From positions 186,001 through 250,000 of the forward strand of contig JAMYGW020000009.1 of the NCBI GenBank assembly GCA_025617375.2: 64,000 nucleotides of DNA, read 5' to 3'. Of this stretch, positions 1-64,000 are shown piece after piece. A program made the translations under genes and the position numbers. Below the pieces are notes generated by a model. It was not told the origin of the DNA and did no database searches. It saw nothing but the letters and a program-made list of their open reading frames with translations. Numbering within the stretch: position 1 is the first letter of the stretch; each line of letters begins with the position of its first letter. This DNA is from Acarospora socialis. Its lineage: Eukaryota > Ascomycota > Lecanoromycetes > Acarosporales > Acarosporaceae.

Positions 1-2149
1 ACGGCGTCGGGCTAATACTGGGCAGAGCGCCGCAACATCTCAATGGTCAAAACGCTGCGACATCAATTGTCATAACACTGAAGTCGACTGATCCCTTTTT
101 AGATGTTGACGACTGACACTTACAATCTCCCAGAGTGGCGAGCCAAGTAACAACTCAAAAGGATCAGGTCCACCTAATCCAAATCAAGCCGTTCAAAACT
201 TATTGAGTCTTTGAAGGCACAAAGTTATCTCAACTTGGAGGTGACAAAAGACACGATCCCACTTGCCAAGTTACGGCTCGATACAGATCTCTTCCTCGTC
301 TTGAGAGCATGCGAGTGGAAGCTTCCAATCCGTATGCCGCACTTGAGGCAGTTGGTACTGTACTTTCTGAGCATCCCACGCTGTGAATCTGCGCCTAGGT
401 CTTCGTTTGGCGGAGGATTCAGAATCTCTCACGGAGAACTATCTGCACCAGAGCGGGTCAGATGAGTTTCGTATTTTGTTCTGCCTAGACTTTCAACCGC
501 AGGTTGCGCATCAGCTGCTATATATTGGAAGCGGCCGACTTTATGCCTGGGAGTCTGAGGTCAAGCGAAAGCAAGGTTCTTTTTTTCGATGGAGCCAGGA
601 ATGCTACTTTCACCGAAAATTCGCAAGGACTCATATCAGTCCACCTAGCGGAAAGTGCCTTGGAATCAAATCGTACTCGGTCGCTGTGTGAGGTCGTTCA
701 AGAAGACAGCAACTGGATCGACGCACGTTCAAAGTGCCTTGGCTTTCCCCTACACCAGTCGGGAGTGTCATACGATCTTTACTCGGTTTAGAACTCTTGG
801 ATGCGTGGGGCTCAGAGCTCGATGACGCCTTCAGATACGTTGCCCTCAAGGACCGGTCAGGGTTCAAACCCAGACAGTTGGTATACCAACACAAAGAGCT
901 GCCAGGCACGCTGTCTTTCACATACACTCCAAAAAAAGAACTAGAACCAGACCTGTTTCCTTCGCAGGCCACTTCAACGCTTCCTCGATAACTAAATTAT
1001 CGCCACTCCACAGCAAAGCATCTATAGACGATCCATGTACAAGGCTACGTACGATGTCAAGGTGAAGACAAACGTAGCCAGTTACTCCACAATGGGATGG
1101 ATATGCCGTTGAGACCGTAAACCCATTAATGCACGACTTAGAAGCACTGAGGCACGTGATCTAATCAGACTTACCCTGTTCGGATTCGAGATGTGGCTTG
1201 ATGAGGCGCAGATCCGGGGCGCAGGCTTACGCTAGTAAGCAGATCTTCCCGAAGTCCGGACGCCACTTCGATTTGCAGCATGCTCTGTTACACCTACCTC
1301 CGTACGAATAAGGTAGCAATGCCACCGTTGATCATCTCTTGCGAACATGCCTGGCCCACGGCGTTACCTTATTCTTCCCCAACGAGCATTGCGTGGTTTG
1401 CGTGATCTCCAGCATGTCAACCCGAAAACAGATCAATGCAGTCAGAGCCATAAGTCTTTCACATATGAGAGTACCAAGCAGATCGACTCCAGACTACGAG
1501 TACTATTCTTAGTTTACCCACCGTGAAGAGTTCACGTCACCTCTCTAAAGAGAAAGCTGAGGACTACTCAGCCTCTCGACGTACTCGCTGGATGTACACT
1601 GAAAGGACTCGCAGGAGTCCTGCCCTTCGGATTGATATTGACTAGAGCATGATGACGTAGGTAGCTGGCTTACTGGCACTTCCTACATAGGTGACAGTCA
1701 TTGATTGACGATATACGCAAATATCACGTCTATTTCGGTAATTCTTCGGTTTGGTATGGTATGGAGTATCATCGGTAGTACTCTTATATCTTTTTGAGGG
1801 TAGTACTCCGTAACTTGAGAGATAAAGTGATTCGATCGGCGGCGGAAGTATCGGAGTTTACAACCTGCCTTTGCTGCCCTGCCAAGGCTATCAGAAATTC
1901 GCCTTTGTTACGAGTCCTCATACTCCAAATTTAGTACCCTGCTTTGAAGTCAATTAGTCGTGACTGACTCATTATTGGACGACGTCCGTTGAGTGGTAAT
2001 CAGCTCGATTCGGATTACAGTTACATAACCCTTCATCGGACTGCACGCCTTAGTCATTATCTTAAACAATATATACCTTCACTTAACCCACCATACCATC
2101 TTTCGTTGAGGTCTGACAATTGACGCCTACTTCCATCCTCGCAGTGGTT
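1..2149. other. Intergenic; no supportable gene
   Basis: Base composition is normal for the host and CpG is present. Open frames between 211 and 991 are short, overlap each other on both strands and show no family motif or convincing splice chain. From about 1000 to 2149 I see only the upstream region of the Zn2Cys6 regulator that starts at 2150. No promoter element stands out enough to call. Confidence 0.5.
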
Positions 2150-5100
2150 ATGGAGATGGGCTTCAGTCCTGCGCATTCTTCTGCGGACGAGTCTGAAAAT
2201 GAGTCTCCCGGGATGCGAAGGTCATGGCAATTGAGGGAATCCAACGAGGCAGAAGCAATGTCGCCGTCTTTGGAGAGCGCTGCAGCAACCTCGGCACAAA
2301 TACCCAAAGTCTCTCCACCAATGCAGAAACGCCGGCGTGTCACAAGGGCCTGCGACGAGTGCAGACGGAAGAAGATCAAGTGTGACGGGAAACAGCCGTG
2401 CACACATTGCACCGTTTACAGCTATGGTCAGTGCAACATGAGAATGTTCCTGTGGAGTGTACGCGAATGGAAGGCCGGAGAGCATTGAGCGCTGACCAAG
2501 CCTGATAGATTGCACGTATGATCAGCCATCGAACAGGCGGCGCAACCCTGCCCCGCAGTACATCGAAGCGCTGGAGAACCGACTGCAACGGGCCGAAGCG
2601 TTACTCAAGACCGTCCTCCCGGATATAGATCTAAACGACCCCAACTTCGACACCGCCGTACCACAGCGTATGCGCCCACCCGCCAGTTTTGACTACCGAA
2701 TACCGAGTGCTACGACTGCGCAACCCGATGAATCGATAGACAAGCCAGGTTCAGGCGGAGATGCAGAGAAGGACTCATTGCTGGAGTCAATGGTGGAGAA
2801 TACTGGTTCACTGGATCTCGATGACCAAGGCCATTGGGATTTCCACGGTCATTCATCTGGACTCGTGTTTCTACGACGCATGCGAGACCAATTTGGCGAC
2901 TTGATGGGATCTACCGAAAGTCGAGCAACAGCATTTCTCAAGAACCAACGGGCACAGCCCCAGATGATTGGGTCCCCCAGGTCAGCCACTGGCGAATCTC
3001 CCATGGACAGCAACATGCCCAATACCCATGATCTCCCTCCGCGAGAAATTGCCAAACAGCTGTGCTCGAACTGCCTCAATGATGCTTGTGCCCTGATGCG
3101 GTTTGTGCATCAACCCACTTTCTACGCTTCGTTTGACAAGATCTACAACAACCCACCAGAAAATTTTGGTAATGAGGAGAATAGCTTCCTTCCTTTGTTA
3201 TATGTGGTTTTAGCTCTAGGCTGTCTGTTTGGCAAGGATGAGGCAAGCAATCTGGAGCAAAACGGCTACGAGAGCGCCATAGATCAAGGGTATGTCCTAT
3301 CCCAGCCACTGGTTGGCTCATGTTTGACAATGATGCAGCTTTCAATACTTCAGGATATCGCGCCAAATGATGGATATCACTGATTGCCGGGACCTGACCT
3401 CTTTACAGGCTGTTCTTTTCATGATATTGTTCCTGCAATCATCTGCGAGGCTAAGCACGTGCTATTCATATATTGGGATTGCACTGAGATCATCGTTGCG
3501 CATGGGTCTTCATCGGTCCATCACACATTGTTTCAACCCGGTCGAGCAAGAAATCCGCAAACGTATCTTTTGGGTCGTCCAAAAGATGGACAATTACGTC
3601 GGGGCCATGTTGGGGCTACCAAAAATGTTGAGTGACGACGATATCGATCAAGATTATCCACTCGAGATTGACGATGATTTCATCACGACTGAAAGGATTC
3701 TGCCTATGCCGTCAGGGCAGATATCACTAATTGCTGCATCCAACGCGCATACCAGAATACTCAAGGTTCTAGCCAAGGTGATGAAATACATCTATCCCAT
3801 CAAAAGCCTAGAGCACAGTCTACACGGTCGGTCGAACCAATCGTATCGTGTCAGCCATGCCAAGATACGCGAGATCGAGCAGGACTTACAGGAGTGGATG
3901 GAAAATCTACCGATGGCCTTGAGACCTGGCGGCGACGCCCCTCCGGAGTTGATCAGGCAAGTATTCTATCGTCCGGGACAACGAACAGTTCATCTAACAT
4001 GCAAACAGGGTTCAGCAGTTACTGAGGATATCGTACGCTCATGTGCAAATGATCCTTTATCGCCCTTTCCTACATTATGTGTCACAATCATGTCAGACAG
4101 GCCCAGTCGACAAGCGATCTTACGCCTGTGCTGCAGCTTGTGTCAGTGTTTCACGAAATATTGTCCATATCACCGGCGAGATGAAGAAGAGAGGCCTCCT
4201 CGTTGGGGCCTACTGGTTCACGATGTATACCACCTTCTTCGCAATACTCTCTCTTATATTCTTTGTTTTGGAGAATCCGGACAGCGGGACAAGTCATGAT
4301 ATTCTTAGGGACGCAAATGAAGGCAAAGAGACCCTTGCCAGTCTCGCTCGAAGGAGCATGGCAGCAGACAGGTGTACAGCCATGCTGGGGGTATGTAACA
4401 GACCTCTCCGTGTAACTGTACTGCTACAGGATTACTGACGAGTACCTAGGGATTATTCGATCAGCTCCCCGAGAAACTCAAACGTAGTCGCTTCAACTCT
4501 CACACAGGGAACAAAAAGCGTCACGCGTCTTCACCGCACCGGATCGTCTCGACGCAGGCCATGCGCAGTGCTCCTGACGTCACTCAGGTCGTCAACACGA
4601 ATCCTACTGCGAACATGCAACGCGCCTCGACCTACCCCACACCCGTCTCCGCCGCCGCGCTCAAGCAAGCCTCCGTACCCAACGACATCTCCACCATCCG
4701 CCAACAGCTTCGACCATCTCTCGACAACAGCTACCGACGCACTTCGCAACACATCTACCTGCCGGCCGACACCATGGACATGTCAACGCCCGACAGCGCA
4801 GGCAGCAGCATTCCCTCGAGCGCGACCCAGCCACAATTCAACTTCCCGCAACGCTTCGACGACGCCGGTCTCCCCGATCTCTCGGCCATGATGTTTCCCT
4901 CCGCCGACCCCTTCGCCTATCCGAACCAGCCGATGACGACGCTCGAAAACAAACACTACAAGCAAGAAAATCCCCCCTTCACCCCTCCGCCCGCTCAGAC
5001 GGATCGCTTGTTCGCCTACCCCGACAGCACCGTACCCAACACCGCTGGGTCTCCGTATGACTCGCTGGAAGTGCAGCTCTTCGGGTCGTTGCCGCCGTAT

Positions 5101-5349
5101 ATGATGCAGGGGCAGCTTCCGTCGACGGGATTGTCGGCTATGGGTGGGGGGCCGATGGATGTAGGTGGCGGGATGATTGCTATGGGGAACGAAGGAATCG
5201 AAGGCGGCGGAGGAGGTGGTGATGGTGGAGGAGGAGGGTGGGCGCAACGACAGGTGAAGACGGGAGGAACACCCGGCATCAACATCGAGGATATTTTCGG
5301 AGAGGAATGGGCTGGAGGGTGGATCAACCAGGGGTTCAGACAGCCTTAA
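2150..5349 (+). CDS. Zn2Cys6 transcription activator with fungal-specific TF domain (CLR-1/ClrA-like)
   Basis: Nuclear DNA-binding regulator of about 985 residues. The model has five exons: 2150-2426, 2509-3289, 3339-3956, 4009-4390 and 4450-5349, with phases that fit at every junction. The binuclear cluster (CX2CX6CX5CX2CX6C) spans residues 68-94; its last Cys comes from exon 2. A linker and a coiled-coil reading [16 protein letters not shown] follow. The fungal_trans middle domain is recognisable from [11 protein letters not shown] in exon 3. The C-terminus is Ser/Pro-rich, then a poly-Gly stretch (about 5205-5240), and ends in [14 protein letters not shown]. Intron 3 uses a GC donor. The start was chosen as the first ATG in the open frame. 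The cluster and linker remind me most of CLR-1/ClrA-type regulators of plant-polymer degradation, but this is from memory and no symbol is given. The family is certain; the target genes are not. Confidence 0.88.
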
Positions 5350-6704
5350 CGAAGCCGACGCTGTTGTATACGCATGGAAATCACTTATCGGTCGGTCAGG
5401 GAGCATTGGTTTGCATATTCGGATTTCGGCGTCAATAGGTAGGTACAAGTACATTCTGGATAACACTGCGGGGGTTGGGTGCATGTTGGATAAATTGGCA
5501 CTTGGATCGGATTGTTTGGAAGGACGGGAAGCATTCCTGAGGGGCGTTGGATACGGACACAAGCACACCCCCGGACGTTTTGTTCTTGGAGCACTGTGGA
5601 TGCAAGGAACCTATGTATACATCTAACATTGTTCATTCGCCGCTTTCCATGATCGTGACTCCCACCCCGCATCTCCAACCGTCCTTCTCTTCCTTTATCT
5701 TCGCTCTCTCTCATCCTCACCTCCCTCCTAACCCCTTCCTTTCATCCCCCTATCTTCCACCCCCCGCAACCAAAACCCAGAAACGAAACGCAAACGAGAG
5801 GATCGCCTCGTCCTGGTCATTCTTCTCAACCCCGTCCCCTTCTTCCCGTTCCTTCCCTCCCCAAAGTTCCCAACGCACCCGAAACCCCCCTCCTCCCCGA
5901 ATTCAGCTCCATGACACACAACTTCGATCCTTCTTCACCACTGTCCTCCCTCTTTCCCCGCCATCCCTACATTATCCCTATACCACCCCAACCTCAACCC
6001 ACGAAACGAGAAGATCCAAACCACAGATCAATACAAGCACGAGCACGAGCACGATCGTTCTGGGTATCTTCGGACGAGGTGAGCTGAGATGAACTGAGAT
6101 GAGGAGAGGGAAGAGGAGGGAGCTCACTGAGCCTAAGTAAGTCAGCACGTACAAGTACGTGGATTCGAAGGGCCAGGTTTGCGCGGTTGTCGTTGGTATG
6201 GGGTGGGTCGGGGGGGGTGGATATTTTGATTTTGGGGCGGTAAGTGGGATGGTTAGGGGGGAAGGGGGTCGTGTTGAAGAGGAGAGTGGGGGAGTGTGGA
6301 GTGTAGTGTAGTTTTGTGTGTGTTGGAGGGGGGGGCTGTGGGTTGTTGTGGAGGAGGGGAGGGGGTTGAGTTTACTTGCAGAGAGTGCAGAGTGCAGATG
6401 AAGGGATGGGACGGGGTTTGGGAAAGAGAGGTGGTGGTTTGGGATTCTAGGTATGAGTACTCGTATTGAGACATGGGGTGATGTCGGAGTTTTACTGGCT
6501 TTGGACTTGGACTTGTTGCTCGTCGTGTCTGGATGGCTACTCGTAGATGATGCGGTGTGTTTGTCTCTATCTGTTTCTGCTCTAGTCTAGTCTAGTTCTG
6601 GTTCTAGTTCTAGTCGTGGAGATATATGGAGACCTTCATCTCTCCCTTGGCCATCAGATCACAAATATTCCTTCTCCTTCGGCTCCAGCCTCCCTTATCA
6701 CGCA
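5350..6704. other. Convergent intergenic with strand-asymmetric tracts
   Basis: This lies between the 3' ends of the regulator (+) and the BOR1-like gene (-). From about 5640 to 6010 the + strand is C/T-rich and poor in G. From about 6090 to 6470 it is G-rich and poor in C, with many G runs. At 6583-6612 there is a short TCTAG-type repeat. The 181-residue open frame at 5547-6092 is low-complexity Ser/Pro/Thr and is better explained by the C/T tract than by a gene. Confidence 0.5.
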
Positions 6705-9067
6705 TCAGGAGTCCACACTCTTCCCCTTTCCCTTCGCCCTCTGCATCCCACTCTGCATCTCGATCCCCTCCTCACCATCCGCAACCCGGAAACTCGCCCG
6801 CCGATGACTCATCCCCTCCGCCTTCCTGCCTTGGCCGTGTCCCAACACCCCCAAATCGCCCACCACATCCCCCTCTCCTCGTTCAAGGACATCAGCCGCA
6901 TCATCCCCGCTACCCTCAGCGGGCGTCGCCGTCGCCGTCGACTCTCCCGACCCATCGGGCGACGCATCCTCGCCGAAATTCCCACCGACAGACTCCATCG
7001 TAAACGGACTCGCGGTCGGCGCATCTAGGATACTTAATTCCTCTTGGGAGAAGTATTTCGGCATGACGAACGTCCTCACGGGCACGAGCAACAGGATGAC
7101 GACCGGAAAGCCGATGGCGGCGATGGTCTGCGTGATGGCGAAGGTGGCGGCGAAGCCGAAGAGTTCGATGGCGACGAAATAGTATATTGCGCGTTTGCGG
7201 CGGATGCGTGTCAGGGGCTCGGTGGCGGCCGGGGTGAGGGAGTGGTCGCGGAGGAGGAAGAGGCATTTCTTGGTGATGCCGTTTTCGAGCAAGGCCTCGA
7301 CGCCCATGATGAAGAAGAGGCCGGCCAGGACGCCTTGCGGGATGAGGTGCAGGACGACGAGGAGCGGGCCGGTCATGGTGCCGAGGGTGAGGAGGCCCTG
7401 GGCGAGGTTGGAGACGCGCTGCTCGACGACGTGGTCGACGACGCGACGGGTGTGGCCTTTGTGCGTTTCGTCGGTGTCGGGGCTTTGGCTGGTGACGCAG
7501 AGGGCTTTGGTGTGGAAGGGGGCTTGCGGAATGAGGCCGTTGGGGAAGGGGATGCCGAGGAGACCGCCGATGCCGGTGGTGAGGCCGAGGAGGAAGATGT
7601 CCCAGTGGAAGCCGGCGGGTTTACGGAGGGGAAACTCGGTGCCTTGGGCGATTAGAGAAGATACTGATGGGGAGATCAGCAGCTGGTTATGGTAGAGTGG
7701 AGTGATGTGAAAAGCGTACCGTTGTGGTCGAAGTAAAACAGAATAGTCAATAAAACTGCAAACGGGATGGCGATGAAGATGTCGGCAACGTCAATCTCCC
7801 AGAAGCGAATGAACCAGCTTCGGTCTTGGGTGGGGAAGAAAGCTTTACTCGTTGGCAGTGTTTGGAGATCTACATCCCCCATATGGCCAATGTGCACGAA
7901 CCCGGTGAAGAAGATAATCGTCAAAGGCGTGCCGTAGTCTTCAATAAACTTCCTTATGTGCCGTTGGAAGAGATTGCTTCCACCAATGACACTGCAAGCA
8001 AAGGCGGTCATCAGGACCAAAAGGGCCACCATGATAGCGAGATAGGCGGCCGTGTCACCGGCCAAACCCCATTGACGAGTCAGTACCTGAATGCCTTTTT
8101 GCAAGTAGATGAAGGCAACGTAGAAGCCAAAGATATCACAGGAGAACCGAGTGACGTAGGTCAGGGCATTGCAGCTGTTGGTGATGGCGAGGATCCAGTG
8201 CATCACCAATGACCATCTACACATAGTCCGTGAGCGTATTGATTTGCCTTGGAAAGGTGAGAGCGGACGTACAACCCAATCCAGCACATGAACGCGAAAT
8301 AGTTCGTCCCTCTTGGCGTGATAATGTCATAGACCGTATAGTTAAAGACAGTGATGGGCCCTAGAGTAGGTTAAACATAACGTTCATATGGAGAGCTCGA
8401 TCCAAGAACACACCAGTAACACCAACGATAACCAACGGCTGCGCCGCAAACAGAGCAAATACCACTGCCCCCAAGACGGAGGAGAGGAGCACCTCGTTGA
8501 CGCCGAAGCTCTCTGCCGTTTTGGAGAACATGTCCAAGGAAAAGGCCAGCGCAGGAAGAATACTGCGTTTTCTATCAACATCTATCAAGACTCAAGGGTC
8601 CGCTTCGAATCGAAACCCTTGCTGTCTCGATACTGAGAGCATAGAGCTCCCGTTGACGGCATTGCGGATATAGAACAATCGATAGCGACGTATTTGGGAG
8701 CATACTTTGCGAAATACATGTACACGGTCGCAGGCACAACCCTATAATCCCAGGCATCCCTCCAGTCGCTCCAGTAATGCGGAGCCCTCCTCCTGACGTC
8801 GTTCACCATTCCCCGGAACAACCTGATCTTCCACCATTTCCTCTGTCGTCGTTTGGAGGAAGTCGTTACGGCGTGCGAGGCGTGCGAGTTGGAGCGGGAG
8901 AGTTGCTCCTCGCTGTCGTGGTGGGAGGTCGAAGGGAGGAATGGCATGCGCGACTGCCATGGCTTCTTCTTAGTCTTGGTGGTGGGAGTGTGGGGAGCAC
9001 TGGTGGGATGAAGGTGGGATGTGTGGGGTAAGGTATAGCTATGAGACGCCATTGTGCGGGTTGCCAT
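6705..9067 (-). CDS. bor1: BOR1-type borate/bicarbonate (anion exchanger) transporter
   Basis: Integral plasma-membrane anion transporter of the HCO3-/SLC4 family; yeast Bor1 exports borate. Five exons: 9067-8706, 8562-8414, 8360-8273, 8216-7720 and 7663-6705, giving 684 residues. After a basic cytosolic N-terminus (about 110 residues ending in APHYWSDWRDAWDYRVVPA), exons 1 and 2 join to read YFANILPALAFSLDMF, then GVNEVLLSSVLGAVVFALF and QPLVIVGVTGPITVFNYTVYD, which are family hallmarks. Many hydrophobic segments follow, with GIGGLLGIPFPNGLIPQAP in exon 5. The C-terminal tail, about 120 residues, is hydrophilic. Intron 1 (143 bp) is long for this locus. pacC lies directly upstream on the same strand, and two PacC-type sites sit in the interval. 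Identification is secure; substrate preference is not visible. Confidence 0.92.
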
Positions 9068-9786
9068 GGTTGAGATTGTCAATCAATGTTTTGGGACGAT
9101 ATTCACAACCGTTGGAGGGTTTGAAGCGAAGTCGACTCGACTCTTGTAAAAAAGAAGACTGGTAAGTGGATCATATGCGTGCAGAGCCCAGAGCCTCTGC
9201 TTCGTGTTTGATAAACTGATCTTGATGACAAAGCTAAAAGTTATTGTTGAGCGTGGGGAAAGGCTGAGTACTCGGCCGATTGTATGTATATAAGATTAAT
9301 ATATGGGGAGATCCTTTCGCTCAGAGGACCCTTTCAATCACCCGGCCAGTTACTGATCGCAGTGGCAAGGTTCGATTGACAACACGAAGCGTGGGCACGG
9401 CTTCTCGATTATCATCACTTATCAGGATGCTTGGCATCACGGATCAACGAACCTTATCTTTCTCGACGCAAGGCTTCCGAGCCGTGTCAGCCGTCCTTCT
9501 GCATGCCCTTCTGTAATTACTAATCACCTCAGCACCACTTGAGAGAATCTGAATATGCCAAGCTACTTGCTCGAACATCAGAGCGTGACAGAGCTGTGAT
9601 ATGCTCAACACACCCATCTCAAGCATACAGTAGAAATTAACGCCATCAGTAGCACAAAAAGCCTTATTGGCGCCTGACTTCCGAGAATCAATCACTTGTC
9701 GCACAGAGATATTGCCATAGGCCTCTCATTTCCGAACCTCATCAGCCAAAGAGTAGCCAGTCATCTCACCCATGATTTTTTTGGCG
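9068..9786. other. bor1 upstream region
   Basis: Intergenic between the bor1 start and the pacC stop. I see no gene in it. It holds two matches to the PacC hexamer, listed separately. The 86-residue minus-strand open frame at 9444-9704 has no recognisable feature. Confidence 0.5.
9430..9562. promoter_or_regulatory. Two PacC consensus sites upstream of bor1
   Basis: GCCAAG lies on the minus strand at 9430-9435 and on the plus strand at 9557-9562, about 365 and 490 bp upstream of the bor1 ATG. GCCARG is the published binding hexamer of PacC. Two hits in about 700 bp is only modestly above chance (roughly one per kb on both strands), so regulation of bor1 by PacC is inference. Confidence 0.35.
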
Positions 9787-11746
9787 TCAAGCATGTCCCT
9801 CTACTGCTTTCAAGACCGGGTACAGACTCTCCGCATCCGTCATCTCCTTGTCCTGCTCGGCACCAGTTTTGCTTTCACTCGTGGTCTCCTTCTTTTCTTC
9901 GTCCCCACCTTTTTCGTCCTCATACTCGCCCTTCTCCAGCTTCTCGGCGATGAACTTCCTCAGTGCTTCAATGACCCGGATGTTCTCGACCCATGTCTCC
10001 TGCGCCTTCTCTGCTTCCGAATCGGCGGGAGGTGAAAACTCGGACAGGTTCGGATCGATCAGCGAAGGCGATGTCGGCTTCTTTCCTGCGTCATCTCCAG
10101 TGGCAGGGCTATCTCCAGACTTGCGAGGCGTTTCCGTAGGAGTGGCCGTCCCTTCCGAAGTGGCCATCTCGTCAGCCTCACTTCCGCGAGGAGGCTTCGA
10201 AGCTTTTTGTAGCATGCCGCCGCTATATCGACGGCGCTGGTCATCATCAAAGGCGGTGCCGAGGGCAGGCATAGGTGCGGTGCTGGACGCCGGATAGCCC
10301 GCCATCGACACTTGAGCGCTAGCTGCCGGTAAGGTCGGATACATGCCGCCTGCCTGCTGTACATGGGGAGACGAACCATGAGCGGATGTCGCGGACCTTG
10401 GCGAGTTCCCAGACGTGTACGAAACCGCACTCGACGACGGCGGGGTCAAGGCTGGTGTACCGCCATGGGTGGACTGTGACGCGGTAGGTACCATGGCTGA
10501 TGCGGCAGATCCACGATCGACAGCGTGGGGTGGTGGCAACTGGACGCTAGGCGGAGAGTTACTCTGCCTGAAGTTCATCCCACCATGAGCCGTGTGGGCA
10601 CCAGGGTAAGCGACACCGGCAGCAGCAGCTGTGTTCGGGTTCTCATAGACCGTTGCCTGCATCTGCTCGAGGAATTGATCGATGTTCAGCAAATCATTCT
10701 TCGTCCGTAGATTAGGCATTGGCGGTAAGGCGTATTGTTGTTGAGGCATGGGACCATAACTGCCACCTCCGCCGCCACCGACGGAGACCATCGCAGGTGC
10801 CGTTTGGTATTCAGGCATCATTCCGCCATGAATCATCGGCAGCTGGATGCTTTGAAACGCCATGAGACGACTGCCGACCTCGGCATACGAGGTCGGATTG
10901 AATTGACGGCGCTTCACGTCTCCGAAGAAGTCATTCATGGTTTCGAATTCGCGTCGGCGTGAGTCGAACGCATTGTGATGGCTTGGGTCACCTGCGTGGT
11001 TGTTGAGCGCATAATAAACTTGTCCATAAGATGTGGTACTCGGTTGTTGCGTAGGCGCATAATAGCCGGTTCCGTTCTGATGTGGGTAGCCATGGCCTCC
11101 CCCAGGCTGCCGCAGTGGACCATCGTAATATCCGGTAGCTGTTGCAGCGAGAGCTTGTAAGTCACCGATAAGCGCTAAGGCGAGGTCAGAGCATGTGGAT
11201 TGAAAGGAATGACATCCGGCCCTTGAGGAAACCAGAAAGGAACGATAGAAACTTACTCTTGCCATTCCCCAGATCATATCCGAGGTTGTGCTGACGTGAC
11301 CCTCCACTGGGCTCTGGAGACTTGTTGCTCACAGGATCCTCCGCGTGGGTTTTGACGTGTTTCTTGAGATCCTGTGGCCGCTTGAAGGCCTTTCCACAAA
11401 ATTCGCACTTGTGGGGCTTGAGGGGTACGTGAACACGGATATGAGATGTAATATGATCGCGCTTGACCGTGGCGGTGCGACAGCTGCCCCAACCACAGGT
11501 GAGGTTCAAGTTATTCGTACTCTTGCGACCGACGTGACGCTCGCAGACGTGATCCTGGCTTGAGTCAGTTGTGTGGCATCCGAGGACATGTGAGTTTCAT
11601 ACGTAAAGGAGTTCTGCCGTCGCAGTCCTCTCACCGCATCCATTCCATTGGCACTGAAAGGTGTCATTCCCGCTACTCTGCTGAGTTGCTGGTTGCTGTG
11701 AAGCTGGCGCTGTAGAGGCGGGCTGGGCTGTTTCTGAGGTGGACAT
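9787..11746 (-). CDS. pacC: pH-responsive zinc-finger transcription factor PacC/Rim101
   Basis: Master regulator of ambient-pH response. It activates alkaline genes after proteolytic processing that depends on PalA/Rim20. Three exons: 11746-11603, 11554-11257 and 11174-9787 (609 residues). Three C2H2 fingers lie at about residues 32-55, 68-90 and 98-118; [19 protein letters not shown] and [16 protein letters not shown] are diagnostic. A conserved block [16 protein letters not shown] lies near residue 455-475. There are two YPXL motifs, YPTL (about 426-429) and YPVL (599-602), the PalA docking type that flanks the signalling-protease region. The start was chosen at 11746 rather than an in-frame upstream codon because PacC proteins begin with a short Ser/Thr/Gln-rich leader as here. 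The acceptor of intron 2 (11175-11256) has one in-frame alternative 21 bp downstream. The upstream region has many PacC sites, suggesting autoregulation. Confidence 0.95.
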
Positions 11747-13408
11747 CTCCAAGACTGATGCCAAGGCCGGAAGAACGTTAAACCGACCGAAGATGGTGCC
11801 TGCGATGAACAAAGGGAGGAGAGAACTTGACAGGATTCACGTATTATTATCGCGTTCAAGTATTCAGACGAATTTATCGATAAGAAGGTTGGGTGATTTT
11901 CAAGTGCTCTTGTCAAGTGATGTGTAATGGAGGGAGGAATTAAGTCTCTGGATTATCTTATGCGCAACTTGAGTGTGGGGAGGAATAGGGTGTGGGCTGC
12001 AGCTGCGCGCTGCATATTTCAGATATGATCGTGCTTTGCCAGACCCACTTTCACATCTGCCGCTCTGGGAAGCAGAATACGATACTTCGTACTCCGTATA
12101 CCCGTACAGATACGAAAGCCAGGCCTCTCAGTCGCTCAAGACTACGGCTTCTGGAAGAGCGTGATGCTGGTAGAGTGCCCTTACATCGAATGAGCGGCCA
12201 AGAAGCGTCCTCGCCAAGGCCCACTAGTGAAGCAGGACGCTCTTAGCCGGTCTTGGCAGTGGAACAGACCTCGAGCTGCGGCCGAGTTTTCCGGACATTT
12301 TCCTCTTCCGCCCAAAATGCTGGGCAAGCTGGGCAAGCTGGGCGTGCACTGCCCCAATGACGCACTAAGAGTTTTCTTGGCTGGAGGACGCGCGGAAGCT
12401 GGGCATTAATTGCCAAGGCAGTTGCCGTCGCTCAACGTGTTCCCCTCTTCATTGTTCATTTCCTTCCACTACGTTGTTGGTTGACTGACTCTTACCAACC
12501 TGTGCTTCATGGTGGGCTCACTCGCAAGTCATTTCAACCACCTCTCACCGTAACTGACGGCACTTTAAGGTAGATGGAAAAGTAAGGTAGAGATTGGAAG
12601 ATGTCTGGTATATATTTGAGAGAGACAATGCACTACATCGAATGACTTGTAGCAATGGTAGCCGCAAACTTACACGCACTAATCTTCATCAGCGCCGTAA
12701 CATATCCTTTTGCTATTGATTGGATAAAGTGTAAGGACATTACGAGCTGAATCCCGCTGTTTGTTGAACTCGAAGTCAAGTTACAATTATTAATGACGGC
12801 CGACCGAACCTTCCCTGGTTGGCTTGTATTGGAACTTTCTCGAGGAGAAATTCCCATAATGTACAACAGCCCTGAGCGCGAGATGCCAAGACCTCCGCTC
12901 GTGCCATCCTAACTCAGGCGGCCATGTCAATTACTGCTGCCATGCTATGACGGACAGCGATCTGGTATCAGAAAGGCGTCCACCGAACCTCCAATCGTGG
13001 GAGCTGCGAGCTCAGGGTAGTTATGGTGGTGTCTCGGTTCCCTTCAACCCTCGCGGATAGAAGAGTAAACCAACGAAGACTTCACTTCGAGCCTTGTAGC
13101 CAGATTTCTTGGGGAAGCGACTCGATACCGTAAGTCAACTCGGACAGCGGTTTGGGCCAGTGGCTTGGGCCAGCGGTTGATGAGGGCAATCGTGAAGAAG
13201 AATACTTTCAGGTCTGCCGGGTTTCGAGCGTCTAGAGGCAATTGCCCTAATTAAGGTACATGCATGTAACTCCGTGACCTCGTTTGATGATGAGACGTCC
13301 GTCATTGAGAACCCTTCGAGACCCTCGCGGCGTGTAAAGTCTCCATCGTAGAGGTGGGTGACTGTCAGCGTTCGGAAAGTCGTCCACTGAATCGACCTAT
13401 TTGGGCGG
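11747..13408. other. pacC promoter / dbp8 downstream region
   Basis: This 1.66-kb interval has no credible gene. It contains the PacC-site cluster (12118-12417), single sites at 11760-11765 and 12885-12890, and a three-copy 9-bp repeat of GCTGGGCAA near 12319-12345. Short open frames on both strands lack any recognisable feature. Confidence 0.5.
12118..12417. promoter_or_regulatory. Cluster of six PacC binding hexamers in the pacC promoter
   Basis: GCCARG matches at 12118-12123 (+), 12197-12202 (+), 12213-12218 (+), 12252-12257 (-), 12376-12381 (-) and 12412-12417 (+): six in 300 bp, about 370-670 bp upstream of the pacC ATG. Chance predicts roughly one hexamer per kb counting both strands. 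PacC binds GCCARG and pacC expression is itself pH-regulated in Aspergillus, so autoregulation is a natural reading. Function is inferred from density and position only. Confidence 0.6.
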
Positions 13409-14809
13409 TCACGACGGCCTTAGTCTCTTAACACCAGCCCTGACTCTCTTTCCCTTCACATCCCTCCCTTCTTCGATCTCCAGGACGGCTTCTCTTTTCT
13501 TCTCTCCCACTACCTTCAATCCCTCTCTTATCACCCGTCCTTCAATACTGACACGTTCTTCCTGGAACTCCACCATTGCGCGACCCACTCTCTCTTCAAT
13601 AGCCAAGACCAGGCTCACGTCCCTTTGCCCAACAAGCGTAATGGCTTCTCCTTTCCTCCCAGCACGAGCGGTACGTCCGACTCTGTGAATGTAATCATTC
13701 GGATTCCTTGGGACGTCGAAGTTGATCACAAGCGCGACCTCTGCGATATCCAGTCCTCGGGCAGCAACATCGGTGGCAACAAGTATTCTCGCAGCTTTGG
13801 CTCGAAAACGTGAGAGGTTTGCTACTCTCTGGGACTGTGGCAGCGCAGAGTGAAGAGCTGTGACTCGATGTTCCAACAACCTTAAGAGATGTTCGAGGAG
13901 GTTAGCCGTTGCCGTGCGATTACAGAAGATGATGATAGATTTCGTAACGTTTGCGGGAGTGAGCAGAAGGATGTGCAGAAACGCTTCCCGATGTGTGACA
14001 GGAACCTGCAGATACTTCTGCTGAAGCGTAGAAGGTATGGCTAGGACTTCGGTGTCGACTTCACAGATGAAGAGTTCTGGTCTTCCAGGCCCTCGCGGCA
14101 TCTCCTTTAGAGCTCGAACTTCCGGTGTCACAGTTGCCGTGAAGAGGCATGTCTGGCGTTCGTCTGCTGGTGGAAGCACTGAAAGGCAGGCTTCGACATC
14201 TGGGAGCATACTACCGGGCCCGTTGGCGAGCAAGCGATCGGCTTCGTCAAGAACAACTATGCGTGCACGACGGAGACCGCAGATGGTATCTTCACCCGAG
14301 GTATTGATGTGGTCTGCCAGTCGCCCAGGTGTAGCAATGACAATATGTGGCCGCTGCGCCAGGGCCAATGCTTGAGTCCGCATGTCTGCACCACCAGTTA
14401 CAAGGATGGGTTTGAGGGACTGAGGTGCTGATATGGCTTTGAATTGCTCGAATATCTGAAGGGCAAGCTCTCTAGTCATACATCGTTAGCTACGAGCAAA
14501 ACAATGAGATTTCTGAATTGCTCACCTGGTAGGCGTCAGGACGACGGCAAAGATCCCTACAGGGTCGTCGGCCCATTTCTGCAATATCGGCACCGCAAAT
14601 GCCACAGTCTTGCCGGACCCAGTCCTACTGCCTCCAATAACGTCCAGTCCCTCAAGTATTCTCGGTATGCAACCTTTCTGAATGCCTGTTGGCCTTGTGA
14701 TTGCCATCGATGAAAGCGACGCTACCAGCCATGGCTTCACATCGAGTGCCGCAAAGGTCGTATGTGCAGCCGAGTTGTTGCTCTCGAGGATGCGTGAGGG
14801 TGGCACCAT
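13409..14809 (-). CDS. dbp8: DEAD-box RNA helicase Dbp8 (18S rRNA processing)
   Basis: Nucleolar ATP-dependent RNA helicase needed for 40S subunit assembly. Exons 14809-14526 and 14471-13409 encode 448 residues, close to yeast Dbp8. Motifs in order: Q motif RPTGIQ (about 39-44), Walker A SRTGSGKT (61-68), PTREL (93-97), DEAD (170-173), TAT in place of the usual SAT (206-208), ARGLD (332-336) and [11 protein letters not shown] (357-367). [18 protein letters not shown] and [18 protein letters not shown] are the Dbp8 subtype signatures. The ATG at 14809 is the first in frame. The frame stays open upstream for about 60 bp to a possible acceptor near 14880, so a short extra N-terminal exon cannot be excluded; many filamentous-fungal Dbp8 proteins carry a longer acidic leader. 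Confidence 0.92.
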
Positions 14810-16142
14810 CTCATTCTGTTGCTTTAATATCAACGGGCCGTGCTTCGAAGTTCCGGCGATGAGGAATATAAGATATCTGTATGATTAGTATGCTTCCAGA
14901 TTCGGAGCACAGGAAGGAAAGTAGTCCCCAACTTGAGTTCTCAAGTTTTGCTCATGCATATGATTAACTGTGTTTGCTGCCCTTAGCCACTAACGCTAGG
15001 GATCAGCCGCAGAGCCTCAAGCACGGCCATATGGAAAACATTCCCAATGTGTACTTCTAGGTCGTGATGAATGCCAAAAGTTCAACAGAGCACATCGAAA
15101 GACCGATTGTATGTGATTATTGTGAGAACTCATGTGTTCTATGGAGGTCTCCATGGTAAGGTGTAGGGATACTACGAATTTATTTGACATAAATATGCTT
15201 AGGGTTGAAGGGACTTCCTTGCATTCAGGATTGTACTGGGAAGTAAGACAACGGCATTCTTATATGACCTGGAATCAAAACGTGGAATAGAGGGAAACAC
15301 CCCAGTACGGGTGTCGAATGGCTGCGTCTATGACGATCTGTGAGAATGAATTCAAGAAAATCTTATGCCATAACTCCCGCACGGCTTCACCAGAGGTATC
15401 TCAAAGTATACTCCAGATCAATCACTTTTTCGATTTGAAAAACTTTAAAGTGGCGCTGCGACTTTAACATCTGATAACATTGTACTATAGCTGGTCATGG
15501 ACTACACTTTCGAAAGCTAACAGAATATGTTTTCATAGTTCAATAAGAATAATACTACTTGAGAGTATGATACTGAGCTATGAGAATAACTCGGCGCCTA
15601 CTCATGACGATCGGGAGGCTACAGGTCACAAAGGGTTTATAACCTTACCATCTCCGTCTCCAATTAAGTATGACCAATGAGCTCCGAACATTGGCGCAGC
15701 AACGGTCCTCAGCAACAGCTATGAATCTTCCTCTTCCTCTTCCTCCAGGATCTCACTACCCAAGACGCTTCCTGCTCTCAGTCCTCTTGATTCGCATAAA
15801 GTTCTTCATCTTGACTAGACCGGCCGGCGGAACCTCGGGCAGCGTCCTTCTGTCTTGGGCGCCATTGGCATCTCTCTCAATCCCAATGCCTCTCGCTTCC
15901 AAGGCTTCTGTCTTTTCCAAAACGGCACACTGTCCGGGTTCTGCTGGGTGTGGGATCTGTGTGTTACGAAGAACGTGCGGAAGGCGGTGCTGAAACCATG
16001 GTGACGGCGATGCAGCTTTCGGAAAGGTGCCAAAGTCAATGCGTTGCAAGTACATGTCTGCGCAAGGCAACGCATTCTGACCTGTATGCTGTACTGTCGA
16101 CCCTATGTATTCGCGTTTATTGATAGCGATACATATACAAAT
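14810..16142. other. Intergenic; no supportable gene
   Basis: Open frames at 15670-15993 (+) and 15756-16070 (-) mirror each other and neither shows a domain. The DNA between 14900 and 15650 is fairly AT-rich but keeps CpG, so it does not share the hypermutation of the later block. Confidence 0.4.
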
Positions 16143-16553
16143 TCATGATGCCCCGATAATAATGACGTCGTACAGTCTAGGCAGAGTGTCGACTTGTTCA
16201 CTTCGTTCATGGTTGACATGACGCCCCCAGATCACGTTCTTGAGATGAGGACGATAGTTCTTGGGAAGATTCTGCCATTTCACCCAACCCGGATCGCCCG
16301 TATGCGTAGCCTTGAAAGATAGATAGGTGGAGAAAGTGGAGTCCTGAGCGTTCTACGCAGAGAATGTTTCAAAACGCTGCTCGAGGGTCAATGAGTCCCA
16401 CAGTTCTGCCGTCCCAACAAGCTCGGTATATCCGGTTACACAAGTAAACCCTGGAAGCCCGTCCGGAGGCTTCTGGGTCGAGGCGGCAATCATACCAGGC
16501 TGGATAAGTCTCCCGAACCTCACTTCCCTAGTGGGCCCGCCGTGCCATGTCCA
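16143..16553 (-). pseudogene. Broken coding relic, possible flavin/Rossmann-type protein fragment
   Basis: Reading the minus strand from 16553 to 16143 gives 137 codons with one internal TAG (16353-16355) and a stop at 16143. The peptide looks like real protein: it contains RFGRLIQPGMIAAS, LPGFTCVTGYTELVGTAELW, HTGDPGWVKWQNLPKNYRP and ends with LYDVIIIGAS. DVIIIGA resembles the start of a dinucleotide-binding fold, but the frame stops at once. There is no ATG at the beginning. The TAG could derive from TGG by a single G-to-A change. I do not recognise the family. It lies 500-900 bp downstream of the GNAT gene, about 1.4 kb from the transposon block. Confidence 0.4.
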
Positions 16554-17055
16554 CTAAGCTGAGCTAGGAAAGTAGAAGGAGAAACAAAGGAAGAGCAAAG
16601 AGCCGAGACAAGCTAGTGACAACTGGTGTTCACGTCGTGGCCATCATATCTGATCTTCTCCTTCTCTGCCATCTCCTTCTCCGCCGTCTCCTTCTTTGCA
16701 ATCTGTTGCCTCATGACCTCCAATTGCTTGTTTCAATCCCTCCGTCTTCTTTTCAGCCGGGACCCTTCGTCACTTGTTTCTCCGTCTCTCCTTCCTCAAC
16801 CCCTTCAGTTGGGGTTGACGTTGATGGTGTTGTTGTTGCTGCTAATAGTCGAGTAGCTGCGGACGAGCTTCCAAAGATAACCTTCAGGAGATATCCTCTC
16901 TAATAAGCAGACCTTGAGATGTTCGTCTGATTCCATATAGCAGTTCTTCCTAGTCTTCCAACTAGCGTGAACACTGGTCAAGAAGTCCTCCGTCTAGGTC
17001 GAAATACTATGCTTTTTCAACTTTGGTGATCCTCAGGAATACGTTGGGACCGAGA
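16554..17055. other. Intergenic with CT-rich tract
   Basis: A C/T-rich low-complexity stretch at 16655-16740 (CTCCTT-type units) creates open frames on both strands. On the minus strand it reads as a short Lys/Glu coiled-coil. I see no complete gene. Confidence 0.4.
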
Positions 17056-17888
17056 TCAAGGCCGAGAACAACATTCAGCCTCAATGATAAGGAGGAATTC
17101 ATGACCTTCCAACAACTCCCCAAGGGGCCAGTTGTTGTGCTTCCGGACACGTTCAAGAGCTTCGAGTGGCTCCGTATGATCGACATGAAAGTTGGTGTCG
17201 ACACACGAAACTGTACCGTAAATGACATCATCAATGGGACCAAAGAGACTGCCATGCAGTTTTGCACACTTGATATACTCAACTGGAGAGGTTTTGGTGC
17301 ACTCCTCAGCTTGGTCCTTGATGAAATCAAGCCGAATGGTGTTGATACCGCCTGAAACCGTGAGCTTGAATCTCATAATTTATCTTAGTAGGACGTACCT
17401 CCAAATGCTCTGGCAGCCGCCATACAGGCGGCGGGATGAGAGCTTGCGATACCGTACACACTATCATCGTCTCGTCTGAGCTCACGCAATAGGTTGACTG
17501 CAAGCCCTCGCTCACGATAGTCACGATGAACAACCAACTGGGTGACCCAGCAAATGACCTCGTCATTGTACCTCCAACGGCACGCAAACGCATTTCCAGC
17601 GAGATTACCATCAACATTTACCCTGAGATAGGAGCAATCTGCACCGGGTGGAAGACACTGAGCATGAAGACGGTTCTTAGTCATCCTCACTCGAGTTCCT
17701 ACCTACTGTCAGTGGGTGTTGTGTGAATTGTTGCAACTCGTACCTTGCTTCGCGAAGGGCCCGACCAGCTTTGCGGCGTCCTTTCCCCATACGCCATAGT
17801 TCTTGCTGAAAAGCTGCGCAGCTTCCGCTAGTATATCTTCACTTATATGAGCACCTTCATACTTTTGAAAATCGAGTTTCGTTCCCAT
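17056..17888 (-). CDS. GNAT-family N-acetyltransferase
   Basis: Acetyl-CoA-dependent acyltransferase of unknown substrate, 246 residues. Exons 17888-17744, 17698-17399 and 17351-17056; introns of 45 and 47 bp keep the frame. The GNAT core lies in exon 2: VTQLVVHRDYRERGLAVNLL contains the acetyl-CoA-binding motif A (V-x-x-x-Y-R-x-R-G-L). It continues with YGIASSHPAACMAAARAFG. The C-terminal part (SPVEYIKCAKLHGSLFGP, then PLEALERVR) matches a common Pezizomycotina subfamily of this length. The first ATG in frame is at 17888. The 5' LTR of the Copia element begins only 46 bp upstream of that ATG, so the native promoter has been displaced by 29 kb of repeat. The coding frame itself is intact. Confidence 0.85.
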
Positions 17889-17933
17889 CTTCACAGGACT
17901 CCCTGACGGACCTAGGTGATTTCAATAAGTTTT

Positions 17934-18107
17934 TGTTGGAATTAGGAGGCTCTTTAGGAGTTCAACCCTATCCGGCCTAGTGTTGGAATCTTCCATGTCA
18001 CATGATACACTTAGTCACCACACACAAATGTTATTCTTTGTGTATTCTAGTCTTCTAGATAATTAAGACACCTAATATCAAGCAATAAAAACATTTCAAT
18101 TTCAACA
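17934..18107 (+). repeat. 5' LTR of the Copia element
   Basis: 174 bp, TG...CA, equal in length to the 3' LTR. It still contains several GG and CC dinucleotides and one CpG (near 17967) that are mutated in the 3' copy, so the left edge is less damaged. Confidence 0.92.
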
Positions 18108-20764
18108 GATTATGAGCTTGACTTTTTGTCTTATCTAGAATGTTTTCTTGTCTTCAATTGACCTCACTGTTGTCATTTTGACAGCATCTTTTCTCATTTC
18201 AATAGTCTATCTGAATACTTCCTCAAACAATTCTTTTGTTGCTTCAATATTCTTGAACAATGTTCTTCTTTTTTGTCTTTTTTGATAATCTATGCATTTT
18301 GATGTTCATTCTGCAGAAATGATTCACATAATCATGACTTCTTTGAACAGCACTTTCAACTTTTCTTATCTTGCTGACACTGATAACTATGTCTTATAAA
18401 CTATCAATGTCAAGTTTGTTCTTATGAACAAAAATCTATGAACTATTGTTTCTAACACTTTCTCTGAATCTATCATCATATCTGAAGTGATCAACAATCA
18501 GAACTTAAAGTTCTTGCTGAAATACATTATCTGAAGTAGAAAAAATGACAAAGCATGTGTTATTATAGCTTTCTTTTGTCAAAATAATTTTAAAAACTTC
18601 ATTTAAGATCTATCTGCTCATCAGATGTGATTAAAACTAAAGAAGTTGTATGAGATTTAAGAATTTAATGTTAGATATCTCACATTCACTATGCTTCTTG
18701 ATCATCATTATGACACTTTTAAGTTCATTGAGAATTATGTTGATCAGCTTAAAACTTCATCACAACATTTAAAAAAGATGAATTTTATCTTTCTAAACTG
18801 AATTATACTCATGATTCTTCTTAACAATCTGAGATCTACTTTCAACATCTTTGTCACAGTTAAATGTCAATTTATTTGAGTTGTTACTTCTATTTTTGAT
18901 ACTCTTGTCACTGAACTCATTGATAAGACTAAAATGAAGAATAATAAGATCTCAGTGATCATGATCTTTTGAAACAAAAACTTAAACTTAATTTTTAGAT
19001 CAAACTTCAAATCAATGTTGTTGCTTCTTTGCACTCACTGTAAAAAGCCTGATCATGAGAAGCATAACTGTTTTCTCAAATATTCTCATAAAAAGAAGAA
19101 ATTTAATATAACTAAGTTTGCTAAACAAAAGAGTAAGAACAAAGACAAAGTGATTAAGTTATTCATTTCATTCAAGTTTAATAATAACAATATCACAATT
19201 CTTAACTTTATGACTCACATTGATGAACTTCATTCTGATATTCATGTTGCTGAACTTTATTCTGAAGTTCATGTTTCTGAGTTTCATTTTGAAGTTCACA
19301 ATGTTGTTGAGCTTCATTTTTATATTCATGTCATTGAATCTTATATCATAAACATATAAACTGTTGACACTGCAATCTCTGATCATTTGTGTTCAATATG
19401 TGAGTTTTTTATTATTTATAAGTTTATTGATAGATTTCTTCTTACAACTAATGAAGTGATTAAGATCATAAAAAAGAATCAAATTTCTCTATATTTAATC
19501 TGTTCTGATGAAAACATATAAAAGATCATTTTTAATAACATTATGCACTTTCTTATCATCTCTGCAAATCTCATTTTCAATATTTGTATGTGAGCTGAAG
19601 ACATCACATTCAATATGAAGAATTGCATTTTATGTTATAATGATAAAATTATTGAATATACATCTGAAGTTGATGATTTATTTTGATTACAACTTAATGA
19701 TATATCTCAGTCTCATGTCTTTGTGACTAATAAAGAATTCAAGATATCTTTTAAAATGTGACATTGTTGATTAGATCACTTAAATTATATCAATATTAAG
19801 TGATTAATTAAGATCATCAATGATATTGATCTTAAGAATCTTTCTAAACATCAAAATATCTGTAAGTTATGCATTAAGATTAGACAGACATGTCATTTCT
19901 ACAATGTTCTCATTGAGTAAGTAACTCAATCACTAGATCTTATTCATTTGAACATCATTGAATCTATTACACTCACTGCTTATAACAGTTCAAAGTGATT
20001 TGTTATCTTCACTGACAACTTTACTAAATTTATGTGAATATTTCTCATAAAGTTCAAGATCAAAACAGTCAAGCATATTAAGAACTTCATCACTTTGATG
20101 AAAACAGATCATTTTAATTATTCTTTAAAATATCTTCACACTAATCTTAAATGCAAATATCTTGTTCTGAAGAACTGATTTGTTGTTAATAATATTACAT
20201 GAAAATTTACTATGTTTTACTCATCTGAAGAAAACAGCATTTCTGAGTGACTGAATTATATTATTTGTGAGTTCATTAAAACTATACTCAAAGACTCTAA
20301 TCTGAAGTCTTATCTCTGATTAAAAGTCATTTGAACTGTGATTTATTTAAAGAATTAATCTTTTACTTGTGCACTTAATATAATGTTCTATGAAGCATGA
20401 ACAGACAATGTTTCTAATTTCTTAAGTCTTTACATCTTCAGTACTACTGCTTGAGCATATATTTTTAAGAAACAACATTAGCAAAAAGTCAAATTTAACA
20501 ATTACAGTCTTAAATATCACTATTTAGACATGAACAGTAGCTCTATCTATCATGTTTAAAACTTAGAATCAGAATGTGTTCTTATTACTCATAACTGTTT
20601 TGTAAAAGAAGATATTAACATTTATGAAAACATGATTAACATAGAGATCTACAGCAAGAAAAAGACATTTAATACTGTTGATCTTTTTTTCAATTTTTCA
20701 TTTTCATTCACATCTTTGTTGTTGCAATCTTCTTTTTCTTCAAAAGAAATTTTCAGATCAGTTA
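18108..20764 (+). pseudogene. Copia gag and integrase remnants
   Basis: Decayed coding region with frequent TGA stops. The gag zinc knuckle is preserved at about 19030-19075 as CTHCKKPDHEKHNC (CX2CX4HX4C). Downstream, at about 19760-20300, integrase features are readable: a zinc-binding HHCC region (HLN...CKLCIK), the core with FVIFTDNFTKF, and later YIICEFIKTILKDSNL. Order and motifs are those of Ty1/Copia Gag-Pol. The frame is broken at 20764 by the first Gypsy insertion and resumes at 26984. Confidence 0.8.
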
Positions 20765-21116
20765 TGTTACAGTTAAGTTAAAACAAGTTTAGAACAAACT
20801 GATGTGTATGCATAAGAAGTGTATATTCAAGAAATGTTTAGACAGCAGTTATATGACATCTCAATATGCTTGATGATGAGCTTGATGAGCAAGCTCAACA
20901 GATTGCATAAACAAGCTGTCTCAACAGACTTAATGGTGAGATCAGTGAGCAGACTCAGTATATAGTCACAATCATTTTTCTTATGAAAAGAATTGTGTTC
21001 AACTTAAATAACAATCTAAGAGTTAAAGTCCAGAACCATTTCAGATCAGTTATTATATTAATAAGTACAAACTTTTAGTTCTACATACTTAAGAAATCTC
21101 AGATTAGAATGTTACA
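20765..21116 (+). repeat. 5' LTR of Gypsy copy A
   Basis: 352 bp, TGTTAC...GTTACA, directly repeated at 26632-26983. Differences between the two copies are transitions. Confidence 0.9.
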
Positions 21117-24100
21117 CTTTGAACATTCTTACAATATAATGAGTATGATGTCTGACACACAGAAGAACATCTCAATCTTGTTTTTGAGACAAGCTCAAGT
21201 GAATTCATCTTTATCATTTACTTTGAGTAAGATGACAACACAATCAGCAATGCTTACTCAGATAATACAACTATCTGTGAATGCATTGAAGATTTAAATA
21301 CTCAATATCTTTGATGAAGAATGAGAAAAGCTGCAAGTCTTTGTGACTAAGCTCAATCTGTATATTGAATTCAATCAATTAAAGTTTCAAATCAATCAAG
21401 AAAAGATGTTGTTTGCAACAATCTATCTAGTGAACACAGTCTTTGACTGAGTTGATCTCAGACTGCACAAATTTCTAAAGAAGAAGTATAAAGAATGCAA
21501 TACAGACACAGAGTCTATGTTCAATAACTATGCACAGTTCAAGAAAGAATTAAAAAAAGTCTTCAAAGTGATCAATGAAGAAAGAGCAGCAGAGAAATGA
21601 GTTTATATCTTGTGACAGAGTGAATCAGTGATAGTATACATCACAGAGTTTCAGTGATTAGCAACACTTATCAGATAAAATAATGAAGCACTCATCTATC
21701 AGTACTATTGTGAGTTGAGAAAGTTCATCAAAGATGAAATAGCTCAAGCAGAACAATCAGACAATCTTTAGAGAATGATTGATCTGAGTATCAACATTGA
21801 TAGTTGTTAATGAGAATGACAGATGAAACAAAAAGAATATTGAATGTCATCTATGATAGAAGATCAAGAAGAAAGCTTCTGATCATGAATGAAGTGATAT
21901 GTTTTATTAATAAGATATAGAAGAACAAACTTTATAAATCTCAATATAATCAAGAAGCATCATCAGAAGTCATGAAAGACTAAATAAGTGAAGTTTGAAT
22001 GTCAGATGAAGTGATTCACTAAGTCTCAAATAATATCACAAAATAAAATACAAATGTATTACAACTACAGAAAACCTGAACACCTGATTTAAGAATGCAA
22101 CAGATCTCAGATGAAAAGAAAAAATGTTGCAGTGATAGTTAAGAAGAATACACATATAGTGCACAACACTCTCAGCTGAACAGTCTGTTACAATGACATG
22201 TGTAGAGTACACATGAGCACAAAAGATAAAATCAGATAGTATCTTCAGAAGCTGCACAAGAATGTGAAGAACTGATATGATGTGAGAAGTCAATCAATCT
22301 ACAAAAAAGAATTAGCTATTCTTACAAGAGAAGATATCAAGAAAAAAGTTCTTGATGCTGAGATCAAAGAGACTGATGCTTGAGAAACTCAGATAGAAAA
22401 AAACTACAGTGATAGCATCTGACAAGCACTGAATTTGAATGTGAATCAGAAAGAAATCAATGAATAAAAAGTCAACATAAGACTGAAGACAGCATATCAG
22501 CACTCTGAGAATCAATGTTAAGCATTAAAAGAAGAAAAGCTTCAGTTTAAGAAGCAAGAACTTGAGCAAGAGATGCAAGCTTGAAAACAGAAAGTGCAAT
22601 GCAAAAGTGCAAAAGAACAAAAGACATATGATCAACTAGAAGAGCTGATGATAGCTGTTAAAGATGAATGTTTCAACAGTGATGATGTAGTACTGTCAAA
22701 ATCTCTTGTATGAAAAACAAAAAGTCACAAGATTGAAATATACTTACTCAAAGAATATACAATGCAGAATGAAAACAGATGAATCTTCAGTGAAGAATAC
22801 ATATCATCTGAATTTCTGCAAAGAATAAGAGTCTTTGAGAGTCAGTTGCAGATGAAGTACAATCAGTATGAACTCTGACTACACTCAGAAAGACACATTA
22901 AACAGTATAGTCTAAAGTATGTGAATTTTATGATCAGAAGAAAATCAAGATAATTTCAGAAACTTTGAAGATGAGCTGAATGATTAAGTGAGTCAAAAAA
23001 TGAAAAGCTTTCTCAACAAGACTAGAGAATAAGAAGCTAGTGACATTTCAAAGACAAAATAATGATCATTGAATATGAATCAAGATTACAATCAATGAAC
23101 ACTACATCAACACATTAGTGAATTTCAAAGCAAACAGTAATATCATGAATCAGAAAACAGTCAATATGTTAGAACTAGAAACACAGTGAGTGCACTGTTC
23201 ATTCAACATACAAATGACAAATGAAGTCATCAAAAGAATCAACAAGAAAATCTGTGTGAAAGTCTCAATTCTTGAAAATTCACAAGAAATAACATTTGAT
23301 GTTATGAGATCAATTGAATATGATGCAGTGCTAGAAATGCCCTGATTGTGTGAAAGAAATTTAAGAATCAATTAAATTACAAAAGAAATATGCACAATCA
23401 AGAACACATACAAGATTCTCAAACAATCAGAAATGAGCTTATCAGAGTATAAGTCATGAAATCATGAAATACTGCTATTGAATGAAAAACAATCTAAGTG
23501 AATGTCTTTATACTCAATGAGCAAGAATCAACTCAAGAAAGTTAAAACTTATCTTGACAAGAATCTTAAGAAAGAATTCATAAAATCATCAAAATCACTG
23601 ACAGAATACTCAATTCTGTTTGTATCAAAGAAGAATGACAAGAAACAACTATGTGTTGATTATAGATAACTCAACAAGATAACTCATCAAAATAATTATT
23701 CTCTATCATTAATAGAAGAGTTGCAGAATCAATTAAACAAGACTAAGTGATTCATGAACTTAGATCTTAAGAACATCTATTACTGAGTTAGAATGAAAGA
23801 AGGTGAAGAGTGAAAAACAACATTTTGAACAAGATATAAACACTATGAGTACACTGTTATGTCATTTGAGCTGAAAAATATCTCAGTTATCTTTCAGAGA
23901 TTGATCAATGACATGTTGAGAGAATATCTCAATAATTTTGTGATCACATATCTCAACAATATTCTGATATATTCAGAAGATCTTGAAGAGCACTGCAAAC
24001 ATATGCAAAAGATATTAGCAAAGCTCAACAAGAAAGCATTGTATGTGAAAAAGTCAAAAAGTAGACTTAAGATCAAGAAAGTTAAGTTTTTAAACTATGT

Positions 24101-26100
24101 GATTTGATCTGAACAGATTGAGAAAGATTCAAAGAAGATAAAAGTAGTCAGAAACTGATCAACACTGAAATGAATCAAGAAAGTACAAGTCTTTCTAGAA
24201 TTGACAAACTATTATTGAAAATTCATATCAAACTATGCAAGAATTGCAGAATCACTGACACATTTAACATGAAAAAGCAAAGAATAACATTGAAATAAAG
24301 AACAGAAGAATGTGTTTCATGTATTAAAGAAAAGTTTTAGTGAAATGACACATCTGAGAATACTCAATTCAGCATGTGAGAAGACACTGAAAATTGATGC
24401 TTCAGATTTCACAATAAACATGTACTTATATTAGATCAAGAAAGAGCAGCAGAGACTCATAACATATCAATTTAGAAAGTTATCAGAATTCAAGAAAAGA
24501 TATAAGACTCATGACAAGAAACTTCTGATGATAGTGAAAGTGCTACAAGATTGAAGATTTTATCTTGCAGAAACAAGCAAGTCAATTTAGATCTACACAG
24601 ATCATAAGAATCTGAGAAACTTCACAATAATAAAGCAACTTAATCAACAACAGATTTATTGAACAGAGCAGTTGACAGATTATGAATTTCAGATTCATTA
24701 CAAGAAGAATAATGAGAATAATGAAGTGAATATCTTGAACAGACAACTCAATCATGAAGATGTACAGATGATACACACAGAAATTTTAAGCAAAAATAAC
24801 AACAGAATTCTTACAAAGAACTTAGCAGCAACATATAAGATGAAGCAAGCTTTCTTGATGAACAAAGAACTCATTGAAATGTGTCACTACAGCAGAACTG
24901 AAGAACATCTAGAAGTTAAATGCACAAAAGATCTAGTGTGAAGAAGATGCAACATTAGTGATTTTAGAAATTGAATCATCAAGATGATTGCTGTGTGTGA
25001 TTCATGTCAAAGAAACAAAGTCAATTAAGATAGACAATACAACAAAGTAACACAACTAGACACATCAGATGCATCATGAAAGTCAGTTATCATGAACTTC
25101 ATTATGAAACTATCACTGTCAAAGAACTCAGCATGAGAGATGAAATTCAACAGTATATTGATCATAGTGAACAGATTGATCAAGTATATGATGTTCATTT
25201 CATTTAAAGAAATCACAACAGCATCAGTATTGATCTACATCATACTGCAAGAATTAATTAGTAATCATGAACTATTAAAAGAGTTTATTATCAACAGAGA
25301 CAAGCTGTTTACAAGCAAGTTTTGAGAAATGCTTACAGCAAAACTCAAAATAAAGCACAAGATGTTAACAGCATATCACTCACAGACATATAAGTAAAGC
25401 AAGTGAATGAATCAGATAATAAAAACATACTTAAAACACTATGTCAACAAGAATCAGAACAACTGAGTATGACTGTTGTTAATGACACAGTTTGCATACA
25501 ACAACACAAAAAATGAAATCACAGAAGAAACATCTTTCTATATGAACTATGACTACAATCTGAAAATATGACAAGATTTCAAAGAATACAGATCACAAAG
25601 TCAAAAAGTAATTTTGAATATCACACAGATGAAAAAACTGCATTAAGATCTAACAAAATGAATTGAACAGCAGACAGAACAAACAACAGAGACAAAATCA
25701 TTTGAAGAAGAAGAAAAAATATATTTAAGAATGAACAACATATGAACAAAGAAAAAAAGCAAGAAGCTAGAGAACAAGAGCATTGAATCATTCAAGATTA
25801 TATGAAACATCAAAGAGTTAAGCTATGAGCTAGACTTACTTAAGAAAATGAAAATACACTCAGTATTTCATGCATTCATGTTACAGCATTGTGATCAGTT
25901 CATATCACTTCAAATTAATGAAATGTCTGTTGAACTCAACAAAGAATATGAAGTCAAGAACATTTTAGAAAAGAGAATGATTAGTGAGAAAGTTCACTAT
26001 CTCATAAAATGAAAAGATTATAATATCTCAGAGAATATCTGAAAATTCAGAGAGAATCTCAAGAACTGTGTGAGAACACTTTAATGTTTTGAAAAAAAAA
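21117..26100 (+). pseudogene. Gypsy A gag-pol with C-terminal chromodomain, inactivated
   Basis: Gag begins near 21135 (MSMMSDTQKN). A zinc-knuckle remnant is visible at about 22050-22100 (YRKPEHLIQEC). Reverse transcriptase lies around 23560-24110, with FMNLDLKNIYY and the catalytic box degraded to YLNNILIYS; YLDD to YLNN fits CpG-to-CpA mutation. RNase H is around 24380-24700 and integrase around 24780-25700. A chromodomain (EYEVKNILEKRM, then VHYLIK and KDYNISENI) is at about 25945-26060. Dozens of TGA stops disrupt the frame. Gln codons are plentiful while Gly, Pro, Trp and CGN Arg are almost absent. Confidence 0.85.
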
Positions 26101-26142
26101 GTTGATATTAGCTCAGAAGAATGATGATATTGAGTCAACAAG

Positions 26143-26556
26143 TTATGACATTGTTTGAGAATCTTCATTCTCAGTCTCATCATTATCACTATTAAGTTTG
26201 ACAGCAAGACAGTCAGTCTTCTGTGAAGCACAGTAGTTCATTTGATTCAGTGTTTTCTGAAGATGTACAACTTTTGAGAAAAGTGCAGTAAGCTCAGCAT
26301 GCTTGACTGCTAATTTGCTGTTTGCTTTACTTATTTTCTTTTGAAGCAAAAGACAAGTTCTATTGAGAGACTCTCACAATATATTGACACATGAATGATC
26401 ATGACAAGTACACTTATCACATTTTGATCAAGATTTCATTACAAAACAATTGATGTCACAACAGACACAATAGTCACAAGAAAACAGAGTAAGCACATCA
26501 TCAATCTGAATTTTCTTTGTGATTCTTAGACAATTGGAATTTTTGAAAAGCATCAT
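26143..26556 (-). pseudogene. Antisense Cys-rich ORF at the 3' end of Gypsy A
   Basis: Opposite to gag-pol, between the chromodomain and the 3' LTR, a minus-strand frame reads about 138 codons with two TGA stops. It has a Cys-rich centre (CDYCVCCDINC, then CDKCTCHDHSC), a coiled-coil and an acidic tail ending NDETENEDSQTMS. Gypsy copy B carries the same frame at 40315-40722 with the same C-terminus. This suggests a genuine antisense gene of the family rather than a shadow. Function is unknown. Confidence 0.55.
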
Positions 26557-26631
26557 CACTGACAACAAACAATGTGAATATTCTCACTTATATAAACTTT
26601 AGAGAACTAGCACCTGAGAAGAGAAGAATAG

Positions 26632-26983
26632 TGTTATGATCAAGTCAGAACAAACTTAGAGTGAACTGATGTGTACACATGAAAAGCATATATTCAAGAG
26701 ATGTTTAGACAGCAGTCATGTGACATCTTGACATGCTCAACAGCAAGCTTGATGAGCAAGCTCAACAGATTGCATGAGCAAGCTATCTCAACAGACTCAA
26801 CAATGAGATCAGTGAGCAGACTCAGTATATAGTCACAATCATTTTTCTTATGAAAAGAATCATGTTCAACTTAAATAACAATCTAAGAGTTAAAGTTCAG
26901 AACTGTTTCAGACCAGTCATTATATTAATAAGCACAAACTCTTAGCTTTACATACTTGAGAAATCTCAGGTTAGAATGTTACA
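26632..26983 (+). repeat. 3' LTR of Gypsy copy A
   Basis: 352 bp, direct copy of 20765-21116, followed at once by the target duplication AGTTA. Confidence 0.9.
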
Positions 26984-27643
26984 AGTTACATCACTGTTAC
27001 AATTTTCACTGTTACAATATTTTTAAAATCTTTGAAACATCAATCTGAATAATTCTCATTCATTGAACACATCTTAATTTAATATGCTCAGCACAGAAAA
27101 TCAAGACTTAACATCATTCATACAGTATTTAGTTGTTGAAGCTCACTTATCTTTCTCATCAACATCATTTAACATTACAGTTAACTATTCTCTTCTTCAT
27201 TTCAAATTCTTATCTTTGTTCTTTTCATCTCAGAATTCTCAACTTTCTGAATTCTTTGATGACTTTGATGTACACTTTTTGTATACATATGTCACAATCT
27301 CTCTGAACAACATCATTGAATCTTTTATTTATAAACAAGTCATTGAGTTGTCACTGTGCAAAAAGTGAAAGCAAGTAATGAAGAACAAAATACACTCTTT
27401 GAAGAAAAACAACACATGAAAAATGATTTCTGTGTCATTGAATCAGTATGTTTTTCAAGAATGCTGAGTGTATAAGATCAAGTGTGATGCTTATAATCAA
27501 GTTAGTCACTATAAGACTTATTGAATAGTCAAGAACTACAAACAGCAATTTGATATTGACTATAATCAAATCTTTGTGTTTATTGTCAAGTCACAAATCT
27601 ACAAAGCTCTCTTCATCTTAATCATTCATTTTGATCTAGAAAC
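26984..27643 (+). pseudogene. Copia pol segment (integrase C-terminus to start of RT)
   Basis: The Copia frame resumes after the Gypsy A target duplication. It contains a Ser/Thr-rich linker (27084-27368) and the first RT residues, ending ALFILIIHFDLET. It breaks at the hAT target site (27636-27643). The continuation at 39081 picks up RT in the same frame. Confidence 0.65.
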
Positions 27644-28006
27644 TAAAGTGACTATTAGATTGAGTTAATTCTGATTGACTCAAATCAAGCTTTTGAGTTG
27701 AGTCAGATCAAGTTGAGTTTTCAAGTTTAAAGATTTAAGTTAAATTTAATTTGAAAGTCTGATTCAGTTCAGACATTTAATTCAGATTTTAATGATTATG
27801 ATTATGATTAATAAGTGAACTCATGAGCTAGAGTTCAAGAATTTAGATTGAAAGAGTGTGATACATGAGTGTTATAAGTGAGCATTATATTGTGAACAAA
27901 GATATTGCTTTCATTTTAAGATTACTATTTATCACATCAAGAAAACAGTATTTCTGAAGTAATTCTAATCACTTTTACTTTAATTTACATCTTTTGATGC
28001 AATATT

Positions 28007-29178
28007 TCAGTTATGCATATATCTCTTGATGAGAATCATGTTCTTTTGCTGAATAATAATTCATTTTGTGTAAATTGCAGCAAAATTAACATCTAAACAA
28101 GTTAGTTTATAGTTTTTTAACAGTGTGTTCAACATACTTTCAAAAAAAACAACAACATATACTTCTGCAGCTTCTTGCAGACTCTTTATGACTGAGACTT
28201 GAAATCAAAAGCTCTTGTTGTAATATTAAATCTTTATTAAATAGTTCTGAATGATTTCTTAACACAGTTGCTGAAAGAAAAGTTTTTTCATTAAGAAATT
28301 GATTGATCTCTGATAGCAATGTATTTCATGAAGAGTGACAGCTATAGAGTAGAATTGAGTGTTAGAATTGAGCATTAAAATTGAGTGTTAAAATTAAGAG
28401 TTAAAATTGAGCAATAGAATTGAGCAATATCATGAGCATCATCATTAAGCACTGAAACAAAGCATCAAGATAGAGCATTAAAACTGAGCATTGAAACTGA
28501 GCAATAAAATTGAGTGATAGAATTGATCAATATCATGAGCACTGAAACAAAGCACAAAACTGAGCTTCAAAATTGAGCATTAAAATATAGCATCAAAACT
28601 GAACATCAAAACTGAGCATCAAAATTGAGCATCAAATCTGAACATCAAAACTGAGCAACAAAATAAAGCACTGAAACTGAGCATCAAGATTGAGTATTGA
28701 AACAAAGCATCAAAACAAAACATCAAAATGAAGCATTAAAACTGAGTATCAAAACTGAGCAACAAAACAAAGCACTGAAACTGAGCATCAAGATTGAGCA
28801 TCAAAATAAAGCATCAAAACAAAGCACTGAAATGAAGCATCAAAACAAAGCATTAAAACTGAGCATCAAAATTGAGTAATAAAATTAAACAATAAAATTA
28901 AACTTACTGTCTGACTTTCAGCAGTGAACTGATTTAGATTTTACAGTGACTGTCTGAGTTTCTTCATCTTTATTTATATTTGCAGCAGTATTCATCTCAA
29001 TCTTTACTCATATCTTAGCAGTATTCTCTTTCATATTTTCTTCACTCTTTTCTTTTTTCTTTTCTTCACCACAGATTTTCTCACTTTCACACATTTTTTC
29101 AGCAGTTGATGTCTTCTCTTCACTCAGTACTGTCTTTATAGTGCTGTGTTTTGTTGAAGATTTTTTGCTACATCTCAT
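28007..29178 (-). pseudogene. Histone H3-like protein with long tail and expanded loop 1, carried by the hAT
   Basis: Three exons, 29178-28908, 28341-28138 and 28092-28007, splice with consistent phases into 187 codons; intron 2 (45 bp) has a CTAAC branch point. There are six in-frame stops. The join of exons 1 and 2 reads TVTLHEI..YQRSINFLMKKL, matching H3 [31 protein letters not shown] is mirrored by FFQQLC-stop-EI. FQVSVIKSLQEAAEVY matches helix 2 (FQSSAVMALQEACEAY). FFENVNFAAIYTK-stop and IIIQQKNMILIKRYMH match [29 protein letters not shown]. Loop 1 is about seven residues longer than in H3. The tail of about 90 residues is Lys/Glu-rich and unlike canonical H3. The lost residues are at Arg-like positions, as CpG mutation predicts. 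It is an H3-fold protein, perhaps CENP-A-like, now dead in this copy. Confidence 0.8.
28342..28907. repeat. 13-bp repeat array forming intron 1 of the H3-like gene
   Basis: Almost the whole 566-bp intron consists of degenerate 13-bp units of the form CTGAGCATCAAAA on the + strand. It has GT and AG borders for the minus-strand gene (GTAAGT donor at 28907, TATAG acceptor at 28342). An inverted array lies at about 29640-30370. Confidence 0.7.
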
Positions 29179-29509
29179 GATGTAAGATAATAATTTGATG
29201 AAGTTCTAAGATTAAGTTAATAGAAGTGTTATAAGAGATTAATATAAAGATAAAAATATCTTTAAGTAACTACAAGTTTTAATGTATGCAGAAGACTGAG
29301 TTGATGAGAAAGTTATAGTTTGAAGTTCATTGTTAAGAGATATTACTGAGATGTTAGAGAGACTGAGATGTTATGCTAGTAAATATCACATTTACTTATG
29401 ATATGTGTGTCAATGTTATGATGTTAGTAAACATCATATTCACTCATGATATGTGCATCAATATTATGAGTAAATATATCAATACATCTATCTCTAACAC
29501 TCAGTTCTT

Positions 29510-30390
29510 ATCTTCACTTTCACTGCTCAGTCTCTATGTTCAATTTCTATGCTCAGTCTCTATGCTCAGTTTCTATACTCAGTTTCTATACTCAGTTTCT
29601 ATGTTCAGTCTTTACACTCAGTATCTACATTCAGTAGATCTATTATTTCACTTTGATGCTTCATTTTATTGCTTTATTTTAATACTTTGTTTCAGTACTT
29701 TGTTCTGATGCTTAGTTTCAGTACTTTGTTTTGATGCTCAATTTATCACTCATTTTTATCACTCAGTTTTGATGTTTCATCTCAGTGCTTCATTTCATTA
29801 CTCAGTTTTGATGCTTAATTTTGATGCTTCATTCTGATTTTTAGTTTTGATGCTTTGTTTTGATGCTCAATATATTGCTCACTTTTATCACTTCATTTTG
29901 ATATTTCATTTTGTTACTCAGTTTTGATGCTCAATTTTGATGTTTTGTTCTGATTCTTAGTTTTAATGCTTTATTTTGATGCTCAGTTTCAGTGCTTTGT
30001 GATGATGCTCAGTTTTGATACTTTATTTTATTACTCAATTTTAATACTCAATTTTAATACTTTGCTCTGATGTTTTGTTCTGATGCTTTGTCTTGATGCT
30101 TTATTTTGATACTTTATTTCAGTGCTTCATTTCAGTACTTCATTTCAATACTTAATTTTGATACTTCATTTTGATGTTTCATTCTGATGCTTTGTCTTGA
30201 TGCTTTGTTTTAATGCTTTGTTTTAATGCTTCATTTTGATGCTTCATTTCAATGCTCAATTTTGATGCTTTGTTTTGATGTTTTGTTCTGATATTTTGTG
30301 ATAATGCTTAATTTTGATGCTTGATTTTGTTGCTCATTCTATCACTCAATAATAACACTCATTTATAGTTCTCAAAGTTAACTTTACATT
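29510..30390. repeat. Inverted counterpart 13-bp repeat array
   Basis: It begins with about ten CTCAGTTTCTATG-like units (29510-29640) and continues with TTTTGATGCTCAG-like units, the reverse complement of the 28342-28907 array. It lies between the start of the H3-like gene (-) and the start of a cargo gene (+). The period is about 13 bp with many substitutions. Whether it is intronic or a divergent promoter region cannot be told. Confidence 0.65.
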
Positions 30391-30403
30391 TTAAACTCTC
30401 ACA

Positions 30404-31560
30404 ATGACAAAATTTTCAGATACTAAGCTTTCACTTCTCTTTATTAAACAACTTGTCTCTATTTTATCAACAATCTTAAAAAATATCTTAAATGTTGACT
30501 CTGATTGTTGTGATTATTCTTACAAGTCATTATATGATTTAAAAAAGACATTTAGTGAGTACTCAAACAACTTAAAGACTGTATAAACACAGAAGAAATA
30601 TTAGAAACTTATGAAGAATGAAGATTTTAAACAAATTAAACATACAAAAACAACAAACTGCAGAGCTATAAAACAGAAGAGAGACATCATGAAAAAGTTG
30701 AAAGAATATAAAATTACAGATTCTACTGTACAGAAAATCATGAAAGAAAAAATGAAGAAAGAAGTTTTAAAGAAGTAATACAATCATGAAATATTTGATA
30801 GATTTCAAGAATTATAACACTCTATTATAATGCTTCTAACTATCTGCAGCTGTTTACTATGAAGATAAGCTTAAAACTCATTTGATGAAGCAGAAAAATC
30901 AAGCTTGAATTGATGAGAAAACTGAGAAAAAAAGATTATTTATTAATGCTTTGACTCTGAAAGAGAAGCATAAGTTTAAGAAATTACAGCAAGAAATATA
31001 CTCTATATCAGAGTTTTATAGTTTTTCTGACTTTCTTTAGAATGTTGACAAAGATATCATCATTAATGAAAAGCACAGCAATATCAATCAGCAGATTGAC
31101 AAGCATCTCACTGTTGTAATAAAACATCAAGAAAAAATCATTGATCTTACAGAAAAGCAGAAGCTACATAATGCTGAGAACTCTGATTCTGCAAAGACAA
31201 TGTATTTTTTTTATAGTGATGTTCTTAATTCTGAGCATATTGCTGATTATGATCATTCATGAGTATTATATTGCTCAGTTATAATACTTTGTACTTTTAA
31301 CAGTGACTAGATACATTCAAGAGTTCATAGTTGATCAAGAAGAAGAGAAGAAAAAGAGTGTTGTTGAAAATGCTGATAAAGCTTGTGTGATGAAGTCTGA
31401 AGATGAGAAGTTCTTAGATGATGATTCAATTAATGAGTTTGTTATTGATGCAGCAATTGCTGATGTGAAAAATAATGAAAAGAAGAAAGATGAAGCTGAG
31501 AATGATGAAGATAATGAAAGTATCACAGATAAGAACAGTAATGAGAAGAAAAGTGAGTAG
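30404..31560 (+). pseudogene. hAT cargo gene: acidic/basic coiled-coil protein of unknown function
   Basis: Three exon-like segments (about 30404-30815, 30846-31262 and 31302-31560) read as a charged protein of about 370 residues, broken by several stops. It begins MTKFSDTKLSLLFIKQL. It has Lys/Glu-rich helical stretches (MKKLKEYKITDSTVQKIMK) and ends in an acidic tail (about 31,420-31,555) rich in Asp, Glu and Lys. The putative introns contain TATAATGCT motifs like those of the transposase. I do not recognise the family. The 31302-31560 part stays open for 85 codons. Confidence 0.5.
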
Positions 31561-32019
31561 TAAAGTAATACACAGTTTTGTGATGACTAAAGCTGTAAAA
31601 TAGTAAGAGAATAATCAGAGATGTCTGACAAATTATTTATTTGTATATTCTTGATGATCAATTACCTGATTATGAATATGAATTATTAATAATAAGTTAT
31701 TTCTCTTTAAAATATTGTGTCTGATATTATCACATGACATTGTATGAAGTTGTAGTATAGAATTTTACATTAAATTATCTATTTCAATAAACAATTATTG
31801 TTAACTCAATAACATATTATGCAGAGTAGCTTTCTCATTGATTAAATATGTATAAATCATATGAGTTCTGTCTTTTACTTGTGTAAATTTTGTGATCACA
31901 TGACTACATTCATATAAAAAAAAACTTACTAAGTCTCACAATACTCTTCATATCTTACTATTGTTATACTACAACAAAACATCATCTACTCAATCAGCTT
32001 ACTCTGAGAAATCATTATC

Positions 32020-34500
32020 ATGTCTTTATACAGTTCTTTTTTCAATCAGCTGACAAGTGACTCAGAAAGTTCTTTTATGAGTGCTTTCACTGATAGAGTT
32101 TGATCATCTCAACAGATAAAATCACTTTCTTCAACTTTAACAAATGTACTCAACTCAGAGTATGTTCTTTGAATTTCTGTGATGAAGTAAGAATTTTAAG
32201 AGTGATGAGAGACAACTATATGAAGTTAAGACACAGTTATAAAAGTCAAAAAACATGTCTCAATGCTGTAAAACAGTTCAAGTTGCTCAGCAAAAGTCTG
32301 AAAGTCTTTTGCTAAAGTAGTCAGCAAATGTGATGAAAGACTTGATGTGATGTGTGTCAAGTGTCATAATATCATGAATTATTCAGCATCAAATGATAAT
32401 GAAACAACAATTATAAAACATCATCTGAAGAACAACAGTTGTCAAAATGCAAGAAAATCATTAGAAAGACAGATTTCAATCTTTGCAGCACTGAATATCA
32501 CTGTATGCTATGTTTTTCAATTATAATGCTTTAATATAATGCTCACATCTGTGCAGACAGTTCAAAAAATCATTGTCAAATCACTTAACTTTACTTCTGA
32601 AGTCTTTGATCAGCAGATTTTTCAATTTATTATAGTACTTAATTTGCTCTTTTGTGCTGTTGAGCATTTAGAGTTTTGAAAGCTCATCTGAATATGTTAT
32701 ACTGAAATTAAGATTTCAGATTGAACAAAAGTTGCATAACTTCTTAAACATCATGTTGTGAAAATTCAAAAAGAGATTTTTGCAGCACTTGAGTTGCAGA
32801 TTAAAGTCTCTATTGTACTTGATGAATAAATCAGTTTTAATTATCTTGCATTTTTAAACATCACTGCATACTTCATTGACACTAAGTAAAAGTACAAAGA
32901 GATTCTTCTAGTGTTCAGAGAGTTAAAAAATTAATATAGTGAGAAAAATTTAACTGAATATGTTCTTGAAATGTTGAAGAAGTGAAATCTGACACATTAA
33001 TTGTTAATGATTACAGCAAACAATGCTTTCAACAATTGTACTCTAAGACATTATCTCAGTCAACTTTTAAGTGTGAAAAATATAATCTGAAGTGATAAAA
33101 CTAAAATTATGAATTGCATGATATATGTTATTCAGCTTGCAGTCAATCAGCTATTTACATATTTGAAAGCTGATGTCAAAAATGATCACTCTACAACTAT
33201 ATTTGATGACAGTGAGCTACAAAAGTTTACATTTGAAAAGAACTACTTCTTTGATATCATACTGAAAAAGATCAGTAAATCTTTTGTAATGCTTTATTAT
33301 AATGCTCTATTTCAGTTCATCATTATGTTAATAATATATTGATGAAGATTTATATGCTTACTATTGCAATCATGACATCATCACAGCAACTTAAACTGTT
33401 CAAAGAATTACAGAAAACAAATTCTTGAGATATGATTGAGAATGTGAGAACTCAGTAAAACTCATTTTATAATATGCTGAACAGAGCATATAAGCTATAA
33501 ACTAAACTCTTTCAGTGAATAAAGTATCTGATTAGAACAACAAGCAGAATGAAGTTTCTCAAGTATAATACAAGAGAGTAACAGCATGTTAAGTACATAC
33601 TGCATTTTCTGAAACACTTCAAGAACTGAATAGAGATCATAAATGTTATCAGTGAGTCAACAATTCACAAGCTGTAATTTACATACAACAATCTGTTTGA
33701 TCATCTTGAAAATTAAAACAAAGCAATTGAGAAGTTTGAATTATTCTTTAATTCTGAGTTGCTGAATGCTATTGATGCATATAAAAAAAAACTGACTCAG
33801 TACTATGAAAAGATGAAAGTCAATCATGAATGGTTCTGTAATCTTGAGACAATATTAAATTCATGCAACAAGTTTGACATGTACAATGTAGACATTCTTC
33901 AATCTTCAATTCAAGCAATATATCAAGACTGACATGATTTGATACAGAAAGATGACTGAGAAAATCTATGTGTAATCTATGAACTTAAATTTCAAAAATA
34001 CTATAGCATCAACTATCAGCATCTGAAAAATGAGTTATTAGATTAAGATTTGATTATATTTGATCTTAAAGAAAAGAAGACAATAGCTATGATGAGTTGC
34101 ATAAAGAACATAAAAAAGCATCAAGATACATCTGTGAAGAAAGAACTTGCAGATTATTTGCAAAAGTCTTCAGTATTTAATGTGAATATTTCAATTCTTA
34201 AGTACTAAAAGTTGATGAAGAAGTCAAAATCAGCAATGACTCAATTTACAAAGAATATACTTGTGATTTCTGCAGCAGATGTTGATGTTGAATGTTTATT
34301 TAACATGACTTGAGATGTCATCATGTATTGTTGAAATTGACTAAATTCAGAAATCATTGAGAAAATCATGCTGATCAAATATCATAACATGTTTACATTT
34401 GTAACAGAATTAATAAAAGATCTTAAGAAGAAATCTACATTGATAATAATTATCAACAGTAATGAAGAAGAATCTTCAGCAGATAAACTAAATTGAAAAA
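32020..34500 (+). pseudogene. hAT-family transposase with BED zinc finger, inactivated
   Basis: The frame begins MSLYSSFFNQLTSDSES. A BED-type finger is at about 32340-32450 (CVKCHN, then HHLKNNSC). An intron at about 32505-32570 contains two TAATGCT motifs. The catalytic core follows, with EIFAALELQIKVSIVLDE and YLAFLNITAYFID at about 32770-32880 and MIYVIQLAVNQLF at 33118-33156. A second intron ends near 33313. The C-terminal dimerisation region at about 34250-34400 reads ISAADVDVECLFNM and EIIEKIMLIKYHNMF. These are standard hAT landmarks in order. Stops are mostly TGA. Open frame continues past 34500 as Asn/Ser-rich sequence to about 34988; the true 3' end is unclear. Confidence 0.78.
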
Positions 34501-35689
34501 TAACTGAATCTTGTACAAAGCTTTTATCAAATCAACTCTTCACTGATGATAATCTTTATAATGACAGTGATCAAGAGAACAACAACAACTTCAGACTTTT
34601 CAACAGTGATTGAGATAAAAACATTGACTTTAAACTTTACAACAGTGATTAAGATCAAAATCTAAATACTGAAGTGATACATCTGAGCATTATAAATATT
34701 ACAAATTATGCAACATCAAGACACACAATCTTCAACAACAACTATAGTCATAAGTCAATAAACATCAGTTCAGAAGAAAAGCACAGAGCTTCTTTACTGA
34801 ATATGTTATCTGCAGCAATTGATGTCTCAATTATTAACTTTATCTTTAATGACTTTACTATTATCAGTTTCATTATTCAAAACATCAGCTTCAACAACTC
34901 TGTTCAGAGCATCTTTACTGTTATTATATACACAGTCTCAAATACAACATCACATCAGTCAAGAAACAGAAATCTTCTTCATAAATAAAGCAAATAACTG
35001 TCAAAGACATCACTCTCACAGACAAAAGCACAGACACTGCACTTTAAGATCATTATTGCTTCAATACTGAGATCACATGAAACACTTGATCTTTCACATA
35101 TCAGTCACATCAGTGATTTTTTAAAGCTGAAAAAAATACATTCATTTTCATCTGAAGATAATGTTGATGTTTATAAATATAAATGACATTGATCTCAGTA
35201 AACTCTTGTCTTACATTTTTCTAAAGTATAGAGCAACATTATAAACAAAGAATCTTGTTGTTGAGCACATCATGAAATTGTTGTGAGTTTAAAACAAAAT
35301 ACATGCACAGTGTTTTTATAAATTCACAGTGATCTCATTCTTATATTTACTATCTTAATAATTTTGTCTCTTTATCACAGTCTGATCACAACTCTCATTG
35401 TTGCTGCATTCTCTAAATTAGTTCATGACTTTATACATTTCATGCTCAGTAGACTAAGTCATACACATATATGTAGATATACTTTCATACTCTGCAATTC
35501 TGAGAAGTTCATTGTTGTTGAGTTGTTTATAATGAACAACAATTACATTCTGAATCAACAGTATTGTATATACAAAGAGAAAAATACACTTATGAAAGTA
35601 ACTTTGAGTAGAGTATCAGACTTAAACTTGCATACACATCAACAACAATGATATTAAAGATCTTTGATCTTCACTCAGAACATCATAGT

Positions 35690-37640
35690 TCAGTCTAGTT
35701 TTACATCTTTATTACTCTTATCATTATCATCATCATCATGATCTTTCTTCTTCTTCTTCTCATCATCATTCTGTATATTTTCTTTCATTTCTAAAACTTT
35801 AATTTTTTCATCAGCATCATCTGCAACAGACAAAATCTGCTTTGTTGATAATTGAATTTTAAATTCTGTCTTAATCTACAGATATATTGAATTAGCAAGA
35901 ACTTTATAGATGATTGTAAAAGCATTATAATTGAGCAATATAAACATATCTAATCATTGTGTACATCAATCTTTTGACTCTTTAACTTCAAAGATGTGAT
36001 CTGTGAAAAGTATTATTTAGTGAGAGTTCTGATACTAAAACAGTACAGAATTAATATATCTTGTTTTCTTTTAAGACTGTCTTCTTGATGTTTGCTAATG
36101 CAATTTTGCTGAGCTTGAGAAAGATGCATTCATCATTAATATTTTTATTCAGCACAATTTACTCAGAAATAACTACTGTAGTTATCTTTTCATTCTCACT
36201 CAACACTACTTTCACTTCTGCATTTTCATCTACAGATGCATTGAAAATCACTGATAACTGATATCTAAAAATAAAACAGCATCAGTTGCTGTCTTAAGAA
36301 GTGTTATAAATGAGTATTAAAAATAAAATACATACTGATGAGCTTTATTATCTGTTATGTGTTCTGAATCAAGTACAATACTATTGAAAACTTGCATAAC
36401 AAGATCTGAATTCTCATCTTTCACAGCAGTAAACTCTTCATAGTCACAGAACTGAATGATTCACTCTTGATGCTTAATTACTGTACATAAAGATTCTGTT
36501 CAGCAATCTTGAATATTTTGATGAACTTTTGCAATTTAATCACATCAGCACAATCTAAAATTCAAACAAATAAGACATACTTCTTCATCAAAGACTGCAG
36601 AAGAACTCTTTACTTCAAGAAGCTTATGCAGAGTTTGAGTTTCTTCAGCTTATATGATGAAGTTATTGTGCTTAACAGTGTTATTTTTCTTCTTTTGCTG
36701 AGTTATTGCATTCTGATTCATGAGAAAGATTGTTATATATTAAGTTAGAGATTGTGTAAAACTAAAACAGTAAATTAATACTCATCATGTTCACTCTCTG
36801 CATATCTTTGAGTCACAATTTTCTCTTTAATTTTAACTGCATATTTTGTCTTTTGAACAGCATCTTTGAGCTTTTTATAGTCTGAATCATGCTTAAGATT
36901 CTGATTCATTCTATTCAGTGCTTTACTGTCTTTGTTGTGAGTCTTTTTAATTTCATCATCTCTGAAGACATTGACTACTGAAAATTGTGATAGTGTGACT
37001 CTCTAAGTTGTACTAAACAGTGAAGAACTTGATTCAAAAAGAGATGAAGAGCTTTTCAATTCATGAATATAATTTAGTCTCTGATTTAGTACACTCTTTG
37101 TGCATTATAATTGAGCATTATAATCATAGAAGTTATTTACAAGATTTCACAGTAAAAGAACTGCTGAGTACATCTGAAGTATTTTTGAGAAGTACAGCAT
37201 TGAATATTGATTTAAAATAATTAATAGATGCTCTCATTTCTTCTCATTGATCAGCAAAGTTTTCTTTCTTCAGGTGTGCAGTAATGTCTGAGATAAATAT
37301 ATTGATTTTGTTGATTTGTTTCTTTTTCTTCTTCTTGTTGAGTTGAGATGATATGAGTATATCAGTTTTGTCAATTTGTTTCTTTTTCTTCTTCTTGTCA
37401 GATTGAGATGATGAGTTTAGTGTATCAATAAAGTGAGTTCTTTTATGAATAAGTGTGTTCAATGTTGTGTTAAATGAGTTTGATGCTTGCAATTTTACTA
37501 CATTTACAGAAATAATCTTAACATTCTTTCTGCACTGTTCTGATGATGTATTTTTAGAATAAAAGTCAGTATCTTATCTCTTCATAACTAACTTCACTTA
37601 CATAATAACTGATTGAGCTCTTTAAGATATATTTAAGCAA
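35690..37640 (-). pseudogene. hAT cargo region: charged protein gene(s) of unknown function
   Basis: Minus-strand segments read as one or two decayed genes. The 5' part (about 37640-37100) includes LSDQEIEESYQILLKYILKS, then a Lys-rich stretch duplicated about 60 bp apart (DKKKKKKQIDK and NKKKKKKQINK), then ASINYFKSIFNAVLLKNTSD. Downstream parts near 36970-36790 (Lys/Asp-rich), 36440-36050 and 35900-35690 (ending in a Lys/Asp run) continue on the same strand. They are separated by intron-like pieces with GAGCATTATAAT motifs. No family is recognised and exon borders are uncertain. Confidence 0.35.
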
Positions 37641-38074
37641 TATCTGATAACTTTCTTCAATCTCTTGATCTGATAGTGTTATATTGTTGTGTTATAAAAG
37701 AGACATAAGTACATTGATGACTGTATGATAGTTTGAAAAAAGAATTTATAAAAAACTGAAGATTCAGAAAGAAAAGATCAGAGATTTTGTGAAAGTGAAA
37801 AAGTAAACTTAATTAAGCACTCATAGTACAGTTTGTTTACATGAATGTTGTTATTTGTTGTGAGTGAATCTGTAGATAACTTCAAAACAAACTATGCAAT
37901 TATTCAGAAATTTTATCTCATGATCATTCTATCTTAAACAACTACAAATATATTTGATTCTAAGACACATAACATACTGTTTGTAAAGTGTAGTAGAAGA
38001 AATCATATTAGTATCAATTTCATTTTCTAATATAGACATTATAAGAGTAAAGAAACTGACATTCAAGTTATGTA

Positions 38075-38275
38075 TTTAGCATTATGACATCAAAATGAAA
38101 ACTAAAGTCAAGAAAGAAAGTCAAGCTGACAACAGAGATGACTGAAGAAATTAAGAAGAAATCTTTAATGAGAACTGTCTTTAAAAAAAAAATGAAAATA
38201 TATAATGCAGAAATGACATCATAACTAGAGAACAAAGAAGCTGCAGTCAAATGTAGCATCTTTTAAGAAGATGAC
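38075..38275 (+). pseudogene. hAT cargo: short basic ORF
   Basis: A plus-strand frame with three stops encodes a strongly basic peptide (KLKSRKKVKLTTEMTEEIKK, then LMRTVFKKKMKIYNAEM). A stretch with TATAATGCTC (about 38365) follows. It may be an exon of a larger gene running to about 38.8 kb. No recognisable domain. Confidence 0.3.
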
Positions 38276-39080
38276 TGAATTCTTGATAATTATTCTTCAT
38301 TCAAATCAATTGCTATGAGAAAAGAGTCTAGTGAGTTACATAGTTTCTACAATCATATTATATTATAATGCTCAATTTTAACACTCTCTAACAAGATTTT
38401 ACTATGCAGCAGTGATAATGTTAACAAGAGCTACACTCTTTCAAGATTAATCAAGCAGCATTCTCTCTTCTGATTGAAGAAATAATCACTTAATATAATT
38501 AGAACTTAAAGTGACATCAATCAGCAATCACAAGTCTGCAGAAGATAAGTGAAGTATTTCTTTGTACTTATTTTGAAAGTATAAATTCTCATATATCAAA
38601 ATCTCTCTTCTATGACTTATATGTTATATAGTTGCAAAACTACATAAGAAAAAGGACCTGATTATGACAGCAGAGTTGTGAAAGACAAAGATGATGTTTG
38701 ATACTTTTCATCTCTACTAAAAAAATGAACTTCTTACTAGTTAATGTACTTTAGCTCTGTATTAAATATGTGGTGTAATGAACAGCTTATAATGCTCACA
38801 TATAATGCTCACAAAGCATGCTGCAAACACATAGTCAAACAAAAAGTGCTTTGTAAAACTATCATCAAATAGTTTTGCATTAGTAACATCTATCAATCAA
38901 ACTCTGCTTAGTTATCATGTGCTAATTAATTTTAATCTAGTTTAGACTGTCAAGAAAAACTCAACTCAGCTCTGTTTGAAACTCAGTTCTGCTCAGAATT
39001 AAGTCAGATTGCAAAGTTAAGCTCAATGAGTTGAATCAGGTTTTAAAATCTGAGCTCAACTTAACTCAGTGGTCATTCTA

Positions 39081-39891
39081 CTAGAGACTGAGTAAATAAA
39101 TATGACAATTACATTTTTTTATAATTCTATTGATCAGATCATCTATATGAAGCTTTTTCATGAATATAAACTTTTTAATATAATTGTCTTGCTCAATAAA
39201 ATCTTATATGATCTAAAGCAGACATCTTATCTTTGATATAAGACTCTACACAATCATTTTATCTTGTTTAATTTTCATCATCTTAATTCTGATCATAGTG
39301 TCTTCTTTTAAATCAATGACAATGTTATCATCACTGTCTACATCAACAATCTTCTTCTTATAGAAAAAAATAAATCAGTCATTCAAGACATCAAAATACA
39401 TCTTATTAACATCTTTAAGATGTCAGATTTTGACTCTGTGTTTTATTATCTAAATATAAAGATTGAGTGTAGTTATTCTGAACACACTATTCATCTTACT
39501 TAGATGATTTACATCAATAAGATTCTTAAGACATTTCAACAGTCATAGACAGTTTCTATTGACATATTTATGAATTCTGATGTAGTACTCATGAAGAAGT
39601 TCATTACTTAGACTGACATCATTACTATTTGACACTATTAAAAGACAGTAAAATCACTAATGTACATTATGTTACAGATACATTCTGACATCATCTTCAT
39701 CATCTTTATCATCAATCAGTTTGATCAAAACTCAAATATCTCACATTACAATGCTGTCAAGCAAGTCTTCAAATATCTTGCTGACACTACAAACTTAAGT
39801 GTCATTTATGACATCATTAATGCAGATCTCATTGACTATATTAATGCTGATTAAAATGAATGTTGCAATACTCAAAAGTTCACTGATACTT
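39081..39891 (+). pseudogene. Copia reverse transcriptase / RNase H segment
   Basis: The frame resumes after the hA T excision point: YMKLFHEYKLFNIIVLLNKI then YDLKQTSYLWYKTL and YINNLLLIEKNKS (the Copia YVDDLLL box), then LADTTNLSVIYD. It stops at 39891 at the second Gypsy insertion. Motif spacing is normal for Copia RT. Confidence 0.8.
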
Positions 39892-40252
39892 TGTAATATT
39901 TTAATCTGAGCTTTCTTGAGTATGTAGAACTAAGAGTTTGTGCTTATTGATATAACAGCTGGTCTGAAATGGTTCTGGTCTTTAACTCTTAGATAATTAT
40001 TTAAGTTGAACATGATTATTTTCATAAGAAAAACAATTCTACTATATAGAATATGCTTAATGTTTCTGTGTTGAGCACTCTTGATGTCTCAACATCTCAA
40101 TGTTGAAAGATTGAGTTCTCAGCTTATCTGCTCACTGTTGAGTCATTGCATCATTACATGACTGCTGTTCAGCAGTTTCTCTTGTACATACTTTGAATAA
40201 ACTTCTGATCACAGATTTGTGAGTTCTTTTCTTTTTAAATATAATTGTAACA
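39892..40252 (-). repeat. LTR of Gypsy copy B (3' in element orientation)
   Basis: 361 bp. Reverse complement is closely related to the Gypsy A LTR. A purine tract in element orientation (AGAGAAAGAATAA) abuts it at 40253. Confidence 0.88.
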
Positions 40253-43200
40253 TTATTCTTTCTCTTCAGATGCTAGTTCTCTAGAATCTATATAAGTGAG
40301 AGTATTTACATTGTTTGTTATCAGTGACAATGCTTTTTAAAAATTTCAATCACCTAAGAATTGCAAAGAAAATTCAGCTCAGTGATAGTCTTGTTATGTT
40401 CTCTTGTGAATTCTGTATCACTTGTGATTTTAATTGCTTTGTTATGACTGATGAAAGATCAAAATACAATAAGTATACTTATTGTGATCATCTGTGCATT
40501 GCAGTTTTGTGAGAGTCTCTCAACAGAACTTGTCTTTTTTTTCAAAAGAAAATAAATGATGCAAATGCAGTTCTTGATGCTCTTGCTGTCAAGATGATGT
40601 GTTTTTAAAAAACTTTAAATCAAACAAATTGTTATGCTGCACAGAAGACTGACTGTCTTGTTACTGAACTTGATAATGATAATGATGAGACTGAGAATGA
40701 AGATTCTCAAACAATGTCATAATTTGTTAACTTCATGTTGTCATTCTTCTGAGTTAATATTGACTTCTTTTCTTAAAACATTGAAGTGTTCTTGCACAGT
40801 TCTTGAGATTTTCTCTGAGTTTTCAGATATTCTTCAAAATATCATAATCTTTTCATTTTATGAGATAGTGAACTTTCTCACTAATCATTCTCTTTTCTAG
40901 AATATTCTTGACTTCATATTCTTCTTTAAGTTCAACAGACATTTCAGTGATCTGAAGTGGTATGAATTGATTGTAATACTGTAGCATGAATGTATGAAAT
41001 ATCAAGTGTATCTTCATCTTCTTGAGTAAATTTAACTCATAACTTAATTCTTTAATGTTTCATGTAATTCTGAATGATTCAATGCTCTTGTTTTTCAACT
41101 TCTTGCTTCTTTCTTTAGTTTTTATATTGTCTGTTCTTAAATATATCTTTTTTTCTTCTTCAAATAATCTTGCATCTATCATTCATTCTGTCTGCTGTTC
41201 AATTTATTTTATTAGATCTTGATGCAGTTTCTTCATCTGAGCAATATTCAGAATCACTTTTTGACTTTGTGATCTGTGTTTTTTGAAATCTTGTTATATC
41301 TCTGAGTTGTAACTGTAGTTCACATAGAATGATGTCTCTCTCATGATCTCATTTTTTGTGTTATTGTACACAAACTGTGCTGTTGACAACAGTCATACTC
41401 AGTTGTTCTGATTCTTGTTGATATAGTGTTTTAAGTATATTTTCACTGTTTAATTCATTCATTTACTCTGCTCATTCATCTGTAAATGATATGCTGTCAA
41501 CATCTTATGCTTTATTCTGAGTTCTGCTGTGAGTGTTTTTCAAAATTTGCTTGTAAATAACTTGTCTCTGTCAGTGATAAACTTCTTTAATAGTTCATGA
41601 TTGCTAATCAATTCTTGCAGTATGATGTATGTCAATACTGGTGCTGTTGTGATTTCTTTGAATAAAATGAACATTGTGTACTTAATTAATCTGTTCACTA
41701 TGATCAATATATTATCAAATTTCATTTCTCATGCTAAGTTCTTAGACAGTGATAGCTTCATAATGAAGTTCATGATAATTAACTCTCATAGTGCATTTGA
41801 TGTGTTCAGTTGTGTTATTTCATTATATTGCTTGTCTCAGTTGATCTTATTTCTTCAGCATGAGTTGTACACAGCAATTATTCTGATGATTTGATTTTTA
41901 AAATTGTTAACATTGTGTTTTCTTCACACTAGATTCTCAGTGCATTTAACTCTCAGATGTTCTTCAATTCTGCTGTAATGACATATTTTAATGAGTTTTT
42001 TATCTGTCAAGAAAGCTTGCTTTATTTTGTACATTGCTACTAAGTCTTTCATGAGAATTTCATTGTTGTCTTCACTGAGAATTCTGACATGTATCATTTG
42101 TATATTTTTGTGATCAGATCATCTGCTCAAGACATTTGCTTCATTATTTTCATTATTTTTCTTGTAATGAATTTGAAATTCATAGTCTGCTAACTGCTTC
42201 ATTCAATGAATCTGTCATTGATTAAGTTACTTTGTTGTTGCAAAGTTTCTTAAGTTCTTGTGATCTGTATAGATCTAAATTAACTTGTTTGTCTTTGTGA
42301 GATAAGATCTTCAATCTTGTAGTGTCTTTATTATTGCAAGAAGTTTCTTGTTGTGAATCTCATATTTTTTCTTGAATTCTGATAGTTTTCTGAATCAATA
42401 TGCTATGAATTTTTGCTGCTCATTCTCAATCTAATATAAACATGCTTTTACTGTGAAATCTGAAGCATCAGTTTTCAGTGTTTTCTTGCATGCTGAATTG
42501 AGTATTCTCAGATGTATTGTTTCACTAAGACTTCTCTTTAATATGCAGAATGTATTCTTCTGCTTTTTGTCTCAATGTTATTTTTTGTTTTTGTGTGTCA
42601 AATGTGTTAGCAGTTTCACAATTCTTGCATAGTTTGATACAAACTTTCAATAATAGTTCATTAACTCTAGAAAGATCTGTACTTTCTTGATTTGTTTTAG
42701 TGTTGATCAGTTTCTGACTGCTTTTATCTTTTTTGAGTTCTTCTCAATCTGTTTAGATCAAATCACATAGTTTAGAAACTTAACTTTCTTGATTTTGAAC
42801 CTGCTTTTTGACTTTTTCACATACAAGACTTTCTCATTGAGCTTTGTCAATATCTTACACACATGTTCTCAGTGCTTCTCAAGATCTTCTGAGTATATTA
42901 GAATATCATTGAGATATGTGATCACAAAATCATTGAGATATTCTCTCAATATGTCATTGATCAATCTCTGAAAGATGATTGATGCATTTTTCAATTTAAA
43001 TGACATGATGATGTACTCATAGTGTTTGTATCTTGTTTGAAATGCTGTCTTTCACTCTTCATCTTCTTTCATTCTGACTCAGTAATAGGTGTTTTTAAGA
43101 TCTAAGCTCATGAATCACTTAGTCTTGTTTATTTGATCTTGTAACTCTTCTATCAACAGTAGAAAATAATTATTTTAATAAGTTATCTCATTGAGTTGTC

Positions 43201-45710
43201 TGTAGTTGACACATAGTCATTTCTTGTCATTCTTTTTTGATATAAACAGAATTGAATATTTTGCTAATGATTTTGATGATTTTATGAATTCTTTCTTGAG
43301 ATTCTTGTCAAGGTAAGTTCTAACTTTCTTGAGTTGATTCTCACTCATTGAGTATAAAAACATTCACTTAGGTTGTTTTCTGTTCAATAGTGATATTTTA
43401 TGATTTCATGACTTATGCTCTGATAAGCTCATTTTTGATTGTTTGAGAATCTTATATGTGTCTTTAATTACACATATTTCTTTCATAATTCAGTCAATCT
43501 TTAAATTTCTTCTGCACAATCAGAGCATCTCTAGCACTGTGTTGTATTTGATTGATTTTATAACATCAAATGTTATCTCTTGTGAGTTTTCAAGAATTGA
43601 GACTTTCACACAGATTTTCTCATTAATTCTTTTGATGACTTTGTTCATCATTTGTATGTTGAATGAACAGTGCACTCACTGTGTCACTAATTTCAACATA
43701 TTGACTATTTATCAGCTCATAATGTTATCATTTGCTTCAGAATTCATCAATATGTTAATCTGTTGTCTGTTGATCATAATCTTGATTCATATTCAATGAT
43801 CATTATCTTGTCTTTGAAACATCACTAGCTTCTTGTTCTTTAGTCTTGTTGAGAAAGCTTTTTGTTTTTTGACTCATTTGATTGTTTGACTCATCTTCAA
43901 AGTTCTTGAAATCATCTTGATTTTTTTTCAATCATGAGATTCACATACTCTAGACTGTACTGCTCAATGCATTTTTCTGAGTGTAGTTGAAATTTATACT
44001 GATCATACTTCATCTACAACTGATTCTCAAAGACTTTTACTCTTTACAGAAATTCAAATGATATATATTCTTCACTGAAGATTCATCTGTCTTCATTCTG
44101 CATGATATACTCTTCAGATAAGTATATCTCAATTTTGTGACTTTTTGTTCTTTAAACAAGAGATTTTGACATTGATTCTCTTGTAATCATTTGTATATCT
44201 CTCATTAGATCATTAAATCTTTCATATGTCTCTGCTTTCTGATCTTAAGTTTTTTGTTTTTTCTTCAGCATTTTTTTGCTGACTGATGTTGCTTTTCTTT
44301 GAGCACTTAAATTCTTCTTAATCTTTGTTCAGTATTTCTTTGAGAACTCTGTCTCAGCATTGTTTAAACTTTCTTCTGTGAGTGCATTGTTATCAGAAAA
44401 TATTCATGATTTGTTAATCTGAGATTCATGATCATCAGTTTCTTTGATGTCATCTTTAAGAACATTGTTTTCTTTCTTAACATCAAGAACTTTTTTCTTG
44501 ATAAAAGTAGTTAATTCTGTTTTGTAAATTGATCAACTTGTTGTGTTATATCTGTTCTTCATGTCTTTGTGTAATCTCTGAGAGTATTATCTGACTTTAT
44601 CTTTTGTACTCATGTGTACTCTGCACATGTTATTGTAACAGACTGTTCAGCTGAGAGTGTTGTGCACTATGCATGTATTCTTCTTGACTGTCACTACAAT
44701 GTTTTTCTTTTCTATTTGAGATCTGTTGCATTCTCAGACAAGATGTTCAGATTTCTTACAGTTGTAATACATTCATATTTCATTTCACAGTGTTATCTAA
44801 GACTTAGTGAATCACTCTGATTGACATTCATACTCTGTTCATCTAGTCTTTTCTGACTTCTGATGATGCTTTTTGATTATATTGAGATTTATAGAGTCTG
44901 TCTCTTTATGTCTTATTGATGAAATGTATTGCTTTGTTCACAATTAAAAGCTTTCTTCTTGATCTTCTATCATAGATGACATTTGATATTCTTTTTGTTT
45001 TATTTGTTGTTTTCACTGACAACTGTCAATGTTGATACTCAGATTAATCATTCTCTGAAGATTGTTTGATTGTTCTGCTCAGACTATCTTGTCTTTGATG
45101 AACTTTCTCAACTCACAATAGTACTGATAAATAAGTGCTTCATTATTTTATCTAATAAGTGCTGCTAACTGCTGAAACTCTGTGACATATACTGTCACTA
45201 ATTCACTCTGTTGCAAAATGTAAACTTGTTTCTCTGCTGCTCTTTCTTTGTCAATTACTCTGAAGATTTTTCTCAGTTTCTTCTTAAACTGTGCATAGTT
45301 GTTGAACATAGACTTTATGTCTGCATTGCATTCTTTGTACTCTTTCTCTAGAAACTCATGCAGCTTGAAGTTGACTCAATTGAAGACTGTATTTGTGAGA
45401 TAGATTGTTGCAAACAACATTTTCTCTTAATTGATTTGAAACTTGAGCTGATTGAACTCAATGTATAAATCAAATTTAGTCACAAAAACTCACAGTTTTT
45501 CTCACTCTTCATCAAAAACATCTGATATCTGTATCTTAAATACATTTACAGATAGCTGTATTATCTGAGCTGACATCACTGATTGTACTGTCATTCTACT
45601 CAGAGTAAATAGTAGAGATGAGTTTGTCTGAACTTGTCTCATTAATAAAGTTAAGACATTCTTCTGTGTGTCAGACATCATACTCATTATATTATAAAAA
45701 ATATTCAAAG
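40253..45710 (-). pseudogene. Gypsy B gag-pol remnants
   Basis: Decayed minus-strand copy of the same gag, RT (about 43,000-42,790), RNase H, integrase (about 41,890-41,540) and chromodomain (about 40,990-40,870) as copy A, with many stops of the same kind. Confidence 0.8.
40315..40722 (+). pseudogene. Antisense Cys-rich ORF of Gypsy B
   Basis: The plus-strand frame runs antisense to the element, with two stops. It contains CEFCITCDFNCFVM and a second Cys-rich stretch, then the same C-terminal NDETENEDSQTMS as in copy A (26143-26556). In this copy the first 65 codons (40315-40512) are uninterrupted. Confidence 0.55.
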
Positions 45711-46071
45711 TGTAATGTTCTAATCTGAGCTTTCTCAAGTATGTAGAACTAAAAGTTTGTGCTTATTAATATAACAGCTGATCTGAAATGGTTCTGATCT
45801 TTAACTCTTAGATGATTATTTAAGTTGAACATAATTGTTTTCATAAAAGAAACAACTCTACTATATAGAATGTGCTTGATGTCTCTGCATTGAGTACTCT
45901 TAATGTTTTGATGTCTCAATGTCAAGAGATTGAGCTTTCAGCTCATTTACTCATCATTGAGCTGTTACATTGTTATGTGACTGCTGCTCAGCAGTTTTTC
46001 TTGTACACACTCTGAGTGAACTTCTGATCACAGACTCACAAGTTTTTTTCTTTCTAGATATGATCATAACA
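45711..46071 (-). repeat. LTR of Gypsy copy B (5' in element orientation)
   Basis: 361 bp, direct copy of 39892-40252, flanked on the right by CACTT. Confidence 0.88.
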
Positions 46072-47053
46072 CACTTATTTCTTTTTTCTCTTCAAAGATT
46101 CTATTAATTGATGTTTTAAATGTCAATAGATTGTTGTTTTGTTGTTCATCAAGTCTGAATACATGACTGAAATGCAAGTGACAAAGAAAGTCATATAACT
46201 TCATCATTTTCTTACAGAAATTGACTTTCTTGATGACAGTAATTCTATTGTCATTTGTGCTGATAATTATAATGTTATGAATTTAGCTCAGAATTCTGAG
46301 TTTTATGTCTGCATCAAGTACATCAATATTCAGTATCATTTTGTTCATGAGATTGTCAATTGCAGTCTCATCAATCTTGAGTTTGTTTCTATATCTAAAC
46401 AAGCAGTTAACAGACTCATTAAGTCTTTACTTATTGTTAAGTTTCATCACTTTCTTAATCAGCTAGATGTTCTAACTGTGATGACTTTATAAATCAAATC
46501 AATGAGACATCAATTAATTGCAATTTAAATAGTTGACTTACTTACTCATGAAGTGTGACAGATCATAGTCTACATCATAGCAATTAAGTCAACTTCTTAA
46601 ATTGTTAACTGATTTTTTGATCACACATTTAAGTTTTAATCTTGTCATTGCTTTCTTTGTTGACTAGAACTTATGTTGACAATGTTATAAATTGAATTGA
46701 TGAAGTATTCATTAGTGATGATCAGAATAACTGACTTAACAAGCTCATGAAGTATGACAAATCATAGTTTACATCATAAGATTGTCAAGTCAGTTCTTTT
46801 CAATTATTCATTCTTTTTGTTGCACATTTGAGTTCTAATCTCATCATCACTTCATTTTTTGCATCTTCACTACATCTTTTCTTTTCATCTTGTTCTTGCT
46901 TTCTCATCTCACTGTTGTCTCAATCTTTTTTATGACTTCTTCATCATTTTGCTGTCAGATTTACTTCTTAATAAGATTGAAGAATTTATATTAACTAGTG
47001 AATGAGTATCTAGATTGTCTAGAATGTCTAGATTGATTAGATTTGAGAAGAAG
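46072..47053 (+). pseudogene. Copia RNase H C-terminus and 3' untranslated region
   Basis: After Gypsy B the Copia frame resumes near 46100. It reads to a stop at 46492 with CADNYNVMNLAQNSEFYVC and LEFVSISKQAVNRLIKSLLI, the usual end of Copia RNase H. 46493-47053 is non-coding and includes two related segments (about 46540-46580 and 46745-46785) with CATGAAGTRTGACARATCATAG. Confidence 0.8.
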
Positions 47054-47227
47054 TGTTGAAATTAAAAGACTCTTTAGAAGTTCAACTCTATCTGATTTAG
47101 TGTTGAAATCTTCTGTGTCATGTGATATGCTTAGTCATCATGCACAAATGTTATTCTTTGTGTATTCTAGTCTTCTAGATAATTAAGACATCTAATATTA
47201 AGCAATAGAAATGTTTCAATTTCAACA
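47054..47227 (+). repeat. 3' LTR of the Copia element
   Basis: 174 bp, TG...CA, followed by the duplication GTTTT. It has lost the CpG, CC and GG still seen in the 5' copy. Confidence 0.92.
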
Positions 47228-47908
47228 GTTTTGTATAGACTGTAGTCTGGTATTTTAGTGATCAATGTGTCAGACAGAAGTGAAGTTGATGATGTGTCAA
47301 GCCTGAAGATTGAAATAGAGACTGTTCAGGTTCATGAAAAGCCTGATATCTTATGTCAAGACATGCAGCTAGGGCTTAGCGTACCACAATAACAGTCACA
47401 GTGAAACCCCTATGCCCACCATATCTCAATTTCTACCTTAAAGCTACCCAACAAAAGAACAGTCACAGGAAGCTACAGCCATTCTTGTACCACCCTCTTG
47501 TTCCTGAATGTGAGATAATGCCCCATTATTTCTGCTCGATACTAGGTTTGTCAATAGCAACTACACTGCCCTCACTGACTCTTTGGGCGTGATCTGTTGG
47601 GTGATGAACTTAGGTCTCCTTACCTGGGCACCTTCAGCACTCTTCAACTTCAAGCTGTGCCGTGAAAGTTTTACCAGAGATTGAGACATTTAGATGTGAC
47701 CTGGACAGGTGCAAACAATGATGAACAAGAGCCCTGCTGTTCAACCTAAGTGCTTGCTGTGCCTCCTTCAAAAAAATCACATGTTGGAACTTGGCGGGGA
47801 AAAGTGTGCAGAAGGTCCCGAGGACTTCCTGAGTCACCGTGATCTTAATTCCCCTACGACATACAATTAACCCTATCAACCCGCTGTTTAACATACTGTT
47901 ACCTAGAC
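47228..47908. other. Right flank of the transposon block, no gene
   Basis: The first 140 bp or so after the LTR still lack CpG and look partly mutated; CpG returns from about 47376. Open frames at 47401-47592 (+) and 47634-47894 (-) show no features. Confidence 0.45.
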
Positions 47909-49096
47909 ATGATGTTGAACAATCCTACAACTACTTCTACTTCACGGATCGCTCTTGTGCACTTAACGCCAGAGCATTACTCGGCATTAGAGCGGGCCAT
48001 GTCCAACATTCTCTCTACGGACCTGGCGTCTGAGACTTTTGCCCAAATTGTTGACGGTCTTCCCACACGCAATGTCTATCAAGAATATTATGGCACGTCC
48101 AGAGATGACTTTCACGATAATTTAGAGCCAAGCCAGCTAGCCATGGGAGTTGTAGAAGCACATCGAGAAAGCTTTAGGTTGGGAATACTTCAGATCGACG
48201 CAAAGGTACTTTGTCTATCTTCTATGCCACTTGGAAAAACTACCGCAGGCCACGTGAATGCTAATTATGGCCAGATTGCCCAGCGATATCAAAATGCCTT
48301 GGAAGGATCGAGGGAGTTCGTTCTACGGCTGATAGAGATTGTTGCTATCCTATGCCACAATATCGCGGTGAATTTGTATATCAAATTCGAAGGTGGCGTT
48401 CGCAAACCAGATCCCGCAAATGCTCGTCGAGAGCCGCCCTCGGTACCGTTTCCTGGACTGATACAGCTGCCCGCCCCACCTCTACCAAGGCCATTCTTCC
48501 ATCCCTATTACCAGCACGAGGAGCAGTATCCTGACGGCGTCGCTGATATAGTAGGGTATTGGGCGGAATACCGCCTTTTTGGGGGTGTTGTCCTGTTCGA
48601 TCGTGGAGAATCTGGAACAGAGGTATCTACCGCTCCCTACCCTGGCTATGGCCCCCTGCTCAACGCTCTTCAGTGCAAAGATGTGTTTATACATCCGGTG
48701 GGGAGATACAAGATATTTCAGCTTTCCGAGGCTCAGATTCAGCAATTCGCCGACTTTGTGCTATCAGACCCGTCGCAGGACCCGGTTTTGTCTCAAGGAC
48801 TGCGTTTCAAGGCGGAGAAGTACGCACGCCGCGTAGATCCCTACGACGCAATGTCTCTTCACATCTACCGTGACAGGTATGAACGGATAATACCCGAATT
48901 CAGACCGCGCCAGTGTATTGTTGCCGGGGAGGATATGCCAGGATATGTTGAGGCTCTGCAAGATCTTTACAGACGGCGTGAGAACCGGTCGTCACAGTAC
49001 GGTTTGTCAGGCGAGTTCGAGTGGAATGGTCAACAGTGGCAGAAAAGTAAGTCCGTGGCAGACGAAAAGGCCGGTTCTTCGGCAGGAGACCTTTGA
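47909..49096 (+). CDS. Uncharacterised fungal protein (395 aa, intronless)
   Basis: A single uninterrupted frame with host-like codon use. I do not recognise a named domain. It has a conserved-looking centre (FFHPYYQHEEQYPDG, then GYWAEYRLFGGVVLFDRGES) and a C-terminal helical region (LRFKAEKYARRVDPYD). There is no signal peptide or membrane segment. Two ATGs stand in tandem at 47909 and 47912. It is the first gene right of the Copia LTR, 680 bp away. The frame is intact, so the hypermutation did not reach it. Probably a cytosolic protein of a lineage-specific family. Confidence 0.6.
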   Translation: MMLNNPTTTSTSRIALVHLTPEHYSALERAMSNILSTDLASETFAQIVDGLPTRNVYQEYYGTSRDDFHDNLEPSQLAMGVVEAHRESFRLGILQIDAKVLCLSSMPLGKTTAGHVNANYGQIAQRYQNALEGSREFVLRLIEIVAILCHNIAVNLYIKFEGGVRKPDPANARREPPSVPFPGLIQLPAPPLPRPFFHPYYQHEEQYPDGVADIVGYWAEYRLFGGVVLFDRGESGTEVSTAPYPGYGPLLNALQCKDVFIHPVGRYKIFQLSEAQIQQFADFVLSDPSQDPVLSQGLRFKAEKYARRVDPYDAMSLHIYRDRYERIIPEFRPRQCIVAGEDMPGYVEALQDLYRRRENRSSQYGLSGEFEWNGQQWQKSKSVADEKAGSSAGDL

Positions 49097-50364
49097 AAGA
49101 GGGGATGAGGGATATCGGAAGCAAGTTCTCGAACAGAGGAGAGCTAACAGATTAGAGATTAGCATGTAGATGTAGCTACCTAGCTAGGAGTTCGGCGGTA
49201 ACTAAGCGCTTTTCAAGCAAGTGATCAAGCAAAGTAAAAGAATAACATGGCTTTCAGAGTAAAATACGCATTTAGACAGACCACAGGAAAGCAAAAGGAG
49301 GATCCGGGGGCTATGAAAGTGCATAGGTTGCTAAGTGAGGCGACTATACCCAAAGCGGTAGTCGCCTGGGCCAAAGATATAGTTCTAGGTCCTAAATGAA
49401 TGCCAATCATTTCATAATGGAGTACTCCAATACAAAACGAGACTGGAAAGTACTGAGGCATAGATTCTTTGGGAAAGCTTTCTGTGTTAGATGGAGGTCT
49501 CCATATTATGTTATATGCTATGAAGTATGGATACTTATGGATGTTTTTTATGAATCTGAGGAGCACTTCATACATCCTGAAGAGCCACACGGCATTCATT
49601 TACGACCTGAAACCATAACTCACACCACAAGTTTCCTCTTCCATGTCTGCCTGATCTATTAGTATACATTCTACAGCTTAAACGCTGACTATGCTATCGC
49701 CAACGTTGGCTAAATCAAAGGTTCTATTCAAAGCCTCCTTTCTGGAACAGGCCAGCTCCAAACTGGGACGAGTAAAGTTGCACTCGCGCAGCCCTTACTA
49801 GAGCGCCGAACATCTTACTGCACTGCCTAAAGTTTCGTACTTTATGCCTTAATCGCCAGGCTATCAGTTTGGCCTGGGTTTGAGATTGCATTCGTTCTGC
49901 TGCCTAATTGTTCCTTGTCAAAACAGTCTTGCATTCAAAAGCCCGTTCCGTGCCACAACGCTCTGTCAAGTGGCTGCCTACAGTTGCCTCTGGCTCTCAG
50001 CCTTCAATGTTTTCCAACCTATAGCATGCAGCAGTCACTGTCTCTTGAGTGTCTCACGGGAGGACGCACCCTCAAATCGCTGTGGCACAGCCGGCGCTTA
50101 GTTTTCATGCACTACATCAACGGTTTCCTGAGTATGGTCTACATATCGCATTGGGACCTCTGAGTATGGTCTGCATGTCCCATCGGGATCTTCGTCTAGA
50201 TGATGAGCCATGTAGTTTGTTCTTTGTACTTATATATTGTACACGACGATGCCATCTCACAGAGGCGGAGGTGACCTGCTCGCTCCAGGGTTGAGGCTTC
50301 GATCACACCGTCTTACGATACTTCAAGCCGATAACTGAGGCTCCCCTTGCTCCGTTCCATCAGA
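49097..50364. other. Intergenic; no supportable gene
   Basis: Moderately AT-rich with short, mutually overlapping open frames (e.g. 49225-49599 on -, 49880-50101 on +). It contains two direct repeats of a TATGGTCT/CATCG-type stretch near 50135-50190. I see no family motif. Confidence 0.4.
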
Positions 50365-51915
50365 ATGCCGCTCACCCGCCTTGATCGCAGCAGATATGGT
50401 GGGATTGCACAAGTGGTCGAGCATGCACCGAGAGTGGAGATGGAAGAGAATACAGGCACGGAAGAGGAAATAGCTGCTGCTATTGAAAAGTACTATGGCA
50501 GTGTCATGTAAGCCTTTGCATTTCCATCTCCTGACACATTGAGATGCTCACAGTGATGGAAGCTGGTTCGACCCCAAAGCAAAATATCTACCTGGAACGT
50601 TTGGTTATTTTGGTGAAGACTGGGCTCAGAACGCCCGAGGGATATATTATTGCAATCATTTCCATCGTCCGAAGGTACCAGAAGATCGAAATCTCTTTTA
50701 CCCATCGTTTCGGAACCTCGATTGGGACGGTCCAGCCGAATTGAACCGAAGACAACGAGCACGGGTTGCTGCAAAGCATGGTCTTAACAACGAGGAGTGG
50801 AACAAGAGTGAGTATGCATGGGAAGCTGACGCATGGAGTGATATTTTTGGGCAGATAAGAGATGATCCACTTCTGGAAATGTAACGTGTTTCGTCTTCCT
50901 GAAGTAGTAGTTGCTTCTCATGGGTATCACAGGGACAAGCATGAGTGCAACGCATATAGGCCGAAACCGATCCCATTCGATGCGTTCTCACGGGTCGAAG
51001 ACATCTGGTGAAAAGGATACCCGACGCCACTTTCGGTCTCTCTACATATCGTAAGAGAGTACCGAAAGACCCCAATCAAAGCGTCGCGTTCCGTCAAGAT
51101 AGGTTGGAACGGCTCCTCCTACATCGCAAATGCGGACTCATTGCCGATCCGAAATGGCGCGATACGAAACTTGTCTTCCCCTGGGCCGCCTACGAAGCCA
51201 AGGGCTGGAACGGGGATCATCAAGAAGCACGTCGCCAGGCATGTTCTGCGGCAGCCAGATATCTCAACATGCTCGATCGACTCGCTCGCAAACCAGAACC
51301 AACCAGAATGACTACGCCCTACCAGACACCTACAAGCCATGATTACCAGGTCTTCGCGTTCACGTCCTTCGGTGTTTATTGGCATATTCTCTTGGGCTGC
51401 AGGTATGACCGTCCAACAGAAGAGTACGCAGGAGTAGAAGGCATGAGTAAAACTGTAACTGTAAGTAGTTCATGAAAGTCCGCTTGATCTAATATACAGC
51501 CAACGGAGAAATACAGGTCTTTCAAAGCATATGGAGTGGCCGTATCAACAGTGAACGGAGCGCATGGGAGCTCATCTCACTCGTCGACCAAATCCATCAG
51601 TACGCCGTTACTCGTTTCCGAAACTTCGTAACGCAGCATCTTAACGAATGGCATAAATACTGTGCTGAAAATTACCTGTTCGATTGGGATTCGGACGACG
51701 AGAGTACCGGCACCCGGAAGAGGAAACGAGAATGCCACGAAACTGAAGTCATGCGCTTGCCTCGATGGTGTGACTTTGTAGGAGCTGCAATGAGGGAGAA
51801 GTTCCAGGAAAGGGCAAGAAGTTCTTTGCAGACGATGCTGCAGGAAGAGCAGGAGAAGCAGGAGAGTGAAGCCAGACTGGAGTTGATCAAGCGGCTCTTC
51901 CCACCACCACGATGA
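50365..51915 (+). CDS. Fungal restriction-endonuclease-like protein with apparent frameshift
   Basis: Exons 50365-50507, 50554-50880, 50933-51460 and 51517-51915. Exon 3 needs a frame change near 51008: the incoming frame ends FSRVEDIW then TGA (51009-51011), and the continuing frame reads RIPDATFGLSTYRKRVPK. One missing base there would restore it, so this is either a pseudogene or a sequence error. Exon 2 has IDGSWFDPKAKYLPGTFGYF and exon 3 has DTKLVFPWAAYEAKGW. The latter has the D...(E)xK spacing of PD-(D/E)XK folds (Asp, then Glu-Ala-Lys). Exon 4 ends in a Gln/Glu-rich coiled-coil. This architecture recurs as uncharacterised proteins in Pezizomycotina. Nuclease activity is inference from the motif. 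Confidence 0.6.
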
Positions 51916-53243
51916 AAGAGGACCTTGTGTATACATCTTTCCTTCAGCTATACTTGCTCTATAATTCCCCCTCTGCTTATACAACCTCGCAGTCAAGAGG
52001 AGTGTCTCAACGCGCCTTTATTGTCTCTACTTGCAATACCCACGGCTTGTCTCGAAGCGCCTACTTCTACCAACGCACCTCTATATTCTGTCGAAAATTG
52101 AAGTTGTTGTTATTACTAAACTAAACGCTGTGTGCGTTTTCTATGTAATACACTAAAGGAAGCGAGCGTCTAGGCTCAATTTCTGACATATACAGTACGC
52201 GAATCTTTATCGCTTACCCATCCCCAAACCCAATCTAGCGACAACTCCGCCAGCGCTTACACCTGCTCAGAACCTTTGTCCCCCATGATAGTCAGCCCTG
52301 CAGTTGTTCGGAAAGCTCAAGCTCACCCGGACAACCTGCAGAGCTCAGCAAGGACCAATCCCCATCTCGGGACCTAGGATAGGGATATTGTGGCTCTTCC
52401 TGCATCTTACCAATGTAACCACCTACCTAAACATAGACGAACTCGCGGGGGTTGGCAGAAAGGCAAGCAGCGACGGAGAGATCGATTTACTTCGCGGATG
52501 TTGGACCAGTCCATCAAGAGTGCTGAGGCGGAACAAGGTTAGATGGCAATTCCGCCATTGAAGCACGGCTTAACGCCTGACGTGTGATTCCACACACCTT
52601 GTGCACCCTAGCCCATGAAAGTGGCGACCGTCACATAGTACATGAAGCAGACTTTAAGAGCTCTGAATGAAGGGATCTCGTGTAGCTCTCCGTGAAGCGA
52701 CAGATACATGTTCTGGTTGAGATTCGACCATTGATCCGCGACCACCTGTCCTGCGAGGACCTGGAAATGAGGGCCAACCTTGAGGCAAGAGAGTGTGGTG
52801 CGGATAGACACCATCCTCTATCTAATGCGCAAAAAAGGGTTGCCCTCATGTGTAGCGACTTCGGAGGGTACGAGTAACCTGACCGGATTTGCGTCGATAC
52901 ACTTCCTCACAGGGAGAGAATGACGGGCAGACAGAAGTCTCTGCTACTCTCGGTTAATCTTGGCTTTACCTCCCTTCGTCCAGTTTAACAGAAGTCGACC
53001 TGTGACTGAGGCGCTCTACTCGATGGCAATCACCCAGTTTTCCTGCGTCCTGTCGACGCGGGCCGTGGTCGAGAGCGTCACCAGGCCTTGGCCGCATTTG
53101 TCCTGACGCACGAAACAGAGTGTAGGCTCTTGTCGCAGGGCACGGCTTCGCAATTTTCGTTGAGTTGTTATGGAGATGTTTGATGTTCCTGTTTCGCACA
53201 AGGTGGGCAAGGGCCAGGAGCGATCTGAAGGTCAAAGAGAGAA
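51916..53243. other. Intergenic; no supportable gene
   Basis: Short frames on both strands, no domain, no splice chain. I see nothing further in it. Confidence 0.4.
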
Positions 53244-53517
53244 CCCGGCGTGAGGAAATCAGGCACGGTTTGAAGAGAGTGTCTATTCCGTCGAAGGACT
53301 CGAGACAGGGCTTTGGAAAATGCCGGTCAGTGAAGACAATGCTGAGCTATGTACAAGCCATGGAGAAGTCAAAGATAGCAACCGACGTGAGGCATTCGGG
53401 CGCGGCTTGAGGATCGAGCCCATCCAGTCGAAGGACTCGAGACTTAGTATTGAACTGCCGGTCAATGAAGACATGGCTGAGATATGTACAAGCCACGTCG
53501 CTTCCGGAAGAGACTGG
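53244..53517. repeat. Diverged tandem duplication, 137-bp unit
   Basis: Two adjacent copies (about 53244-53380 and 53381-53517) share CGTGAGG, GTCGAAGGACTCGAGAC, TGCCGGTCA, TGAAGACA and GAGATATGTACAAGCCA-type blocks in the same order, offset by 137 bp. Both lie in an open frame (53320-53712) without any known domain. The duplication continues past the ends of that frame, so I treat it as a repeat and not as a gene. Confidence 0.6.
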
Positions 53518-53696
53518 AAACGAATATGTACACTATCTGACCCAATAACGCGGAACTGTGCACTCAAGAACCTCCCTACGCCTCCTGGGACTCAACTGCC
53601 TTCTCCCTCTCAGGCTTCTTCCCGTAAACGACGTGGCTGCACAGTCGATCATCAGACAACGCCCGACATTCACATGCATCTAGAGAAAAGGATGAC

Positions 53697-55486
53697 TTAC
53701 AACGGGAAATAGGCATGAATCGACTTATCATCAAACTCTTTCCTGACCTTGACGAGAAAAACCTCCAGCTCCTCATACGACCTGCCCAAGCCCTTCTCCC
53801 AGATCCGTAACGTCACGCCCAGCAGATTGTCCCGTATCGACATGGACTCGGCGTTGCCGGCCTCTTTCAGGCGCTTCTCCTTCGACCACGGACCGAGCGG
53901 CAGCCGGAGATCCACGATGGTCACATCCTCGAATCCGGCCGCTTCCATCCAAGTCTTGATCTGCGTGCTGGGAACGCACATGTTCAGACCCAAGTTCGCG
54001 GCCCCTTGGACAAGGACTCGGGTCCATTCTTGCATGGCGCTGTCGGGAGGGAAGGAGTCGTCGGCGGTTTTGAGCTCGACGTCTACTTCTTGAGCTTCGA
54101 CGTAGCCGCCGGGTTTGGTGTGGCTAAGGTTGTGACGCTTAGCTTTAGTTGCTGATGCTCGGTGAGAGGATAGCGAGGAGGGAGGATGAGAAGCTGCACG
54201 CTTACCGGTAACATTGCGCAAGGTAAGCGGGCCAGTCGTGAACGCATGCGATCAGGAGGCGGCTGTGAACCAGGTCAAAGTGATCCTCTGGGAAGCCCCA
54301 TGGGTGTTCGAAGTCGTCGACGAAGAACTGGGGATATATCGCTCGATTAGATGTTGACAGCAATATACTTGACATGGAAAGGGGAGAACTACCTTTACGT
54401 TCGGCGGTACCCTGCGGCTGATCAACCTTACTCAACAAGGTGACGTTAAATGCTGGTCAGTGTGAGGACCCACCAACTCGGCTGCACAGGACTTAGATCG
54501 ATCCCGGTGACTTCGAGTCAGGTCAGCTTCCACCATCGCGTGCGAGTATGTACAATGAGTGAGCCTACCCTCCGCCTGAGGAAACTGATCGCCTTGGATA
54601 TGTCGAGTCAATGCCAGAATCCAATGATTGACAGTAGTCCATACCAGCATCCATCACCCAGATTCCTGCAAACAAAACACACGATACATCAGTGCCACAG
54701 GTTTCATCTCGTTCAACAGGAATCCGAACCTGTGCCCGTGCCGCAATCCAGAATCCTGCCCGGGTTCTTCACCGGTGCCAGGAAGAGTCGGTCGTCCATT
54801 ACGAGTTTGAGCGCGTGGTATTGGAGGTCAAGCCTGTAGTGCTCAGCCACGGTTCTCGTTATCTGTCCAGCGGAGGAACTCAACGGACCTGTCCAGCTCG
54901 GGCTACATGTCACAAATGTCAGCACAGAAGGACTCCAGAGGATTCATGGAACTGCCCACCTCGTCGTTTGGAAGCACATATTCTACGCCACGTCTTCAGT
55001 AACCATAAACTCTAGCATGCGGACATGTGTATACGTACGTTTTTGAGAATTATACTAAACACCAAGCCACCTAAATCAGCCCACCTTCCAACACACTCCC
55101 GAAACGTGGACCCGACCTACTGCGTGATAAGATCGCCCATGTTCCTTCTCGTACGCATAGATGCTGCTCGTAACGCTCGCCGTAATACTCGCCCTTGACC
55201 CATCGCCACATCCACTCGTCAGCGATGTCCATGGAACATCATCGAGAGAAGCGCATTCTCGAAATGGCACGACGCAAGGGTCGAGGGATCGAAGGTACAT
55301 ACTGATCCCCATATGTCGAATCCGCGTAACCGTCCTACAACCCGCACCCATCTCAATCAGCAACCATCGCTCGCTCGCCTCCCACGCTCCCTCCCAAACC
55401 CAACAAAAGAATCCAATCCAACTGACATCAACTTCCGCCGTCGGACGCGACCCCGACCCCGATCCCGAAGGCGCATCCGAAGCCAT
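53697..55486 (-). CDS. LaeA-like SAM-dependent methyltransferase, many micro-exons
   Basis: Class I methyltransferase of the type common in fungal secondary metabolism (LaeA/UmtA-like). The protein is recovered only by splicing many short exons: 55117 upward (5' part), 54982-54960 (23 bp), 54902-54889 (14), 54833-54730 (104), 54665-54645 (21), 54592-54569 (24), 54510-54474 (37), 54411-54393 (19), 54327-54206 and 54123-53697. The joins give IYAYEKEHGRSYHA, PNDE, LDRLDLQYHALKL, the SAM motif ILDCGTGTGIWVMDA, VTGIDLSPVQPSW, then DDFEHPWGFPEDHFDLVHSR and KPGGYVEAQEVD. This is the canonical order. The start is taken as the ATG at 55486 (MASDAPSG). One further intron between about 55420 and 55210 is needed and its acceptor is uncertain. 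The catalytic substrate is unknown. Confidence 0.75.
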
Positions 55487-56580
55487 TCTCCGCTCCCTAC
55501 GTCTCTTCTCTATTCCTTCGACTAGAGATTCCCGCTCTCGCGCGATCGTCGACCGAATCCCTCGACGAGCCTCGAAGAGTATGTACAAAGGCCAACGCCC
55601 TCTCACTCTCGCCGTGCGCACCAGAACCAAGAACAATCGTCAAGCGTGGGCGTTGCAATTCTACTCCGGATAGAAAGGCAAGTACCCCTCTCGCGCCGTT
55701 GTGGCGTCAACTGTGCCGCATTCGTGCATGGGTATCAAGTCCTCGTGCCCGTTAGACCGGTCCCGACGGTCGGGGGAAAGATACAAGTGCTTGTATCGAT
55801 TGCGGGGTGGGTCTAGGGATAGGGATGTGGATGTTACGCTTCTGTGAATGGCTATCTTGTAGGTAGCTAGCTAGATGCAGTTTTGCATGTGGTGGGCAGT
55901 AGTGTGGGATTGGGTTTGCTGAAGCGGACGCAGAGGCTAGAGTACGTGCAGCCGAAGGCGCGGAGGCCGCATCCCCACGGTCGTAGCCGTGAGGAGGGGA
56001 TCTTGGTGTAGGTAAAGCAGGGTTTACTCCTCTTGTAGTGGTGCTTTGCAGAAACCCTTGGCGGATGGAGAAAAGTGAGACTGTGTGGGCATTGTAGACT
56101 TGAGTTAGGTGCTTGTGGGTGTGGGGTGGTAGGGTTCGATGCGATGCGATCTGGCTTTGCGTGCAGGTACGGTACAGTATGTACATTGAGCTTAAGGGGA
56201 CGGCTGGAGGAGATGGGATCAAAGTATTAATAATTGTCCTGGACTTGATGGATCCACTTGGTTCCAGTTTTGGCTATGTGAGTTGGTGTATACCTTAGAG
56301 TCACCAAATTTTCTAGATCTGATGTATCAAAGTCTGGTATGGAGATAGTAGAATAGATTGTTGGAATAAATGTAGAATTGGGTAGATATCAGAAGTGAAT
56401 TCAAATCCACTTTAGGGTGATTAGTTAGTGACTGCGCCTGGGCGCCCACCCACCAGCCGCCCACGTTGGTATGTGCATTAGTAAGCGGCTTGAAAACCAG
56501 TAAACTACATAACTACCGACAGAAAACTGCGGATTTCACGAAGGATCCCAAAGTCTTCCAAAGTCCCAATCTTCCGCAGA
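55487..56580. other. Intergenic between divergent methyltransferase and Zn2Cys6 genes
   Basis: The region between two divergently transcribed genes, likely holding both promoters. The minus-strand frame at 55752-56222 is low-complexity Ser/Pro/His and not convincing. From 56200 to 56460 the DNA is AT-rich. Confidence 0.4.
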
Positions 56581-57867
56581 ATGCCGGCAATTCCCCGCCA
56601 GAAAGCCTGCATTGCCTGCGCAGATTCCAAGCGCAGGTGCGACAAGCAGCTCCCTGAGTGCCAGCGGTGCTTGGACAGGGACGTGGACTGCGTTTATCCG
56701 CAGCCTAAGAGACGCCGGAGAGATGGTATTGCGCGCGACAGCCAGACTGAAGGACTTCCCGCCCTCCAAAACTATGCCGACGCCGATGCTCTGGGGAGCA
56801 GCCTTGATTTCGGGGAATGGGACGCAATGGGAGCCGCCGACCTCGATGTTTCTCTGTCAGATGTGATATTCCCATACATTCCAACACTATCGGCATCTGT
56901 TGCCGGTCCATCAGCTCAGGGGTTTGTGGTTGAGAGCGGCAACATCTCCAGTACACCATGCCCCTGGTTTCTCCGAGATGAGACCTGGGTCATGCAGCAC
57001 AGCAACCAAGAACCAGCTTGTGTGACCGATGTCGAACTGGAGCCTTTCATCCGCGCCGTAGAGGAAATGCTGCAATTCTGGGTTAGGAATGGGTATAATA
57101 GCTTCATTCATCGGCGGTTGTATGAGAAGGGCATGCCTACATGTCTCCAGGACGCCTTCACAACGCTTGCGGCATACACTGGTCGGACCCCAGCGGTGAA
57201 GGAGACAATACTGCAGATTGCCGAGGAGCGCTCGTCCGCACTCGCCCGCCAGAGCCCACCTACTGCCAGCGGCGCGCAAGGCATACTGGCCCACCTGGCG
57301 CGCGTCCAGGCCCTGTTTGTCTACGAGTTCATACGACTGTTTGATGGCTCAGTGCGTCTGCGTGCATCTGCTGAGCAGCAGCTCCCAATGCTTCGGCGAT
57401 GGGTGATCCAGATGTGGGAGGCAGTGAAAGCATACCGAGGGGAAGACAGCTTCCTGGGCCACTGTCCTCTTCAATGGACTGCAAACGAGTTTGACAGGGA
57501 ATATGATGCCTCCTTGGAGCTATGGAAGCTATGGATTTTGACTGAAAGTGTTCGGCGCACCCACGTCATCATCGATACTATTGCCAACGTATACCAAACC
57601 ATGACCAAGGGGTGGGCCGATTGTGCTGGGGCCGTTATGTTTACTGCACGCCGTGGCTTGTGGGAAGCTGAATCCGCAGTGAATTGGTTCGAACTATCTT
57701 GTGCGAAACTCCCGCTTCTGGTGCCGTCTCTGCAGCCTGGACCTTTGATCTCACAGTATGCAGCTGAGGAATTCGATGATTTCGTAAAGATGTTCTGGAC
57801 ATTTATAGTTGGCACAGACAAGATGCAATGTTGGATTGACAGGAGTAACAAGACAGGCAGAACATAG
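56581..57867 (+). CDS. Zn2Cys6 transcription factor, single exon
   Basis: 428-residue nuclear regulator without introns. The binuclear cluster is at residues 10-37: CIACADSKRRC, then CQRC and C (CX2CX6CX6CX2CX6C), followed by a basic linker PKRRRR. The rest resembles the C-terminal domain of small C6 factors found next to secondary-metabolite genes, with FIRAVEEMLQFWVRNGYNSF, HLARVQALFVYEFIRLFDG and RAWVIQMWEAVKA-like helices. The first ATG in frame gives the cluster right at the N-terminus, as usual. It is divergent from the LaeA-like methyltransferase and followed by the aldo/keto reductase. A small co-regulated group is possible but nothing in the sequence proves it. Confidence 0.87.
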   Translation: MPAIPRQKACIACADSKRRCDKQLPECQRCLDRDVDCVYPQPKRRRRDGIARDSQTEGLPALQNYADADALGSSLDFGEWDAMGAADLDVSLSDVIFPYIPTLSASVAGPSAQGFVVESGNISSTPCPWFLRDETWVMQHSNQEPACVTDVELEPFIRAVEEMLQFWVRNGYNSFIHRRLYEKGMPTCLQDAFTTLAAYTGRTPAVKETILQIAEERSSALARQSPPTASGAQGILAHLARVQALFVYEFIRLFDGSVRLRASAEQQLPMLRRWVIQMWEAVKAYRGEDSFLGHCPLQWTANEFDREYDASLELWKLWILTESVRRTHVIIDTIANVYQTMTKGWADCAGAVMFTARRGLWEAESAVNWFELSCAKLPLLVPSLQPGPLISQYAAEEFDDFVKMFWTFIVGTDKMQCWIDRSNKTGRT

Positions 57868-58945
57868 CCTGTCCTAGAGCGGCTTCCTGTACGTTCTAGA
57901 GCACACTTACCCAAATGACAGCACCCATTTAGATTCATGTTAGGTTTGTTCTCCTCTTCTGTCACAGTGTATAAGCAGGCTTGGGGCAAGACCTCTGGAC
58001 CTTTAATAGGACTGATATTTCAGCCCTGAGTCCTTGTTGAGTTGGCCTTCGTTGTTAATGGTTAGAATGCCTTGTGCCCCAAGAACATATTCACAGTCAA
58101 GTCTCGGTCGACCTTATTGAGCTTGTGACAAAGCGCCCTCACAAACTTCCTTCTGCTGACCGAGTTGAAGAGTTTAACAAGGTCTGGGGATTCTTGCTTA
58201 TATTTGAGCTTTACGGCGATAATGTAGTATGCCCACTTCATCTTGATGTTTCTCGATGAACTCATCTTGCAAGTCGTGCTAAACAGATGTGACTTTTCTC
58301 AGTGGGAGGGGCCGAGATATCATGCTCAGCTGTACCCGCGGCTGCTTCAAGTTGTAGCTATATGATGGTCAAGGAAAGCTTGAAAGTAGAGATAAACTTC
58401 CTCCTTGCTAGTTAATCAGCGCCCAGCTAGTTAGTTAGTACTTAGGTAGTAGACCTGAGGCATTAACCCACTGAATTTATAACCAGAGATTAATTGTTTT
58501 GACGCTTTGAAAAAGGTATCCTTGTTTGGTGTGAATCTCTGACCGGACGGATAGACATGGGAGAGCTGCATGTTGCTTACATCTGAGGCGGGAGCTTACC
58601 CACCTGTCATGGCGGGCAATATGCGGCGATTTGCGCGAAAGTTGCGGAAGAACGACTTTGAGCCCAAGACACCGCACCTTGATCGGAAAACACTATGATT
58701 GAGTTCCGCAAGAGATGAATTTCAATTGACCAGGAGTGTCCAATACAAATCTTCAAAGTGATTTCAAAGCAGTTTGAGGAATGCTATGAACGGAGGTATG
58801 ATACTTCGCGAAACGTCAGCGGATGTAGACGCGGCCTATATGTTTATAAAGTAGATGAAGGGCCGCTCAGCTCTTCAAAATACGTCTCACTCCATACCAC
58901 CTCGGCGTAAATTTCTCTGCACTCAAGCTCTCTAAACATCTTTCT
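57868..58945. other. Intergenic; no supportable gene
   Basis: Overlapping short frames at 58062-58265 on both strands look faintly protein-like but show no motif. I see no gene here. The last part is the upstream region of the reductase. Confidence 0.4.
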
Positions 58946-60080
58946 ATGCCGACTATGTCTTTCAAAACACCTATGAAGTTTATTCTCGGTACCCACACGG
59001 TACGTATGTCCTGCCAGCCGCGACTCGTTGCTTCTAATCGGATGACGACAGGTCGGTGATAGTACCAAGGACCCTGGGATTGCACACTTCGATAGTAGAA
59101 AAGATGTCCAAACCCTTTTGGATGCATTCTACAGCCGCGGCTATAGGCATATCGACACGGCCCGTGACTACTCTCCGAATGCTCCGGGTGCCTCCGAGGT
59201 ACGCCTCGGCCAGGTTGGGGTTGCCTCTCGGTTTGTCATCCATTCGAAAGTCCACAGTGGCCAACCCGGGGACCATGAACCTTCGAAGATTGATCTGAGC
59301 ATTGGGCAGTCGCTTGATGCCCTCAAGACTTCCACTGTGGAGACCATGTTTCTGCATGTACCTGATCGCCAGACACCCTTTGAGGATACAACAAAGGCGA
59401 TAAATGACGCTATTCAGCAAGGCAAATTCAAGAAATTCGGACTCTCTAACTATACTGCCGCGGAAGTGCAGAAGTTTATCGAGATATGCGAGCAAAGAGG
59501 TTATATCAAACCCAGCGTATATCAGGGACATTACAACGCGATTGTGAGAGGAGGCGAGAAGGAACTATTTCCACTCTTGCGTAAACACAACATCGCCTTT
59601 TTTGCCTATAGGTAGGCTGATATCGGAACCATGATTGACCTTGAACTGACCTTCGTATAAGTCCTGCAGCGGGTGGTCTTTTCTCAGGCAATGCTGATAC
59701 CTCAACACGGTGGAGCGATGATGTAAGTTCCCGAAGCAGTAACGTCTAGATCATCCTAACAAGATATAAAGAATATCGTCGGAAAATTGTACAATACCCT
59801 TTATGGTCAGCCTCCCGTTCAGGCCTCAGTGGCCACTGTTCGAGATGCCGTTGAGAAGCATGGTATCAGTGGACATGCAGCTGCGCTGCGATGGACGGCA
59901 TTCCATGGCGTATTGGATGGAAAGTATGGTGATGGGGTGATCTTTGGGGTTTCCAAGATAGAGCAGCTCCACAAGACTCTCGACGCACTTGAGGCCGGGC
60001 CCCTCCCCGCTGAGCTCGCTGGGGCTATCACCGCAATCTACGCTACAGTCGAGGGCGCCGAACCTCCTTACCACCTGTAG
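58946..60080 (+). CDS. Aldo/keto reductase (AKR7, aflatoxin-aldehyde reductase type)
   Basis: NADPH-dependent cytosolic reductase of aldehydes and ketones, 327 residues. Exons 58946-58999, 59052-59611, 59662-59722 and 59772-60080. The catalytic tetrad is visible: Asp and Tyr in YRHIDTARDYSPNAPGASE, Lys in FVIHSKVHSG and His in TMFLHVPDRQTPFEDT. IQQGKFKKFGLSNYTAAEV and SVYQGHYNAIVRGGEKELFP are typical of AKR7, and the NADPH-binding end is in DGVIFGVSKIEQLHKTLDAL. Exon 3 is only 61 bp (PAAGGLFSGNADTSTRW). The first ATG at 58946 is followed by a second at 58955; either could serve. Length and motifs are complete, so it is probably active. Confidence 0.9.
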
Positions 60081-60732
60081 GGTAGCTGGCTGATGTGCTA
60101 TTTTCGGAGAGCCTGGAGCTTCACTGCCATTAGGCTGGCGACTTTATGACGGTTACCAACAGCTATGATGAGACTCTTTTTGAACGTAACCTTTCCTGTT
60201 TTTCTTGGTAGCCAGTCTCAACCTCATTGCTTCTTGGATTCTTGCGTTTTGTCGGGTAGATGCACATAGCCTCGTGCTACTTCGTGAATTATATTTTGTG
60301 GGCTAGCGTTTGAAGGAGTCTTTTAACGCAACAATAAACACCACGGTGACTCGATCTGGAACGTATAATTGTCCTTTGCCAGTGCAAATCAACATCTTAG
60401 GACGGCCCCGTGAGTGGTCTTACGCTAGTGCTGCCAGTTTCTGTCTGGGAGTTTTGCAAAAGCTGTGAAATTCAAGTGGATGCTGCGGAGTCCGCGGATC
60501 AGGTGGAATTTGTTCGGTGAAGTGCAGAAGGTTGAAGCTGTCCGGAAGTGGATACCGTGAGGTCTGCGCTTCAGGCAAGGGATGACCTGGTAGACCCCTG
60601 GCAGGCCGGGTTATTTTCAGTGCATGCCAGTGGAAATGCGTCCAAAATCGCCTCTGTGTAGCCATGGGCTAACCTTGAACGAAACTGATAGAGTGATTGA
60701 AATGAGACCCACCGCTTCCTATTCCACATTCC
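60081..60732. other. Intergenic; no supportable gene
   Basis: Downstream of the reductase; a minus-strand frame at 60420-60665 has no recognisable feature. Confidence 0.4.
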
Positions 60733-61121
60733 CTACCACCGCCCGCACCTCGCTAGCCCGTTGTCCTTCAGCCATTTCTCCCACCGCCCTGCTCCGTAGT
60801 TATCCTCGAACAATTGCTCCCGTCGATTGAGTAATGCGGCCGAGCTTGCTTGAAGGGCTTGGACATGGCTGTAATACCAGACCCACCTTGAAAGGCAGAC
60901 CCAAATCGAGCTTTGCAGGATCAATGAAGGCACAGCTATCGTCAATTATCATGTTCAATGGGGGGATTGGAGTCGAAGTCGTTGCCAATATCGATATGAT
61001 TATCGATAGCCAGACGGATATCTCCGTCCGCGTCCCAAGCGAACAAATCATCGGTAGTATTGTGCGCAGACAGGGCTTCGAAGTCAAACAACGACTCGAA
61101 AGTCTCGGCGTTGAAGGACAT
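60733..61121 (-). pseudogene. Small acidic fungal protein gene, frame-broken
   Basis: From an ATG at 61121 the minus strand reads MSFNAETFESLFDFEALSAH and a further acidic stretch of about 40 residues to a TGA near 60945. A second frame then gives DDSCAFIDPAKLDLGLPF, and a third gives VQALQASSAALLNRREQLFE and WEKWLKDNGLARCGRW to a stop at 60733. The three pieces look like one protein with two frame changes, but the gap between the first two is too short for an intron. I read it as a decayed gene; an unusual splice pattern is the alternative. No family is recognised. Confidence 0.4.
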
Positions 61122-61536
61122 TGTTGTAAAGAGATAGGCGCTCTGGTGTCAGGTGAAGAAAATACATCAATCACTCGGTTTGGAGACGGTCTTGCAGTAG
61201 AACTTATAGGCGGCTCAGCAGCATGAGAGACTCGCCGACGCTGCCGTTTTGGGAACCGGTCAGCCTTGGGCGTCAGCTAAATCAGATTCGGGCGGCGAGT
61301 GAAGTATCGCCGTCTAGGCTACACGTTCTTGCTTTGCGCCGAGATCGCGTTACTAGTTTACGATAGGCACGTGCATATAACGTATGGTTCCACTCCAGCT
61401 TCCATTACTATTGCATAGTGACGATCCAAACCCTAAAGATTGCACCCCCAGCCGGATGTGACGCCAATCTCTGGCCCCGCGAGATATGCTGCTTAGATCG
61501 AGAAGCCCATCTGCCTTTCGTCCAAGAGCAACACTC
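61122..61536. other. Intergenic; no supportable gene
   Basis: Lies between the broken small gene and the 3' end of the MAP kinase kinase. I see nothing in it. Confidence 0.4.
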
Positions 61537-63214
61537 TCAGTCCTTCCAGTCCCAGACCTCTCTCAGAAACCGTTCCATGTTGACCTTCTTGCTCTTCATC
61601 TCAACCATCCATGGATGTTCCAGCATCCGCCATGGCGAAGCTCTTCGAGGTGGCTCTTTCTCAAGACTAATAACAAGTCAGTCATTGTTCATCAACTTCC
61701 AGTTGGAGATGAGGCGTTGCACGTACCAACATTCGATGAAATATTTGAAGCTTTCGCTCCAATAGATGCCCTGAGCCGGCTCATCCTTGAGCTTCGGTAT
61801 TGGTTGTCGGACAATATAGGTGAGCAGATCTATCAATCCAGCCCTGGGCTGCATTTCGGTGCCGTCCGCTGGGAATGGGAAGCGATGTTGAGCAACTTCC
61901 AACAGCGTGACTCCCAGGGACCAGACGTCCGAAGTGATAGTGTAGGACTGCCCCGTGATTCGCTCGGGAGCCATGTAATAGGACGTGCCAATGAAAGTAT
62001 TGGCGTCACCCTTTGTGCCAAATTCGCCGCTGACTCCAAAGTCGCAGAGCTTGACCTGGCCGTTGCGGCATAGGAGGATGTTGGAAGGTTTGATGTCTGT
62101 CTGCGTCAACGAGACGTCAAGTCAAGTGGATATGTCCAGCTTACCTCGGTGTATTATCTTCTGTCCGTGAAGATATGTCAATCCGTTGAGTACGCCTTCC
62201 GCCACTTTGCCAAGAACTTTCTCTCCAGTCCTACCGCCAAGCTTTTTGACTTCCCGGTATACACTGTCTAAGCTTCCTCCTTCGCAAAATTCCATGGCTA
62301 TAGAGATTGTGCCAGTCGAGTGGTCTACAAACGCACCGTAATAGCGGCAAATATGCTCTGAGGCGCAGTCCTTGTTGAAATTGAGCTCTCGTACAATCTG
62401 TTTCTTGACGTCTGGGTTCGGATCTGTTGTAATAATCTGGGCCTAATGTCAGCGGCCGCCTATGGATGGGATAACTGCATGGAAGTATTACCTTGAGCGC
62501 GAAGACCGTCTTCCCACCTTTGAGCATGCACCTCGTAACCGCACCGCCTGCTCCCTCGCCTAGACTGCCCAGCTCTACAATCTTCTTTTCCACGCTCGCT
62601 GCCCTCCAGCCGTCATCGTCCAGATCTTCCACATCCAGATCCCTCCCCTTCTCCAGACTCAGTTTATCCAGATCCGGCAATCCGTTCATACTGCCACTCC
62701 GTTCCATGCCGGTATCCGCTTCACTTGGGGCTCTCTCCGAGTGGACCGAACTTATTGCAGACGATGGGTCGGGCGTATATTGTGGTTGCCGTAACCCCAT
62801 CGCAAATGACAGGGCCGAGTAACTCGAGGACGAGGCCGAGGTCGGTCCGCTGCCCTTTCCATCCGGCACCGTAAAGCTGCCTGACCTCGAATGGCCGCTG
62901 ACATCGCTGGCTCCACTGGCTGAACTGCCTCCGTACGGCTGCGGCGGCGGTCTCCCGTTCTGCAAAGCGCCCCTTTCTTGTGGTGTAGCGTTACTCCCCG
63001 ACGGTGTGGCTAGGCGCAGTTGCGGAAGGGCTGGTCGAGATGTGGGACGTTGGAGCTGCGGAAGCTCCGGTACGCTTCCTGTCGTGATTCCATTGACCGG
63101 TTTCATGCCAGGTGATGGAGGAATGGCGAGCCCCAGGCGCGGTACTCGTGTACCGCTGTTGTTACGGTTGCCGCCTGGTATTGGGGGTCGCAAGAGGGGT
63201 GCTGGTGAAGACAT
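61537..63214 (-). CDS. mkk1: MAP kinase kinase of the cell-wall-integrity pathway (Mkk1/Mkk2/MkkA)
   Basis: Dual-specificity kinase that activates the Slt2/MpkA MAP kinase below Bck1. Exons 63214-62492, 62436-62145, 62096-61727 and 61666-61537 encode 504 residues. The N-terminal 215 residues are disordered, Ser/Pro-rich, and begin [15 protein letters not shown], a conserved MAPKK leader. Kinase landmarks: P-loop [13 protein letters not shown] (catalytic Lys), [14 protein letters not shown], the activation segment with [20 protein letters not shown], and [20 protein letters not shown]. The end matches the family ([18 protein letters not shown]). Intron 1 acceptor was set at the second AG so that ALK joins [14 protein letters not shown]. 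There is an in-frame ATG 18 bp upstream of the chosen start only if a non-ATG codon is accepted, so 63214 is preferred. Confidence 0.93.
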
Positions 63215-64000
63215 GACTGTGGCTCGTCTCAAACAGGTGTTCGAAGTTCGGTAACTTGGTAGACTGTTAACTACCTGTACAGCTGGGTGCTTCGAAAAGT
63301 AAGCAACGTATAAGATGGTAGGATAGGGCGATCACGCGCACAGTCTCTTAACCGGGTTTGGGGGCTTGTGGTTGCATCCGCAAGCTGGGGTGTTTAGAGA
63401 AGACTCCGAGGCTGTGATGCTTGCAGCTTCAGAGTATCAATGTTGGCGCAAATGAATGTCGTTACGCTCGTCGGGTGAAGTGAAGTTTCAAGCGGAGCTG
63501 AAATGGCTTGCTTGCGCCTTACAGCATGCGCCGACAAAGGCTTGCTCACTCCGTAGCTTACAACAATGAACACGGTCGACAGTACCAGCTGGAGTAATAC
63601 AGATGAGCAGAATGATATGAAGCTGAGCGAAAGTGAGTCTTCAGTTGGAAAGGACAGCGCACCAACAAGGCCAGGCCCCCAAGGCTGGAAGTGAATTCTT
63701 TGGGGGTCGTCGCGGTGTGTTTTGCCGCCCAACGGCTCTTCATCCCTGCGTATCGACGATCGTTGGTTTCGAAAGGCGCCGGGCTTTATTATTGCCCCAC
63801 GTTTGAGGAATGCCCACCTACCTAAACGTCATCAGAGTTATGCGTATATCTACTATGTACTTCTACATGAAAGGTACCCTATGGCCTTCGCCTTCCGGGT
63901 ACCACGGGTCTATCTGCAACATTCTTGAGCCGCCGTTTCTTCCTTCTTCCTATTTGCTTCAAGACAGCATCCCAAAAGCGCTTGCAACAAGAGTATATCT
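63215..64000. other. mkk1 upstream region, no gene
   Basis: Short frames on both strands at 63394-63743 overlap and have no motif. Nothing else is seen up to the window end. Confidence 0.45.

Follow-up and report, generated by a model that had tools for sequence, protein, structure and literature searches.

The window (the whole stretch of 64,000 nucleotides that was analysed, on contig C9 of the 31.1-Mb, 38-contig genome searched) contains an 11.4-kb hAT element, a member of what we call family A. A gene with the fold of histone H3 (A1) is located near its left end, and a second, divergent H3-like gene (A2) is probably present at its right end. The features are listed below in order of position.

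27636..27643, no strand: left target-site duplication, with 7 of 8 bases the same as in the right one
27644..39080, no strand: hAT element of family A, 11,437 bp, delimited by inverted termini, 8-bp target duplications and collinear copies
28007..28092, minus strand: A1 exon 3, 86 nt, with loop 2, alpha-3 and the stop codon (gene model)
28093..28137, minus strand: second A1 intron, of 45 nt and in phase 1, immediately behind FE (GTATGT...ACTAAC...TAG)
28138..28341, minus strand: A1 exon 2, 204 nt, with alpha-N, alpha-1, a long loop 1 and alpha-2 (profile alignment)
28342..28907, minus strand: first A1 intron, made up largely of a 13-bp minisatellite (gene model and repeat analysis)
28908..29178, minus strand: A1 exon 1, 271 nt, from the ∼90-residue Lys/Glu-rich tail to the H3 tail-fold junction (donor A/GTAAGT)
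32308..34388, plus strand: hAT transposase, stretches conserved with a second family (tblastn, 35–51% identity in three pieces, best E 6.5e-27)
∼34143–34379, plus strand: hAT dimerisation domain (PF05699) in the transposase (Pfam)
38392..38578, plus strand: fold exon of the probable gene A2, with about the standard loop-1 length (PF00125 below cut-off in four copies)
38579..38631, plus strand: intron of the probable gene A2, of 53 nt and in phase 1, immediately behind FE (alignment)
38632..38700, plus strand: final exon of the probable gene A2, resembling alpha-3, with an undefined end (by eye)
39081..39088, no strand: right target-site duplication, compared with the left 8 bp

Three features expected of the hAT superfamily were found, namely terminal inverted repeats, target duplications and the dimerisation domain. 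The left terminal inverted repeat starts with TAAAGTGAC, and the right end mirrors it, reading inward on the minus strand as TAGAATGACC. In each of the 11 copies compared (window included) the left end begins at the equivalent base, with unrelated flanks, and three further copies, ∼90% identical, are collinear with the window element over 9 kb. Of the eight family A copies tested, six have target duplications that agree at 7 or all 8 bases: at 8 of 8 in three copies by script and in one more by eye, and at 7 of 8 in the window copy and a copy on C5, while the two failing copies agreed at 3 and 1 of 8. The dimerisation domain scored above its cut-off at seven places in the genome, each 5–11 kb from a family A H3 match; it reached 31.7 bits in the family A copy L050 and 17.1 bits in the window copy, below the cut-off of 21.4. 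A Pfam search of all six frames of 30400–38901 gave this weak dimerisation match only, the rest being counted as chance. Two further stretches within the element look coding, at ∼31330–31562 (plus strand, with an acidic C-terminus, by eye) and ∼35700–37700 (minus strand), and neither matched a Pfam family.

The G+C content of the element is 28.4%, and no CpG occurs between window positions 17973 and 47380 (29.4 kb). Within 17931–47300 a single CpG was found (at 17973), compared with ∼620 expected from base content, while both sides of the block have gene-like G+C and many CpGs. A RIP-like decay has cleared the block of all its CpGs. Neighbouring repeats include an LTR element at 20765–26984, with ends of ∼355 bp, lying inside another repeat; L039 shows the latter uninterrupted (17930–20764 joined to 26984–27524). 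A similar LTR element is located in the other orientation at ∼39891–46085.

The sequence-only reading had described A1 as three minus-strand exons that splice in phase over 561 nt. That model proved exact (29178–28007), and the 561-nt CDS is kept in 13 of 14 copies (window included), the remaining one having a 2-nt deletion; exons 2 and 3 are of equal length in 13 of the 15 copies examined. The first donor reads GTAAGTT in 6 of 13 copies, and in the other seven GTAAGC or GTAAAC stands at the same place, where the length of exon 1 was set by position. Internal stops are present in each of the 13 copies with a 561-nt CDS. The window copy has six, at codons 57, 87, 118, 129, 136 and 169; those that could be aligned in the sequence-only reading had been ascribed to Arg-like positions and to loss of CpG. 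The former holds, by our reading of the alignment, for codons 118, 136 and 169 (R72, R83 and R116 of H3), but not for codon 87 (at Y41), codon 57 (in the tail) or codon 129 (in the loop insertion). The latter agrees with codons 57, 118, 136 and 169, which alternate among the 13 copies between TGA/TAA and CAG/CAA, the pattern expected from the decay of CGN codons, whereas codons 87 and 129 show TGA and TAA only. Among the 192 transition-polymorphic CDS sites, 58 alternate between TG and CA, as after loss of a CpG; the remaining sites have a different context, so the decay was not confined to CpG. The A1 copies have decayed by C-to-T mutation (RIP).

Arrays of the 13-bp minisatellite lie on either side of the A1 gene start, at 28353–28899 and 29652–30348, in opposite orientation and with a length that is very variable among copies. 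A hairpin or regulatory role is possible.

The assignment of A1 to the H3 fold was upheld by a profile search, in which the conceptual translation, with stops read through, matched the Pfam histone family at 30.5 bits (cut-off 26.4); on the unedited genome sequence the window copy scored 24.1 bits, below the cut-off. A profile built from seven A1 copies matched H3 chains in the PDB with a best E value of 4.8e-21, by which a chance open reading frame was rejected. In total, 172 distinct PDB sequences were matched at 1e-5 or better, and the best 60 of the 172 were all named H3 or H3-like. Together with the location of the copies within hAT termini, this significant match sustains the proposal that an H3 variant is carried by the hAT. 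That a host gene had inserted on its own into a single hAT copy was rejected, the gene occupying the same site in collinear copies.

As had been noted from the sequence, the stretch between REI and FQ comprises 16 residues in A1 compared with 9 in H3, i.e. an insertion of seven residues in loop 1, and the tail of ∼90 residues, rich in Lys and Glu, is unlike that of H3 and lacks ARTKQTARKS. In most copies the first ten residues are M-x-x-S-K-K-S-S-T-K, which may, in our reading, be aligned with MARTKQTARK, with lysines at positions 4 and 9 and the R-K-S context gone. The H3K9 methyltransferases require that context. Among the other genes considered here, loop 1 measures 13 residues in the host CENP-A and in gene D of the second hAT family, and is of about H3 length in A2 and in genes B and C (see below).

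A2 is regarded as a probable gene. PF00125 gave E values of 0.015, 0.0024, 0.019 and 3.7e-4 in four copies, below the cut-off in all four, and in L050 the unrelated LXG family outscored it. Counted over 12 A1 loci, each matching at least 1300 query bases, an A2 match was located 9.6–10.3 kb from A1 in at least eight, these counts being lower bounds; the distance was 22–28 kb in two, and two had no listed A2 match.

A second hAT family was found as well; on contig C1, one element of 12.1 kb (500154–512226), flanked by 8 bp that are identical at all eight positions, carries two H3-like genes, B and D, facing outward. Its transposase is related to that of the window element in the three stretches listed above, and its dimerisation domain scored 18.5 bits, below the cut-off. 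PF00125 matched gene B at 43.8 bits and gene D at 25.9 bits, just below the cut-off. Seven of 10 B loci (each with at least 850 matched bases) have a D partner 8–15 kb away, and one further locus has one at 32 kb. In gene D (L054–L056) the end of the fold exon and alpha-2 resemble a histone in either of two frames, and the expected frame is not regained through any canonical splice site. Gene C, a single copy on contig C13, matched PF00125 at 36.5 bits; a terminus-like sequence, detected with a relaxed pattern, lies ∼1.6 kb from it.

The sequence-only reading was unaware of any hAT reported to carry a histone gene. Two reports in Dothideomycetes contradict this, that of Manning et al. 2013 (PMC3538342) and that of Dhillon et al. 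2019 (PMC6710886); among the papers listed in a literature search, these alone showed a hAT-borne H3, the others being judged by title and abstract opening. In Pyrenophora tritici-repentis, a gene termed H3L and another open reading frame are described between the inverted termini of a hAT of ∼5.6 kb, present in nearly identical and mostly intact copies with one H3L each; H3L has tail insertions, groups with neither H3 nor CenH3, and has reported ESTs (PMC3538342). The two coding-looking stretches of the window element could be the counterpart of the ‘central ORF’ in that element. In Pseudocercospora fijiensis and five related species, an H3-carrying, RIP-dead hAT of ∼9.5 kb is reported to contain one or two H3-like genes, the two differing by 16 residues; its authors report no introns, propose capture of a transcript, and describe a CpA-biased RIP (PMC6710886).

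As in both published cases, an H3-like gene is located between the termini in many copies. The window element shares with that of Pyrenophora the hAT dimerisation domain, the inverted termini and the internal H3-like gene and, to judge from the published description, is set apart from it by its length of 11.4 kb, its RIP-dead state, its probable two H3-like genes and the seven-residue loop insertion (PMC3538342). With that of P. fijiensis it shares RIP death, an 8-bp target duplication and the presence of one H3-like gene or of two that differ by an insertion (of 16 residues there); unlike that element as described, it has introns and lies in a CpG-free block (PMC6710886). Capture of an intronless transcript does not account for A1, which has two introns. 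As far as the published descriptions go, the present hAT fits the known kind, and what is added are the introns, the pairing of H3-like genes in two families and an intron shared among transposon-borne (TE) genes. Viral histones are likewise encoded outside the host genome, but by viruses and not by transposons (as reviewed in PMC9145170).

The shared intron is in phase 1 directly after FE and is common to A1, A2, B and C, although in C its acceptor is not canonical. It is absent from the host H3 and host CENP-A genes, both of which read through FE. The introns of host H3 are located elsewhere, one of them a single codon from A1 intron 1, while host CENP-A has no intron near that position. A tree was built from 25 rows, of which 17 are TE genes (4 of the 13 A1 copies among them) and 6 come from 11 matches in a large protein set. 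One of its branches (91/98), which recurs in 88% of bootstrap trees, has all TE rows on the same side. Two caveats apply: A2 and B have long branches that come together (a warning of the tool), and RIP could make TE residues converge. Host CENP-A was placed with the database rows, apart from the TE rows.

RIP makes no transversions, and for this reason transversions alone were counted. Variable columns of this kind number 2 of 290 in the fold (both singletons, 15 copies) versus 30 of 784 in the flanks (p = 0.0044) and 12 of 271 in the A1 tail (p = 0.0054), with p = 0.045 for the fold against the 3′ flank alone, all of these p-values being rough because the copies share ancestry. Indel events in 12 copies relative to the window numbered 34 in the minisatellite intron, one in exons 2–3, one in exon 1, and three and nine in the two flanks; outside the minisatellite intron, exons and flanks have much the same rate. 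Together with the shared intron and the tree, these counts argue modestly for selection on the histone fold before RIP.

We favour, with a probability of roughly 0.55, the reading that one or more H3-variant genes have belonged to this hAT family for a long time, having been derived from host H3, selected, amplified and killed by RIP. The TE H3 genes would have originated from an intron-containing H3 gene of the host, selection on the fold would have kept them while the element split into families, and amplification would have been followed by the RIP that killed the copies. The fold, the place within the element, the structure of the copies, their death by RIP and the shared intron are established, and from these we infer a single origin of the genes and selection on them. 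A long-resident, selected gene is modestly favoured over a recent passenger capture on the strength of the shared intron, the TE-only side of the tree, the fewer transversions in the fold and the H3-like pairs in two families. The retained CDS length, the strong PDB match to H3, the location of H3-like genes near or toward the ends of two hATs with diverged transposases, and the ESTs reported for H3L (PMC3538342) were also counted in its favour. Against it were counted the long branches and RIP-biased residues in the tree, the modest constraint test with its p of 0.045 for the 3′ flank, the similar indel rates of exons and flanks, the lack of a recognised intact TE copy, the sub-threshold Pfam scores of A2 and the higher LXG score in L050, the intron misfit of gene D, and the intronless-transcript capture inferred for other species (PMC6710886).

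Possible, though clearly less probable, is that a host H3 gene was captured by transduplication and carried without function until RIP killed it, which is the view taken of Pseudocercospora (Dhillon et al. 2019, PMC6710886). That precedent and the RIP-dead state of the copies agree with passenger cargo, in which case the copies are mere relics. Against cargo we count that the fold varies less by transversion than the flanks or tail, that the gene can still be identified as H3 across families with ∼35% transposase identity, and that H3-like genes occur in pairs in two families. Several independent captures of host H3 by different hAT families, with the common features coming from the donor gene, would suit the great divergence of the families and the near coincidence of A1 intron 1 with a host H3 intron; we consider them improbable, given the FE intron found in A1, A2, B and C and in neither host gene, and the grouping of TE rows in the tree. 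A CenH3 (CENP-A) type histone, which had been suggested from the sequence and could give the element centromere-like chromatin, is very improbable and disfavoured by the PDB matches and the tree, since only the long loop 1 of A1 and D fits, while the best 60 of 172 PDB matches are H3 or H3-like by name, the A1 intron 1 has no neighbour in host CENP-A, and the tree sets the TE genes apart from host CENP-A and host H3 alike.

From the sequence alone it had been proposed that the variant could mark the element's own chromatin. For a histone gene long resident in the element, the most likely use to a DNA transposon would be a change of the chromatin over itself. Speculatively, the H3 variant may have been expressed from the element, joined host histones in nucleosomes and altered chromatin in the element's favour, for example through a tail without the usual R-K-S at lysine 9. 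The loss of the R-K-S context, like the changes in loop and tail, would fit a variant that is badly handled by host silencing. A more elaborate version, which we regard as rather doubtful, is that an ancient hAT lineage has two H3 variants of its own, with genes read outward at opposite sides of the element. The asymmetric pairing of their products would form element-specific nucleosomes that, with tails lacking the R-K-S context at lysine 9, escape H3K9 methylation, i.e. a transposon-coded counter-heterochromatin histone. In our reading of the alignment, the position of H3 D123 is N in A1, B and C and an acid in the partners D (D) and A2 (E), so that the products might pair asymmetrically in the H3–H3 bundle. 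The H3-bearing hATs have so far been read as accidental cargo of a housekeeping gene; the TE-specific intron, the occurrence of gene pairs in two hAT families that have diverged, and the lower variation of the fold suggest instead that the histone is the element's own equipment. This raises the question of whether a DNA transposon uses its own histone against heterochromatin or RIP.

PF00125 gave 22 matches in the genome, seven of them stop-free, and no intact TE H3 was recognised among the 22, identities being given for three: L002 and L006, which are the host CENP-A gene, and L003, which we take to be an NF-YC-type protein. The other four stop-free matches are L005, one at C12:1149210 and two on C3. 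The relatives found in a large protein set (11 and 10 matches) are H3-type proteins with no hint of a hAT origin. On a 19-kb contig, a protein of 130 residues (P0018) has an H3 fold, the motif FKNVNL and a loop 1 of 17 residues; it has NVNL as in A1 and might be a relative.
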